A stretch of 64,000 nt of DNA from Manis javanica (Eukaryota; Chordata; Mammalia; Pholidota; Manidae): positions 160,057,401-160,121,400 of the forward strand of contig NC_133158.1 of NCBI RefSeq assembly GCF_040802235.1. The letters run 5' to 3'. Positions 1 to 64,000 of this stretch are shown piece after piece. Position 1 is the first letter of the stretch. Every line of letters starts with the position of its first letter. The translations under genes were made by a program, and so were the position numbers. Below the pieces are notes generated by a model. It did no database searches and was not told where the DNA came from. It saw only the letters and a list, made by a program, of their open reading frames with translations.

Positions 1-54
1 CTAGATGCTTTGTGCATAGTGATGTCTTCTCAGATACAACACCAAGGCATGATC

Positions 55-1245
55 CATGAAAGAAGTAATTAGTAACCTGAATTTCACTAACATTGAAATC
101 TGCCCTGTAAAAGAAAATATCAAGATAATGAAAAGACAAGCCACAGACGGGGAGAAAAATGTTTGCAAAAGACATATCTGATAAAAGACTACAAATCTAA
201 AACATACAAAGAACGCAAAACTTAACAGTAAAAAATTAACAACTTGACTAAAAAGTGAGCAAACAATTTTAACAGATACCTCACCAAAGAAGATCTACAG
301 ATGGCAAATAAGCATATGAAAAGTGCTCGCATCATCAGAGAAATGTAAATTTTGAAAAAGCCAATGAGATACCACTATACACCTATTAGAATGGCCAAAA
401 TCCACAACACTGACAATACCAAGTGCTGGTGATTAACCTTGTTGTGGAGCGATAGTAATTCTCATTTCTATGCTGGTTGGAATGCATACAGCCACTTTGG
501 AAGATACATTGGCAGTTTCTTACAAAACTGAAGCTTCTCTTGTCATATGATTCAGCCATTGCACTTTTTAATATTTATCCAAGGGAGTTGAAAACTTATG
601 TCCGCCCAAAAACCTGCACATCAATGCTTATAGCAACTTTATTCATAATTGCCCCAACTTGGAAGCAACCAAGATTTCCTTCAGTCAGTAGATGAATAAA
701 CTGTGGTACATTCAGACAACAGAATATTATTCAGTGCTAAAAAGAAATGAGCTATCAAACCATGAAAAGACATGGAGGAACCTTAAATGCATATTACTAA
801 GTGAAAGAAGCCAATTGGAGAAAACTACATGCTTATGCTTCTGACTATGTGACTTTCTGGAAAAGGCAGAACTATGGAGATGAAAATATCAGTAGTTTCC
901 AGGAGGGCTGAGGGAGTAGGGAGATGAATTGGCTGAGCACAAAGGATTTTTAGGGCAGCAAAAATATTTTGTATGATATTATAATGGTGGATGTATGTCA
1001 TTATACATTTGTCCAAACCCATAGAATGTATAATACCATGAGTGAACACTAAGGTAAACTATGGACTTTGGATAATTCTTATGCACAGCATAGGTTCATC
1101 CGTGGTAAAAAACACATACTATTTTGATGAGTGATAATGATATCAAGAAGCTATGCATATATGTGGACAAGGAATTTAAGGGAAATCTCTACCATCCTTT
1201 TAATATTTTTGTGAACCTAAAACTGCTCTAAAAATTGTCTTTAAA
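55..1245 (+). mobile_element. Old 5'-truncated L1 LINE
   Basis: The middle of this block translates in pieces (around 477-695) into the C-terminal end of L1 ORF2, including a run like TLFIIAPTWKQP followed by the usual 'serum/target gene' style L1 ending. The 3' part resembles old L1 3' UTRs and ends in an A-rich stretch near 1235-1245. Many stops and indels mark it as ancient. It is unrelated to the young L1s further right. The left edge is approximate. Confidence 0.7.
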
Positions 1246-3734
1246 AATATTATTAATGACTCCTTCATATTATGTGTGTGTTGGGGATTGGGGGCTGTAT
1301 AATTTCATGGAAATACTATACTGGTGATTTCAGAAAAATTGAACAACATTTAAGATAAAAGGACTGGGAGGATTAATAGAGAATATATTACACATTGTTT
1401 GATGAATTTGAAGGTGACATGGTCATTTTAGGCAGCAAAGCTCATGTGGCCATAGTTTGGGAGAAGATGTCCAGGAAATTCATAGGATTAGGACTTTAGC
1501 ATAGTTTTTAAGGAAGATAGGGCACATCAAAGGGGAGCCAAATAATTCACATGAGATAAATTCCAGGCCAGAGTTAGCTTCTGGGCTGATAACTTATGGA
1601 TAGAAATTAACTTATACGAAGACAACTCGTGAGTAGAATTATTCTGCTCAGGGTGTTGAAGGTGACTAAATGTATTTGAATAATGAACACATTTGGCTGA
1701 CCTAGAACTCATTGACTTCATATGGGAGATCCTACAACTGTCTGGTCTTAAAGAAAGAAGATGTCAGGAACTGTAATCCAGCAATCAGTGCTACCCAGGA
1801 AGAAAAAAAATGAAAAGCTCTCCTGAACCTGCAGAATTCACAGAAGAAGAGAGGGGAATGGGACATTAAGGGAATATCAAATTGCCTCAAGAAAAGCTGT
1901 AGCTGAAGGAATCTACTACCAATGATATGGGGAAAAGGTGTTCAAGGCCTGGAAAGTCCAAAAGTTAAGGAAAGGCAAAGTTTGGGGTAAAAGCACATGA
2001 AAACAGTGAATCATGATTTTCACTTATAAATATCCACAGCAGCTTCAGTTAGGGATTTGCTGAGGGTGAGTCTCCAAAGGAGGCCATCAGGGTGGTAAGA
2101 GGGAACTACGTCTATCAGATAAGCTTCCTAGATGGGAGGAATTCCAGCTCCAAAGCTGCTGTAGCACAAAACTGAAACCCTCTAGAATTTCTATTTCTGT
2201 TTGGAAGAAAAAGACCTCTATTTCTAATGAAGATGGAGAAATAGACAAGGGAAAGTGGTTAGGATTACAGAAAGTTGAGGTCATGAATGTGCTTGGATGA
2301 AGATGGAACCTACATCCCCAGGCAGAATTCAAGCTCTGGGAGGAACTGGATCCTCCAAATGCAGCAATCAAGAGGGAAATAAAAATACAGCTGAAAAATT
2401 TTATCGTGGAAATTTTCAACTCATAAAACAGTAGATTAATGCAGTGTTTCCATCATGCAGCACCAATAAATCACAAGCCATTCAACACACTGATGCCAAG
2501 AAGATACAAAGAAGCATCCTCCTGAACACAGAAGTAGGACTGCTCAGACCCGGTGCTGGTTTCCTCTCTGGAGTGGGTCAGCCTGCCCCTGGCAACCACA
2601 GGCTTGGCAGTCAAGTCCAACAGGTTTAAAGAACAAATACCTGGGAAGAGTTAATGGGGACCCTTCTGCTCCTATCCCCACATTTCCACAGTAGTCCATG
2701 GAGAAGGGAAGTCTTACCCATATAGCTGACTTTTTTGAAAGTGCTTCTAAGAGAGCTTCTGCCTCACTTTTGATCTCTTGCAACAAGGATGTTCCAAGTG
2801 GGTGATCCAGGCATCACATTGGTTGGGCCTCACCTTACTAGAGATCAGTTTTCTGGGCTCAAGAGTAGAGAAGGTTGAACATTTTCTTTTTCTTTGATTT
2901 CTACAGTCAATGTGGGCCCAGAAGGTTGAGCGGTGAGTGGAGCCCTAACATTCTTTTTCCTGCTGAGTCTTTGCAGGAGACCTCCCTTCTTAAAATAGGC
3001 TAAGGGCATGGATGTTGACTCTTCTCTGCAGACCACGTCTTATCCCAGCAGGTGTGCTCTGAGTGTGCGCTCTTCAGCCTCCTTGTAGATTCGGGGTGAG
3101 ATAGGAGGCCTCTGGTCTAAACCACATTCTCAAATATGGTTCACCAGAAAGCTTGTATTTTGGGGTAACTATGTTCCTATTTAAATATTTGCTTTGTGTG
3201 TATTCTCCTTTGGTTGAGATGGTGGAAAGTAGGAGCTGTGAGGTTAAGCTGTTGAATCTCTCACAGAACAGTTCCATTTTTCACATGGATATAAATCAAG
3301 CTATATGAGTAGATTTCATGGAATCCAATACTGTTTCAGTCTTACATTGCTAAAAATCAATTGATACTGCTTTTTTTCAAGATTTAACATTTCTGAAGAT
3401 TACAGTGCCTTAGCAGACAGAGTTTAAGTTAAAAGTAGAGGTAGGAAGATATTTTTGTTTAAAAATATTCATCTAATATCTTAAAACCCTATATTGTTCA
3501 GAGTCCCTCAGCTTTGAAACCTGGTTATACTAAAGAAAAACCATTCTTTAAGCAAAGATACTAAAAGAGAGTAAAATATTCATAATTATCTCTTTTTAGT
3601 AAATTTGTTCAGGACTCTGGGAAGCTGGAAGAGTTTTTCCAACAGTTGCTGTAACACAATGTTCTGTGTTTCAGCTTTAATTTAAATTTATTTATAGGTC
3701 CTGATAATATTTCAAGAAACAAATCTTTTCCCCC
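1246..3734. other. Upstream region, nothing recognised
   Basis: About 2.5 kb of AT-rich sequence with only short open frames lacking coding character. The part at roughly 2540-3060 is somewhat richer in G+C and could be an old LTR or MER element, but I cannot assign it. Confidence 0.4.
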
Positions 3735-4082
3735 ACCTATTGTCTTATTCTATCTGGACTGCTACAACAAAAACTAGTGTAAACTATTTTATTTATTTAT
3801 TTTTCATAGTTCTAGAGGCTGGGACATCCAAAATTAAGGTGCCAGCAGATTTGGGGGCTGGTGAGAATCTGCTTCCTGGTTTATATACAGCTGTCCTGTA
3901 GTTGTGTCCTCATATGGTGGAAGGGGTGAGGGAGCTCTGTGTCCTCTCTTTTATAAGGGCACTAATCTTCCCAGAAGTCCACCTTACTACTTCCCAGAGG
4001 TCCCATCTCCAAATGTAATCACATTGGGGATTAGGTTTTAACATATGTATTTTGAGGGGACACAAACATTCAGCTAGAGTTT
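3735..4082 (+). repeat. Medium-reiterated interspersed repeat, copy A
   Basis: This block shares its whole layout with 37333-37745. Both have a 'ctgctacaac' type start, 'ttctagaggctgg', 'ctgcttcctggtt', 'tgtgtcctcatatggtgga', 'ttataagggcact', 'cccatctcc' and 'ttttaacatat', ending in 'ggggacacaaacattcag'. It is a common mammalian medium-reiterated repeat. I recognise the pattern but do not assign a family name with confidence. It is well diverged and so old. Confidence 0.55.
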
Positions 4083-6608
4083 AGAAATGAGAATGGATTA
4101 TTTAGATACTTGGATCTTCTAACTGAGTAATATAATTGTTATTATTTGCATATTCATACTTTGCCTAGGTAACAAAAACATTCTTGGATCTACATATGAT
4201 GTAACAACAAGAAAAAACTGCCATAGTAAGCTGTATTTTGCTTTGTGGGCTTGATGCTTTTTTCCCACAGTAATGTAGGACATTTTTATAGAAATAAAAT
4301 TACATTGCTTTATGACATTACTTAAAACCTGCTAGGCTGGATTAAAATGAGTAGGTAACCACCTATTGTTGACTTAAACTTTTATTTGGAGGAAAAATTT
4401 GGGGTGTGTGTACTGTATGTTTGTATGTGATAAGCCAAGTTGCATAGTCTTCAAAGAGGTCTCAGGATAGTTTAAAACTTTTAATTTACAACATAACCAT
4501 CAGAAAATGACAATTCAAAACAAATTGAATGTCCTCTCCCCAGGTGATATGGGACTTTAACTCTGTTGTCCATAGAGCACGATTTGCCTTCTTATCTAAG
4601 AGACCCATATTGTTTGCCATGAAAGTGAATATGTAATTTAGTTGCCTTAGCATAAATAATATTCAACTGAGGTACTGCTTAAGTTATGTTTTGAGGGTAC
4701 CTACAAATTTCATTATTAAAGTTCCAAAATGCACAGACTCTATAAGGACATGGATGAAATGGGGAATGGATTAGACTACAGTGAAGCTTGAAAGTCATTT
4801 CTGAAAAATGTTATTTCCTAGTTTTGTACAAACTTCCTCACTTGTGATTCCTGGGATCATATCCTAAATAAACCATTTGCACCTTTGTTCTTGTCTTAGC
4901 TCTGTCTCTGAAGAAATACACACTGAAATATCCTCTAACAAATGCTGTCTCAAAGGCTGGATTTTGTATAGGTTTAGGAAGGACAAAGAGGCATTTCTGT
5001 CAAAATCTGCTTGGCATTTATGTATTTCATTTCAGAAAAATATTTCCATGTTTATTCAACTTCACCTTGTTAAGAACTCTGCTTTTTCTCCCCCTGTCTC
5101 TTTCTCTCACTGGAAAAAAAATGTAGAGATGAGGGAGAGGTTGGGGGCATGGTGAGAAAAACTAACTTTTCTTGTTAGTTCATATAAATTTTTATGATGT
5201 AACAGAGAAGTCTTAGGGCAAAGTATCTTTCAGCTAGTGAGGTAGGAATTATTAGTTTGTAAGGCATAGAATAGAAGTTATATCCTAAGAAGAATGTGAA
5301 TGTATCATGTGGACACTTAATAGTAAATCAAATTAATGACTTTTCTCAGGTCTTTGAGTGCAGGAAGTTCGCACCAAAACAAGCTGCTGCCTGGAGCGGC
5401 AGTTCTCTCTTGTCCTCCTTGGGCTTGGCTCCGAGGCTCATACTTCCTTCCATCTCTGAAGCCTCCTCGGTTGGGGGGAAGGTTCCAGCCACTGCGGCCA
5501 ACCTACACTTACCCTGCCTTGTGAAGAGCTAACAGAGATTGAGCAAAATAAAAGCCTATTAGTAAAAATTTTCACATGACTGACCCTTCAATATGTGCAA
5601 AGCATAACCAAGAGACTGAAGTTTATTATTTCTTTTTTTTTAACTTTTAAAAATTGAGATATAATTGACCTATAACATTTATTATTATTTCTTGAAGAGG
5701 TGCCCTCTATCTCAGGGGTGATGTGCTATGAATAGAAGGCTAAGAACAAATGGAAGAGAAGAGGCTGAATTAGGAATCAAGCGATATCCATGTGGGACTC
5801 TCCTCACTCCTGAGACTTTAGCTGTGAGGCCATTGCCCTTGGGTGGCCTTGAGGACTTACCTAGCTCACAAGCATAATGCCAGATTTGGCTCCTCTCTCC
5901 AGCTCTGTACAGCTTTGAGAATATTCAATGTATAAATGCCTAAATGAAGAGTGGGGCCCAGTGTTTGCTGGGGCAAGCCCGCGAGTGGCATCCAGAGCAA
6001 GTGGAAGGGGATTCCCGTCCTGTCTGGTCCTCACTGGATGGCGGACCGCCTTATGTCCTCCTGGGCATCAAGAATCAACAATCCAGAGATGAGACCCCAT
6101 CAATGGAGTCTCATCAATGAGAGAAAACAATGAGGTCTGTATCTCAGTTTTCCCTCCTCAGAGCATGGCTGGAACACACTCTGTAGGACAGAAGAAGGAA
6201 GTGATCCTCATTCATGATACATTTGTTTCTGTATGTGAGTTGTTGAATAAGATTATACAAATCCTCATTTTCACTAACCTGCAGTGACCTTTATTTCACC
6301 GTGCCACCATGATGAAGAGCAGTGGAAATAACGGACTTGGGGGTTATATCTTGGCTTCATGACCCTGGGTTCAAGATCTCTGATTTAGCAGAGGCTAAAG
6401 AAGAAAAGCCATGTACTGGGTAATGCATATTTTGGAACTTATTGTTATCCAAGTGTTTATTGTGGAATTAAACTTTCATATGACATTTTTGAACTCTCAT
6501 TTTACTGTGGGAATCTATTAATGGGAAGGGTTCATATTGTTCAAATTAGGGGCATTTTATGCCAACTTGTGACTCTTTTGGGATAGGGGAAACTAATATG
6601 TGTTAAAA
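4083..6608. other. Upstream region, mostly unassigned
   Basis: Unique-looking or unassigned sequence. Positions 5632-5690 look like a short minus-strand L1 3' end (A/T-rich, with 'gagatataattgac'). Positions 5340-5540 are richer in G+C and CpG than their surroundings and give two overlapping open frames, but neither resembles a known protein. Confidence 0.4.
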
Positions 6609-7260
6609 AATAAACTGGGGCACATTAAAATTTTCAAGAGTTTATTTAAGCATACATCCATTCAAACTGGGGTGGCACCAAACTGAAATTTATCAGGAGC
6701 TCTCCACTGACAGGAGCTAGGAGAGAATTTTTTATAGAAAAGGTATGGAAACAAGGGAAGGAAATTATTTCATTGGCTATAGGCTAAGTGGTTGCCTTAC
6801 TTGGGAAAGACAAGTTGGCTGGTTCTGCTTGGTCCTTCTTATGTTTCATTATCTGAATTGAACTCATTGGCTCTGGCTTAGGTTTGGTTTGTTTGCACAG
6901 GCTACCAAGGCCTTAGAGCTACCCGAGTCTAATAGTTGCCTCATTTAATTACTTAACAGATGGGTTTATGGTGAGTTGGAAAATAGAAAAGAGGGTGAAT
7001 TTTTGGCTTAGTGCAATCCTGTCCTGGCCCATTTTAGAACCTTTGGGGGAAAAATATGAAATTCCCTCCCACTGGTCTCAGAGAGGGATAAGTATCAGGG
7101 GAAGAGACAACTGAGTGAAGTAATGGGAATTGCCTCTAACCCAAGGCCTGGATTGACTTAAATATTCTCAGTTAAGCCCACTGGTTGAGAGACAGCTAAA
7201 AACGTGCAGCATGGGGCTCCAGCAATCAGGAAAGGGAAATTCTAAGCATCTCTCCTCACC
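6609..7260. repeat. Possible old LTR or MER element
   Basis: The block opens with 'ttcaagagtttatttaagca' and a 'ggggtggcaccaaactgaa' type stretch, which resembles the antisense end of old mammalian ERVL/MaLR-like LTRs. No internal retroviral genes are next to it. Boundaries and family are guesses. Confidence 0.3.
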
Positions 7261-7852
7261 TTAGGAAAGTTTCCCTCCTTGATCCTCTGAGTCCACAATC
7301 TCCATTATTCCTCTCCAAGAATAAGTAACTCTCAAGTGATTGGTTAGCTTCTAAAATGCAGTCTTTGAGTTCTAACTGGTCACACTTACCCGTAGGTGGG
7401 ATTCCTATGCTACACCAGGGTACCTAGCCTGGGAGTTTCCTCTCTTCTTGTCTTGTCTTTGCTTCTGTGGTGCTGGATGGGAAAGCTGAGGCAGTGTATA
7501 CTCAGTGCAATGGGCGGGCCGTCCTTTTTCTACTTCCTCTCTCTCACTTGCATGCTGCATCTTGCAGCAAAAATCTTTAACTCACTGACCAGCAGGTGTT
7601 AACAATGGCATTAAGAGACCATCAAGAATATTTCTTTGGACTTTGTGCCTGAGTTTGGGTTCCATCCCAACTTCATCAGAGAACCTGGTTTATGGTTCTA
7701 AGGGTTTATGGTCACCAGCTAACTAATAAAACAGTGCCTTAATTTTTAATAGATATTCTTCATGTGTGAATATCTCCCTCAGGAATCTCATACAGAATAG
7801 AATAGTTATTATTGACAGTACAGAATTTGTGAATTTGAGGAATCCTTGACTA

Positions 7853-8002
7853 TTAGAGGGACCGATTGTTCTGGTTTGCCTGTGACTGAGGAGTTTCCTA
7901 GGATACGGGACTTCCAGTGCTAAAACCAGAAAAGGAAACTCCCAGGCCAGATACCCTGGTGTACCCTGTGACAAACCCAGATGAGTTGGTCACCCTGACT
8001 GA
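7853..8002. mobile_element. Short non-autonomous DNA transposon (MITE-like)
   Basis: An internally palindromic block of about 150 bp. The left part (gattgttctggtttgcctg...ggacttccagtgctaaaacc) is mirrored on the right, and it ends in 'gagttggtcaccctga', the inverse of the degenerate start. This two-fold symmetry is typical of old mammalian MER-type DNA transposon fragments. I do not assign the family. Confidence 0.5.
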
Positions 8003-8059
8003 AGTTCCATTTTAATTCCATTAACCCCAAATGTAAATTTAACTGGTTGTGGAAACTTG

Positions 8060-8205
8060 GCTGTTACCAACCCTCTCTGAGCTTTAAATCTCTCACTTGC
8101 AGAAGAGTTTTTATGAATGTTAAATTAGACCACATTAAATTTCCTAGTGTATGTCCTGGCACATAGCAGATAGCAAATTAATATGTTTCTGTTTCATTTT
8201 GTTAC
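8060..8205 (+). repeat. MIR SINE fragment
   Basis: The order of short matches fits the 3' half of a plus-strand MIR: 'ctctgagctttaaatctctcacttgcag', then a diverged central part, then 'gtatgtcctggcacatagcag'. Diverged and partial. Confidence 0.4.
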
Positions 8206-8779
8206 TTTATTGTTACAGCAGAATATAAAATGAGAAGAAAACACAAAATAGGAGGAACTGAAATACTTTTCTGAATCAAAGAATTGGAGAAGTTTTCCTG
8301 AGCCCCCTTTTCCATGTTAATGTTAAGCAGCCTCAGGACTGGACAGTGAAATAGCGAATGTATGCCATTCCTGGTATAGATGGGGAGTCACAAATTCAGA
8401 TAACTGCAGGGAACATGAATGCGGGAAATTGGATGAATGGGACCTATGGCAAACAATGGCCACTTAGCCCTAACACCGTGGGAGGGGGGACCCACTGTGC
8501 CATATCTGATCAGTTTTTTTCTAGAAGAGTCATGTGCATGATTTTTAAAATATGAAATGTACTTATTTGAATATGTTGACATCAAATTTGGGACTTTTGA
8601 AGACAATGTATTAGCCAATTAATACATTCCAAGGGCTTTTAATTCTCTTTTTGTTTTATTGGGTAAGAGTGAAATCATATGTCATAATAAAACCAAAGAA
8701 AACTTTTTCTTACTAGATAGAATAATCATCATTAAAAGGAAACCAAAGTAGCTACATGATTACTGAAAAAAAAAAAAAA

Positions 8780-9330
8780 AGGTAGGAATGACAAAAAATT
8801 TTAGAGACGGAGAAATCTCTGAAATACAAGGATTTATTAAGCCTTTATACATGCTAGCCAGGTACAGGACTGGGTCCTGGGACAGGAAGTTTCTGCTTCC
8901 CCAGCAACAAAGCCATTTACCAGAAACAATTTGTGTGCTAGACTCAAAATACAGGGCACATTTATGAGGGGTCTCGAGGAAAGAAAGTTCTTTAAATTCA
9001 CATTGATCATAGGTAAGGAAGTCGGTCAGTGTGAAGTGTGGAAAGTCTGGGGATAGGTGCTGAGTCCATCCACAGAGAAGGCTCGTGGGTTAGCTGTTGA
9101 TGGTGGTCACACTGTCATGCTCAAGGGGGATTTTCCAGCTGCACTTGTTGAAATAACTTCATCCAGGAACATGGAGTTTCTGGTTAGCTAAGACCTGTGG
9201 CTATTGACTGAGTATCTTCTCATGTCTCTCTCTCTGCTATCTGGCCCTTACATCAGTTTAGGACATTTCAGAATTTTTCCTTATCAAGAAATTGCCAGGT
9301 TTTGAATTTGGGTTATCTTGTAAATCCAAC
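8780..9330. repeat. Possible old LTR-like repeat
   Basis: It follows an A14 tract (8767-8780) and opens with 'aaatacaaggatttattaagc', reminiscent of antisense LTR ends, with moderately G+C-rich sequence to about 9240. No coding remnants. This is a weak assignment based only on general character. Confidence 0.2.
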
Positions 9331-10960
9331 AACTCAAGAGTAAACCTGTGGGGTTGCAAGATTATAAAGGTAGAACCTGCTAACAAAGCTGCATGAAATG
9401 CTTGCAAGCTTTAGCTGACAGATTTCAAAACAGTTTGAATATTAGTCATCACAGATATGCCTGCCAAAAAGGGTAGTATGTTAAAAGAACATCTGTAGCC
9501 CACATAAATACCTCCTGCTGAGTTAAATTCAGGCAGGAAATCAGCTTCCAAAGTTACAGAAGGCAAAGAAGCTGAAACAGCAGTTTTATATTAAGTGGTT
9601 AATAGACTTTCTCTGTGGGTGAAACTGCTATTGAGGAGCTAGTTAGCTCCCAATATATTACATATTTGACCTCCAGCTTTGGGGACATGATCTTTTGAGG
9701 ATATGTTTGGGCTCATCCTACTCAGTGAATCACTTACACTGTATAAATTGAATACTAATTCTGTCAAGTATGAGGACTTCAGATAATTAATACTTCTGAG
9801 TTACATAGTAATATCATGAAATGATGAAAAGCCTTACTTAACCCTGGGATGTGTCTCATTGCACTATAGGAGCAATAAAGCCAACAATCATAACAATTGC
9901 TAAGAAAGCAGCAGAACTGGTGGTAGCATTGTCTTGAACTCTCTCAAAAAGCATTCAAATATGAATTCAAACAGAACCAGCCTGCCAAATAGGAGGTGAT
10001 CTGAAGAATCATCATTGTTATTACCTGAGCCATGTGATTCTGGAGCCTTCATTGCTGGTGGCAGACTATTCCTCAGTGAGCCACATTGTTTTGCTAAAGG
10101 ACAGAGAAGTTTTGTGATGTGTGGTGGCAGATTTCTGTAGGTCCTAAATGTCTGAGCCAGAAGGTCTACAAAGAGAAATCCATGTATGTAGCATTACTGA
10201 AGGTGTGGTTTTTTTCCCTCAAAGATATGTCTTTTGTATTTTTCTTTTTTGATACAACATATCCAAATAGCTCAGGTATAGAGACGAGGACATAATTTTC
10301 TTTTTGTCTTTTGCTTTCATCTATTCTTGATAAAAGAAAAACGATTCAGAGTTTAAATGCTGCTCTTGAGAGAATCGTATACTAAATTATTTCTTGCTTC
10401 TCATCTTAAAAAAAAAAATCCCTAATCATTTTAGGTCAAGCAGAGATATCAATCCCCATCACATTGATAGGCCTTGATTGGAGAGGAAAAATCTCCCATG
10501 GGAGTGAGGTTATGATTCAGGAACTGACATTTTGAACTTGGAAGATGTTGCCATTGTAAGGTGATTTGTTTTGTTATTAATCTTCAATTCACTGATTATA
10601 CAGCTTAACGAGACTTGTTTGCAACGATAAGATCATGACTTAAGCTCTCAGAGAGGCTGCTTGCAGGTTTGTTCAGTATGCAAGATCATTTCGTGGAATG
10701 AATCCTTTAAAGACAGTAAGAATCAATGATGAAACCACTTTCCGGAGTTTGAAAAGAGACGGGGCTGCTTTAAGAGAGAAACAGGAAGTTGTAACTAGAA
10801 GCCATCTGAATGCTAAGCCCAGGCAGACTGATCACGAAGTGGCAACTTAAGTGGCAGTATCTATCCTGAAATCGTCAGGCAGCCAGACCGTTTGAAGCAA
10901 ATATTGATAAAGTAGCCCTCACCTAATTTTTTATCTAAGGAATCTCAGGAAGACGGGAGA
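9331..10960 (+). other. Region immediately upstream of SLC9A9 exon 1
   Basis: This should contain the 5' UTR and promoter of SLC9A9, but I see no obvious TATA box and no CpG island: CpG is sparse, unlike many housekeeping promoters. The transcription start cannot be placed from sequence alone. An ATG at 10810 opens a 19-codon frame that closes at 10869, before the main start. It would be a small upstream ORF if the 5' UTR reaches that far, though its start context is poor (T at -3). Confidence 0.4.
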
Positions 10961-11135
10961 ATGGACAGACAGCAAAGATTCACGTCTGAGAAGGATGAGT
11001 ATCAGTTTCAACATCAGGGAGCCGTGGAGCTGCTTGTGTTTAATTTTTTGCTCATCCTTACCATTTTGACAATCTGGTTATTTAAAAATCATCGATTTCG
11101 CTTCTTGCATGAAACCGGAGGAGCAATGGTGTACG
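10961..11135 (+). CDS. SLC9A9: SLC9A9 (NHE9) coding exon 1
   Basis: First coding exon of the endosomal Na+(K+)/H+ exchanger NHE9, which exchanges luminal protons for cations and sets the pH of recycling and late endosomes. The ATG has a good context (A at -3, G at +4). It encodes residues 1-58 and the first base of codon 59. A short cytosolic N-terminus containing [12 protein letters not shown] leads into a hydrophobic segment at about residues 22-41 ([19 protein letters not shown]), the first membrane span, then a basic stretch (KNHRFRF). The N-terminus agrees with mammalian NHE9 as I remember it and differs from NHE6/NHE7, which have longer leaders. The exon ends at a consensus donor, gtgagt, at 11136-11141 (phase 1). 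Reading on past the donor gives a stop at about 11183, as expected for intron. Only the start of a protein of about 640 residues is here. Confidence 0.95.
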
Positions 11136-11141
11136 GTGAGT

Positions 11142-13204
11142 ACAGAAATTGTAGGGTTGATGTGAAACTTGTTGCTTGGGCGTAATTAGAGACTTGTGCT
11201 CAGATGGCAAAGTACCGACACCGGAGAAAATGTGCTGATTGAAATGTCATTAGCTTGATGAAAGGTGCTGCAGCATAATGAATGTTCATCTCCTTCCAGA
11301 CGAGCTGCCGAAATTTGCCTTGTCACTAGAGTAAATGTCACAGTCATGTTCTCACGCGGCACAGAATGCAAGTTTGTTGATAGATGTGGGTCCATTGTCA
11401 TGTGGGGAGTCAAACCCAGCAAGCCGTTTGTTTTCCTAATGATAGATGTTGAGAAGCCACAGCTCTGCAGGTACAAAGAGCTGCCGTCTTTACAGTGGGG
11501 ACTGATATGCATTATAAAGTTCTAGAAAAACATCACTTAGAAACATGGAGTAAATCCTCTTAGGTCAACTAGTTTCAAAAAGAAAACTTGGAGAAACATA
11601 CTCCACTCCTCCTACTGGAATAATTGTGTCCAAATCCATTTTAATTATATGACCAATGCTTTATTTTCCTATAATATATACAAGTTTCTTAATGGAGTAC
11701 ATGTCATTTCTTATCCTGCTTTCAGACTTTCTAATTTATAATTATTGTCATTATTAGTATTATTTGGTGTGCATCCTTTTTATGGGGGTGGGGTAGGGGT
11801 GTAAAGTATTTGTTTAACATCTTAAACTCCCAAAGTATTGCTCTCTCTCTCTCTGCAATTTACCATGTCAGTCCTTTCTAAAGTTTAATAAAATGTGACA
11901 GAGATTATCCAAGCTGTACTCTTATCTTTTAAAGTAAAATGCAAGACACTGGTAGTTTTAAAACTTATTTGCCTGGATAGGAACTTTGAATACAACGGAA
12001 ATAGGTAAGGCATTGCTATAATTTATAGCAAAGAATATCCTTTTACATTTTGCTTACTTCAGTTTGGAAGTCTTGAAGCCTTTCAGGTCCCTGAGGTTCA
12101 GGGAACAGGATCAATGCACACTTTGTATGCTAACCACATGAAGTCCTGATGATAACAATGTACAGTTATGATTTGAGACCATAAGAAATCCTATGCCTTA
12201 ACTGGATCCCACTGTGGGATAGTTGACCTAGGAGGCAGAAGTTTCAGCCTAAGCAGTGTAATTTCTTTCAGGAGAGTGATGTGCTAATCCATTCATGTAT
12301 TGAGGGTCTTAAAGAACAAAACTTTTATTTGGGGGGAAAAAAACTCACAATCAGGCTGAAGAGAAATAGTCAAACAGACAGGAAGTGATGCCACCATTGT
12401 AAAGCCCTGGGCTCCAGTCATTTGCCCTCTCCATCATCAACTGACCAGGGTCTTTCTCTTGATTTAGCTAGTAAATAATCAATGAGGTTATGAAATGTAA
12501 TCAGAGAGGCCAGAGACAATGTACATCTTGGTATTAAATTAAAGGGCTATATATGGTTTACCAAAACAACAGAGATTTTTTAATTACAAACGTTTATGAG
12601 AGGGAAAAATTCCTTCTTAGCCTTGAATTTGATTGAACTATGACTCAACCAATTTCAGCTTATTGATGATGGAGAAACTGTTGTGTAAAACTTCAGATTA
12701 AATTATGGTGACCTAGTACAATTCAAACATACTTCGTACTCACAACGCATAAATGTAACTTTTATTTTGAACTTGAAAAGTCTAAATTATCTTTAATCCT
12801 CAAAAACTCCATGAAGTACTTTTAAGTTGTGATCGAAGTCATAAAATTAGCTCATTGCACAAAGTTCAGATAGTATTTTTCTAAATTGCTACTCTTAAGG
12901 TAGTTTAGGCTTAAGGTTTATAAGAGTGCAATTAAGTTGAGTTGTCTGATTTCTGTCCTTTCATGAATTTTTTTATACAAAAGTTATTGAAAGCAAATTC
13001 TGAAACAGTGCAATATAAAAGGATTCTAAAAACTATGAAGACATGCATATAACTATTCCGTCACTAGATTTTTGAATATCCTTGAGCTATCTTTATGTGA
13101 ATTAGTGAAAAGACCTTTATGTTAGAGTCTTTTATGTTAATAAAAGACTTTTATGTTAATAAAAAATAAAAAAAAATTATGTTAATTTTTTTGTTGGCAT
13201 AGAA
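11142..13204. other. Intron 1 block, nothing recognised
   Basis: Mostly unique-looking AT-rich sequence. Two overlapping opposite-strand frames at 11186-11525 are short and look incidental. A (CT)n stretch near 11841-11854 is the only simple repeat. Around 13110-13180 there is a small local duplication of 'cttttatgttaataaaa'. Confidence 0.4.
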
Positions 13205-13365
13205 TTATAATTGTTGGAATTTAAGGGGCTTTTAGAGGTTATCTTCTCCAGCCTTCTCATTATACAGAGGAAGAAACTGGATCTCAAAGAAGTGAACTAA
13301 CTTCCCAAAAACTGAATAGCTATTCATGGCAAAGTCCATGTGCTTTTACTTATACACATGTCTAA
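13205..13365 (-). repeat. MIR SINE, antisense
   Basis: Shows the antisense MIR order: 'cattatacagaggaagaaactgg', 'ctcaaagaagtgaactaacttcccaaaaactgaatagct' and 'gtccatgtgctttta'. Well diverged, typical of this ancient SINE. Confidence 0.55.
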
Positions 13366-13639
13366 TAAGGTTCATATTCATCTTAGAAGAGCTCTCACTG
13401 ATAGTCTCTGAAAATAGTCCATGTGGATGGTGTTAGTGACATCTCATATTTCTTCTTCAGGGATGATCTAACTGTTATATCTGAAACGTTTATTAGGGAC
13501 TTTTTGTCAGTGATGTAATAAAATAGTCTGGAACTACAACAGCAGAACAAGATGGGACTTTTTAATAAACACTTTTAAATGACAAGAGGAAAGGAGATGT
13601 CAAGTGAATGAATTGTCCAGTAGCTATAAATAAATTTGA

Positions 13640-13795
13640 AATTCATAGACTGGGAAGGAGCCTTAGAGATCAAAAGTCCAACATCCTCATTTCACAGGAG
13701 AGGAGAGGGAAGCTTAGAGTTGAAGATCATGTAACTAGTTAGCTGCCAAACTAGCATTCAACCTCTATCCTACTAAGAGATGCTGAAGATATTTT
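13640..13795 (-). repeat. MIR SINE, antisense
   Basis: Contains 'catagactgggaaggag', 'ttagagatcaaaagtccaac', 'cctcatttcacagga' and 'gatcatgtaactagttagct', in the order of an antisense MIR-type repeat. Confidence 0.5.
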
Positions 13796-16629
13796 AGAAT
13801 AAGTCAATTCTTTGAATGACTGTACTGGAGAGAAGACATATCTATGAGATCCAGTTGCATCCTCATATTGTTTATATTTTCAGGATTAGTCAGATTTTAT
13901 TTTCCAGGAAGTCCTAAAGAGTAAAATTTCAGAATAAAGCTATATAAACCCTTTCATCATCAGAGAACAGAACCCATGGTCCTTGCTGGAATTCTGCCAG
14001 GGCATGGTATTATTTGGTGGGGAAGGAAATAAACAAAACTATGGTTCAAACTTGAACTTTTAATAGTTCTTTTTTAATGGAGGTGAACATTTCAGAGTAA
14101 ACTATACCCCAGTCATTTCCAATCTCCAGATGGAGGTATTTCATTACAGATATACTTGTATTGAAATATGATTTAAGATTTTGTGGTCCTGTACCTAATA
14201 TTTGTCTATGAATTTGGCTAACAACTCCCTACAGGACTGATCACTATTCTTGCTGTCATCAACTATTTGTATAATGTGTTATTTAACCCTGTATTAAGAA
14301 TGATAAATATTTTTCTTAAACACCAAATTTCCTGTAGTACCTCAGCTCAATCCACCATTTGCCTTTCTGCTGCTGTTATTCTGTTGACATGTGTCATATA
14401 TTCTTTAGAAGACACAATTGGTGTTGATATGTCTCATCCGTATACTTGGAGAATCTGGTTAAAAATTTCAGGGGCTTAGGAAATTGCAGTTAGCGAAAAA
14501 TGAGAGGAAAAGTGATCAAAGAGAACACTTAACTGCTCTTTTATAGTTATTGTTAGACACAATTTCCAAGTTGTTAACCTTAAAATATCATAGGAGGGGC
14601 TACAGAAGCCAAGAAAAATTACATGTGGTATTCAGTTTGACTCTTTGTTCATTGGAAATAAAACTAATACTCCAAATACAAAGTAATCCATTAGATGAAA
14701 AATAGCCTCTATCTTGCTATTAAGGATCCTCATATGCTTCAAAAGTTAGTGGGAGCATTATAACAACATTTTTGCCTCACAGGAACTGTGGTGGGTAAGT
14801 GTGTCTCATGACATTCTACAGCTCTCATTATTTCAAAATTGAAGGATTAGGATCCATAACTGGTTTAAAATATAAGCCATGGTTATATTCATTTAAACTG
14901 GACTAAAAGCTTAAATGACTTTTAATGGTCAAAATATTGATTGACAGCAGCTGGTGCACTTAGTGCTGTTCACTTAGAGCCCCATATCCCTTGCTCATTG
15001 TTTGTAAAAAAAAAAAAATTGCTCCCTCTTCCCTGATATCATTAAGAATTCCATTAAACAATACTGGGGGCTCCCATATTTTATAGGACATTCAAAATGC
15101 CATGCCTTTGACCTTTAGGATCTGAGTTCAGGGACAGAACAATTAAAACCTCTTAGAATTCTACCTTTTATTTCATGGCCTTACAATATAAGGGACAATC
15201 TCTGAATCCATGTGGAATTTTGCTCACTGTTTAGTGGGCAAAAGGGAAATTTCAAGCCACAAAGTTTAAATTTTGAATTCATTAAACTATGTTACATTAA
15301 ACTACTAAATTATGTCTGACCCTCTAATTGTTTACTTCACAGTTTAATAGGGCCAATTTAGTTCACTCAATAGCACGTTTTCCAAGATTTAAAGAAAATA
15401 CATAGTGAATGACCAAGGTTTTAAACGTGATCCTTCTTGAAAAATCATAAGGCATTAATTTCATCATAGCACTATTTGGAGGTTACTCAGGATAAAATTG
15501 GGTTACTCGACATGGTGTGGCTCCACTCTACAGATCATTTTGCTGGGCTCTAATCCAGCCCTACATCCTTGACCACCAGGCCCATAGATGTTTACTACCA
15601 CTCTAAAACCTTCCCCCTTCCTGGGAGGCCCTTCTGAGGCTTTTATTATTCAAATGTGTCATACTTTACAGATAAAGCACTGGAGGCTCTCTTGGGGATT
15701 TGGGTTTTTAAGTCCTGATTATTTTCCTTTTTTTTCAGTAGCTAGATTCACTACTTTTGGCAAGTGACTTAACCTCTGGCCTTTTCTCATTTATAAAATG
15801 AGAAAGAAATGAAAGAAATCGCTAAACTCCTGTCCAGCTGCAAAAGTCTCTCAAAATTCAGGGAAAGACTTTAGCCACTCCAACCCAAACCAGTAACTGT
15901 CTTCCCAGAACCTTATATAATATATAATAATATTCAGACCTGTCTCCCAGATGCGAGATTTTAGTTAATGTTATTTCCACACTCTTAGGTCTTCATTCTC
16001 ATTCTGATTTTTAATGCGTGCTCAGTAAATCCTCTTGAATTCCTGTCAGAAAGGTGAGGAGAACAAGTTATACCATCAGAACATTGAGGGCTGGCTGCAG
16101 ATGCAGGGGTTTATGTTTGCATGTCATGTGAAAGTCAGAATGACTTTGGTTTAATTTGAAGGGATTGTAGGGACGGTAATCAGAGTTAAGAGCCCAATGA
16201 ACTAACTCTTTTGGTATAAAATGGTTGATTTAAAGGAGCTTCAGAGAGCAGGGCAAGGTTTTCCATGTTGTAAAACATTAGCCAAAGAAAGGTTGGAGAA
16301 GTGGGAAAACCAAAGGCATATTGCTCTCTGTAGGTTTTTAAAAGTTGATTTTAAGAAAATAACCTATATATTTTGCTGTGCTTCTGAATCCCTAAGGAGT
16401 TACAGAGGAAGCTTTCAGAGCAACTGCTGTGGTGTCTCAAAGGATCCCTTCTCAGCATTCTAAAGGCTGATGAGTATGCCAATCAAAACAATGAATTTAT
16501 AATACAAAATATTTATGGAGATAAATGTAGTCTAAATTGAATTAAAATTATATGGTTAAGGAAGTGGGGACACGAAGAACTAACATTTATTAAATATCTA
16601 GTATGTTAAAATAACAATTGTAATAGCTA
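13796..16629. other. Intron 1 block, mostly unassigned
   Basis: Unique-looking sequence with no supported exon. Around 15640-15830 the stretch 'ggcaagtgacttaacctctgg...tcatttataaaatgagaaag' is a diverged plus-strand MIR core. Confidence 0.4.
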
Positions 16630-16830
16630 ACACAAATAGCATTTATGATGAGAGCTGTGCTGTCTTAAGTACTTTACATATATTAACTCATTTAACCCTT
16701 ACAACAATCACATTTTAGATGGGGACACTGAAGCACCAAAAATGAAGTGACTTGTGTAAGGTCATATCTACTGAATGCCACAGCTGGGATTCAGACCTTA
16801 GCACTCCATGCAGTCACCAGGTATCACAAA
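16630..16830 (-). repeat. MIR SINE, antisense
   Basis: Nearly full antisense MIR: 'gtactttacatatattaact', 'catttaacccttacaacaat', 'gatggggacactgaagcacc', 'gtgacttgtgtaaggtcat', 'cacagctgggattcagacc'. Well preserved for this family. Confidence 0.7.
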
Positions 16831-16879
16831 CCTGAGTGTGTTTGCATGTGCATATGTGTTCTGGGGAAATGTGTCATTT

Positions 16880-17000
16880 TTGTACTACAGATGAGGAAAC
16901 CAACACCGAGACATAGAGTGACTTGCTAGTGACCAACAGGGCCAAGCTTCAAACCCAGTACCATAAAACTCAAATTCTTTCGCACATTTAGCCTAGAAGA
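16880..17000 (-). repeat. MIR SINE fragment, antisense
   Basis: Contains 'cagatgaggaaaccaacacc', 'agagtgacttgctagtgacc', then 'caaacccagtacc' and 'actcaaattcttt', the antisense MIR pattern. It lies just downstream of another MIR in the same orientation. Confidence 0.55.
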
Positions 17001-17828
17001 GTTTAAATTTATTTAATAAATGTCTGTTGTACTGATACTTTAGGTGACAGTACTTCAGGAAGTTTACAGAAAAAAGATAGAGATTGAAATATCTAACCAT
17101 ATACATTATTGCTACACCTCACCATGTCCAGGCAAAATATGCATGATGATCTTCAGTTTGCATATAAGGAAACAGAAAAATCCCAGAAAATTTATAACTT
17201 TGGTAAATGCTGCACAGAATGATTGGCAAGAACATCATTTTTGAAAGCTAGTGATCTCAAAGTTTGGCCATAGTTGTCTTCTCATCAGTCTATTTTTGAT
17301 ACATAACTCTCTCATGAAGTCAGGAGTGGGGAAAGCCCGGAAAAAGGAGGCCGGTAGTTAAGTTTCTCTTTTACCTTGAGGCCTCAGAAATGTTATGCTG
17401 TGTATAGCAAAAAGCCCAGTAAGGGAAGGACTGTGGGGGCAGTGTTGTGAAAGCACACCCATGCCAATAGGTGGGTTGAAATGTCCCAGGGAGAGTGATG
17501 AGGCTGGCCTGGCAACACCTGCTCCAGTGTCAGGAAAAACAATGTTGCAAGCACACAGTCATTCTGGTTTTAAATGCCTGTGATTGTCAGAATGGGTGGG
17601 GAGATACTGTAAATGCCTTGTTCATGTGGATCATGCAAAATAGGCTTTCATCATATGTTAGCTTAATTGAATTGACTTTTTGGAAGAGACTGAAGGTAGA
17701 AGCATTAATTATGCATCTGGGCTGTACAAGCTCTATGAAACTTGTATGCATGAGCCTGAAGGGGCATAGGCTTTGATGGGGTTATAGGACTGCAATGGCA
17801 CTCATAGTGGTAGGAACTGTTGTTTATA

Positions 17829-18012
17829 GGACAGCACTTCTCACAGTCAGGTCAAGGCCAGCAGCATCAACTCACCTGAGAACTTGTTAGAAATGCAAAT
17901 ATCTGTGCCCCAAATCAGACCTCCTGAATCGGAAACGTGGGGTGGAATCCAGTAATCTGTGTCTTAAAAAAACTTCCAGAAGTTTCTGATGCACCAAAAT
18001 TTCAGAACTTCT
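17829..18012 (+). mobile_element. MER5A-type hAT (Charlie) MITE
   Basis: Clear match to the MER5A pattern: 'gccagcagcatcaact', 'cacctgagaacttgttagaa', 'atgcaaata', 'cagacctcctgaatcgga', 'aatctgtgtctt' and 'tctgatgcacc'. This is a non-autonomous hAT element about 180 bp long, common in placental mammals and long inactive. Confidence 0.8.
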
Positions 18013-18419
18013 TTATTAGGAAAGTAAAATTGAACATGCAATTCCTATTTCTGTCTCCTTTTTCTTCTCCTTTCTTTTCTCTTTCTCACTCCATTACCCT
18101 ACTATGATGAAGAAGGGATTTGGGAAACAATCTGTTTATTGAAGAGTCCTTATCTCTTTCACTATACATAATACTTTGTAATGTTTGCACCTCTGGTTTA
18201 AGAAAAATTAGACTGTTTTGTATAAACACTATAAAGTAAGAAGTCATGTTTTTAGTCAGCTGTATCTGGTTAGATATCTCTATCTCTTTATTTCTCTGTA
18301 CACTTGCTGAGATAATTGATTACAAAGAAGTGTGTAAGCGTGTATGAGCTGATGGCTGAGATAGTTTCTAGAGAAAAGTTATGCTGTGTTAGAATCCCAG
18401 AGTGCAGTGAAATGTGTGT

Positions 18420-18421
<2 letters not shown>

Positions 18422-18465
<44 letters not shown>
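18422..18465 (+). repeat. (TG)n microsatellite
   Basis: About 22 uninterrupted TG units, likely polymorphic. They create artefactual Val-Cys and Thr-His repeat reading frames on the two strands. Confidence 0.97.
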
Positions 18466-18470
<5 letters not shown>

Positions 18471-19379
18471 TGGTATGTGCCAAGGATGGAGGCCAACACT
18501 GGACATCCTGCCATGGTGGAAGATCTCATGCTTATGAGTTTCTATCATTTCCTGCAAGACTCTAATTTGCGTGAGAAGATAGAATTTTTAACGAGGCATT
18601 CCCAGGCAGAAGAGCTTCATGGACCCCTTTCTACCTTGGAATGTCATGGGATACTCTTGCTGGGAGGTGAGCAGACCTGTCCTGAAACCCTTGTAGGACT
18701 CTTTCTTCACCAAAGCAAATTGATAGTGAGCCAGCACTGTGCCTTTTTTAGCAACACCCACACTTTCCTTTAGTCTTTTGAATTTAGAAAGTTGGTGGGA
18801 GGGCCGAGAAAGAACAAAAACCCTAAATAACTAGGAGGCAAATTGTGTATTTTTACTTCTGGTTCTATCCCTGACTAATCTCAGTGTAAAACTAAACTGC
18901 TAAAAGGAAGATCTTAGGAAATGCATTTAGCTTTTGAAATGTATACCCATATCATCTCTTTTAATCAGTGCTCTGACAAAGACTTTGATAAGGTGGGGGA
19001 GGTGGATAAATACCAAGTAACAAGTTAAAAATTGTGGGGATGCCACTTCAAGTTCAACATTTGTGAATACTACATTACAGACAGTTAGGTGGTGTCCATT
19101 GAGTTGGCTTCCTTGAATATTTGTCACACCCTTTTTTCTTTATTTCTACATTTGAATCCTTAGTTCATATTTTTTTAATCTGAGTGACTGAAACAATATC
19201 ACAGATAACCTGCCTGAATAGTCTCCCACTGTTGAAAGTCCTAATAATGGTAAAGAACATTCTTCCTTGAGCTTTATTTTACTCCTGTCATCTTGAAATT
19301 CCTCTGTTCAAACTCCTTTGCTGAACTCTTCCTCATGTAAATACAAACTAATTCTGATGTTAGCTTCCTCTCCAATTCC

Positions 19380-19770
19380 CCACTGTATCTCAATTCTCTT
19401 TTCTCTTTTCAGATAATTGTCTCTAATGCTGTTTTCTCTGCACCAAAACAGAGCAAATCTTCTAACAAGGAGCTCATTACTTTCTTCCTCAAGACCTTCG
19501 TGCCAACCATTTCTCCCTCTTGAACACCCTGTGTCTCTCAGCTGTGCTGCGGCCCTTGATTTCACCTCCCTCTTTAGCCATCCCAAACTGCTCCAAGTGT
19601 CTAATCAGCACCATGCTTGAGAACTTCTCAGTACTCCTCTCTAAAAAGCCTATGCCCTTTGCTTTACCTGGCAAACTCCTGTGCATCCTTAAGAATCTCC
19701 TTTGTGAAACCTTCCTTAACACTTTAGAGGGTGGAGTTAGTTGGTCTCTCCTTTAGGGTTCCTTAGGACT
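19380..19770 (+). repeat. L2-like LINE 3' part, diverged
   Basis: A pyrimidine-rich block with stretches such as 'ctctgcaccaaaacagagc', 'cttaagaatctcctttgtga', 'aaaccttccttaacactt' and 'ttaggactgtgtacat' follows the layout of L2 LINE 3' ends (short messages about 'cctttgtgaa...cttccttgac'). Diverged. Reading frames through it on both strands appear incidental. Confidence 0.4.
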
Positions 19771-19794
19771 GTGTACATTCACTTAAAAAAAAAA

Positions 19795-22700
19795 GTTTAT
19801 TAGGAAGCATTCAGCTGCTAGTAACAAAAACCTGACTGAAACAGACTTTAGCAATAGGACATTCATTACCTCACGTAACTAGAAGTCCAGAGAGGAGTAA
19901 TGTTCAGGGCTGCTTGCTTCAGCAGCCTGCTATTGTCATCACGGACCCAGCTTCTTTCCTTTTCTTTGCTCTGCTCTTCCAAGTGCTGACTCCAACATCA
20001 GGCTGACATCAGAAGGTAGTTACGGCAGTTTCTGGTGTTCCAACCAAGCCCAGTGACATCACTCGTCTCTTACGTTATCAAATCTTTTCTAGTAAGTCCC
20101 CTAGCAAGCTTCCCTTCACTTTTTATTGACTGGAATAGAGTTACATGCCATGTTAGTACCCACTAACACCCAGGGGAGTGCGAACACCTTTGGAGTTGAG
20201 AGAGAGGTCAGCTACCTTGGACACATGGCTGTGTGTGGAGGGGTAGATAGCTGAACACATTAGGGCTAAAGGGAGGCTGGATGCTGGGTTGCCAATCAAT
20301 ACTGAGTGTCCTATACACTTATCAAGTTATAATATTATATAGTTTAAGAATTTTTCTTCTTGTTTTAGTAAGAGACAATGCCTCATTTATGTAGATTATT
20401 TTTGGTAGCCACTCAGAGAGAGTGAAAAAGTTACAAAACTCCCTTCTACAGTCTTCATGTATTAACTACATTTGCTTTAGGCACCTAGATTCTTCCCAAT
20501 ATCATGTGGCATTTAAATATATACCTGTGTAATGCTCTGATTAGATACATGTGTATACTTGGGCTTATTGCATTGCACGACTCCAGGGAAGCACCACTCC
20601 TACAAAAAAATTCTGAAGGGAGCCTGCTGGAGCATGCCACATAGTGTGGGAGTATGTGTGTCAGAGAGTATGGACACAATCATAGGTTTGAGCAGAGCTC
20701 AAGAGATTTTAACACTCTGTGTTTTAAAAGCAGTTCTGTGATCTGTTTCATTATATGTAAATATAATCATTATATATAAAAGTAAATCCCCATCCATATT
20801 CCTCTAAGCCCCTTTAGGGTAACACTTCAGCATCCTGTAGAATGACTGTCAGTAAGATGCAGGGGCACCGCTAAGGAGATGCAGACGTAATACAAGAAGA
20901 GACTTAGGAAACACTCGTTTTACCTTATTCTTATTGGAAATCAGGATCACAGGATTGGGCTGGAGAGAAAGGACTTGTAGGGTTAAAATATTTTAATATT
21001 TTAGGGTCAGGGTCATATATATATCTATACCTATCTATAGATAGATAGATAGGTATAGATATATAGATATATATTAACTCCCAAATAGCGTAGAGCAATG
21101 CTTAGAGTGGCTTGAAAGCAGAATGAGGGAAGGAGGGAGTTTTCTTGTATTTTCAAATGTGCAGAATGAAGTAAAAGCCAGTCCGGAAAACAAGGCTTAT
21201 ATTTCTGAATGCTTTCATTTTGTGTGATCATGAGTCTTCTCTCCCTCTCTCCTTTCTTCTCCCACAAAGATTACCATGTCTATTCCATGTCAGGCATCTG
21301 CTATGCAAGCTCTATCACAGGCCCTGCAAAGACAGGAACATCACAGCACTGGGTGTGATGTTCCTTACATGTAACATTTAAAGTGTTTGCTGACTATATG
21401 ACTCAGAGGATCCTTTCTTCTTGATTCCAGGGAAGTTTGTGGACTTGAAGAAAGTTGGGTTGCAATTCTGCTGAAAGTGTTTGGCTTTTCTAGAGGAAAA
21501 GAGATGAAGAATAGCTGAGTCTCTGCCTCAAACAGTCTCATTGTCTAGTGTGGGAGATAAAGCCAAGGTCTGCGGAGCAATGTTGAACAATGTAAGCCTT
21601 TATAAAATGGGGCCATAATGGCTGTGGCTCAAACTGTGAGCACTGTAAGACTCAAAGGTGAGGGAACTCAGTGAGCACAGGCTGTATCAGAGCATAGGCC
21701 CCTACAGGTGGGATTTGAGGTGGATTTTGTGTAATTGTGAGTACTTTAGGGATGAGGTCTGTTGTCTAAGCTCCATCTTGTCTACTGCCACCCTAGTTGC
21801 CCAGATGCCCAGAATTGCAGGGGTAAGGGATGCTTTTGGGCTGGAGTTTCTGCTTGGAGAAGGTTCTAGCTGGCCAGGGGGCAGGGCTCAGCAAAGTGTC
21901 CTGCTAGAGATTACAACCTGCGACCTGGGCTGTGCCCACGTATGCTGGCTGGATTTGCTTTGCAGGGACCGGCTGCCTCTTTCTCTCCTGGGCAGGTACT
22001 GTCTTGGCTCCTGTTACAGTGAGAGTAGTGGTTTGTGTCTATAAGCCAGGGCTGCCCGTTTCCTCTTCCTTTCTGTGTGCCAGGGGTTGGTGCTTTCATT
22101 ATCAGTATCTTTGTGGGGGTGTAAAAACAGTCCCCTTTCATTAGCATTTTCTTCCTGCTAGCCATCCTGCTTTATCTGTCACCTGATCTCCTACCATACT
22201 GTGTTGGAATGCATTAACTCATCACTCCATGTTTGTGTCAGCATATGGATATGCACTGAGTGGATAAAAGCATTTTGGGGCTCTGTGGGTAGGTACCTAG
22301 TCTCCAGCATTAAGGGTTTTCAGTTGCTGCGACAGCAAGGGGCACATAAATGGGTGTGTGTGTTTACTGTGAGGATGTGGTTTCCCCACTGGCCCTACAT
22401 GGTGCCAAGATGTTGATTCCCCTCCACCCTTGGGGGTGGGGAGAAGCAGGGCCAGAGCCTTTGTCTAGTGTGTTAATTTGGGTCTCCAAGAAGTAGGTGC
22501 TTGGAAGAGATTAGGGGTGGGAAGGATTTATTGTGGGCGGTGGGGTGAGGAGTGGGGGGTGGTGAGCTCCTTTGAGGGAAAACAAGGAGGAAGCCTGCAG
22601 ATGCTGGGACAGGTACAGATTCTGCCCCAACCCCTGTGGAGAGAGGGAAGGAAAGGAGGCTGGGCAGGAAAAAGTTTAGGCTGGGGTGCAATTCTAAGAA

Positions 22701-24429
22701 AGGTTTGGCAAGGCTGATGGGGCGTCCCTGAGCCATAGTGGCTCTTAGGAGGAGCCCCATCTCTGTCTCACTGCCCCTGCTGGACTCAGTCCTTGGCTGG
22801 CCTCAGCTTGAATGTGGTCATGGATTTCAGAGCACAGAAGCTGAGACCATGGGGCGGCTGCACACCTCACAGTGGGCGACTCATCTGACAAGTGCATTTC
22901 ATGGCTATTGCATCTCGTCATCTCTGGCAGCAAGCAGCTTACCCCACTTACTCCAACAGGCATCTTCTCAAAGGCTGGGACCAGAGCTGGCACAGAGGGC
23001 TAGCCGGGGCCATTTAGGTTTTGAGGACTTGTATGAATTTAACCACAGGGGCCCAGGTACTAGGCACTCACAATTATGACAAATGCTTATTTGTCTTGGA
23101 TAAAGAGTGGACACTTCATGTTTATTTGCTTCTTGTGATGGCATTGAAAGCATATTGCAAACATAGCACCCTTTGGGAATTTCAAATAGTATTATTATAG
23201 GCTCTTTCTGTTCAGGCCCACTGCAGGTAGTATCTTGTGCTTCTCTTCTTTATATCCCACTTGAGTAGAAAGCAGAGGTCACACTATCATTCACGGTACC
23301 TGCCAAATAACTTATAGAAAGTGAATCCTTCCTAGGCAAAGAGTGTTGGAAAAGTGATGCTCTTAACTCAGGCACCCTAAACCACTTACGATGTAGATGG
23401 TGTACTTCCCTTCTCTTTCCTGACTAGTTTCATTGCAGTCATTTGGCACTCACGAAAGGCCCCCCGCTGTTCTGTGGCGGATCGGCACTCCAGGTGGTCA
23501 CATATCCATCACTTGTTTTCTCTTGCTAACAAAGGCTAGGCTACAATATTTCTCACTATTACGGGGCAGTGGGCCAAGGACTGAATACCTGCTGAATGAG
23601 TAAGGTGAAAACATTCTTGAAAGAAATCTGTTTTCCTTCTCCCTCTAACTAGTTCTCCAGATTGTTGCCAAATCCATAGTTCTTTTATGAAAATCTGATT
23701 GCTTTACTCTCCTGCCTAACATATTTCACTAGTTCTATATTACCGCTGGGTTAAAAATAAAAAACTTAACATGACAGAGGAGCCTCTTTATGACACAGCT
23801 CCTGCGTGTGGTCTGCAGTCCAGGGTTTCCGTTTTCTCTCTCTCTCTCCATTTATTCTCTTCTTACATCACCACTGACTGTTGAAATCCACTGGATTTTT
23901 TCAGTCCCTCTGTATTTGCATGTTATCTTAGGTAGGTTATCCTAGTGGCTGTTAATGCAGAAACACTAACATTTCAGTGACTGTGTATCAGAAGGTGACT
24001 CTTCACTCACACAGTAATCCAGTGCAGGTAGTCCTGGTTGGTAGATGGCTTTCCATCACCTGGTCTTTCAGGGGCCCAGGTTCTCTCAGTCTGGTGACTG
24101 TCTACCAAGGGGCCTTTGTTTCCTCTCCATCCATCTGATAGATGGGGAAAGAGAAGGGTGAAAACACACCTGTCAGTGCCCTGGCCTGGAAGTGGCATGC
24201 ATCACTTCTCCTTACATGCCACTGGTGAGAAACCAACCAGACGCAAGACAACAGGGGAACACAATCTCTGGCTGAGCAGCCACTTCCCTATGACTATTCT
24301 GCACCCTGATGAGCATAAATCCTGGGGAACTTTAGCTGTCTCTCCTGCTACTCAAGCCTGCCACACCCATGTTCAGCCTGGATCCCAACTTAGGCCCTAA
24401 TTCAGATTTTTTGGACAAATCTTACATGA
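19795..24429. other. Intron 1 block, mixed unassigned repeats
   Basis: Positions 19795-20260 look like an old interspersed repeat ('aacaaaaacctgactgaaacagacttta...') that I cannot name. Positions 21640-23060 are clearly richer in G+C than the rest of the intron and give several overlapping open frames of 70-128 codons on both strands, none resembling a known protein. I see no supported exon here. Confidence 0.4.
21014..21078. repeat. TATC/GATA-rich microsatellite
   Basis: A compound simple repeat of 'tatatatc', 'tatctatc' and 'gatagata' units with local two-fold symmetry around the tatctatag/atagatag centre, so it can fold back on itself. Confidence 0.85.
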
Positions 24430-24680
24430 CCTTTTAAGATTCATCAAAGCTTTGCATCACTCAAAGGACTTGTAGAGTGTCTTTTCTCTATACTCATGTA
24501 ACACAGGGTGCTTCCCAGCTGTCATTGCACATGTCCTGTATTATAATTGTTTGCCTATGGGTCTTCATTTTACAAACTTGAGCCCCTGTAGGACTGCAAC
24601 TGTGTTTTATTTGATATCTATAAAAGTCTTACACAAAATACGTACCTAACAAATGTTTTTTTACATAAATGAAAGGCTGT
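24430..24680 (+). repeat. L2 LINE 3' end
   Basis: The order 'gtaggactgcaactgtgttttatt', 'tcttacacaaaatacgtacct', 'aacaaatgtttttttac' and 'ataaatgaaagg' matches the typical L2 3' terminus (role of 'cctagcacagtgcctggcacataacaaatgttt...aatgaatgaa'). Diverged. Confidence 0.4.
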
Positions 24681-25756
24681 TAGATGACTGGAGCCACAAG
24701 AGAGTGATAAAAACTAAACATGTGATGTTTTAAAGAGTGAACTGTGGATTTATCCTAGAACACATACATCAATCCTACTTTTGAATTGAAGAGTGTGTAG
24801 GTTTCTGATTTCCTTGCTTTTTGTTAATAGATCCATAATATTAAGAGAGAGTTCACAGTGATCAGATTATCATGAGAATCCTGATAGAATTTATAAACTT
24901 AAGAGTCAAGGATTGTTACTCAGCTCAACTCTTCACTAAAAGCAATGTTTTATCATTGGAACATATTTGGTTATGGGTAAGCAGAAACTTAATTCAAAAT
25001 TGTTCAAAAAGTTTGAGAATATACTATGTCATATAACAAAAAGTCTAGAATAGACTAGACTATTACTAGCAGTCTAGAATAATCTACTAGACTAATAGGG
25101 TGGCTCCAGTTTAGGATCCATTCCCTCAGCGAAATCATCTACGTTACGACCTGGGTTCTCTCTGTATCTCAGTCCTACCATCCTTAGTATATTGACTGTG
25201 TCCTTGGACTGTATCTACTCAAGGTCACAAGATAGCTGCCTGCACAAAATGGAGAAGTTCATTGTCTTGGTTATGTCCTCAGGGAGAGAATCAGAACACC
25301 TCTCCCCTAACCATGGCATGTAAGTGCTTCCTCTTCATCTGCTGGGATTGTCTTAGATATGTGCTGATCGGCGGACCAGAAACTTTCTCCGAGAATTCCA
25401 TCTCTTGATTGATTAGATTAATCAATATCTGTCACAGAGCAAAGGTTTTCTTGAAGCACTTGGATGGATAGAAGAAGCGGGAGCTTTTCTCTACAAAATG
25501 TATGTGTCCATTAGGAAAGATAAAAAGAATATCCATACAATGGATATTCAAGCAGTAGTATTAATCAGAAATAGTTTAACAATAAAATCTATTGAACTGC
25601 TTATCTATGGAAGAGTGTACAATTTTCTAAACCAGGCAATGACCCAACACTTTCTTCTGCCATTTCTACAAGTTCCAAATCATGTATGTAAAAACATGCA
25701 ATAACAAACATTTAAAATTGCATCCCTACAGTACAATTATTTATTCTTTATTTTAG

Positions 25757-25959
25757 GCCTTATAATGGGATTAATCTTACGATATGCTACAGCACCAACT
25801 GATATTGAAAGTGGAACTGTGTATGACTGTGGAAAACTGGCCTTCAGTCCAACAACTCTGCTGATTAATATCACTGACCAAGTATATGAATATAAATACA
25901 AGAGAGAAATAAGCCAGCACAACATTAGTCCTCACCAAGGCAATGCTATACTTGAAAAG
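25757..25959 (+). CDS. SLC9A9: SLC9A9 (NHE9) coding exon 2
   Basis: Second coding exon. It begins after the acceptor ttattttag with 'gc', completing Gly59 from exon 1, and ends in 'gaaaag' before the donor gtaagg at 25960 (phase 0). It encodes residues 60-126. LIMGLILRYATAPT continues the second hydrophobic segment of the exchanger, and the rest forms an extracytosolic (luminal) loop with two N-glycosylation sequons (NIT at Asn96, NIS at Asn114), ending HQGNAILEK. The 203-nt length plus 175 nt of exon 1 gives exactly 126 codons, which supports both splice choices. The sequence matches mammalian NHE9 closely, with a few substitutions against the human protein as I remember it. The following exon (expected to start with Met-Thr-Phe-Asp) is not in the window. 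Confidence 0.95.
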
Positions 25960-25965
25960 GTAAGG

Positions 25966-28084
25966 CTTCTATCTGGTCGTATATTTTTGTTTTCAAGTAC
26001 AAATAATTGTATCATATATGAGCTGCCATATAGAGTACATTCACATGCATATATAGGCCCTTTTCAAGAACCACATTATTGGGTCAATTTAGTTGACTGA
26101 AGGGTTAATGCCTTGATATGTTCTTACTGTAAGATCAGTTGTTTGTATTTTTTTCCTAGAAGTTGGAAAATAATACTTTTTAACATAATTATTTTGCAAG
26201 CCACAGTTATATTAGGTAAAAAAGAAAATAATAATTCAGCTGACTCTGCCTTCATGATGTTTGATTCAAGTTTTCACACATGTATTTTAAGGGTCATTGT
26301 ATATATCACCAGTTGGCTACTCAGTGCAAACGTCCCTCAAGTCAAAAGGAAATGGAGGAGAATAAGAAAATGTATACTTGCGAACTAGGATGACTGGCTT
26401 TTGGCTGCCAACACAAAGTACTGGCCTGTTGTCTGTTTATAAATACATTGACACACAGACAATCTCAAGAGATCTTGACTCCATCAGTTTAGTTAGGGAA
26501 TCTTATTTAGAAAAAAGAAAAATTGTGAAGTGATTCATCTCTTAAAAATGATTGAACTGTTACACATTTGTCAACCGCTGCAGTTATTGGAAGGAAAACA
26601 TCCTTCTGCTCTTAGTATTGCAGGTCAGAAAACAGGTGAGGTTACGTTTTGGTGGCTTGTGCATTTTGGATCAGTCTTTGGAACAAGTGAATTTATATTT
26701 AACAATGGAAGTAATGTGCTAAGGACTAGGATCTCATGTGACTTCTTCCAGATCCTTTTGGGTCAGACCTAGAAACTTCCTTGATATTATGGAAGTACAT
26801 TTATCCCATATGGATTTAGGGTTTTTTTTTCTTCTATATATGTACTTTTGTTGCCATTTTAAGAGGTTTGGGACAGGAGGGAGGAGATAGTTTGCCATTT
26901 TTCTTCATTCAAAATGGGTAATTTTTAGTTGCTGGGTTTTTTCCCCACATTATCTTCTGCTAGCACATTTCTAGATTAACTTCCTCCCTAAGTACTTGCT
27001 GAGGCCTCAGGAAAGTCAAACTAATTATGATATTAGCCTAAATCAGACTTAAGAAAGTGAATTGAGGCACACAGAAAGCAAATTAAATAATGTGTTTCTG
27101 AAATAACTAGGAGCAGCTTACAGAGATCTTCTGATGTGATGATCTCATCCATGTGATTCTTTCTTTTACACGGATGATAGAAATTATCTATCTTGAAATA
27201 AATAATTTTTAAAATGACCTTGTTAGCAGCATAAGATTTTAATTAAAACACGCTCTTCAGTTTCACCTTTGGTTAATACTTCAACATAATTAAGTATTTC
27301 TCCCCTCACTCTTACCTATTTTTACCTGCATTTCTAAGCAGCACTATTTCTTCTAACAGGATGACCCCCAGATATGCTGGAAATTATCTATGTTACTATA
27401 ACAGTTTTGTTTTCTAGCAGAATTGCCAACAAACACCTGATCATAAAATTTGTTACTGTATGTTGACATATTGATTCCTTTGTCAACAGCCAAACTCCAG
27501 CATTTGCTTTTGGAAAATTAAGGCAAGAGACAGAGAAAATGTCTAAATTGGTGGGACCTTCTTGGTGTTTTCATTGGGTGGATTATGAATTCTGCATATA
27601 AAATATTTAACTCTAGATTATTTTCTAGATTAACTCAAGTATTTTCTAGATTAACATCTAAATAATGTGACTCATGGACTTGCAAATAGCATTTGTTCCT
27701 TCAGGCATCCACAGGTGGCGGCAGTCTCCTCAAGACTCAGTGCCCTCCCCTCACTGCCCATGGAAAAGGAGCAGCAGCTGGTGCACTTACCATGTTAGAT
27801 GACTTCAAGCGGAAAGGATCTTATTTGTAAATGGGCAGAGTGTATCTTAATGCATGTTTGTTGCTTACATGCTAATGCTGGGGGACCTTAGGTAGTCTGC
27901 AAAAAGAAAAAGCCATACTCTATCTTCCCTAGAGTGACTTCTCCACTGAATGCAACTATTCCAAGCAATCTATCAATCAATCTGTGTCCCTTGCAAAAGG
28001 ATTCCAAAAAAAGAATCCATTCTTTGGAAGCCTTATGTAGAAGCCCTATGTTGGAAGGGATATAACTTGGAGTAATGGGAAACA
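25966..28084. other. Intron 2 block, nothing recognised
   Basis: AT-rich intronic sequence with short open frames only. I see no assignable repeats apart from a small local duplication around 27610-27660 ('ttattttctagattaac' type, about three copies). Confidence 0.4.
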
Positions 28085-28250
28085 AATTCAGGACCAGGCA
28101 GATCTGCCATTTGTCCTTAGGAAATTCCTTGAACTTCCTAATCTCCAGCCTCCTTATTTGTAAAGTGGGGAGATTAGAACTATTTTGTAGGACTGTTTTA
28201 ACATTTAAGTGAGGTGATGTATATTCAGTGCCTGGTTACCATGAGGCCCT
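28085..28250 (+). repeat. MIR SINE, sense
   Basis: Plus-strand MIR order: 'cagatctgccatttgtcc', 'taggaaattccttgaacttc', 'ctccttatttgtaaagtgg', 'gattagaactatttt', 'gtaggactgttttaacattt', 'tcagtgcctgg'. Confidence 0.65.
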
Positions 28251-29004
28251 TTACATTGTGCTGCTATATCACTGCCTCCACTACTACTACCGCCTCGATG
28301 CCAGCCCCAGTACCATTGCCACTGCATTGCCTCTAACATCAAAGCTACTGTCGCTGCTACTAGATGGTGACTGAATGCTTAATATATGCCAGGGGTAATG
28401 AAGTGTGTGTTTGTTTTTTTCATTTATTTAACATCTATTGGAGAGATAAAATCAATGTATAATGTATACCTGTATATAATTCAGTTCTAAATTGAATTGT
28501 ACAGACTATGAGTACCATAAAACTTTATAGCTTTGTTGCCATAGATATGTGAGCTTGTCAGGGAAGCTTCCTGGAGGAGGTGGCATTTGAGAAGGGTTTT
28601 GAAGGGTGGATATGCTTTAGATAGAAAGAAGGAATTTAGTTCAGAAGAGTCACTGGGAAGGATGGACTGCAGGCTGAGGCTGCAGGGTGTGGTTATCTGG
28701 GGGAGAAGGATTAGAGCTTCATGGATGCTTTGGATCAAGAGAACCTGCTTGATTTATAGCGACAGTGTGAAGAGAAGAATCTAAGATCCCAAGCTCTTCA
28801 ATCTGGCTAGGAATATATAAGAGTTCCAAGACAGAGGTATGGAGGGAAAGAAGATTTAAGGAAGAGGACGGGTGGAAATAACCTGGATCTGTATAAAGAG
28901 ATCATCCAATTTAGAGCAAGAGAGAGACCCGACCTCATTAAGTTGAACCCTGCCCTGTTATTGATGAATAAAACAAGAGCTTAAGCTTGAAAATTGACTT
29001 AAGT

Positions 29005-29172
29005 CAGTGGTTCCTAAACTTGTTTGAGTTTTAGAGTCACCTGAAGCTTCAAAAAATCCTGATGTTTGATTTCTACCCCTGGAATTTGTGATTCTGCTGA
29101 GTTAGGGTGTGGCCTGAGTTTTAGAATACTTAGAAGATGATTCCAACACACAGAAAAGTTTGGGAATCACTG
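29005..29172 (+). mobile_element. MER5/MER20-type hAT MITE with target-site duplication
   Basis: Terminal inverted repeats are visible: the start 'cagtggttcctaaactt' mirrors the end 'aagtttgggaatcactg'. The interior follows the MER5/MER20 layout ('gagtcacctgaagctt', 'aatcctgatg', 'gattctgctga'). Flanks 'acttaagt' (28997-29004) and 'gtttaagt' (29173-29180) form a decayed 8-bp target-site duplication, the length used by hAT transposases. Confidence 0.8.
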
Positions 29173-29214
29173 GTTTAAGTCCTATGTTGTGTTCAGGTGA
29201 ACATGTTAAGGATA

Positions 29215-29690
29215 AAAATGCCACTTTTCTGCGTCTTTCCCTCACCTCTTCTGCTGCCTATCTACCAGCCCCTTTTACACATAAAGCACTTTCCTTGCTT
29301 CAGGACCTCTACCAATGTCATTCTTTTTTCTTAAAATGCTCTTACTCCTTTGCAGATGTCAGGCTTCTTTTTATGCCCAGCATGTCAGATTAGATTGAAA
29401 TGCCATCTCTTCAGGGAGGGCTTGCCTTTTGCTTTCCCTGTATTTTTCTCTCTCACTCATTGCCCCTCTGTCTCTTTTATTTCAAAGCACTTAGCTCTAT
29501 TTGAAATTAAATATATATTTTTATTGCTTAGTTATCATTCATACACTGTTTATTGTCCACGAGATTGTAAACTTCATAAAGGCAGGGATCATGCCTTTCT
29601 TATTGACCAAAGCCTATCACAGTGTCTAATGCATAATGGTTGCAGACAAATAGTTTGTTAATGAATAAATGAAAGAGTCTGAGAGCTTGG
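29215..29690 (+). repeat. L2 LINE 3' end, sense
   Basis: Good match to the L2 3' terminus: 'ccttgcttcaggacctctac', 'gtcattctttttt', 'tcttaaaatgctcttac', 'aaatgccatctcttcaggga', 'gggcttgcc', 'tagctctatttgaaat', 'gtccacgagattgtaaactt', 'ataaaggcagggatcatgcc', 'atcacagtgtctaatgcata' and the terminal 'aatgaataaatgaaa'. This is the best-preserved L2 in the window. Confidence 0.75.
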
Positions 29691-31079
29691 TATAGCATAT
29701 ACAATTTGAATATTTGGAAGTTATCATCTTAGAGTTGGTAGAATTGTAGTGTCTTGGATGCTTAATTCTAGGAGAATCTAAGATATTATCTAATATTAGT
29801 TTTGTGCATACAGAGAATAAATTCATATTCAGAGAAATTACATGGTGGGTCCAGGATCCCACTACTGCTCACAGGCAGAACCAGACCCGAAGCACCTTGC
29901 ATTGAGTCCTAATAACTTATTGTACCCTTACAGAACTGGGCAGGCTCATGAGTGTCCCTGTGGACAGAGAAAGGCAGGGTGCCTTGGGCTGAGGCCTGGG
30001 GCACCTCACAGTGGTACCAGTAGAAGGAGATGCGGGCTGGTGCTGAAAAGAGAGGGGGATGGACAGAAGATAGGCAGAAGTCCAACACAGCAGAGTCACA
30101 GACGTAGAAGATGGTCGGAGCTATAGGAGGAGTGGAGTCATGGAAGCCGTTGATGCAGCCCCACTGAATCTTTCTCCTTTGTGAAGATTAAAGGAAGTAT
30201 TTGGCCTTTGTTTCTGAAAGCTATAGGATGAGGAAATGAGTTTTACACTTAGTTAGAGGAATGTAGTTTAAAGGCTTGGATGAAATTCCTAACTTCAGTA
30301 TTCAGAGACACTGGAATGAATTCCTGTGTTACATAATCACCTCTTGGAAGATTTGTAAGCACATGTGTATTTCTGGGATGGTTAGGCATTGAAGTGCTTG
30401 GAAATAGCACTGGGCTTGGTGGCTCCATGACTTCCCTCCAATAAGAAGGTATAAAACTGAGAAGTATGAGAGCTGTTGTCATTTATATAAATAGCAGTAT
30501 ACTGTTTTTATGCAGTGTGTAAACATAGAAAAATTTCAGAAAATACCATATGCCAAGCTTGTTTGTTCATGCTCAACTCAGATAAAAGTGTAGAAAAGAA
30601 AAAAAATTTCACTTAAAAGCTGGTGAAAACAGTATTTTTCTATATATTATGAGTGGCTGATGATTTCAAAACAACCTTCTGAGAGGACGAAACCAAATCA
30701 TGTTCCTTTATATCTATACAGTCAATATTTTCCATACCATGTGTCAAATTGTTCTATGGATCCAAGGTGTCCCTAACTTCTTTTAACTGAGTCAGGCTCA
30801 TATTCTTTTACAAAATGACTTACAAACATTAATTTGTTATGTAATATTTAGGAATACCAAAATATCTACTAAGCATTTCTGAATTTCGTATCAATAGGAA
30901 GTTTAATACTGCTTTTGAGGAACAGGTGATCAAAGAACTTTCTCCGTTACTCATTCATTAATTTATTCTTTCAACGTAAAGGGACTGGGTGAGTCCCATC
31001 AGTTTCAGTCCTGAAATAAGGAATGGTTTGAAGGAGTTTATTAGCAAATCAAGGGAAAGCACAGCATAGAATAAAAGAA
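29691..31079. other. Intron 2 block, unassigned
   Basis: Positions 29850-30130 are richer in G+C and open on both strands for 60-94 codons, without recognisable protein similarity. The remainder is AT-rich with no assignable features. Confidence 0.35.
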
Positions 31080-31500
31080 TAATACACCTCAATTAAAGGA
31101 AGGGAAACCACTGGCACTCAGACAATATTATTTCTTGTTAGGGTGATAGGAAAGATTTCAAAGAAGGATGGGTGACTGACTCTGATAGTGGTGATGTATG
31201 TTGAGTGTGGAGTTGGGAGGTACATACCAAGCAAAGAAAAAAAGCATCGTTTAGAGGTGGAAAAAGGGGTAGAGAATATTCCAGAAAAAGCATTTCCAAC
31301 TTGTTTAAGTTCAGAAGACCAGTGAAATAGAGCTGAAAATAAGGGCAGAACTTGATTATGGAGGCCATTGAACGCTAGGCTGAGTAATGCCCATGTTATT
31401 TGTAGTCAGTGGAAAATTGTAATGTTGACAAAAGCAAAGAGATAGTTTGTCTGCAGTGTCCAAGATAGAGAGTGAAAGCAATTAAGCAGGGAGGCCTAAG
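31080..31500 (+). repeat. Ancient interspersed repeat, family not assigned
   Basis: Resembles the later part of a common ancient mammalian repeat whose first part seems present at 33860-34200: 'attccagaaaaagcatttcc', 'aacttgattatggaggccat', 'tgaacgctaggctgagtaat' and 'aagcagggaggcc'. I recognise the pattern but not the family name. Confidence 0.35.
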
Positions 31501-32889
31501 CTTGCATGGTTACCAAGGGGCAGATGGAAGAGAGGCAGGTAAGGAAGAATGTGGAGTTTGAATCAATGGACACAAGGAGAAAGAAAAAACAGCTTTCTCT
31601 GCTACTCTGGTCTTGTGGGTTCACAGAGGGTGGTGGGAGAGAAATGGAGAATGTGGAAATTAGGATAAGTTGCTGGTTTGTGGGGAAAAATCAATCACAA
31701 GCACAGTTTAAAACTGATGAGTGAATGAATCAATTTGTCTCATCATTAATCTGTTTATGATTGATTTAACACATTTTTACCATATTGAGTTGGGAGGGTC
31801 AGCAGGCCATTTGGCAGGAAAGATCTTCCATACCCACTCTAAAAGGTTGTCAGCACAGTTAAATTTATACTTCCCATTGTTCATAAATCAGTTGACTGTA
31901 ATGTAAAAAGTCAAAGGAAACAACCCAGTGAAAATTCTGCCAAGTCTTCGTTTCCTGTGTGACAAGTGACACTATCATTTGGTAAGGGAAGTTATTTTGG
32001 AGTGAGTTACACTGCTGAGTAATCTATCCTTTCTATTGTTTCAAGAGAGAGAATTGCCAGTCTACAAATAGGTCACACTGAAGGTATTATCAGTTGTTTT
32101 GATAATACTATGTATTTTACAAATATTTTCAGGAAGTCTTCATAGTAACAGCTAATTGTGTGACTTTAAAAAGCAATTTTGTATTTACAGCATTAAAACA
32201 TCAATGTCATAATTTTTTCTCACTGCCCAACTTTTTCTAATGGTGACTTTTTGTGATTCAGAGTCTTAATTCTCATACATTTATTTTAAACTATTTTTGT
32301 TCTTTCCAGACTTTCCCTTTGCTTGACTATTCTGGCTGCAGAGGCAGAGGGCAAAGCTCTGTGGTAAAAGGAACAGCTTGACCAGGAAGAGTCCCTGAAC
32401 CATGAGATAAATACGTGCATTTAACATTGAGACACTTTAGGAAGTTCTAAAAAAGCCAGGAAAGAAATCTCTCCTAAAACTGTTCTAAGCACACTGAGAG
32501 AGACAAGCATCACAATAACTCAGCACTTGGGATTTGGAGAAATATTCATAGGATATTACCACTTAATTCCTCCATTCAGAGAACAGGGATTCATGATCTA
32601 TGTTTCTCGGTCATGATAAGTCTTGGCTCTTACCACACGAGGTGGTCCTGGGGAATCTCAAGCTTGACAATGAATGGATGACGCTGTTTGGATCAACTTG
32701 GCTACTTTCATCCTAAAGCTTAGTTAAGAAATCTGTTGTTACCAAAGAAACTTAATGTTTTTTTTTTTATCTGTTTCCTTCCACCTTTGTTCAACTTCTT
32801 TGCAGAAAGTTGGCCTGAGAAATTATTTCAGAAATGTCTTAAAACTCTATTCCATTTGGATTTGTTTTTGTTTTTGTTTTATGATTTTT
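31501..32889. other. Intron 2 block, nothing recognised
   Basis: AT-rich intronic sequence without assignable repeats or exons. A T10 tract at 32759-32768 is the only simple sequence. Confidence 0.35.
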
Positions 32890-33406
32890 GTTTTTGGTGA
32901 AAGTATTTTTTATTTTTTAAACTTTTTTCCAATAGTACTGAAATATAATTGACAGATAAGATTGTATTCATTTAAGGTATACAACATAATGATTTGATAT
33001 ATGTATATACTGTGAAATCATTACCACAAATTTTAGTTACATCTTTTACCATATATAGTTATAAATCATTTTTCTTGTGATGATAGCTTCAAGATCTACT
33101 CTCAGCAACTTTCAAATATACAGTACAGAATTATCAACTATGTCACCATGCTGCACATTGTATCCCCAAGACTTACTTATACTTTTGATTGCCTTCAACC
33201 AGTGCCTGCACCCCACATTACATCTCACCTCTGACAACCACAAATCTGTTCTGTTTTTATGAATTCAGTTTTTTTAGATTTGACATAAGTAAGATCATAC
33301 AGTATTCATCTTTTTCTGTCTTATTTCATTTAGCATAATGTCCTCAAGGTCAACCCATGTTGTTGCAAATGGTAGTATTTCCCTCTTTTTTATGGCTGAA
33401 AATATT

Positions 33407-33449
<43 letters not shown>

Positions 33450-33845
33450 CACATTTTCTTTATCCATTCACCTGTTGATGGACACCTAAGTTGTTTTCAT
33501 ATCTTGGCAATTGTAAATAATGCTGTAATGAACCTAGGAAAGCAGGTAATCTTTTTGAGATAACGATTTTGTTTCCTTTGGATATATACCCAGAAGTGGA
33601 ATTTCCATATGGTGATTCTATTTTTAATTTTTTGAACCTCCATACTGTTTTCCATAGTTTCTGCACCAATTTACATTCTGACCAGCAGTGCACAAGCATT
33701 CCCTGTTCTCTACATCCTTGACACTTTTTATCTCTTCTCTTTTTGATTATAGTCATTCGAATAGGTGTGAGGTGATATCTCATTGTGGTTTTGATTTGCA
33801 TTTCCCCAATGATCTATTTGGTTTTAATTTAGTCATTGAGTAACA
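32890..33845 (-). mobile_element. 5'-truncated L1 LINE, antisense
   Basis: Minus-strand L1 3' end. The + strand starts with the T-rich complement of the 3' terminus ('actgaaatataattgacag'), passes through the 3' UTR ('gatgatagcttcaagatc', 'tgcacattgtatcccc') and enters the C-terminal part of ORF2 at about 33460-33801 (minus-strand translation includes the [23 protein letters not shown] stretch, diverged from the GE-GTLLHCW motif). The (TG)n run inside it grew from the L1 'gtgtatatgta' segment. Confidence 0.75.
33409..33447 (+). repeat. (TG)n microsatellite inside an L1
   Basis: About 19 TG units at the position where related L1s in this window (for example near 44430) read 'ttgtgtatatgtacc'. 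The microsatellite therefore expanded inside the L1 after insertion. Confidence 0.95.
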
Positions 33846-33859
33846 GATATTCTTCATTC

Positions 33860-34200
33860 ATTCAGTCATTCAACAAGTATTTATTTATTTATTGGGCACT
33901 CATCATATGCCCAGCACTTGTTTTAGGTGCTACAAGTACAACAGTGAACCAATCAAAGTGCTTGTTCTCTAGGAAAGATGGACAAGGGAGTTCAGCATAA
34001 GCATTAATTATAAAATGGCAGGTAGACACATGTGTTGTGAAGAAAAGTTAAGAAAATGAGAAGTTGGAGAGCAAAGTGTATTTACATGTCCTGAAGGGAA
34101 GGCCTCACTGAGGAGGTGAAGTTGGAGCTAAAATCTGAATGAAGTTGGGAATGAGCCATGCAGGGATCGGGAAGAAGAGAATTTCAAAGCAAAGGGCAGA
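33860..34200 (+). repeat. Ancient interspersed repeat, family not assigned
   Basis: Contains 'cattcaacaagtatttattt', 'attgggcactcatcatatgc', 'ccagcacttgttttaggtgc', 'tacaagtacaacagtgaacc', 'ctgaagggaaggcctcactg', 'gaggaggtgaagttgg' and 'gagccatgcaggga'. This is a very common ancient mammalian repeat pattern. I do not name the family. Confidence 0.45.
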
Positions 34201-34397
34201 ACTAAATGACATTAGATGACTTTGCTTTTTGGAAGTCATTTTTTCCCTTGCCAGGCCTTTGCTATATTTTTCATCAATATTCAAGATAATTTTGTCTATA
34301 CAGAAAGTCCTGGAAAAATTCTATTTGTTGTATAGGGAAGGGTGGAGGAGTAGAAGAGGGATGTCAACTTGGAATGGGGAGTGAAAATGCAGAAAAT

Positions 34398-34436
34398 GCA
34401 GAAATAACAGGAACAGCATGTTCCTGTTATTTCTGC
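34398..34436. repeat. Perfect 18-bp inverted repeat (hairpin)
   Basis: The arm gcagaaataacaggaaca (34398-34415) is followed by the 3-nt loop 'gca' and an exact reverse complement at 34419-34436. All 18 positions pair. A short direct repeat, 'aaaatgcag', sits just to the left. Confidence 0.95.
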
Positions 34437-35284
34437 CTCACAGGAATGTCTGGCAGGCTCTGCACAGTGTCCTGGCTACCTTTACAGGCTTGCCTTCAGA
34501 ATGCACAGCCCAAACACAAGGAATTGTTCTTGGAGTGCCCCAAGCTGTAGGATTAAGATTTACCCCAGGTAGTATTTCTTCACCAGATGTTTGTGAGGGC
34601 ACTAAGACTAAAGGGAATGGCTTCTTAGATTCCTGGCTTCAAGTCCTAGAAAATACCGCAGCCCTCCACGGGGAAAAATGACTGGGATATGCACCCATCT
34701 GGCAAGTATCCCTGCCTCCTGACTATTGCCTGGTCTTAGACCATCTTAGATTGCCAAGAACATATGGTGGTTCTTGGGCCTTTGCAGACTTGGCCACGTA
34801 CAGAAACCCAGGGTTCCATCTGACTGATTGTCCATTTGCCTAGTTCTAGAAGTGACGTGTGCGGGTAGCACAGACACACTTTCTAGGAACTATGGGAGCC
34901 AGCATGGCAGAGAACACCACGGACCAGTTCTTCAAGATACTGAGTGGCTGCCATGCACTTAGGCATCAAAGGACAGTTTGTCACAACTGTTCTGGGCAGG
35001 GTGGGTGGCTGGGGGCTCTAAAGCTGTTCTCTCTACTTACCTATCCTACTCAGTACCAAGATCATGGTAATGTTCCATGATTATGTCCCATGAGAGGCTA
35101 ATCTTTAAAAGTATGACTTATATCTTAATACTATTTTCTGTATTCATTAAGTCCTGTATTTATTCTGTGTTATCCCAGAACAAAGTATTCCTCCTAAATG
35201 AACCCTCCAAAAAAATCCTACAGTATTATTCTTTCGGAAATGAACACATACGTAGTAGGAAGTGCATGTTAGAAGCAGCATACT
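34437..35284. other. Intron 2 block, nothing recognised
   Basis: Moderately G+C-rich unique-looking sequence with short open frames (34418-34681 and 34859-35080, + strand). Neither frame has recognisable domains or flanking splice sites that I would defend. Confidence 0.35.
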
Positions 35285-35515
35285 AGCACGGTTAGAGACT
35301 CACTCTGAAGGCAGAATACCTGAGTTCAAACCCCAGATCTACCTTTAACATGCTGAATTTTCTTCAGCATGTGACCTAACCCTTAGTGCCTGAGGCAACA
35401 CTAGTAACAATCTCAAAAGGTTATGAAGACTAAACGAATTATTCATGTAAAAGGCTAATATGCCAGGCATGTAATAAGTTCTCAGTAAATATTGTTACTG
35501 TAAAGCCCAAGCCAA
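35285..35515 (+). repeat. MIR SINE, sense
   Basis: Plus-strand MIR order from near its 5' end: 'cacggttagagactcactct', 'gaaggcagaatacctgagtt', 'caaaccccagatctacc', a diverged centre, then 'aggttatgaagactaaacga', 'aggcatgtaataagttctca' and 'gtaaatattgttactg'. Confidence 0.7.
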
Positions 35516-37332
35516 CTGTTAAGTATTTAAAAGCCGATTTCCAAACTTTTGATTATGTATCCCATCAGTAAAGCATTCTTGAGTGTGTGTACCTAATGTA
35601 TGCCTATTTATTTATAAATGGCATGCAGTTGTATACTGATTGATATAAATTATGTTTATATACTGTATCAGTACAATACATACATTACAAAGCAGCATCA
35701 AACTAGAATTTCAAAAAGGATGAGATAAAAAAGAAATACAGAAAGTTCTTTTTACACCCAAATGGATCGTCTTATTCATTCCCTAGCATATGTACACCTC
35801 AACTTAGAGACCAGTAGAATACTTCATATTTAATTAAAATTTTATTTAGTTTTAACTTTTTATATCTTTCTTTAAAAATTCTGCTCTTTTCTGAAATCTT
35901 AAGTACTGTATTCTGAGTCTCAGCAGCACCAGTATGCACATGAGCTCCTGGCATGAGTTAAGGAAGTTCAGGGCTGATTAGCTTTGTGGGAACACTCATT
36001 CCCAACTCCAAGTCACCCCACAATGCTCTTCTCCAGTACCCAGTTCTTTAGTCTCATAGCTCCACCATTTGTTCTCCCACCATATGTTAGCTGAGTTGTA
36101 TGTTAATGTTTATATCTGTGATATTTGGTTTAATGTCTATCTCCTCACAAACTGTAGGCTCCAGGAGGGAAGGGACAGGTCTGTCTGTGTTGGAAATGGG
36201 CTACTTTGGAAAAGGGGTGACCTTGAGTGAGGTGACTCTTTGCAGTCTCTGCAATCCCTGAAGAGGCTGATAGCGCTCCTAGCGGGACGTGCAACAAAGC
36301 CCTTCATTGAAGTGGAATCCCAATATTCAACACATTGACTCTTGTAGAAAAGGAAAAAAATCTGCCCTTCTACCTATCTAGATTCTTGACGAGGGCCCCT
36401 GTAACTAAAGACATATTAACAAGAGAAAAATATATAGAAGTTTTTTGACATACCTATTTCATATATACATGGGAGAAATCTAGTGAAGGGGTAACCCAAA
36501 GAGACGGTTTGGATGTCAGGCTTAAATACCTGTTCAGCTAAAACAAAGAAAAATGGGTGGTGGCAACTTTTAGGAGGGTGGTGACCAGAAGTAAAGTAAA
36601 TGAGGGTAAAGTTATTCCACAGATGAAAGCTGTCCTTCTCCACTGAAAGGTTTCAATGATTTAAAGTCTTATTTTTCTTCCTGATACCAGAGGGGACAGC
36701 CTTGCAAATGGAAATTTCCTTAATTTAAATATAAATTTCCCTTACAAAAGGCTAATTTCTTGTCTGTTTTTAGAGCTTCTACTGTCTGTCAAAACAATCA
36801 GTTTAAAATAATCCTTAAACTAAATCACCTATTTTGGGGAGCACATATTCTGATCATCCGTAGGCTGGGAACCTTTATGTAGGTTATGTGCTCAACAACA
36901 GTCCCCAAATGATGAGTTAACACATACTTGGAGGAAAATGATACAGTGGAGTACTAGGTTTGTCCTGGCTCTGGAGAGCTGATTATTTATTAAATATGCA
37001 GGAATTTCACAAGCCAGTTATCAAAATATTGGCAGTTTGAAATGGGCCTTGCCAGGAGTATTTACACCAAAGGAAGTGTCAAGCACAGCAAGTCAGGGCT
37101 TGTGGGTCTTTTTTTCTTTTAATCTAGAGAGATGGTTTACCAACACACCACTGAATGTATTCCTATGTATGCATTTTTAAGAGACCTGGAAATGTCCAAA
37201 CACTTAAATTTTAACCTGACCAAAAAGTCCTTTCCCACATGATAATTGTCTTAAAATTCCACTGTTAGAGCTCCATATCTTCAACTTAAACTGACTGCCT
37301 CTAAGGTGACCTAAGGAATTGCATTAAGTTTT
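35516..37332. other. Intron 2 block, one possible LTR
   Basis: Positions 36390-36760 ('gtaactaaagacatattaac...gggagaaatctagtgaaggg...') have the general look of an old antisense LTR, but I cannot assign it. The rest is unique-looking AT-rich intron. Confidence 0.3.
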
Positions 37333-37659
37333 TGTCTTAGTTTGTTCTCTAAGATTGTCTATAGTTTACCTATAACAAAAATACTATAGTCCAGGTGATT
37401 TAAACAACAGATATTTATTTCTCACCATCCTAAGGGCTAGAAAGTCTAAGATTGAGGCACCAGCGTATTTGGTGACTGGTGAGAGCAAGCTTCTTGGTTC
37501 ATAGACGGCTGTCTTCCTACTGTGTCCTTACATAGTGGAAGAACGAGAAAGATCTCCAGGACTTCATGTATAAGGGCACTGAGCCCATTCATGAGGGCTC
37601 CACCCTCATGACCTGATCACCTCCCAGGGGCCCCACTTCCTGGTACTGACACCTGCAGC

Positions 37660-37698
<39 letters not shown>

Positions 37699-37745
37699 TT
37701 AGATCTTAACATATAAATTTTAAGGAGATACATATATAGTCCATT
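37333..37745 (+). repeat. Medium-reiterated interspersed repeat, copy B
   Basis: Same family as the block at 3735-4082 and in the same orientation: 'gggctagaaagtctaagatt', 'cttcttggttcatagacggc', 'ctgtgtccttacatagtgga', 'gtataagggcactgagccca', 'tgacctgatcacctcccagg', 'gatcttaacatataaatttt'. It has been interrupted by growth of a (TG)n run near its 3' end. Confidence 0.6.
37662..37699 (+). repeat. (TG)n microsatellite
   Basis: About 15 TG units followed by one 'ta' interruption and more 'tg', located inside the interspersed repeat copy B. Confidence 0.95.
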
Positions 37746-39084
37746 GTAGATTTGCAGTTAAATCTAGGGCTGAGTCATATCTCTGTCATTTCCAGTGTTG
37801 ATACCTTGGAGAAGTTACCTTGTCATATTTTTTTCTATATCTATAAAACTGGGTTAATGATCTTCCTGTAGAGGGTTGCTTTTCAAAATAAATGAAAGAA
37901 GAAGTTATGTTTAGTGTTAGGTGTGCTATAAATATTACTCAGCTTGCTTAACATCTGTCCTTGATAGGCATGGATTACCCCCTTGGGATGAAGTTTGAGG
38001 TGGGCGTGAAGGAGAATTGGTGTTGCTTTTTAATGCACAATTTTTAAGGCAAATGCTTCATCTGAAAAATACACTGTCTTAATTTTTAATCAAGCTGTTT
38101 GGCATTTACTTTCTGCTGATTTCAGCACCTCCTTACTCCCACCCCCCAGGGCTCCTCCAGCATGCCTACTGTGATTGTGTCCTTGCTGACTCTGCCCTTC
38201 CCTGTCCAGCTTTCCCAGGCCAGTTGCTTCCGGGGTGAGGTCTTGAGATGGGGACGCTACATGCACATTTCAAAGCTGAGGCCCCAAAAGATTATGCAAA
38301 CTCAGAAAAATTGTAAGGTAAAAAATAAACGATGCAGGGCTGTGAGACTCCTGCATATTCTGAGAGTTAAAAAGCACAGTTTCTCTTGCTGATAATATAA
38401 AGATTGGCCAAAATTAAGATAAACTCTAGATTGGGGCAAAAAAATCACTCTTGATGCACAGGTTTTCAATTGTGTTGGAAGCCTTCTTTTTGTAAATCTC
38501 ACCTGGGAACTGAGGAATGATCATTCTTGATGAGATGGGGGATTAGGCCCTTCTCATACCCACCTGTTCTTTTCTCTTCCTTGGCTGTTACCAAGTCTCT
38601 TAGCCTGGAGTGCCACTGTCACGTCAGTACGAGAGCTAGTTGGGGGAGGTAGGTGACCTGTACAAGGAAGGGCAGTCCTGCAGGAGACCAGCAGCCAATT
38701 CAAGTTATGTGTAGTGGATTAAAAGGCCAGGAATCTGGGCACCTACAGTCAGGAGTAGGAAATCATGTCTTTCACATGGGGACTCTGGAGAGTGAAGGGG
38801 GGCATGATGAATAATTAGGCCAGGACAACAGGCTAATTATTACCTGGAACTGTTTTAATCGAACTAGGATATAAGGTTACCTTAGTAAAGAGTCACAAGG
38901 GTAACAGGTAAATTCATGCGTCAAGAATCTTATGCAGAAATACTGGAGACTCTGTGGCGATCAGGGATGTGGTGCTGTGTCAATGATCTGGAAAACCTAG
39001 GGGGCCTTTATGTATTTGCAGCTAATGAAGACACATCCAGTTGTGGAGTGGGTGGCCTGAACCCACAGAGGGTAACCAATGGAA

Positions 39085-39345
39085 TATTGTAGTGAAAAGG
39101 GCAGCCCCTGAAGCCAGTTACTTGGTTCACATGCCACTCACCAGCTGTGTGATGTTGGGTGAGATAATTATTCTCCTATGCTTCAATTTACCCATTTGCA
39201 AAATGGAATATTCCTAACCACTTCTTAGGGTCATTGTGAGTTGCAAATAAGAAAACACATATAAAGCACTTAGAATAGTGCCTGGCTCTTTCTAAGTGCT
39301 TAAAGTATATTAATTATTAATTTAATTATTATTGTTATCAAAAAA
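39085..39345 (+). repeat. MIR SINE, sense
   Basis: Near full-length plus-strand MIR: 'cccctgaagccagttactt', 'gttcacatgccactcaccag', 'ctgtgtgatgttgggtgaga', 'tgcttcaatttacccatttg', 'caaaatggaatattcctaac', 'ttagggtcattgtgag', 'ataaagcacttagaatagtg', 'cctggc'. One of the best-preserved MIRs here. Confidence 0.75.
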
Positions 39346-39354
39346 GCCATGGAC

Positions 39355-39500
39355 TATGATTAGAAGCTAGGGTTTGAGTACAAGTCTTACAACTACAAAG
39401 TATGTGACTTTAGGCAAGTCACTTAGTTCTCTGAGCCTTCATAACACCTCTGTAAAAATGGGGTGTTCACAATATTTATCTCAAAGTATTGTTGTAAAGA
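39355..39500 (+). repeat. MIR SINE fragment, sense
   Basis: A second MIR directly after the previous one: 'gggtttgagtacaagtctta', 'gtatgtgactttaggcaagt', 'cacttagttctctgagcc', 'ctctgtaaaaatgggg'. The two form a head-to-tail pair. Confidence 0.65.
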
Positions 39501-39724
39501 AAAAAAATGAGAGACTGTGTATGAAGACCCTTTTAAAACTGTAACAGCCTTATGGAAATGTCTCTTATTTTTATTAATTATTATGGTGATTAACTGACAA
39601 GTGGTCACTGCACCAGTCTCTAAGTGAAGAAGACAGACCCTGAACCTCTCAGCCCTGCCTAAATTACAATGTCTCTGTATCCCCTTTTCCAAGGTAGTTT
39701 TTTTCAAAGGCTTCCCCTATTGCA

Positions 39725-39900
39725 TTGTCCATTTCAATCTCACCATTATTCCACGAGGTGAACAGGTATCACCCCCATGTTTCAGAGTAGGAAACTGAGA
39801 CTCTGAAAGCTTATATGACTTGGTCACGACTGATTTATGGCAAAACTGGTTTTAGCACCAGGTCTTCTGCCTCTGTGTTCTTTCTACAACTCCACGCTGA
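39725..39900 (-). repeat. MIR SINE, antisense
   Basis: Antisense MIR order: 'tcaccattattccacgaggt', 'gtttcagagtaggaaactga', 'gactctgaaagcttatatga', 'cttggtcacgactgattta', 'gttttagcaccaggtcttct'. Confidence 0.6.
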
Positions 39901-41029
39901 CAAGTTAATTACCTAGAATTACATATATGTTTTGTTGTTAACTCTCCACTTAATTTTGCCTGGAGTTGTAGACACTACCTACCTCTAATGAAATACTGGT
40001 GTTGATCTGTCGTTTTTCCCAGGTACAATGTTCATAATAGTGTATTTCTAACTCCTGGAATTTTAATTACTTGAAAAGTAATCATAGTTTTGTGGTATAA
40101 TAGTCTCACAATTTCTCAATGATATTTTATAATAATTAGCTTTTCCTCTGTGTTCTGTTCCTCTCTCCATTTCTCTGTAATTCAGTTCTTCTTCTACAAA
40201 CTGCAGTGAAAATGTCTATATTTCATAATCCACTATTTTTAGCCATTAACATTCATAATACTAAGTATTTTAATTTGGAAGACTGTCCTGTGCCTTCCAG
40301 TCATTTTTGAAAAAATGAAAACAACTCAGTGAATTTGAGCATGGCATGGGTTAACCATTTAATGAGCATGTATTACTCAGCTGTCTGACTGTGTATCAGA
40401 CCCTTTGAGATATTTTTATCACACTGAAAAATCATAACAAATCTGGGTCTTCAATTCTTAACTTTTCCTCATATATTATTTACTATCTTTTATTATCCCT
40501 TAATCTTTTTAAAACTTTCTATTCTATTTCAGATGTTCACAATTCTTTGTTGTTTTAAAATATATGTAATTTTCATTAATGATTCTAATACATTTGTGGT
40601 ATAACTACCTAAATGATAACTTTACAAGATGTCCATTTGAGAAGGCCAGGAAAGTTTGTTTTTCTTTTGAGGAAGAATACAAATAATCCCATAACATTAT
40701 ACAACTATTGTAAATTTTGCTAAATTTCCAGTCTTTTTACATATGTCTTTTCTATGTGGTTTAAATCAGATGGTCTCTAAAATTTTGTAACTGGCTTTAT
40801 TTACTATCACAATCTAAACCTTTCCTCAGGCCTTAAAAAACTCAGGTAATAGATATAAATGTGCTTGATTTTTTTAATTATTCCTAAATTTTTACTAATA
40901 ATAATGTTTCAGTAAACAGTGTTTCAGTGAATACATACCTATAAGGCTTTTCTTATATTTTGAATTGTTGAATAAACTAGCTGTGGGATAATAGATATAA
41001 AATATTTATTAGACTGAATGTGTTACAGA
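39901..41029. other. Intron 2 block, nothing recognised
   Basis: Very AT-rich unique-looking intronic sequence leading up to the nested L1 cluster. No exon or assignable repeat. Confidence 0.35.
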
Positions 41030-41308
41030 AGTTTGAAAAAGAAGAGCCAACCAAAATTAATGGGAAAAGGATGAACTACCAAATACCTATGAATACCCCT
41101 GGGACAATTGGCTATCCAAATAAAAAAAATTCAAATTCATATTTCACATTGTATAACAAATAAACTTAACGTTGACGGAAGACTTAACTATAAACATCCA
41201 AGTATACAACTTCAGAAGAAAATATATCAGGACAGGGAAAGATTTTTTTTTAAAGTTACAAAAGCTGAAATCATAGGTAAAAATAGAATATATTTTACTA
41301 CATTGAAT
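41030..41308 (+). mobile_element. Ancient L1, fragment 1 of 4 (host of the nested cluster)
   Basis: Plus-strand old L1 ORF2 C-terminal coding remnant ('ctgggacaattggctatcca', 'aacttcagaagaaaatatat'). The same ancient element resumes after each younger insertion at 41827-42136, 50341-50520 and 57401-57885, giving about 1.25 kb of original L1 split into four. It has many stops. Confidence 0.6.
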
Positions 41309-41826
41309 GGATAAAGAAGATGTGGTACATATACACAATGGAATATTATTCAGCATAAGAAAAAAACAAATCCTACCATTTGCAACAACATGGATGGAGC
41401 TAGAGGGTATTATGCTCAGTGAAATAAGACAGGCCAAGAAAGACAAGTACCAAATGATTTCACTCATCTGTGGAGTATAAGAACAAATAAAAAATTGAAG
41501 GAACAAAACAGCAGCAGAATCACAGAACCCAAGAATGGACTAACAGTTACCAAGGGGTAAGGGAATGGGGAGGATGGGTGGGAAGGGAGGGATAAGGGGG
41601 AAAAGGGGCATTATGATCAGCACAGATAATGTAGGGCAGGGCATAGGGAAGGCAGTATATATGGAGAAGACAAGTAGTGATTCTATAGCATCTTACTATG
41701 CTGATGGACAGGACTGTGTATGTGCTGGGGACTTGATAATGGGGAATCAAGTAACCACAATGTTGCTCATGTAATTATAGATTAATGATACCAAAATAAA
41801 AACAAACAAATAAATAAATGAGTAAA
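41309..41826 (+). mobile_element. L1 3' end with ordinary (tail-less) terminus
   Basis: A 5'-truncated plus-strand L1. It begins in the last part of ORF2 ('gaatggataaagaagatgtg') and covers the 3' UTR ('ggggaggatgggtgggaagg'). It finishes with 'ctcatgtaattatagattaa' and 'tgataccaaaataaa', then an A-rich AAATA repeat. This terminus lacks any retroviral tail and serves as the internal reference for where an ordinary L1 of this kind ends. I could not identify its target-site duplication. Confidence 0.75.
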
Positions 41827-42136
41827 TAAAACTTTTGTATGAAAAAGACACCAATAGCAACAATAAAATCAAAGGTAAAAAGTTTATGGAAATGACACAA
41901 TGGAAAAATATATTTGAAATATAAATAATCCAAACAGAAGAAGTCATGATCCAAATATGATCCAAAAATTCACTAGAGAGGTGTCATAAAAGGCCAATAA
42001 ACAAGAAAAATATGTGCATTTCACTAGTAGTGAGAAATGGAAAAGAAATAATAATGTGATAACAGCTCATAGCTGACTGGCAAAAAGAACTTTGTCACCA
42101 CAAAGTGTTAACTAGAATGTGGAGAAATACTTTTAT
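41827..42136 (+). mobile_element. Ancient L1, fragment 2 of 4
   Basis: Continues the old L1 after the previous insertion ('aacttttgtatgaaaaagac', then 'gagaaatggaaaagaaataa' and 'agaatgtggagaaatac'). Its last 15 bases (gagaaatacttttat, 42122-42136) are duplicated at 50326-50340 as the target-site duplication of the 8.2-kb L1. Confidence 0.65.
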
Positions 42137-42178
42137 TTATTTATTTATTATTTTTTTTAGTTTTTTTTTTCTTTTTTT

Positions 42179-43937
42179 GAGAGGGCATCTCTCATGCTTA
42201 TTGACCAAATGGTTGTTTACAACAATAAAATTCTGTACAGGGGAGTCAATGCTCAATGCACAATCATTAATCCACCCCCAGCCTAATTCTCATCAGTCTC
42301 CAATCTTCTGAAGCATAATGAACAAGTTCTTACATGGTGAACAGTACAAGGGCAGTCATCACAGAAACTTTCAGTTTTGGTCACTCATTATGAACTATAA
42401 ACAATCAGGTAAAATATGAATATTTGTTTGATTTTTATACTTGATTTATATGTGAATCCTACATTTCTCCCTTTATTATTATTATTATTTTTAATAAAAT
42501 GCTGAAGTGGTAGGTAGATGCAAGATAAAGGTAGAAAACATAGTTTAGTGTTGTAAGAGAGCAAATGTAGATGATCAGGTGTGTGCCTGTAGACTATGTG
42601 TTAATCCAAGCTAGACAAGGGCAATAATACATCCACGGATGCAGAAGATTTCTCTCAAAACAGGGGGGGTGAGGTTCTAAGCCTCACCTCTGTTGATCCC
42701 CAATTTCTCACCTGATGGCCCCCCGGCGACTGTGCTTGTCTTAGGTTGTTCCTCCCTTGAGGAATCTTACCCGTCTCTGGCTAACCAGTCATCTTCCAGG
42801 GCCGTACAGGGAAATGTAAAGTTGGTAAGTGAGAGAGAAGCCTTATTGTTTGAAAAGGTTAGCTTTTTACTTCTTTGCATATTTATGCCTTGTGGCTTTT
42901 ATACCCAGCATTTGTCTTGAGGTATCTTTACCACTTAGAAGAATTATGATATTCGGTAAATTCGATATGAAGCATGAATTCTATTTAAGGGTTGTAATTA
43001 GGAAGGAAGAAGAAAAGCTATAGAGGTAGCAGGCAGAAGAAAACATGGGAAGACTGATTATTTCTTTGACATATCTTCTTGTAGAGTAACTTAAGTATGT
43101 GTAGGTTTTAAACTACTAATTAAATTGCGCACACACATTAACATAATAGGAATACAGTTACATAACCAAAGCAGATCTATAATTACCAGCCATCTCCAGT
43201 GAAGCCAAGAAAACCAGATAGGCACCCTAGGCATTTGTGAAAATTTGTCTATGATATGATGGGTATTGTCCAACTGTACTTGAACAGTCTGAGAGAAATC
43301 AGACAAATTAAAACAACCCATTCCTGGGAACTGTTCACATCCCATATGTTCTTCTAACAGTAGATAGTCTGTAGTTGTAAGATTTTGGAGCGCTACAATT
43401 TGCACTTCTCCTAATTCTTAGTTGAGTTCCAACAGTATAGATCCAGTCAAATTTGCGGTTTTACTGTATGCACAGGCCAGCTTAGATATCTCCTTCTTCA
43501 TTCCAATGGCAAGTCCAAGAACCAGTGGGATGAATGCAGCTACAACTGCAGCATCACCTGGATCTTTGTTGAGTATTTTTGATGATCATCTTCTGGTATG
43601 AGTCTTCCAGGGAGTGCTGATGTTGGATGTTCTTCTTCAAATTATATCTTAGTTCATTTTCTGGGTAGCCAAATTAGGCTTTGCTCCTCTGTATAAACAC
43701 AAACAGACCCTTTGCCCACACTTTGATATGCCGTTTATACCATTGTGTAGAATTCACTGGAGGTCACCACACAGGAACTGCTTTTTTTTTTCTTTAAGAG
43801 AAAGGAATATTATCAGAAAAGTGTACATCCATAGCTGATCATCTGACACACTTTAAGTGATCAAAAATAAGGATATATAAAGCATGCATTAATCATTGAT
43901 TTACCCTTAGTTTTATCCTATCAGGGAGTAATCCCCC
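42179..43937 (-). mobile_element. ERV-derived tail of L1 copy 1 (env TM remnant plus LTR-like end)
   Basis: About 1.76 kb downstream of the ordinary L1 3' end. Minus strand, 5' to 3': unassigned retroviral sequence (43937-43570); an env transmembrane-subunit remnant (about 43560-43091); then about 0.9 kb of LTR-like sequence with a TAA/ATT microsatellite (near 42474-42494), one 19-bp unit (42320-42338), and an end at 'gagatgccctctc' followed by poly(A). The position of the poly(A) signal reads AATAAG here. The layout is collinear with 61017-62565 and, in part, with 53020-53585. Confidence 0.8.
43091..43560 (-). pseudogene. Endogenous retroviral env transmembrane-subunit fragment (in L1 copy 1)
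   Basis: The minus-strand translation shows the recognisable layout of a retroviral Env transmembrane subunit: a hydrophobic fusion-peptide-like stretch (about 43560-43500), a heptad-rich region containing IVALQN, a cysteine loop (CEQFPGMGCFNLSD), a second helix (QVQLDN...IIDKFSQMP), a Trp-rich pre-membrane segment (WFSWLHWRW) and a membrane span. An in-frame stop (TAA, around 43420) breaks it, leaving 104 codons open from 43405 to 43091. The surface subunit is absent. The usual C-x6-C-C pattern reads C-x7-C because one Cys is Gly. The type is closest to the C-x6-CC class (alpha/gammaretrovirus-like); I do not assign a family. In origin it is a viral fossil carried passively by an L1. Confidence 0.75.
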
Positions 43938-44290
43938 TTCTCTTTTTTTCTTTTTTTTTTTGTTATCTTTACTCTACACTTACATGAAGAATATTATATT
44001 TACTAGGCTCTCCCCTATACCAGGTCCCCCCTATAAACACCTTTACAGTCACTGTCCATCAGCAGAGCAAAATGTTGTAGAATCACTATTTGTCTTCTCT
44101 GTCTTGTACAGCCCTCCCCTTTCTCCCACCCCCCCATGCATGCTAATCTTAATACCCCTCTTCTTCTTCCACCCCCCATCCCTCCCTACCCACCCAGCCT
44201 CACCAGTCCCTTTCCCTTTGGTATCTGTTAGTCCATTCTTGGGTTCTGTGATTCTGCTGCTGTTTTATTCCTTCAGTTTTTCCTTTGTTC

Positions 44291-47200
44291 TTATACTCCA
44301 CAGATGAGTGAAATCATTTGGTATTTCTCTTTCTCCACTTGGCTTATTTCACTGAGCATAATACCCTCCAGGTCCATCCATGTTGCTGCAAATGGTAGGA
44401 TTTTCCCTCTTTTTATGGCTGAGTAGTATTCCATTGTGTATATGTACCACAGCTTCTTTATCCATTCATCTACCAATGGACATTTAGGTTGCTTCCAATT
44501 CTTGGCTATTGTAAATAGTGCTGCGATAAACATAGGGGTGCATCTGTCTTTCTCAAACTTGATTGCTGCATTCTTAGGGTAAATTCCTAGGAGCGCAATT
44601 CCTGGGTCAAATGGTAAGTCTGTTTTGAGCATTTTGATGTACCTCCATACTGCTTTCCACAATGGTTGAACTAATTTACATTTCCACCAGCGGTGTAGGA
44701 GGGTTCCCCTTTCTCCACAGCCTCGCCAACATTTGTTGTTGTTTGTCTTTTGGATGGCAGCCATTCTTACTGGTGTGAGTTGATACCTCATTATAGTTTT
44801 AATTTGCATTTCTCTGAAAATTAGTGATGTGGAACATCTTTTCATGTGTCTTTTGGCCATCTGTATTTATTTTTTGGAGATCTGTCTGTTCAGTTCCTCT
44901 GCCCATTTTTTAATTGGATTATTTGATTTTTGTTTGTTGAGGTATGTGAGCTCTTTATATATTTTGGACATCAAGCCTTTATCGGATCTGTCATTTACAA
45001 ATATATTCTGCCATACTCTAGGGTTCCTTTTTGTTCTATTGATGGTGTCTTTTGCTGTACAGAAGCTTTTCAGCTTAATATAGTCCCACTTGTTCATTTT
45101 TGCTATTGTTTTCCTTGCCCAGGGAGATATGTTCAAGAAGAGGTCACTCATGTTTATGTCTAAGAGGTTTTTGCCTATGTTTTTTTCCAAGAGTTTAATG
45201 GTTTCATGACTTGCATTCAGGTCTTTGATCCATTTTGAATTTACTTTTGTATATGGGGTTAGACAATGGTCCAGTTTCATTCTCCTATATGTAGCTGTCC
45301 AGTTTTGCCAGCACCATCTGTTGAAGAGACTGTTATTTCATCATTGTATGTCCATGGCTCCTTTATCAAATATTAATTGACCATATATGTTTGCGTTAAT
45401 GTCTGGATTCTCTTGTCTGATCCATTGGTCTGTGGCTCTGTTCTTGTGCCAGTACCAAATTGTCTTGATTACTATGCCTTTATAGTAGAGCTTGAAGTTG
45501 GGGAGTGAGATCCCCCCACTTTATTCTTCTTTCTCAGGATTGCTTTGGCTATTCAGGGTCTTTGGTGTTTCCATATGAATTTTTGAATTATTTGTTCCAG
45601 TTCATTGAAGAATGTTGCTGGTAATTTGATAGGGACTGCATCAAATCTGTATATTGCTTTGGGCAGTATGGCCATTTTGACAATACTGATTCTTCCTAGC
45701 CACGAGCATGGGATGAGTTTCCATTTGTTAGTGTCCCCTTTAATTTCTCTTAAGAGTGACTTGTAGTTTTCAGAGTATAGGTCATTCACTTCTTTGGTTA
45801 GATTTATTCCTAGGTATTTTACTCTTTTTGATGCAATTGTGAATGGAATTGTTTTCCTGATTTCTCTTTCTATTGGTTCATTGTTAGTGTATAGGAAAGC
45901 TACAGATTTCTGTGTGTTAATTTTTATCCTGCAAATTTGCTGTATTCTGATATCAGTTCTAGTACTTTTGGGGTGGAGTCTTTAGGGTTTTTTATGTACA
46001 ATATCATGTCATCTGCAAATAGTGACAGTTTAACTTCTTCTTTACCAATCTGGATTCCTTGTATTTCTTTGTTTTGTCTGATTGCCGTTGCTAGGACCTC
46101 CAGTACTATGTTAAATAGCAGTGGGGCTAGTGGGCATCCCTGTCTAGTTCCCGATCTCAGAGGAAAAACTTTCAGCTTCTTGCTGTTTAGTATAATGTTG
46201 GCTGTGGGTTTATGATATATGGCCTTTATTGTGTTGAGGAACTTGCCCTCTATTCCCATTTTGCTGAGAGTTTTTATCATGAATGGATGTTGAATTTTGT
46301 CAAATGCTTTTTCAGCATCTATGGAGATGATCATGTGGTTTTTGTCTTTCTTTTTGTTGATGTGGTGGATGATGTTGATGGATTTTTGAATGTAGTACCA
46401 TCCTTGCATCCCTGGGATGAATCCCACTTGGTCATGGTGTATGATCCTTTTGATATAGTTTTGAATTCGGTTTGCTAATATTTTATTAAGTATTTTTGCA
46501 TCTACATTCATCAGGGATATTGGTCTGTAATTTTCTTTTTTGGTGGGGTCTTTGCCTGGTTTTGGTATTAGAGTGATGTTGGCTTCATAGAATGAGTTTG
46601 GGAGTATTCCCTCCTCTTCAATTTTTTGGAAAACTTTAAGGAGAATGGGTATTATGTCTTCTCTGTGTGTCTGATAAAATTCCGAGGTAATTCCGTCCGG
46701 CCCCCGGGTTTTGTTCTTGGGTAGTTTTTGATTACCATTCCAATTTCTTTGCTCGTAATTGGTTTGTTTAACTTTTGTGTTTCTTCTTTGGTCAGTCTAG
46801 GAAGGTTGTATTTTTCTAGGAAGTTTTCCATTTCTTCTAGGTTTTCCAGCTTGTTGGCATATAGGTTTTCATAGTAGTCTTTAATAATTCTTTGTATTTC
46901 TGTGGAGTCTGTCATGATTTTTCTATTCTCATTTCTGATTATGTTGATTTGTGTTGACTCTCTTTTTCTCTTAATAAATTGGGCTAGAGGCTTATCTATT
47001 TTGTTTATTTTCTCAAAGAACCAGCTCTTGGTTTCATTGATTTTTGCTATTGTTTTATTCTTCTCAATTTTGTTTATTTCTACTCTGGTCTTTCTTATGT
47101 CCCTCCTTCTGCTGACTTTAGGCCTCATTTGTTCTTCTTTTTCCTATTTCGATAATTGTGATGTTAGACTATTCATTCGGGTTTGTTCTTCCTTCTTCAA

Positions 47201-48133
47201 GTGTGTCTGGATCGCTATATACTTTCCTCTTAGGACTGCTTTCGCTGCGTCCCACAGAAGTTGGGGCTTTGTGTTGTTGTTGTCATTTGTTTCTATATAT
47301 TCCTTGATCTCTATTTTGATTTTTTCATTGATCCATTGATTATTTAGGAGCATGTTGTTAAGCCTCCATGTGTTTGTGAGCCTTTTTGTTTTCTTTGTAG
47401 AATTTATTTCTACTTTTATACCTTTGTGGTCTGAAAAATTGGTTGGTAAAATTTCAATATTTTGGATTTTGCTGCGGCTCTTTTTGTGGGCTAGTATGTG
47501 GTCTTTTCTGGAGAATGTTCCATATGCACTTGAGAAGAATGTATATCCTGTTGCTTTCGGATGTAGAGTTCTATAGAATTCTATTAGGTCCATCTGCTCT
47601 ACTGTGTTGTTCAGTGCTTCTGTGTCCTTACTTATTTTCTGCCCAGTGAATCTATCTTTTGGGGTGAGTGGTGTGTTGAAGTCTCCTAAAATGAATGCAT
47701 TGCAGTCTATTTCCCCCTTTAGTTCTGTTAGTATTTGTTTCACATATGCTGGTGCTCCTGTGTTGGGTGCATATATATTTAGAATGGTTATATCCTCTTG
47801 TTGGACTGAGCCCTTTATCATTATGTAGTGTCCTTCTTTATCTCTTGTCACTTTCTTTGTTTTGAAGTCTATTTTGTCTGATATTACTACTGCAACCCCT
47901 GCTTTCTTCTCGCTGTTGTTTGCCTGAAATATGTTTTTCCATACCTTGACTTTTAGTCTGTACATGTCTTTGGGTTGAGTTTCTTGTAAGCAGCATATAT
48001 ATGGATCTTGCTTTTTTATCCATTCTATTACTCTGTGTCTTTTGATTGGTGCATTCAGTCCATTTACATTTAGGGTGACTATTGAAAGATATGTACTTAT
48101 TGCCATTGCAGGCTTTAAATTCGTGGTTACCAA
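44291..48133 (-). pseudogene. L1 ORF2 (endonuclease/reverse transcriptase), broken
   Basis: About 3.84 kb, the full ORF2 length, but interrupted. The first 329 codons (48133-47144) form the APE-like endonuclease with visible catalytic motifs: NVNGLN, QET (Glu51), LGDFN (Asp151), a KDHI stretch where related L1s have IDHI (Asp211-His212), and SDH (234-236). An in-frame TAG follows at 47144-47146. Frameshifts occur near 46700, at about 45925 and near 45555, and a GAA-to-TAA type nonsense near 44865. The reverse-transcriptase core with LFADDM lies in 46511-45924. The C-terminal Cys-rich segment ([16 protein letters not shown]) lies in 44860-44291. No functional ORF2p can be made. Confidence 0.9.
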
Positions 48134-48301
48134 AGGTTCAAGGTCAGCCTCTTTAGTATCTTACTGCCTAACTTAGCTCGCTTATTGAGCTGTTATATAC
48201 ACTGTCTGGAGATTCTTTTCTTCTCTCCCTTCTTATTCCTCCTCCTCCATTCTTCATATGTTGGGTGTTTTGTTCTGTGCTATTTCTAGGAGTGCTCCCA
48301 T

Positions 48302-49156
48302 CTAGAGGAGTCCCTGTAAGATGCCCTGTAGAGGTGGTTTGTTGGAAGCAAATTCCCTCAGCTTTTGCTTGTCTGGGAATTGTTTAATCCCACCATCAGA
48401 TTTAAATGATAGTCGTGCTGGATACAGTATCCTTGGTTCAAGGCCCTTCTGTTTCATTGCATTAAGTATATCATGCCTTTCTCTTCTGGCCTGTAGGGTT
48501 TCTGTCGAGAAGTCTGATGTTAGCCTGATGGGTTTTCCTTTATAGGTGACCTTTTTCTCTCTAGCTGCCTTTAAAACTCTTTCCTTGTCCTTGATCTTTG
48601 CCATTTTAATTATTATGGGTCTTGTTGTTGTCCTCCTTGGGTCCTTTCTGTTGGGAGTTCTGTGTATTTCCGTGGTCTGTTCGATTATTTCCTCCCCCAG
48701 TTTGGGGAAGTTTTCAGCAATTTTTTCTTCCAAGATACTTTCCGTCCCTTTTCCTCTCTCTTCTTCTTCTGGTGCCCCTATAATATGGATATTATTCCTT
48801 TTGGATTGGTGACACAGTTCTCTTAATATTGTATCATTCCTGGAGATCCTTTTATCTTTCTTTATGTTACCTTCTATGCGTTCCTGTTCTCTGGTTTCAA
48901 TTCCATCAATGGCCTCTTGCATCTTATCCATTCTGCTTATAAATCCTTCCAGAGTTTGTTTCATTTCTGTGATCTCCTTTCTGGCATCTGTGATCTCCCT
49001 CCGGACTTCATCCCATTTCTCTTGCATATTTCTCTGCATCTCTGTCAGCATGTTTATGATTTTTATTTTGAGTTCTTTGTCAGGAAGACTGGTTAGGTCT
49101 ATCTCCTTCTCTGGTGTCTCTGTGATCTTGGTTTGCCTGTAGTTTTGTCTTTTCAT
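48302..49156 (-). CDS. L1 ORF1 protein, intact
   Basis: An uninterrupted 284-codon frame with the three expected parts of L1 ORF1p, the trimeric RNA-binding protein that coats L1 RNA in the ribonucleoprotein particle. There is a coiled coil at about residues 28-100 (heptad-rich, charged, e.g. EITEMKQTLEGFISRMDKMQ); an RRM-type domain at about 120-175 (NNIHIIGAPEEEERGKG); and a C-terminal domain at about 178-284 (RPIIIKMAKIKDKERVLKAA, ARLSFKSDGGIKQFPDKQKL) that ends in the usual LQGIL. It is shorter than human ORF1p (338 residues), mainly in the N-terminal/coiled-coil part. It starts at the first ATG after the 5' UTR. With ORF2 broken it could only act in trans, if transcribed. Confidence 0.9.
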   Translation of the reverse strand: MKRQNYRQTKITETPEKEIDLTSLPDKELKIKIINMLTEMQRNMQEKWDEVRREITDARKEITEMKQTLEGFISRMDKMQEAIDGIETREQERIEGNIKKDKRISRNDTILRELCHQSKRNNIHIIGAPEEEERGKGTESILEEKIAENFPKLGEEIIEQTTEIHRTPNRKDPRRTTTRPIIIKMAKIKDKERVLKAAREKKVTYKGKPIRLTSDFSTETLQARRERHDILNAMKQKGLEPRILYPARLSFKSDGGIKQFPDKQKLREFASNKPPLQGILQGLL

Positions 49157-50325
49157 GGTGATAGGAATAGTTTGCAGAGCTGGGACTAGTGACAGCTAGA
49201 AGAACTTCCCTTCTTGTTGGTTTGTGGCCTTCCTCTCCTGGGAGAATAGCGACCTCTAGTGGCTTGTGCTGTGTAGCTGCGCACAGACAGGGCTTCAGTT
49301 TCCTGCCTGGCTGCTATGGAGTTTATCTCCACTGTTGCTGTGGGCATGGCCTGGCTCGGACTGCTGCTCCAAAGTGGTGGAGTTGCGTTGGAGGGGGAGT
49401 AGCTAAGAGGCTATTTATCTCTATAAGAGGCCTCTGTGCTCCCTGCAGCTCAGGGGATTAGAGTGCGCAGAGATCCTGGGATTCCCTACCTTTGGACTAA
49501 GTGTCCCGCCCTGCCCCTTTAAAACTTCCAAAAATCACCCGCCAAAACAAAACGACCACAAAAAAAAAAAAAAAAAAATGGCCACTCGTTTTTCTTTATT
49601 CTCTGGCGCCAGGCTCGGGCACCCACTCACCAGACTTGCTGCCCTATTTCCCTAGTATTGGGGTCCCTATCCCTTTAAGACTTCCAAAAAATGCTCACCA
49701 AAACAAAACAACAAAAAAAGAAAAAAAGAAAAAGAAAGAAAAAAAGGTGGCTGCTCACATTTCTTTTGTTCCCTGGTGCTTGTCTCCGATACCCGCTTGC
49801 CAATCTTGCTGCCCTGTTTCCTTAGTATTGGGGTCCCTATCCCTTTAAGACTTCCAAAAAGCACTCACCACAACAAAACAACAACAACAACAACAACAAC
49901 AAAAAGATGGCCGCTCACTTTTCTTTTGTCCTCCGGCGCCAGCCTCCGTACCTGCTCACCATACTTGCTGCCCTGTTTCCCTAGTATCCAGGGCCCCGCG
50001 CATGCACTGTGTCTGCGCTCTGGTCCAGATGGCTGGGGCTGGGTATTCAGCAGTCCTGGGTACCTTCTCCCTCCTGCTCAGACCTCTCTCCTCCCGCCGG
50101 GAGCTGGGGGAAGGGGCGCTCGGGACCCGACAGGCTGGGGCTTGTATCTTACCCCCTTTGTGAGGCGCTGGGTTTTCGCAGGTGTGGATGTGGTCTGGAT
50201 GTTGTCCTGTGTCCTCTGGTCTCTATTTTAGGAAGAGTTGTCTTTGTTATATTTTCATAGATATATGTGGTTTTGGGAGGAGATTTCCACTGCTCTACTC
50301 ACGCTGCCATCCTGGCTCTGCCCTC
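49157..50325 (-). promoter_or_regulatory. L1 5' UTR with internal promoter region
   Basis: A 1.17-kb G+C-rich region upstream of ORF1 on the minus strand. Its outer edge ends at the target-site duplication, and its first bases contain an 'aggatggc' motif, the kind of YY1-type element found at the extreme 5' end of mammalian L1s. L1 transcription is driven by an internal promoter in this region. It contains the tandem array described separately. Confidence 0.7.
49513..49990 (-). repeat. Tandem repeat units in the L1 5' UTR
   Basis: Three imperfect units begin on the + strand at about 49513, 49671 and 49841 (spacing about 155 and 170 bp). Each reads 'cctttaa(g/a)acttccaaaaa', then a 'caccaaaacaaaac' A-rich stretch of varying length, then 'atggc(c/t)(a/g)ctca', a 'tctttt' run, 'gcgcc' or similar, and 'cttgctgccctrtttccctagtat'. 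The third is partial. The A-rich portions differ in length between units. Confidence 0.85.
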
Positions 50326-50340
50326 GAGAAATACTTTTAT

Positions 50341-50520
50341 GTTCTCATGTGGGAATGTAAATTGGTGAAGCCACTTTAAAGTAATTTGATAGGACTGGCT
50401 TAGGTTGAAAATTCATGTACTGTATCATCCAGCAGTTCCATTTATAGTTGTTTTCTACTTCTAAATGATCGTTCATATGGATGCAAAGACTTAAATACAG
50501 GAACTCAGTGCACTATTTTT
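50341..50520 (+). mobile_element. Ancient L1, fragment 3 of 4
   Basis: Resumes the old L1 right after the target-site duplication ('gttctcatgtgggaatgtaa', 'attggtgaagccactttaaa', 'atccagcagttccat'), then stops at the next insertion. Its last 12 bases (tgcactattttt, 50509-50520) recur as tgcactactttt at 57389-57400, the target-site duplication of that insertion. Confidence 0.7.
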
Positions 50521-52978
50521 TTCCTTATTAGTATAATTTTAAAAAAATTAAAGTATCATTTATACACAAGCTTTTGAAGGTTTCACATGAATAACCTTGT
50601 TGTTTTAACATTCACCTATATTATCAATCCTCACCACCCCCAGCCTCCAACATAGTCACTGTCAATCAGGGAAGTTAGATGCTATAGAGTCATTACTTGT
50701 CTTCTCTGTGCTATACGGCCTTCCCCGTGCCCCCTTATATTATGTGTGCTAATCATAGTGCCCTTTCATCTATCCCTGTCTTCCCACTTACCCTCCCCAG
50801 TCCCTTTCCCTTTGGTAACTGCTAGTCCATTCTTGGGTTCTGTCAGTCTGCTGCTGTTGTTCCTTCAATTCTTGCTTTGTTGTTATACTCCACAAATGAG
50901 TGAAATCATTTGGTACTTGTCTTTCTCCACCTGGATTATTTCACTGAGCATAATACCCTCTAGCTCCATCCATGTTATTGCAAATGGTAGGATTTGTTTT
51001 TTTTCTTATGGCTGAATAATATTCTATTGTGTATATGTACCACATCTTCTTTATCCATTCATCTCCTGATAGACACTTAGGTTGCTTCCATATCTTGGTT
51101 GTTGTAAATAGAGTGTGCATATGTCTTTTTTAGTCTGGGGACTTGTTTTCTTAAGGTAAATTCCTAATAATACAATTTCTGGGTCAAATTGTATTTCTAT
51201 TTTTAGTTTTTTGAGGAACCTCCATATTGCTTACCACAATGCTTCAACTAATCCACATTCTCACCAACAGTGTAGGTGAGTTCCCCTTTCTCCACATCCT
51301 CACCAGAATTTGTTGTCCCTTGTCTTTTGAATATTAGCCATCCTGACTGATGTGAGGTGATAGCTCATTGTGGTCTTAATTTACATTTCCCTGATAACCC
51401 ATGATGTAGAGCATCTTTTCATGTGCCTGTTGGCCATGTGAAAATTTTCTTTGGAGAACTGTCTGTTCACACCCTCTGCCCATTTTTTAATCAGGATATT
51501 TGCCTGTTGGGTGTTGAGAGGTGTAAGTTCATTATATATTTTGGATGTTAACCCCTCATCAGATATGTCATTTATAAATATATTCTCCCATACTGTAGGA
51601 TGCCTTTTTGTTCTACTGATGGTGTCCTTTGCTATATGGAAGCTTCTTAGTTTGATGTAGGCCCATTTGTTCATTTTTTATTTTGTTTCCCTTGGCCAAG
51701 GAGATTTATTCAGGAAAAAGTTTCTCATGTGTATATTCAAGAGATTTTTGCCTTTTTGCCTATGTTTTCTTCTAAGAGTTTTATGGTTTCATCACTTACA
51801 TCCAGGTTTTTGATCCATTTCGAGTTTACTTTTGTGTATGGGGTTAGACAATAATCCAGTTTCATTCTCTTACATCTAGCTGTCCAGTTTTGCTTACACC
51901 AGTTGTTGAAGAGGCTGTCTGTTCTGTATTGTATATCCATGGCTCCTTTATTGTATATTAATTGGTCATGTATGTGTGGCTTATATCTGTGTTCTCTATC
52001 CTGTTCCATTGATCTGTGGGTCTGTTCTTTTGCTAGTACCAAATCATTTTGATTACTGTGTCTTTATAGTAAGGCTTGAAGTTAGGGAGAATAATCCCCC
52101 TAGCTTTTTTCTTCCTTTTCAGGATTGCTTTGGCTATTTGGCATCCTTGTGGTTCCACAGAATTTTAGAACTATTTGTTCTAGTTCAATGAAGAATGCTG
52201 CTGGTATTTTGACAGGGATTGCATTGAATCTGTAGATTACTTTAGGTAGAATGGCCATTTTAACAATATTAATTCTTCCTAACCATGAGCATGGGATGTA
52301 TTTCCATTTATTGGTGTCTTTTAAAATTTCTCTCATGAGTGTCTTGTAGTTTTCAGGGTATAGGTTTATTTCTAGGTACTTTATTCTTTTTGATGCAATC
52401 GTAAATGGAGTTGTTTTCCTGATAACTCTTTCTGCTAGTCCATCATTAGTATATAGAAATGCAACAGATGTCTGTGTATTAATTTTGTATCCTGCAACTT
52501 TGCTGAATTCAGTTATTAGTTCTAATAGTTTTGGGGTGGATTCTTTAGGTGATTTATGTACAATATCATGTCATCTGCAGATAGTGACAGTTTAACTTCT
52601 TGCTTACCAGTCTGGATGCTTTTGACTTCTTTGTGTTGTCTGATTTCCATGGCTAGGACCTCCAGTACTATGCTGAATAAAATTGATGAGAGTGGGCACT
52701 TTTGCCTTGTTCCCAATCTTAGAGGAACAGTTTTAGCTTTTCACTGTTAAGTATGATGGCCTGTATTATGTTGAGGTACTTGCTCTCTGTACCCATTTTG
52801 TTAAAAGTTTTTGTCATGAATGGATGTTGAATTTGTCAAATGCTTTTGCAGCATCTATGGAGATGATCATGTGATTTTTGTCCTTCTTCTTGATAATGGT
52901 GTATGATGTTGTTGGATTTTCATATATTGTACCATCCTTGCATCCCTGGAATAAATCCTACTTGATCACGATGGATGA

Positions 52979-53020
<42 letters not shown>

Positions 53021-56000
53021 AGAGGGCATCTCTCATATTTATTGATCAAATGGTTGTTAACAACAATAAAATTCAGTATAGGGGGGTCAATGCTCAATGT
53101 ACAATCATTAATCCATCTCAAGCCTAATTCTCGTCAGTCTCCAATCTTCTGAAGCATAACGAACAAGTTCTTACATGGTGAACGAATTCTTACAGAGTGA
53201 ATAAATTCTTACATGGTGAACAGTACAAGGGCAGTCATCACAGAAACTTTCGGTTTTGATCATGCAATATGACCTATAAACCATCAGGTCAAATATGAAT
53301 ATTCATTTGATTTTTGTACTTGATTTATATGTTGATCCCACATTTCTCCTATTATTATTATTATTTTTATTTTTAATAAAATGCTGAAGTGGTAGGTAGA
53401 TGCAAGATATAGGTAGAAAACATAGTTTAGTGCTGTAAGAAGGCAAATATAGATGATCAGATGATCAGGTGTGTGCCTATGGACTAAGTATTAATCCAGG
53501 CTAGACAAGGGCAGCAAGACATCCACGGATGCAGAAGATTTCTCTCAAAGCAGGGGGGGTGAGGTTCTGAGCCTCACCTCTGTTGGATGGATGACCTTTT
53601 TGATGTATTTTTGAATTGGGTTTGCTAATATTTTGTTGAGGATTTTTGCATCTATGTTCATCAGGGATACTGGTCTGTAATTTTCTTTCTTTTGTGGTGT
53701 CTTTGCCTGGTTTTGGTATTGGAGTGATGCTGGCCTCATAGAATGAGTTTGAAAGTATTCCCTCCTTTACTTTTTGGAAATCTTTATGGAGGATGGTTAT
53801 TAAGTCTTCCTTAAATGTTTGATAAAATTCAGCAGTGAAGCCATATAGTCCAGGCATTTTGTTCTTAGGTAGTTTTTTTATTACTTTTTCAATTTCATTG
53901 CTGGTAATTGATTCGTTCAGATTTTCTGTTTCTTCCTGGGTCAGCCTTGGAAGGTTGTATTTTTCTAGAAAGTTCCATTTCTTCTAGATTATCCAATTTG
54001 TTAGCATATAATTTTTTATAGTATTCTCTAATAATTCTTTTATTAATGCGCTGTCTGTAGTGATTTTTCCTTTCTCATTTTTGATTCTGTTTATGTGTGT
54101 AGACTTTTTTTCTTGATAAGTCTGGCTAGGGGGTTATCTGTTTTGTTTATTTTTTCAGATAACCAGCTCTTGGTTTCATTGATTCTTCATACTGTTTTTT
54201 TCTTCTCAATTTTATTTATTTCTGCTCTAATATTTAGTATGTCCCTCCTTCTACCGACTTTGGACCTCGTTTGTTCTTCTTTTTCTAGTTTCATTAATTG
54301 TGAATTTAGACTGTTCTTCTGGGATTGTTCTTCTTTCTTCAGGTAAGCCTGTATTGCTTTATACTTTCCTCTTAGAACTGCCTTCACTGTATCCCACAGT
54401 TTTTGGGCTGTCGAGTTGTTGTTTTCATTTGTCTCCGTATATTGCTTAATCTCTGTTTTTATTTGGTCATTGATCCATTGATTATTTAGGAGCACGTTGT
54501 TAAATCTCCATGTGTTTGTGTGCTTTTTTGTTTTCTTTGCATAATTTATTTCTAGTTTCATACCTTTGTGGTTTGAGAAGCTGGTTGGCACAATTTCAAT
54601 CTTTTTGAATTTACTGAGGCTCTTTTTGTGGCCAACTATGTGATCTATTCTGGAAAACGTTCCCTGTGCACTTGAGAAGAATGTGTATTCTGCTGGTTTT
54701 GGGTGGAGTGTTCTGTAGATGTCTGTTAGGACCATCTGTTCTAATACATTGTTCAGTGCCTTAGTCTCCTTACTTATTTTCTGTCTGGCTCATCTGTCCT
54801 TTGGATTGAGTGGTGTGTTAAATTCTCCTAAATTGAATGAATTATATTCTATTTCCCCCTTTAATTCTGTTAGTACTTGTTTTACTTATTTAAGGTGTTC
54901 CTATGTTGGGTCCATAGATATTTATAATAGTTATATCCTCTTGTTGGACTCATTTTTTTATCATTGTCTGTTGTTACTTTCTTTGTTTTGAAATCTATTT
55001 TGTCTGACACAATTACAGCTACTCCTACTTTTTTCTCCCTATTATTTGCATGAAATATCTTTTTCCATCCCTTTACATTTAGTCTGTGTATATGTTTGAG
55101 TTTGAAGTGACTCTCTTGTAGGCAGCATATTAATGGGTCTTGCTTTTTTGTCCATTCTGTAATCCTATGTCTTTCAATTGGTGCATTCAGTCCATTTACT
55201 TTAGGGTGATTATTGAGAGATACATACTTATTGCCATTGCAGGCTTTTGATTCCTAGTTTCCAAAGGTTCAAGGGCAGCCTCCTTACTGTCTAATAGTCT
55301 AACTTACCTTGCTTATTATGCTATTTCAAACACAATCTAAAGGTTTTTTCCCTCCCTTCTTCCTCCTCCTCCACTCTCTGTATATTAGGTGTCATATTCT
55401 GTACTCTTTGTGTATCCCTTGCCTAACTTTGTGAGTAGTTGATTTAATTTTGTATGTGCTTACTAATTAATTGGTTTATTTCCTTTACTCTGGTTTATTT
55501 TCTCTGGTGACAGCTATTTAGCCTTAGGAGCACTTCCATCTAGAGTAGTCCCTTTAAGATACACTGTAGAGATGGTTTGTAGGAAGTAGATTCCCTCAAC
55601 TTTTGCTTATATGGAAGTTGTTTAATCCCTGGTTCAAATTTAAATGATAATTTTGCCAGATAGAGTATTCTTGGTTAGAGGCCCTTCTGTTTCATTGCCT
55701 TAAATATATCATGCTACTCCTTTCTGGTCTGTAACATTTCTGCTGAGAAGTCTGCTGATATCCTGATGGGGTTTCCTTTATGAGTGATCTTTTTTCTCTC
55801 TCTGGCTACTTTCAATACTCTCTCTTTGTCCTTGATTTTTGTCATTTTAATTGTTATGTCTTGATGTTGTCTTCCTTGGGTTCCTTGTGTTGGAAGATAT
55901 GTGCACTTCTGTGACCTGAGAGACTATTTCCTTTACCAGATTGGGGAATTTTTCAGCAATTATTTCCTCAAAGACCTCTCTTTTTCTCTCTTTTCTACTG

Positions 56001-57388
56001 GTACCCCTATAATGTGAATATTGTTCCGTTTGGATTGACCACACAGTTCTCTTATTATTCTTTCATTCCTAGAGATCTTTTTATCTCTGTGTTCCTCAGC
56101 TTCTTTGTTTTCCTGTTCTCTAGTTTATATTTCATTTACTTTCTCCTCTATCTCACCTAATCTACCTTTAAATCCCTCCATTGTATACTTCATTTGAGAT
56201 ACTGTATTTTTCAACATTTGTCTCTTTCTTGAAGTCCTCCCTGAGATCTTGAATAATTTTTTATAGCTCCATGAACATGTTTATGACTTTTATTTTGAAA
56301 TCTTTATCAAGAAGGTCAGTGATTTCAGTTTCACTGAGTCTTTTGTTTGGCGTTTTTTCCTGCACTTTTGTTTGGACCAAATTCTTTTGCTGTTTCATTT
56401 CTTTAGTGTTTCCTATGGAATGATAACTTTGTGTAGGCAATACCCTCTAGTGTCCCAAAGGTCTACTCTCTGGAGCTGCCAAGCACCTACAGCAATGGTG
56501 GTTTTCCCAGGCAAGTGCAACTGGCACCTGGCACCTGTCTATAGGAAAGAGCTCTTTCCTTCCTTCCTGTCTTTAGAGCGCCTCCATTGCCAGGTCCAGT
56601 GGGCTGCAGGGAGGAGCCACTGTGCTATGCCTCTGTAGCTTATTTAGTCAGGGCCACTCTCCAGCTGGCCTAGCATGATGGGTGGGGTAGTAGGCATGCA
56701 GGACAGTTGCCTTCTGCGAGGAAGAAGCAACAGGCTGCATACTACAGTGGGGGATCTTGGGGCTGCATTGCCAGCCATGCAGACTGACCATCTGGAGCTC
56801 CTGAGAGTTCCCAACCTGCTGGGCGGAGTGTGCCTCAGTGATCTTGTCCATCGGCTCTTTCTTCTGAGCAGTGAGCTCTGTATACTCTTTGCTGCTTTAG
56901 CGCCCCTCTTGTTGCTAGGAATTCTTTCAAAGTTCCCACCTTTTTTTTATCCAAGAGCAGCTGGTTGTGCATACCTGTTCTCCACAAGTGGATGGAATCT
57001 CAGTCTCTCCATGTATTCTCCCTATCTTTGCTTTCCAACCCCACTAATCTCCAGACTACCATGTAATGTGGGTTTGTACTCCTGGAACAAATCTCTGGGG
57101 CTGGGTGTTCAGTAGTCCTGGGCTTCTACTCCCTCCCTGCTGTGTTTCTCTTCCTCCTGCCTATGGGCTAGGGTAGGGGGAGGGCTTGTGTCCCACTGGA
57201 TCACAGCTTGGCTATTTTACCCTTTTTTGTGAGGTCTTCTCTTTTTTCAAGATATAGGCAGTCTGTTTTGCAACCTTCAGGTCACTTTTTCAGGATTAGT
57301 TGTATTTGCTGTATTTTCATGTTGTATGTGGTTTTGAGAAGAGGTTTCTGCCTCCTTATGCTGCCATATTTTTCTGACTCCCTCTAAT
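50521..57388 (-). mobile_element. Older near full-length L1, antisense, ordinary 3' end
   Basis: A minus-strand L1 of about 6.26 kb once the insertion at 52981-53585 is removed. The 3' UTR lies at 50521-51300, ORF2 remnants at about 51380-55250 (the SADDMILYI version of the LFADDM reverse-transcriptase motif in 52716-52522; an endonuclease SRIDHI-type stretch near 54620), ORF1 remnants at about 55600-56400, and a 5' UTR up to 57388, where 'atggcagcataagga' is seen near the end. Every frame is heavily interrupted, far more than in copy 1, so it is older. Flanks tgcactattttt / tgcactactttt give a 12-bp target-site duplication. It lacks the ERV-derived tail. Confidence 0.85.
52981..53585 (-). 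mobile_element. Tail-only insertion of the L1-ERV lineage (copy 3)
   Basis: A 605-bp minus-strand insertion into ORF2 of the older L1. The 16-bp target-site duplication gatggatgaccttttt is exact at 52970-52985 and 53586-53601. It opens on the + strand with 39 uninterrupted T (52981-53019), then carries the last 566 bp of the ERV-derived tail, with an AATAAA signal (complement at 53038-53043), three 19-bp units (53161-53217) and an (ATT)n run. No L1 coding sequence is included. The perfect duplication and pure homopolymer point to a recent insertion. Confidence 0.9.
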
Positions 57389-57400
57389 TGCACTACTTTT

Positions 57401-57885
57401 AGTCATTGCAAAAAATAGAAAACAACCTATTTGCCCTAATTCTCTTGTTAGAGAAGGGAAAAAACAATCATGATATACTCATCCAGTAGAACACTACACA
57501 GCAGTCTAAGTGAATGGACAAGAGTCACATGTATTAATGTAAATCTTTGTTGAATGTAAAAAGCAGAATACAAAAGGATATTTATGGTTGTTTCAGTAAG
57601 ATTTAAAATAAACTATATGTAAAAAGTAGTCATATATAAGTTGAGTTTCTGTAAATTTTAAAAATGTGTTAATTCTGTGTAATATAGTGTACTAAAAATA
57701 ATACTAGTTACTGCTTCTGGATACATATATGTGAAGTACCAAGAATACAGTCATGGAAGGAAAGAACACTTTCTAACTTAAGGGTGTTGGTTATTTCCAG
57801 GGAGCAATGGAGGTAGGGACTTCAACTCTGACACATTTAAAACTTACTTGAAACAAAATTAAGAGCATAACTGTAATAAAGAGAA
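57401..57885 (+). mobile_element. Ancient L1, fragment 4 of 4
   Basis: Final part of the old plus-strand L1 ('agtcattgcaaaaaatagaa', 'aacaacctatttgccctaat', 'ccagtagaacactacacagc', 'gaatggacaagagtcacatg'), continuing in register with the fragment ending at 50520. It runs into the 3' UTR and ends about 57885. Confidence 0.65.
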
Positions 57886-58951
57886 AAAGCTCTGGCTTAG
57901 GATTTCTAAGTGCCCTGTGACCTTCCCCAAGCCCTTCCACATGTTGCTTGAACTTTCCGGGGGATATTAGGTTGGGGTTTCAACTATTTTTAGCACAAGA
58001 ACTCTTCATTCAAGAAAGTCATCTGACACCAATTCCCAGTGTGTATAAGAGGCAAAATCAAAACTGCTCACACCAAAATGGAAGGGCATTTGTCCCCACT
58101 TACCACCATCACCCCCTCCAGGGAGCCCAGGGTTTGGCAGAGATCAGTTTGCAGACCCCTAGACTGGGTGACCTCTACAGCAGCTTCTCCCTCTGACAGC
58201 CTGCATGTCTGTGGAACCAAGTATTTCTTAAACATGAGGGAAAGCCTATTTCCCTGAGTACCTGTTGCATATAAGGGCTCTTGTATAGGAAACATCTGGA
58301 GGAATGGAAGAATACTTTTTACTGTGAATAACCATCTCCTAATATGGCCATTCCACAGATTTGAATGTTAAGGGTAGGATTTTTCTCCCCACTTTTGTAA
58401 ACTGCAATTCATTTCATTTTTGATGCTCATGTCATTTCCTTACCTTCCTAAACTTATACTCTGACCACTCCATGTATTGAGTGCCCCTCTTGCCTCCTTT
58501 TTTCATGACCTTTGTCCTTTTGATCCCCCTCTCCTTCCTTCCTCCATTTCATGCAAAAGCCATTTATCAGGTACCCTAAAAGACCTGCCAGTCAACCTCC
58601 CAAGTGAGGAGCCAAGAACCCACTGCTTCCACTTCCTCAGTACTCACTTTTTCCTGAGCTCCCTTTATTCACTTCTTGTTTGAAATTAATTGAAGAAGAT
58701 TGACAACCAATTCCTAATTATGAAATCCAAAGGATTTCCCTTTGGCTCTCAAATTCCTTTCCACAGTCCTTGACATCAAGATGGGATAGGTGGAGTCTGC
58801 TGCTCCTTGGCCATTCCCTCAGTTAGCCAGGTGTAAAAGTACAGGCTCATTTTGGGGAGTTTTATTCTTGTGTTTCTCTTACTGAATTTTAAATTAATAA
58901 TTAATGCTTTATGAAAAGTATGTCACAAATGTGATACTAAGAAATTATCCT
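57886..58951. other. Intron 2 block, nothing recognised
   Basis: Unique-looking sequence between the cluster and the next L1. Two overlapping open frames at 57948-58257 lack coding character. The end of the block, gaaattatcct (58941-58951), is the left target-site duplication of the next L1. Confidence 0.4.
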
Positions 58952-59021
58952 GGTCCTAGCCATGGCAATTAGACAAAACAAAGAAATATAAGGAATCCAG
59001 ATTGGTAAAGAAGAAGTTAAA

Positions 59022-60743
59022 TTGTCACTATTTGCAGATGACATGATATTGTACATAAAAAACCCTAAAGGCTCCACACCAAAACTACTAGAACTGATAT
59101 CAGAATACAGCAAAGTTGCAGGATACAAAATCAACACACAGAAATCTGTGGCTTTCCTATACACTAACAATGAACCAACAGAAAGAGAAATCAGGAAAAC
59201 AACTCCATTCACAATTGCATCAAAAAAAATAAAATACCTAGGAATAAACCTAACTAAAGAAGTGAAAGACTTATACTCTGAAAACTACAAGTCACTCTTA
59301 AGAGAAATTAAAGGGGACACTAACAGATGGAAACTCATCCCATGCTCGTGGCTAGGAAGAATTAATATCGTCAAAATGGCCATCCTGCCCAAAGCAATAT
59401 ACAGATTTGATGCAATCCCTATGAAACTACCAGCAACATTCTTCAATGAACTGGAACAAATAACTCAAAAATTCATATGGAAACACCAAAGACCTGAATA
59501 GCCAAAGCAATACTGAGAAAGAAGAATAAAGTAGGGGGGATCTCACTCCCCAACTTCAAGCTCCATCAAGACAATTTGGTACTGGCACAAGAACAGAGCC
59601 ACAGACCAATGGATCAGACAAGAGAATCCAGACATTAACCCAGACATATATGGTCAATTAATATTTGATAAAGGAGCCATGGACATACAATGACGAAATA
59701 ACAGTCTCTTCAACAGATGGTGCTGGCAAAACTGGACAGCTACATATAGGAGAATGAAACTGGACCATTGTCTAACCCCATATACAAAAGTAAACTCAAA
59801 ATGGATCAAAGACCTAAATGCAAGTCATGAAACCATTAAACTCTTGGAAAAAAACATAGGCAAAAACCTCTTAGACATAAACATGAGTGACCTCTTCTTG
59901 AACATATCTCCCTGGGCAAGGAAAACAACAGCAAAAATGAACAAGTGGGACTATATTAAGCTGAAAAGCTTCTGTACAGCAAAAGACACCATCAATAGAA
60001 CAAAAAGGAACCCTACAGTATGGCAGAATATATATGAAAATGACAGATCCAATAAAAGCTTGACATCCAGAATATATAAAGAGCTCACATGCCTCAACAA
60101 ACAAAAAACAAATAACCCAAGTAAAAAATGGGCAGAGGAACTGAACAGACAGTTCTCTAAAAAAGAAATACAGATGGCCAACAGACACATGAAAAGATGC
60201 TCCACATTGCTAATTATCAGAGAAATGCAAATTAAAACTAGAATGAGGTATCACCTCACACCAGTAAGGATGGCTGCCATCCAAAAGACAAACAACAACA
60301 AATGTTGGCGAGGCTGTGGAGAAAGGGGAACCCTCCTACACTGCTGGTGAAAATGTAAATTAGTTTAACCATTGTGGAAAGCAGTATGGAGGTTCATCAA
60401 AATGTTCAAAATAGACTTACCATTTGACCCAGGAATTGCACTCCTAGGAATTTACCCTAAGAATGCAGCAATCAAGTTTGAGAAAGACAGATACACCCCT
60501 ATGTTTATCGCAGCACTATTTACAATAGCCAAGAATTGGAAGCAACCTAAATGTCCATCGGTAGATGAATGGATAAAGAAGCTGTGGTACATATACGCAA
60601 TGGAATACTACTCAGCCATAAGAAGAGGGCAAATCCTACCATTTGCAGCAACATGGATGGACCTGGAGGGTATTATGCTCAGTGAAATAAGCCAAGCAGA
60701 GAAAGAGAAATACCAAATGATTTCACTCATCTGTGGAGTATAA
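59022..60743 (+). pseudogene. L1 ORF2 C-terminal half, broken (copy 2)
   Basis: Three consecutive pieces in different frames: 59022-59501 (begins at the [10 protein letters not shown] reverse-transcriptase motif), 59754-60350 (ends at the [11 protein letters not shown]ys-rich segment) and 60372-60743 (extreme C-terminus, ending SLICGV). The break near 59501 lies in the same 'HQRP' region as one break in copy 1, so that lesion was probably inherited from a shared source. Confidence 0.9.
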
Positions 60744-61016
60744 GAACAAAGGAAAAACTGAAGGGACAAAACAGCAGCAGAATCACAGAACCCAATAATG
60801 GACTAACAGGTACCAAAGGGAAAGGGACTGGGGAGGATGGGTGGGTAGGGAGGGATAAGGGTGGGGGGAAGAAGAAGAGGGGTATTAAGATTAGCATGCA
60901 TGGTGGAGTGGGGAAAGGGGAGGGCTGAACAACACAGAGAAGACAAGTAGTGATTCTACAACATTTTGCTCTGCTGATGGACAGTGAGTGTAAAGGGGTT
61001 TACAGGGGGGACCTGG

Positions 61017-62565
61017 TTATACAGAGGATCAAAGCCTAAGTTGGCTACCCCAAAAATGAACTAAGATGCGATATGAAAAAGAACTTCCAACATCAGCACT
61101 CTCTGGAAGACTCATGCCAGAAGATGATCATCAAAAAACCCCAACAAAGATCCACGTGCTGCTACAGGTGTAGATGCACTCATCCCACCGGTTCCTGGAC
61201 TTGCCATGGGAATGAAGAAAGAGATATCTAAGCTGGCCTGTGCATACAATAAAACAACAAATTTGACTGGATCTATACTGTTGGAACTCAACCAAGAATT
61301 AGGAGAAGTGCGAATTGTAGCGCTCCAAAATCTTACAACTACAGACTATTTACTGTTAAAAGAACATATGAGATGTGAACAGTCCCCAGGAATGGGCTGT
61401 TTTACTTTGTCTGATTTCTCTCAGACTGTTCAAGTTCAGTTGGACAATATCCACCATATCATAGATAGGTTTTCACAAATGCCTAAGGTGCCTAACTGGT
61501 TTTCTTGGTTTCACTGGAGATGGCTGGTAATTATAGGTATGCTTTGGTTACGTAACTGTACTCCTATTATGTTAATGTGTGTGTGCAATTTAATTAGTAG
61601 TTTAAAACCTATACATGCTTATGTTACTCTACAAGAAGATATGTCAAAAAATAATCAATCTTCCCATGTTTTCTTCTGCCTGCTACTTCTATAGCTTTTC
61701 TTCTTCCTTCCTAATTACAACCCTTAAATAGAATTCGAGCCTCATATTGAATTTACCGTGTATCATAATAATTCTTCCAAGTGGTAAAGATACCTCAAGA
61801 CAAATGCTGGGCATAGAAGCCACAGGGCATAAATCTGCAAAGAAGTAAAAAGCTAACCTTTTCAAACAATAAGGCTTCTTTCTCACTTACCAACTTTACA
61901 TTTCCCTGTATGGCCCCGGAAGATGACTGGTTAGCCAGAGACGGGTAAGATTCCTCAAGGGAGGAACAACCTAAGACAGGCACAGTCTCAGGGGGGCCAT
62001 CAGGTGAGAAATTGGGGATCAACAGAGGTGCGGCTTAGAACCTCTCCCCCCCCGTTCTGAGAGAAATCTGCTGCATCTGTGGATGTTTTATTGCCCTTGT
62101 CTAGCTTGGACTAACACATAGTCTACAGGCACACACCTGATCATCTACGTTTGCTCTCTTACAACACTAAACTATGTTTTCTACCTTTATCTTGCATCTA
62201 CCTACCACTTCAGCATTTTATTAAAAATAATAATAATAAAGAGAGAAATGTATCCACATATAAATTAAGTATAAAAATCAAACGAATATTCATATTTGGA
62301 CTGATTGTTTCTAGTTCATAATGCATGATCAAAACCGAAAGTTTCTGTGATGACTGCCCTTGTACTCTTCACCATGTAACTTATTCACTATGTAAGAATT
62401 TGTTCTCCATGTAAGAACTTGTACATTATGCTTCAGAAGATTGGAGACTGATGAAAATTAGGCTTGGGGTGGATTAATGATTGTGCATTGAGCATTGACT
62501 CGCCTATGCAGAATTTTATTGTTGTTAACAACCATTTGATCAATAAATAGGAGAGATGCCCTCAC
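61017..62565 (+). mobile_element. ERV-derived tail of L1 copy 2
   Basis: A 1.55-kb tail collinear with the tail of copy 1: retroviral lead-in, env transmembrane-subunit segment (about 61165-61694), then LTR-like sequence with a (TAA)n run near 62225, a three-unit 19-bp array (about 62371-62424) and AATAAA 18 bases before the end. Confidence 0.8.
61206..61694 (+). pseudogene. Endogenous retroviral env transmembrane-subunit fragment, open (in L1 copy 2)
   Basis: Open for 162 codons from the first ATG, and open further upstream in the same frame. Features in order: end of a fusion-peptide-like hydrophobic stretch, ISKLACAYN and an NLTGS sequon, the heptad region with VALQN, a cysteine loop (CEQSPGMGCF), the second helix region, a Trp-rich WFSWFHWRW segment at about residues 97-105, a membrane span at about 106-130, and a short cytoplasmic tail. 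The surface subunit is missing, and the Cys pair of the loop is incomplete as in copy 1. An Env of this kind normally mediates virus-cell fusion. This fragment has no surface subunit, and nothing in the sequence shows that it is translated. Confidence 0.75.
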
Positions 62566-62579
62566 AAAAAAAAAAAAAA

Positions 62580-62819
62580 GTACACACTTCCAATTGTAAA
62601 ATAAATAAGTAACCGGGATGTAATGTATAGCATAAGGAATATAGTCAAAATATTGCAACAACTTGGTATGGTGATGGCTGGTCCCTAGAATTATCATGTA
62701 TATAAATGTTGAATCACTGTGTTGTACACCTGAAACTAATGTAATACTGTGTGTCAACTACCCTTCAATAAAAGATAATTATCTACAAAAAAAAAAAGGA
62801 AATACAATTTAAAAAAAAA
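62580..62819 (+). mobile_element. Old L1 3' end, probably carried by 3' transduction with copy 2
   Basis: A 240-bp L1MA-like 3' terminus ('cttccaattgtaaaataaat', 'ggaatatagtcaaaatattg', 'tgtatataaatgttgaatca', 'ctgtgttgtacacctgaaac', 'aataaaa' at 62767), ending in A-tracts at 62787-62797 and 62811-62819. The base sequence ggaattatcct follows directly (62820-62830) and matches the left flank gaaattatcct (58941-58951), so the duplication encloses copy 2 and this piece together. Confidence 0.65.
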
Positions 62820-64000
62820 GGAATTATCCTGAAAAATTGTTGTCTATCTGATGTCCTCATTTAACTTGGCATCCTGTGCTTTCATTGGCAGCCCTATGTA
62901 AGGGAGCAGCACCTCCTTCTCTCCTGCTGCTTCTGCCTGGTTTCTGTGTCCTGAGCTTTATTCTCCTCTCCTCTCTCTGATTGCTTCTTCATTGTCTCTC
63001 TCTTTAGTAGTGCCACGTCTTTCTAGTCCCAGGATTCTGCCCTAGTCTTCTTTTCTATGGCACTCACTCCCTCAGAGATCCTGTCTATACCCATCATTTC
63101 CTCTATGCTGACAATTCTAGAACTTTTCTCCTTGCCCCTAAGCTTCCCCCCAAGTGTCTCAAAGACATCTCAGACTCAATTAGCCCTCAGCTTTCCTGAC
63201 CCCTCTCACCTCTGTAAAGTCAGCTCCTCTCTAGTCACATTCACTCAGTCACTCACACAGGTGCAAATATAGGGATTCCTTTTGGGTTTTTAATTTTCGC
63301 CTCTCTATTTCACCCACAAGCCTTGCTAATCCTTCCTGCCACATGTTTAGCTTATTCTAGAACTTGGAATGAATGCATGTCTCCTAGGTTTGTTTCTTTC
63401 CGTTATGTCACAGCTACCTTCATTCACATTGTCATTACCTCATGCTTATTTTGCATAACCATGGACTGACAATGGTTTTCTAACATCTAGGCCAAACTTG
63501 AGGCTCCTCCAAACTAGTCTATCCGAGACATATAACTTTAAGAAAAAAGACTTTATTTTTTGAGTAGGTAATACATTCACATGGCTCAACATTCAAAAGG
63601 CACAAAAGGGTATGTTAAAATCTTGAAGGAGTCATTCAATATCATCTCTTTTGCCTACCTGATTTCCTAACTGAGACATAGATATGGAAGTGGGAAAGAT
63701 GGAGATCAAAAGCTAGGTGAAGTAATGAGGCTTGGTCTGTGAGCTGTCTCTAGAACTAGAAAGACTAACCAGTTCAGCCACAGACCCAGCTGGACAATAT
63801 GGGTCTTCTAGGCTCTGTTCTTGTAAAGCTTAAGTCTGGCATGAGCCAGGGGCCTCCACTTTCAGCAAGCAGACTGATTCCAGCCCAGAGAGAGGAGGGG
63901 GCTGAGCTGCACACACACACACACTCAATACCTTTTTTCCAACTCACCGATCAGATCAGTCACTCTCTGTTTCCTGGGAAGGAATGAGTGACAGGTGGGA
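62820..64000. other. Intron 2 block, mostly unassigned
   Basis: Pyrimidine-rich in 62880-63250. Positions 63540-63660 ('gactttattttttgagtagg', 'cacatggctcaacattcaaa', 'aggcacaaaagggtatg') look like an old interspersed repeat end that I cannot name. A short (AC)n run lies at about 63910-63924. No exon is seen. Confidence 0.35.

Follow-up and report, generated by a model that had tools for sequence, protein, structure and literature searches.

The window analysed here, a stretch of 64,000 nucleotides from the genome of the pangolin Manis javanica (NC_133158.1, positions 160,057,401 to 160,121,400), harbours several L1-related insertions. Three of them, located within about 20 kb and designated E1, E2 and E3, share one common retrovirus-like 3' tail. 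The remaining two, E4 and E5, are devoid of the tail.

42137..50325, minus strand: E1, full-length L1 plus retroviral tail, between 15-bp duplications
52981..53585, minus strand: E2, 5'-truncated, tail-only insertion inside E5
58952..62579, plus strand: E3, 5'-truncated L1 plus tail
41304..41826, plus strand: E4, 3' end of an L1 without the tail, serving for comparison
50516..57388, minus strand: E5, older tail-less L1, host of E2

Insertions and their target sites

E1 carries the L1 coding domains. Its ORF1 product contains the L1 RNA-binding and C-terminal domains (Pfam PF02994, E=7.5e-22, and PF17490, E=1.9e-19), and its ORF2 region encodes an APE-type endonuclease (47144-48160; PF03372, E=1.5e-18) and a reverse transcriptase (45924-46796; PF00078, E=8.1e-40).

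49509..49987, minus strand: E1 5'UTR, three imperfect tandem units with spacing of 156 and 170 bp
48302..49195, minus strand: E1 ORF1, open for 297 amino acids (stop to stop)
44291..48160, minus strand: E1 ORF2 region, split into several open pieces

The tail occupies 42137-43937 (minus strand) in E1, 52981-53585 (minus strand) in E2 and 61014-62579 (plus strand) in E3. Identity between copies is 90.3% for E1-E3 (1573 columns), 87.2% for E3-E2 (580 columns) and 83.6% for E1-E2 (605 columns), with Kimura two-parameter (K2P) distances of 7.4 to 10.6%. All three copies end in poly(A), and two of the three are flanked by target-site duplications of 15-16 bp, within the range of roughly 7-20 bp usual for L1. 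In E1 the duplication (GAGAAATACTTTTAT, at 42122-42136 and 50326-50340; site context AC/ATAAAA) is present as a single pair that encloses the entire composite, including about 6 kb of L1 and the tail. The E2 duplication (GATGGATGACCTTTTT, at 52970-52985 and 53586-53601, the last five T of which may belong to poly(A)) surrounds an insertion with a 39-nt poly(A) at the site TC/AAAA. No duplication of at least 8 bp was found at E3 and none at E4; E5 has the 7-bp sequence TGCACTA on both sides.

The sequence-only reading, from which this analysis started, had recognized three insertions closed by the same ERV-derived tail and poly(A), as well as two L1s ending at the ordinary terminus, and both observations were confirmed. 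Its placement of the tail on L1 is correct for E1 and E3, E2 being without L1. It had further regarded the insertions as independent. Proximity of three copies within about 20 kb might point to local segmental duplication or to an assembly artefact; however, flanks and truncation points differ, self-BLAST shows no similarity beyond the edges of the elements, and the junction of tail and L1 is also found on other contigs (see below). For E1 and E2, local duplication is excluded by the differing flanks and the distinct duplications, and as a general explanation it can practically be dismissed, E3 remaining the copy at which no duplication supports independence. The supposed youth of the tail-bearing group is evident for E2, which lies inside E5, but does not extend to the group as a whole. 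"Young" has to be understood in relative terms only, with the tails of E1 and E3 differing by K2P of 7.4%; E5 is at K2P of 0.215 from both E1 and E3 in the 3' part.

Architecture of the retroviral tail and its junction with L1

E1 is composed, in this order, of the ordinary L1 3' end, an A-run, an integrase-like piece, an envelope transmembrane (TM) piece, a purine tract, an LTR-like stretch and poly(A).

43938..43962 (about), minus strand: A-rich run with which the native L1 3' terminus of E1 closes, preceding the retroviral part
43657..43734, minus strand: integrase-like open piece, similar to the C-terminal DNA-binding domain of retroviral integrases
43091..43417, minus strand: E1 envelope TM piece, open for 108 amino acids
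42464..42474, minus strand: E1 purine tract AAAGGGAGAAA, followed by TG
42182..42463 (low end approximate), minus strand: E1 LTR-like 3' end, putative U3-R, followed by poly(A) down to 42137
61128..61694, plus strand: E3 open stretch with envelope TM, 188 amino acids
62238..62248, plus strand: E3 purine tract, followed by the LTR-like stretch from 62249, AATAAA at 62542 and poly(A) to 62579

The 65 nt preceding the A-run of E1 align to the tail-less terminus of E4, and none of 1000 shuffles aligned as well. At this terminus E4 possesses AATAAA; E1 lacks it there and has only the variants AGTAAA and AATATA. E1 thus shows what is seen in L1 3' transduction: its own L1 end is kept, foreign 3' sequence and a second poly(A) follow, and one duplication pair encloses everything.

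Evidence for the retroviral nature of the tail differs between its parts. The TM of E3 has the TM protein of ASLV as its closest solved relative (PDB 4jpr and 5h9c, E=1.7e-7); the TM gave no match in Pfam. By eye, the stretch preceding TM resembles the start of a rodent Env protein (P0025). The integrase-like piece matches PF00552 with E=0.0022 and 17.7 bits, under the curated cut-off of 21. Of the pieces of that stretch compared with Pfam, in two sets of three, it alone gave a match, and PDB searches with two pieces returned nothing relevant, which counts against the composite L1 proposed below. The purine tract and TG are aligned in all three copies, and the order of signals alone suggests that they represent a polypurine tract and the start of an LTR. 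The poly(A) signal of the tail is AATAAA in two of the three copies and AATAAG in E1.

Proviruses and solo LTRs have paired or complete LTRs with U5, duplications of 4-6 bp and no poly(A). The tail copies are neither, because poly(A) comes soon after the AATAAA site and the duplications measure 15-16 bp. For E1, solo LTR or provirus as well as chance neighbourhood of L1 and tail are ruled out by the poly(A) and the enclosing 15-bp duplications.

The junctions of E1 and E3 are not identical. E3 is without the stretch matching 43700-44018 of the window, which includes the L1 end, the A-run segment and the upstream part (from 43700) of the integrase-like piece. Splicing was rejected as the cause of this absent 320 bp, and simple deletion is more likely, because no GT-AG was seen at the edges by eye. 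The missing A-run, the missing duplication and the junction unlike that of E1 are points against the composite L1 subfamily proposed below.

Database relatives and selection

Two predicted proteins, P0027 and P0028, encoded on separate short contigs, extend from the retroviral segment over the junction seen in E1 and into the L1 3'UTR. In a TM tree, from which P0026 was left out (SU present, TM frame lost), 17 database TM proteins form one clade with E1 and E3 (ultrafast bootstrap 100), apart from SU-bearing proteins. In fifteen of these 17, neither L1 nor the SU-less join is seen, which again counts against a composite L1. A scan of viral and genome contig collections with DNA patterns of the tail gave no match, and a protein-pattern scan of the viral contig collection matched two stretches, neither of them a relative.

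Codon comparison of E1 and E3 gave dN/dS of 0.46 (0.28-0.82) for ORF2, which shows constraint between these two copies as judged from sequence. For TM the ratio was 0.92 (0.47-2.39), with no demonstrable constraint and an interval that overlaps that of ORF2. Synonymous divergence of ORF2 (dS 0.074) equals the K2P distance of the tails (0.074). The constraint on ORF2 together with this equal divergence indicates that, once fused, the tail was probably carried by functional L1s.

These data bear on two other explanations. The tails might be processed copies of retroviral mRNA mobilised by L1, located beside L1s by chance. Processed pseudogenes of HERV-W are of this kind, having a U3-R end, poly(A) and L1-type duplications (PMC5537654), and the tail copies resemble them in their U3-R-like end and poly(A) and, for E1 and E2, in their L1-type duplications. 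On its own E2, which consists of tail only, might be a processed copy of a retroviral transcript. Contrary to HERV-W, where retroviral RNA alone is copied, L1 sequence lies upstream within one insertion in E1, whose duplication pair surrounds L1 plus tail and contradicts the explanation for this copy. The junction common to E1, P0027 and P0028 and the agreement of silent divergence between tail and ORF2 also speak against it, and we regard it as very improbable. Alternatively, the copies may be a minor 3' transduction group, in which a single source element left a few daughters and founded no lasting subfamily. Direct observation is limited to three copies and two contigs with the junction; nevertheless, tail distances of 7.4 to 10.6%, constraint on ORF2 and 17 distinct TM relatives imply a longer history and make so small a group rather improbable.

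Proposed origin and relation to known systems

We consider it likely that the tailed elements represent a composite subfamily of pangolin L1 (from Manis or a near relative) and that it arose by read-through of a founder L1 into a retroviral 3' end. The founder would have resided in sense orientation within or beside a retroviral insertion with deleted SU region. Its transcription would have continued beyond the weak 3' end of L1 and terminated at the LTR poly(A) signal further downstream, producing RNA composed of L1, A-run, integrase end, envelope TM, LTR (U3-R) and poly(A). Retrotransposition by L1 proteins is shown by the poly(A) of all three copies and by the 15-16 bp duplications around two of them. 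The retroviral part would then have become a heritable 3'UTR of a lineage with ORF2 under selection, as codon counts support, and this lineage would have left full-length or 5'-truncated copies. Most likely, the TM remnant is a passenger sequence and the LTR poly(A) signal the working part.

E1 is built like a 3' transduction whose transcript terminated at a retroviral poly(A) signal, but template switching would look alike. In that case, reverse transcription of a retroviral mRNA would have begun at its poly(A) and, within a single insertion, switched to the 3' end of an L1 RNA, and the chimera would have become the master element. Such switching by L1 reverse transcriptase has been proposed as a route to chimeric insertions (PMC13174262). 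It yields the identical order of L1, poly(A) and retroviral 3' end, but the RNA reached by the jump would have to be a full-length L1, entered by chance at its poly(A). Added 3' sequence more commonly derives from read-through, and we hold template switching to be unlikely.

Returning to read-through, L1 3' transduction is described as bypassing of the element's own poly(A) signal for a downstream one (PMC12593883), and in transduction families the extra 3' sequence is common to daughter copies (PMC6425141). The tailed L1s share both traits; their distinction is that the transduced piece resembles a retroviral 3' end, ORF2 is under constraint and copies diverge by several percent. Chimeric LINE-1 insertions of the human lineage unite L1 with foreign RNA in one event, the partners described being small RNAs, Alu and mRNA fragments, in contrast to the retroviral 3' end found here; a term search of the main text of that source showed no ERV partner (PMC13174262).

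The SINE-R part of SVA elements takes its 3' end from a retroviral env end and LTR followed by an A-tail (PMC12593883), and SVA is spread by L1 machinery (PMC7353768). The pangolin tail is likewise an env/LTR 3' end with A-tail, although from a different retrovirus and with a putative LTR. Unlike SVA, which is nonautonomous and contains hexamer, Alu-like and VNTR parts, the tail here is attached to L1 with ORF1 and ORF2, and a tandem-repeat scan of 42000-63000 revealed no VNTR of the SVA kind. By analogy, the tailed L1 can be viewed as an autonomous parallel to SVA and its SINE-R tail.

Among pangolin ERVs (MPERV and ERV-Gamma.b9-Mpen), the latter has a LINE-1 between env and 3' LTR (PMC12584738). 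L1 can thus sit at this position of a pangolin provirus; in the relevant passage of that source it is described as disrupting a single provirus and not as a novel 3' end for L1. Our search of an open-access library of papers found no earlier description of an L1 with a retroviral tail.

The central claim of the sequence-only reading, that an L1 lineage carries and has amplified an ERV env/LTR tail, is supported in the window, by the two junction contigs and by constraint on ORF2. Its statement that retroviral sequence became the functional 3' end of a successful LINE subfamily goes further than the evidence. The chances appear to us evenly balanced that the poly(A) signal of the retroviral LTR took over from the L1 terminator and that the fusion became a major and long-lived family of autonomous L1s in pangolins, its retroviral 3' end evolving along the master lineage.

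If the proposed origin is true, an autonomous LINE-1 can adopt a retroviral 3' end in place of its own and keep evolving, in parallel to the tail acquisition by SVA in apes. As E1 has preserved its L1 end and A-run, the passage from read-through to a new subfamily would be traceable copy by copy. L1 would also spread LTR and envelope sequence through the genome, which bears on the reading of pangolin ERV counts and repeat libraries.

Tail-bearing L1 insertions and their junction

The retrovirus-like tail, consisting of an integrase-like piece, the transmembrane part of Env (TM), a purine tract, an LTR-like stretch and poly(A), is present in whole or in part in three insertions, E1 to E3; a more sensitive search with the tail as query revealed no further copies in the window. 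Two tail-less L1s, E4 and E5, served for comparison.

42137-50325, minus strand: E1, full-length L1 with tail, 15-bp duplications at both sides
52981-53585, minus strand: E2, tail without L1, 16-bp duplications at both sides
58952-62579, plus strand: E3, 5'-truncated L1 with tail (self-BLAST)
41304-41826, plus strand: E4, L1 without tail (self-BLAST)
50516-57388, minus strand: E5, L1 without tail, 7-bp TGCACTA at both sides

In self-BLAST of the window, likeness among the elements ends at element edges, and E1 and E3 are 94.6% identical in the L1 part and 90.3% in the tail. No target-site duplication was found at E4, and the search at E3 gave just a 7-bp, chance-like match within the poly(A) edge. 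Sequence directly after E3 (62580-62790) resembles by eye the 3' terminus of a different, older repeat; later rearrangement at this place might account for the missing duplication of E3. The 5'UTR of E1 contains three imperfect tandem units (49509-49987, spacing 156 and 170 bp), which resemble monomer promoters of some rodent L1s.

Alignment with E4 and E5 shows that E1 keeps the ordinary L1 3'UTR up to its end, which is followed by an A-rich run (~43938-43962), and the match of the 65 nt preceding this run to the E4 terminus beats all 1000 shuffles. AATAAA is present at the L1 terminus of E4, whereas the same place in E1 holds only the variants AGTAAA and AATATA. About 380 bp separate the A-run from TM, too short for a surface region (SU) of the kind present in P0024, a database protein of M. 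javanica. One open piece of this stretch, at 43657-43734, is similar to the C-terminal domain of integrase (PF00552, E=0.0022, below cut-off); the remaining searched pieces gave no match. TM, whose closest relative in PDB is the avian ASLV TM, follows this stretch. A purine tract and then TG lie roughly 0.5 kb past it, and after about 300 bp more come AATAAA (AATAAG in E1) and poly(A). The order of elements after the L1 end is that of the 3' end of a retroviral mRNA, the last part being a putative LTR without U5.

E3 has no counterpart of 43700-44018 of E1 and so lacks the former L1 terminus with its A-run as well as the upstream portion of the integrase piece. This gap of about 320 bp (at 60999-61030 in E3) may be a private deletion or the mark of a derived subgroup.

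The junction and TM in database proteins

An antisense reading frame spanning the E1 junction, used as protein query, matched three database proteins among 139 candidates, two of which (P0027 and P0028, from contigs of 611 and 836 bp) contain the junction. P0027 matches from the pre-TM stretch to the L1 3'UTR (43598-44064), in two pieces that overlap each other (64% and 70% identity). P0028 begins within the retroviral segment with a piece from 43889 (33% over 120 columns, matching closely over the first two dozen residues) and continues into the L1 3'UTR with 50% identity (43900 to 44304). Their overlapping parts differ by eye, so they represent more than one locus. The third match, P0029, extends over the L1 3'UTR; at its start it can be aligned with the tail-less E4 terminus.

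The TM stretch of E3 matched 23 database proteins of 60 candidates (E up to 1), including M. javanica LOC108387303 with 66% identity; because candidates were limited by length, full-length Env is under-sampled among them. With the database protein P0015 as query and longer proteins allowed, four proteins were returned. P0024 (472 aa, named "uncharacterized") also matches, and we take it to be an Env protein comprising SU and TM, as it can be aligned along its length with the TM relatives and with P0025, its rodent relative from Perognathus, whose database entry names the Env domain PF00429. P0024 itself gave no Env family in Pfam. Its SU part weakly resembles an immunoglobulin domain (PF13927, E=0.0029, below cut-off). 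The M. javanica matches make a pangolin the most likely source of the window.

A maximum-likelihood tree built from 27 TM sequences, with the rodent protein as root, places E1, E3 and 17 database proteins in one clade (ultrafast bootstrap 100; many internal nodes weak) and seven other database proteins outside it. All tree members with SU sequence are outside: P0015, P0024 and, with short parts, P0018 and P0022. Within the clade, the SU-less join is visible in P0023, and by eye in P0020; the other 15 database proteins have no visible L1 join.

Divergence and age

Between E3 and E1, ORF2 (507 codons) has dS 0.074 and dN 0.034, a ratio of 0.46 (codon bootstrap 0.28-0.82) that is below 1 on its own. 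The ratio for TM (185 codons) is 0.92 (0.47-2.39), and as the intervals overlap, the contrast is suggestive. Each copy added neutral changes after insertion, so true constraint on the master elements was stronger. Divergence of the whole tail (K2P 0.074 over 1519 sites) equals that of ORF2 silent sites, as expected if both parts descended together while selection acted on ORF2 and the tail drifted. At 2.2e-9, a rate applied to pangolin in PMC4643047, 0.074 places the E1-E3 split at about 17 million years, a rough upper bound. E4 is 0.15-0.17 distant from the tail-bearing pair E1/E3, and E5 differs from the pair by K2P 0.215 over the 3' part and from E1 by 0.375 in the 5' half.

Origin of the fusion and known parallels

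The fusion probably arose by 3' transduction, in which an L1 transcript would read through into the poly(A) signal of a downstream retroviral LTR. Read-through accounts for the preserved L1 end with its A-run, for the sense orientation, and for the fact that the composite stops cleanly at the LTR signal. The main rival is that reverse transcription switched templates, from retroviral RNA to the poly(A) of an L1. According to PMC12584738, a pangolin provirus carries a LINE-1 between env and the 3' LTR, so such an arrangement does occur.

Searches of open-access papers listed no account of an L1 that ends in retroviral sequence; such a repeat may well be named already in subscription journals or Dfam/Repbase. 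Term searches showed no ERV partner in a catalogue of chimeric L1 insertions (PMC13174262) and no mention of such an L1 in the pangolin genome papers PMC10551234 and PMC11825179. HERV-W processed pseudogenes have the U3-R end and poly(A) in common with the tail (PMC5537654). The closest parallel to the tail-bearing L1 is SVA, whose SINE-R part derives from HERV-K10, namely its env end and its 3' LTR (PMC12593883).
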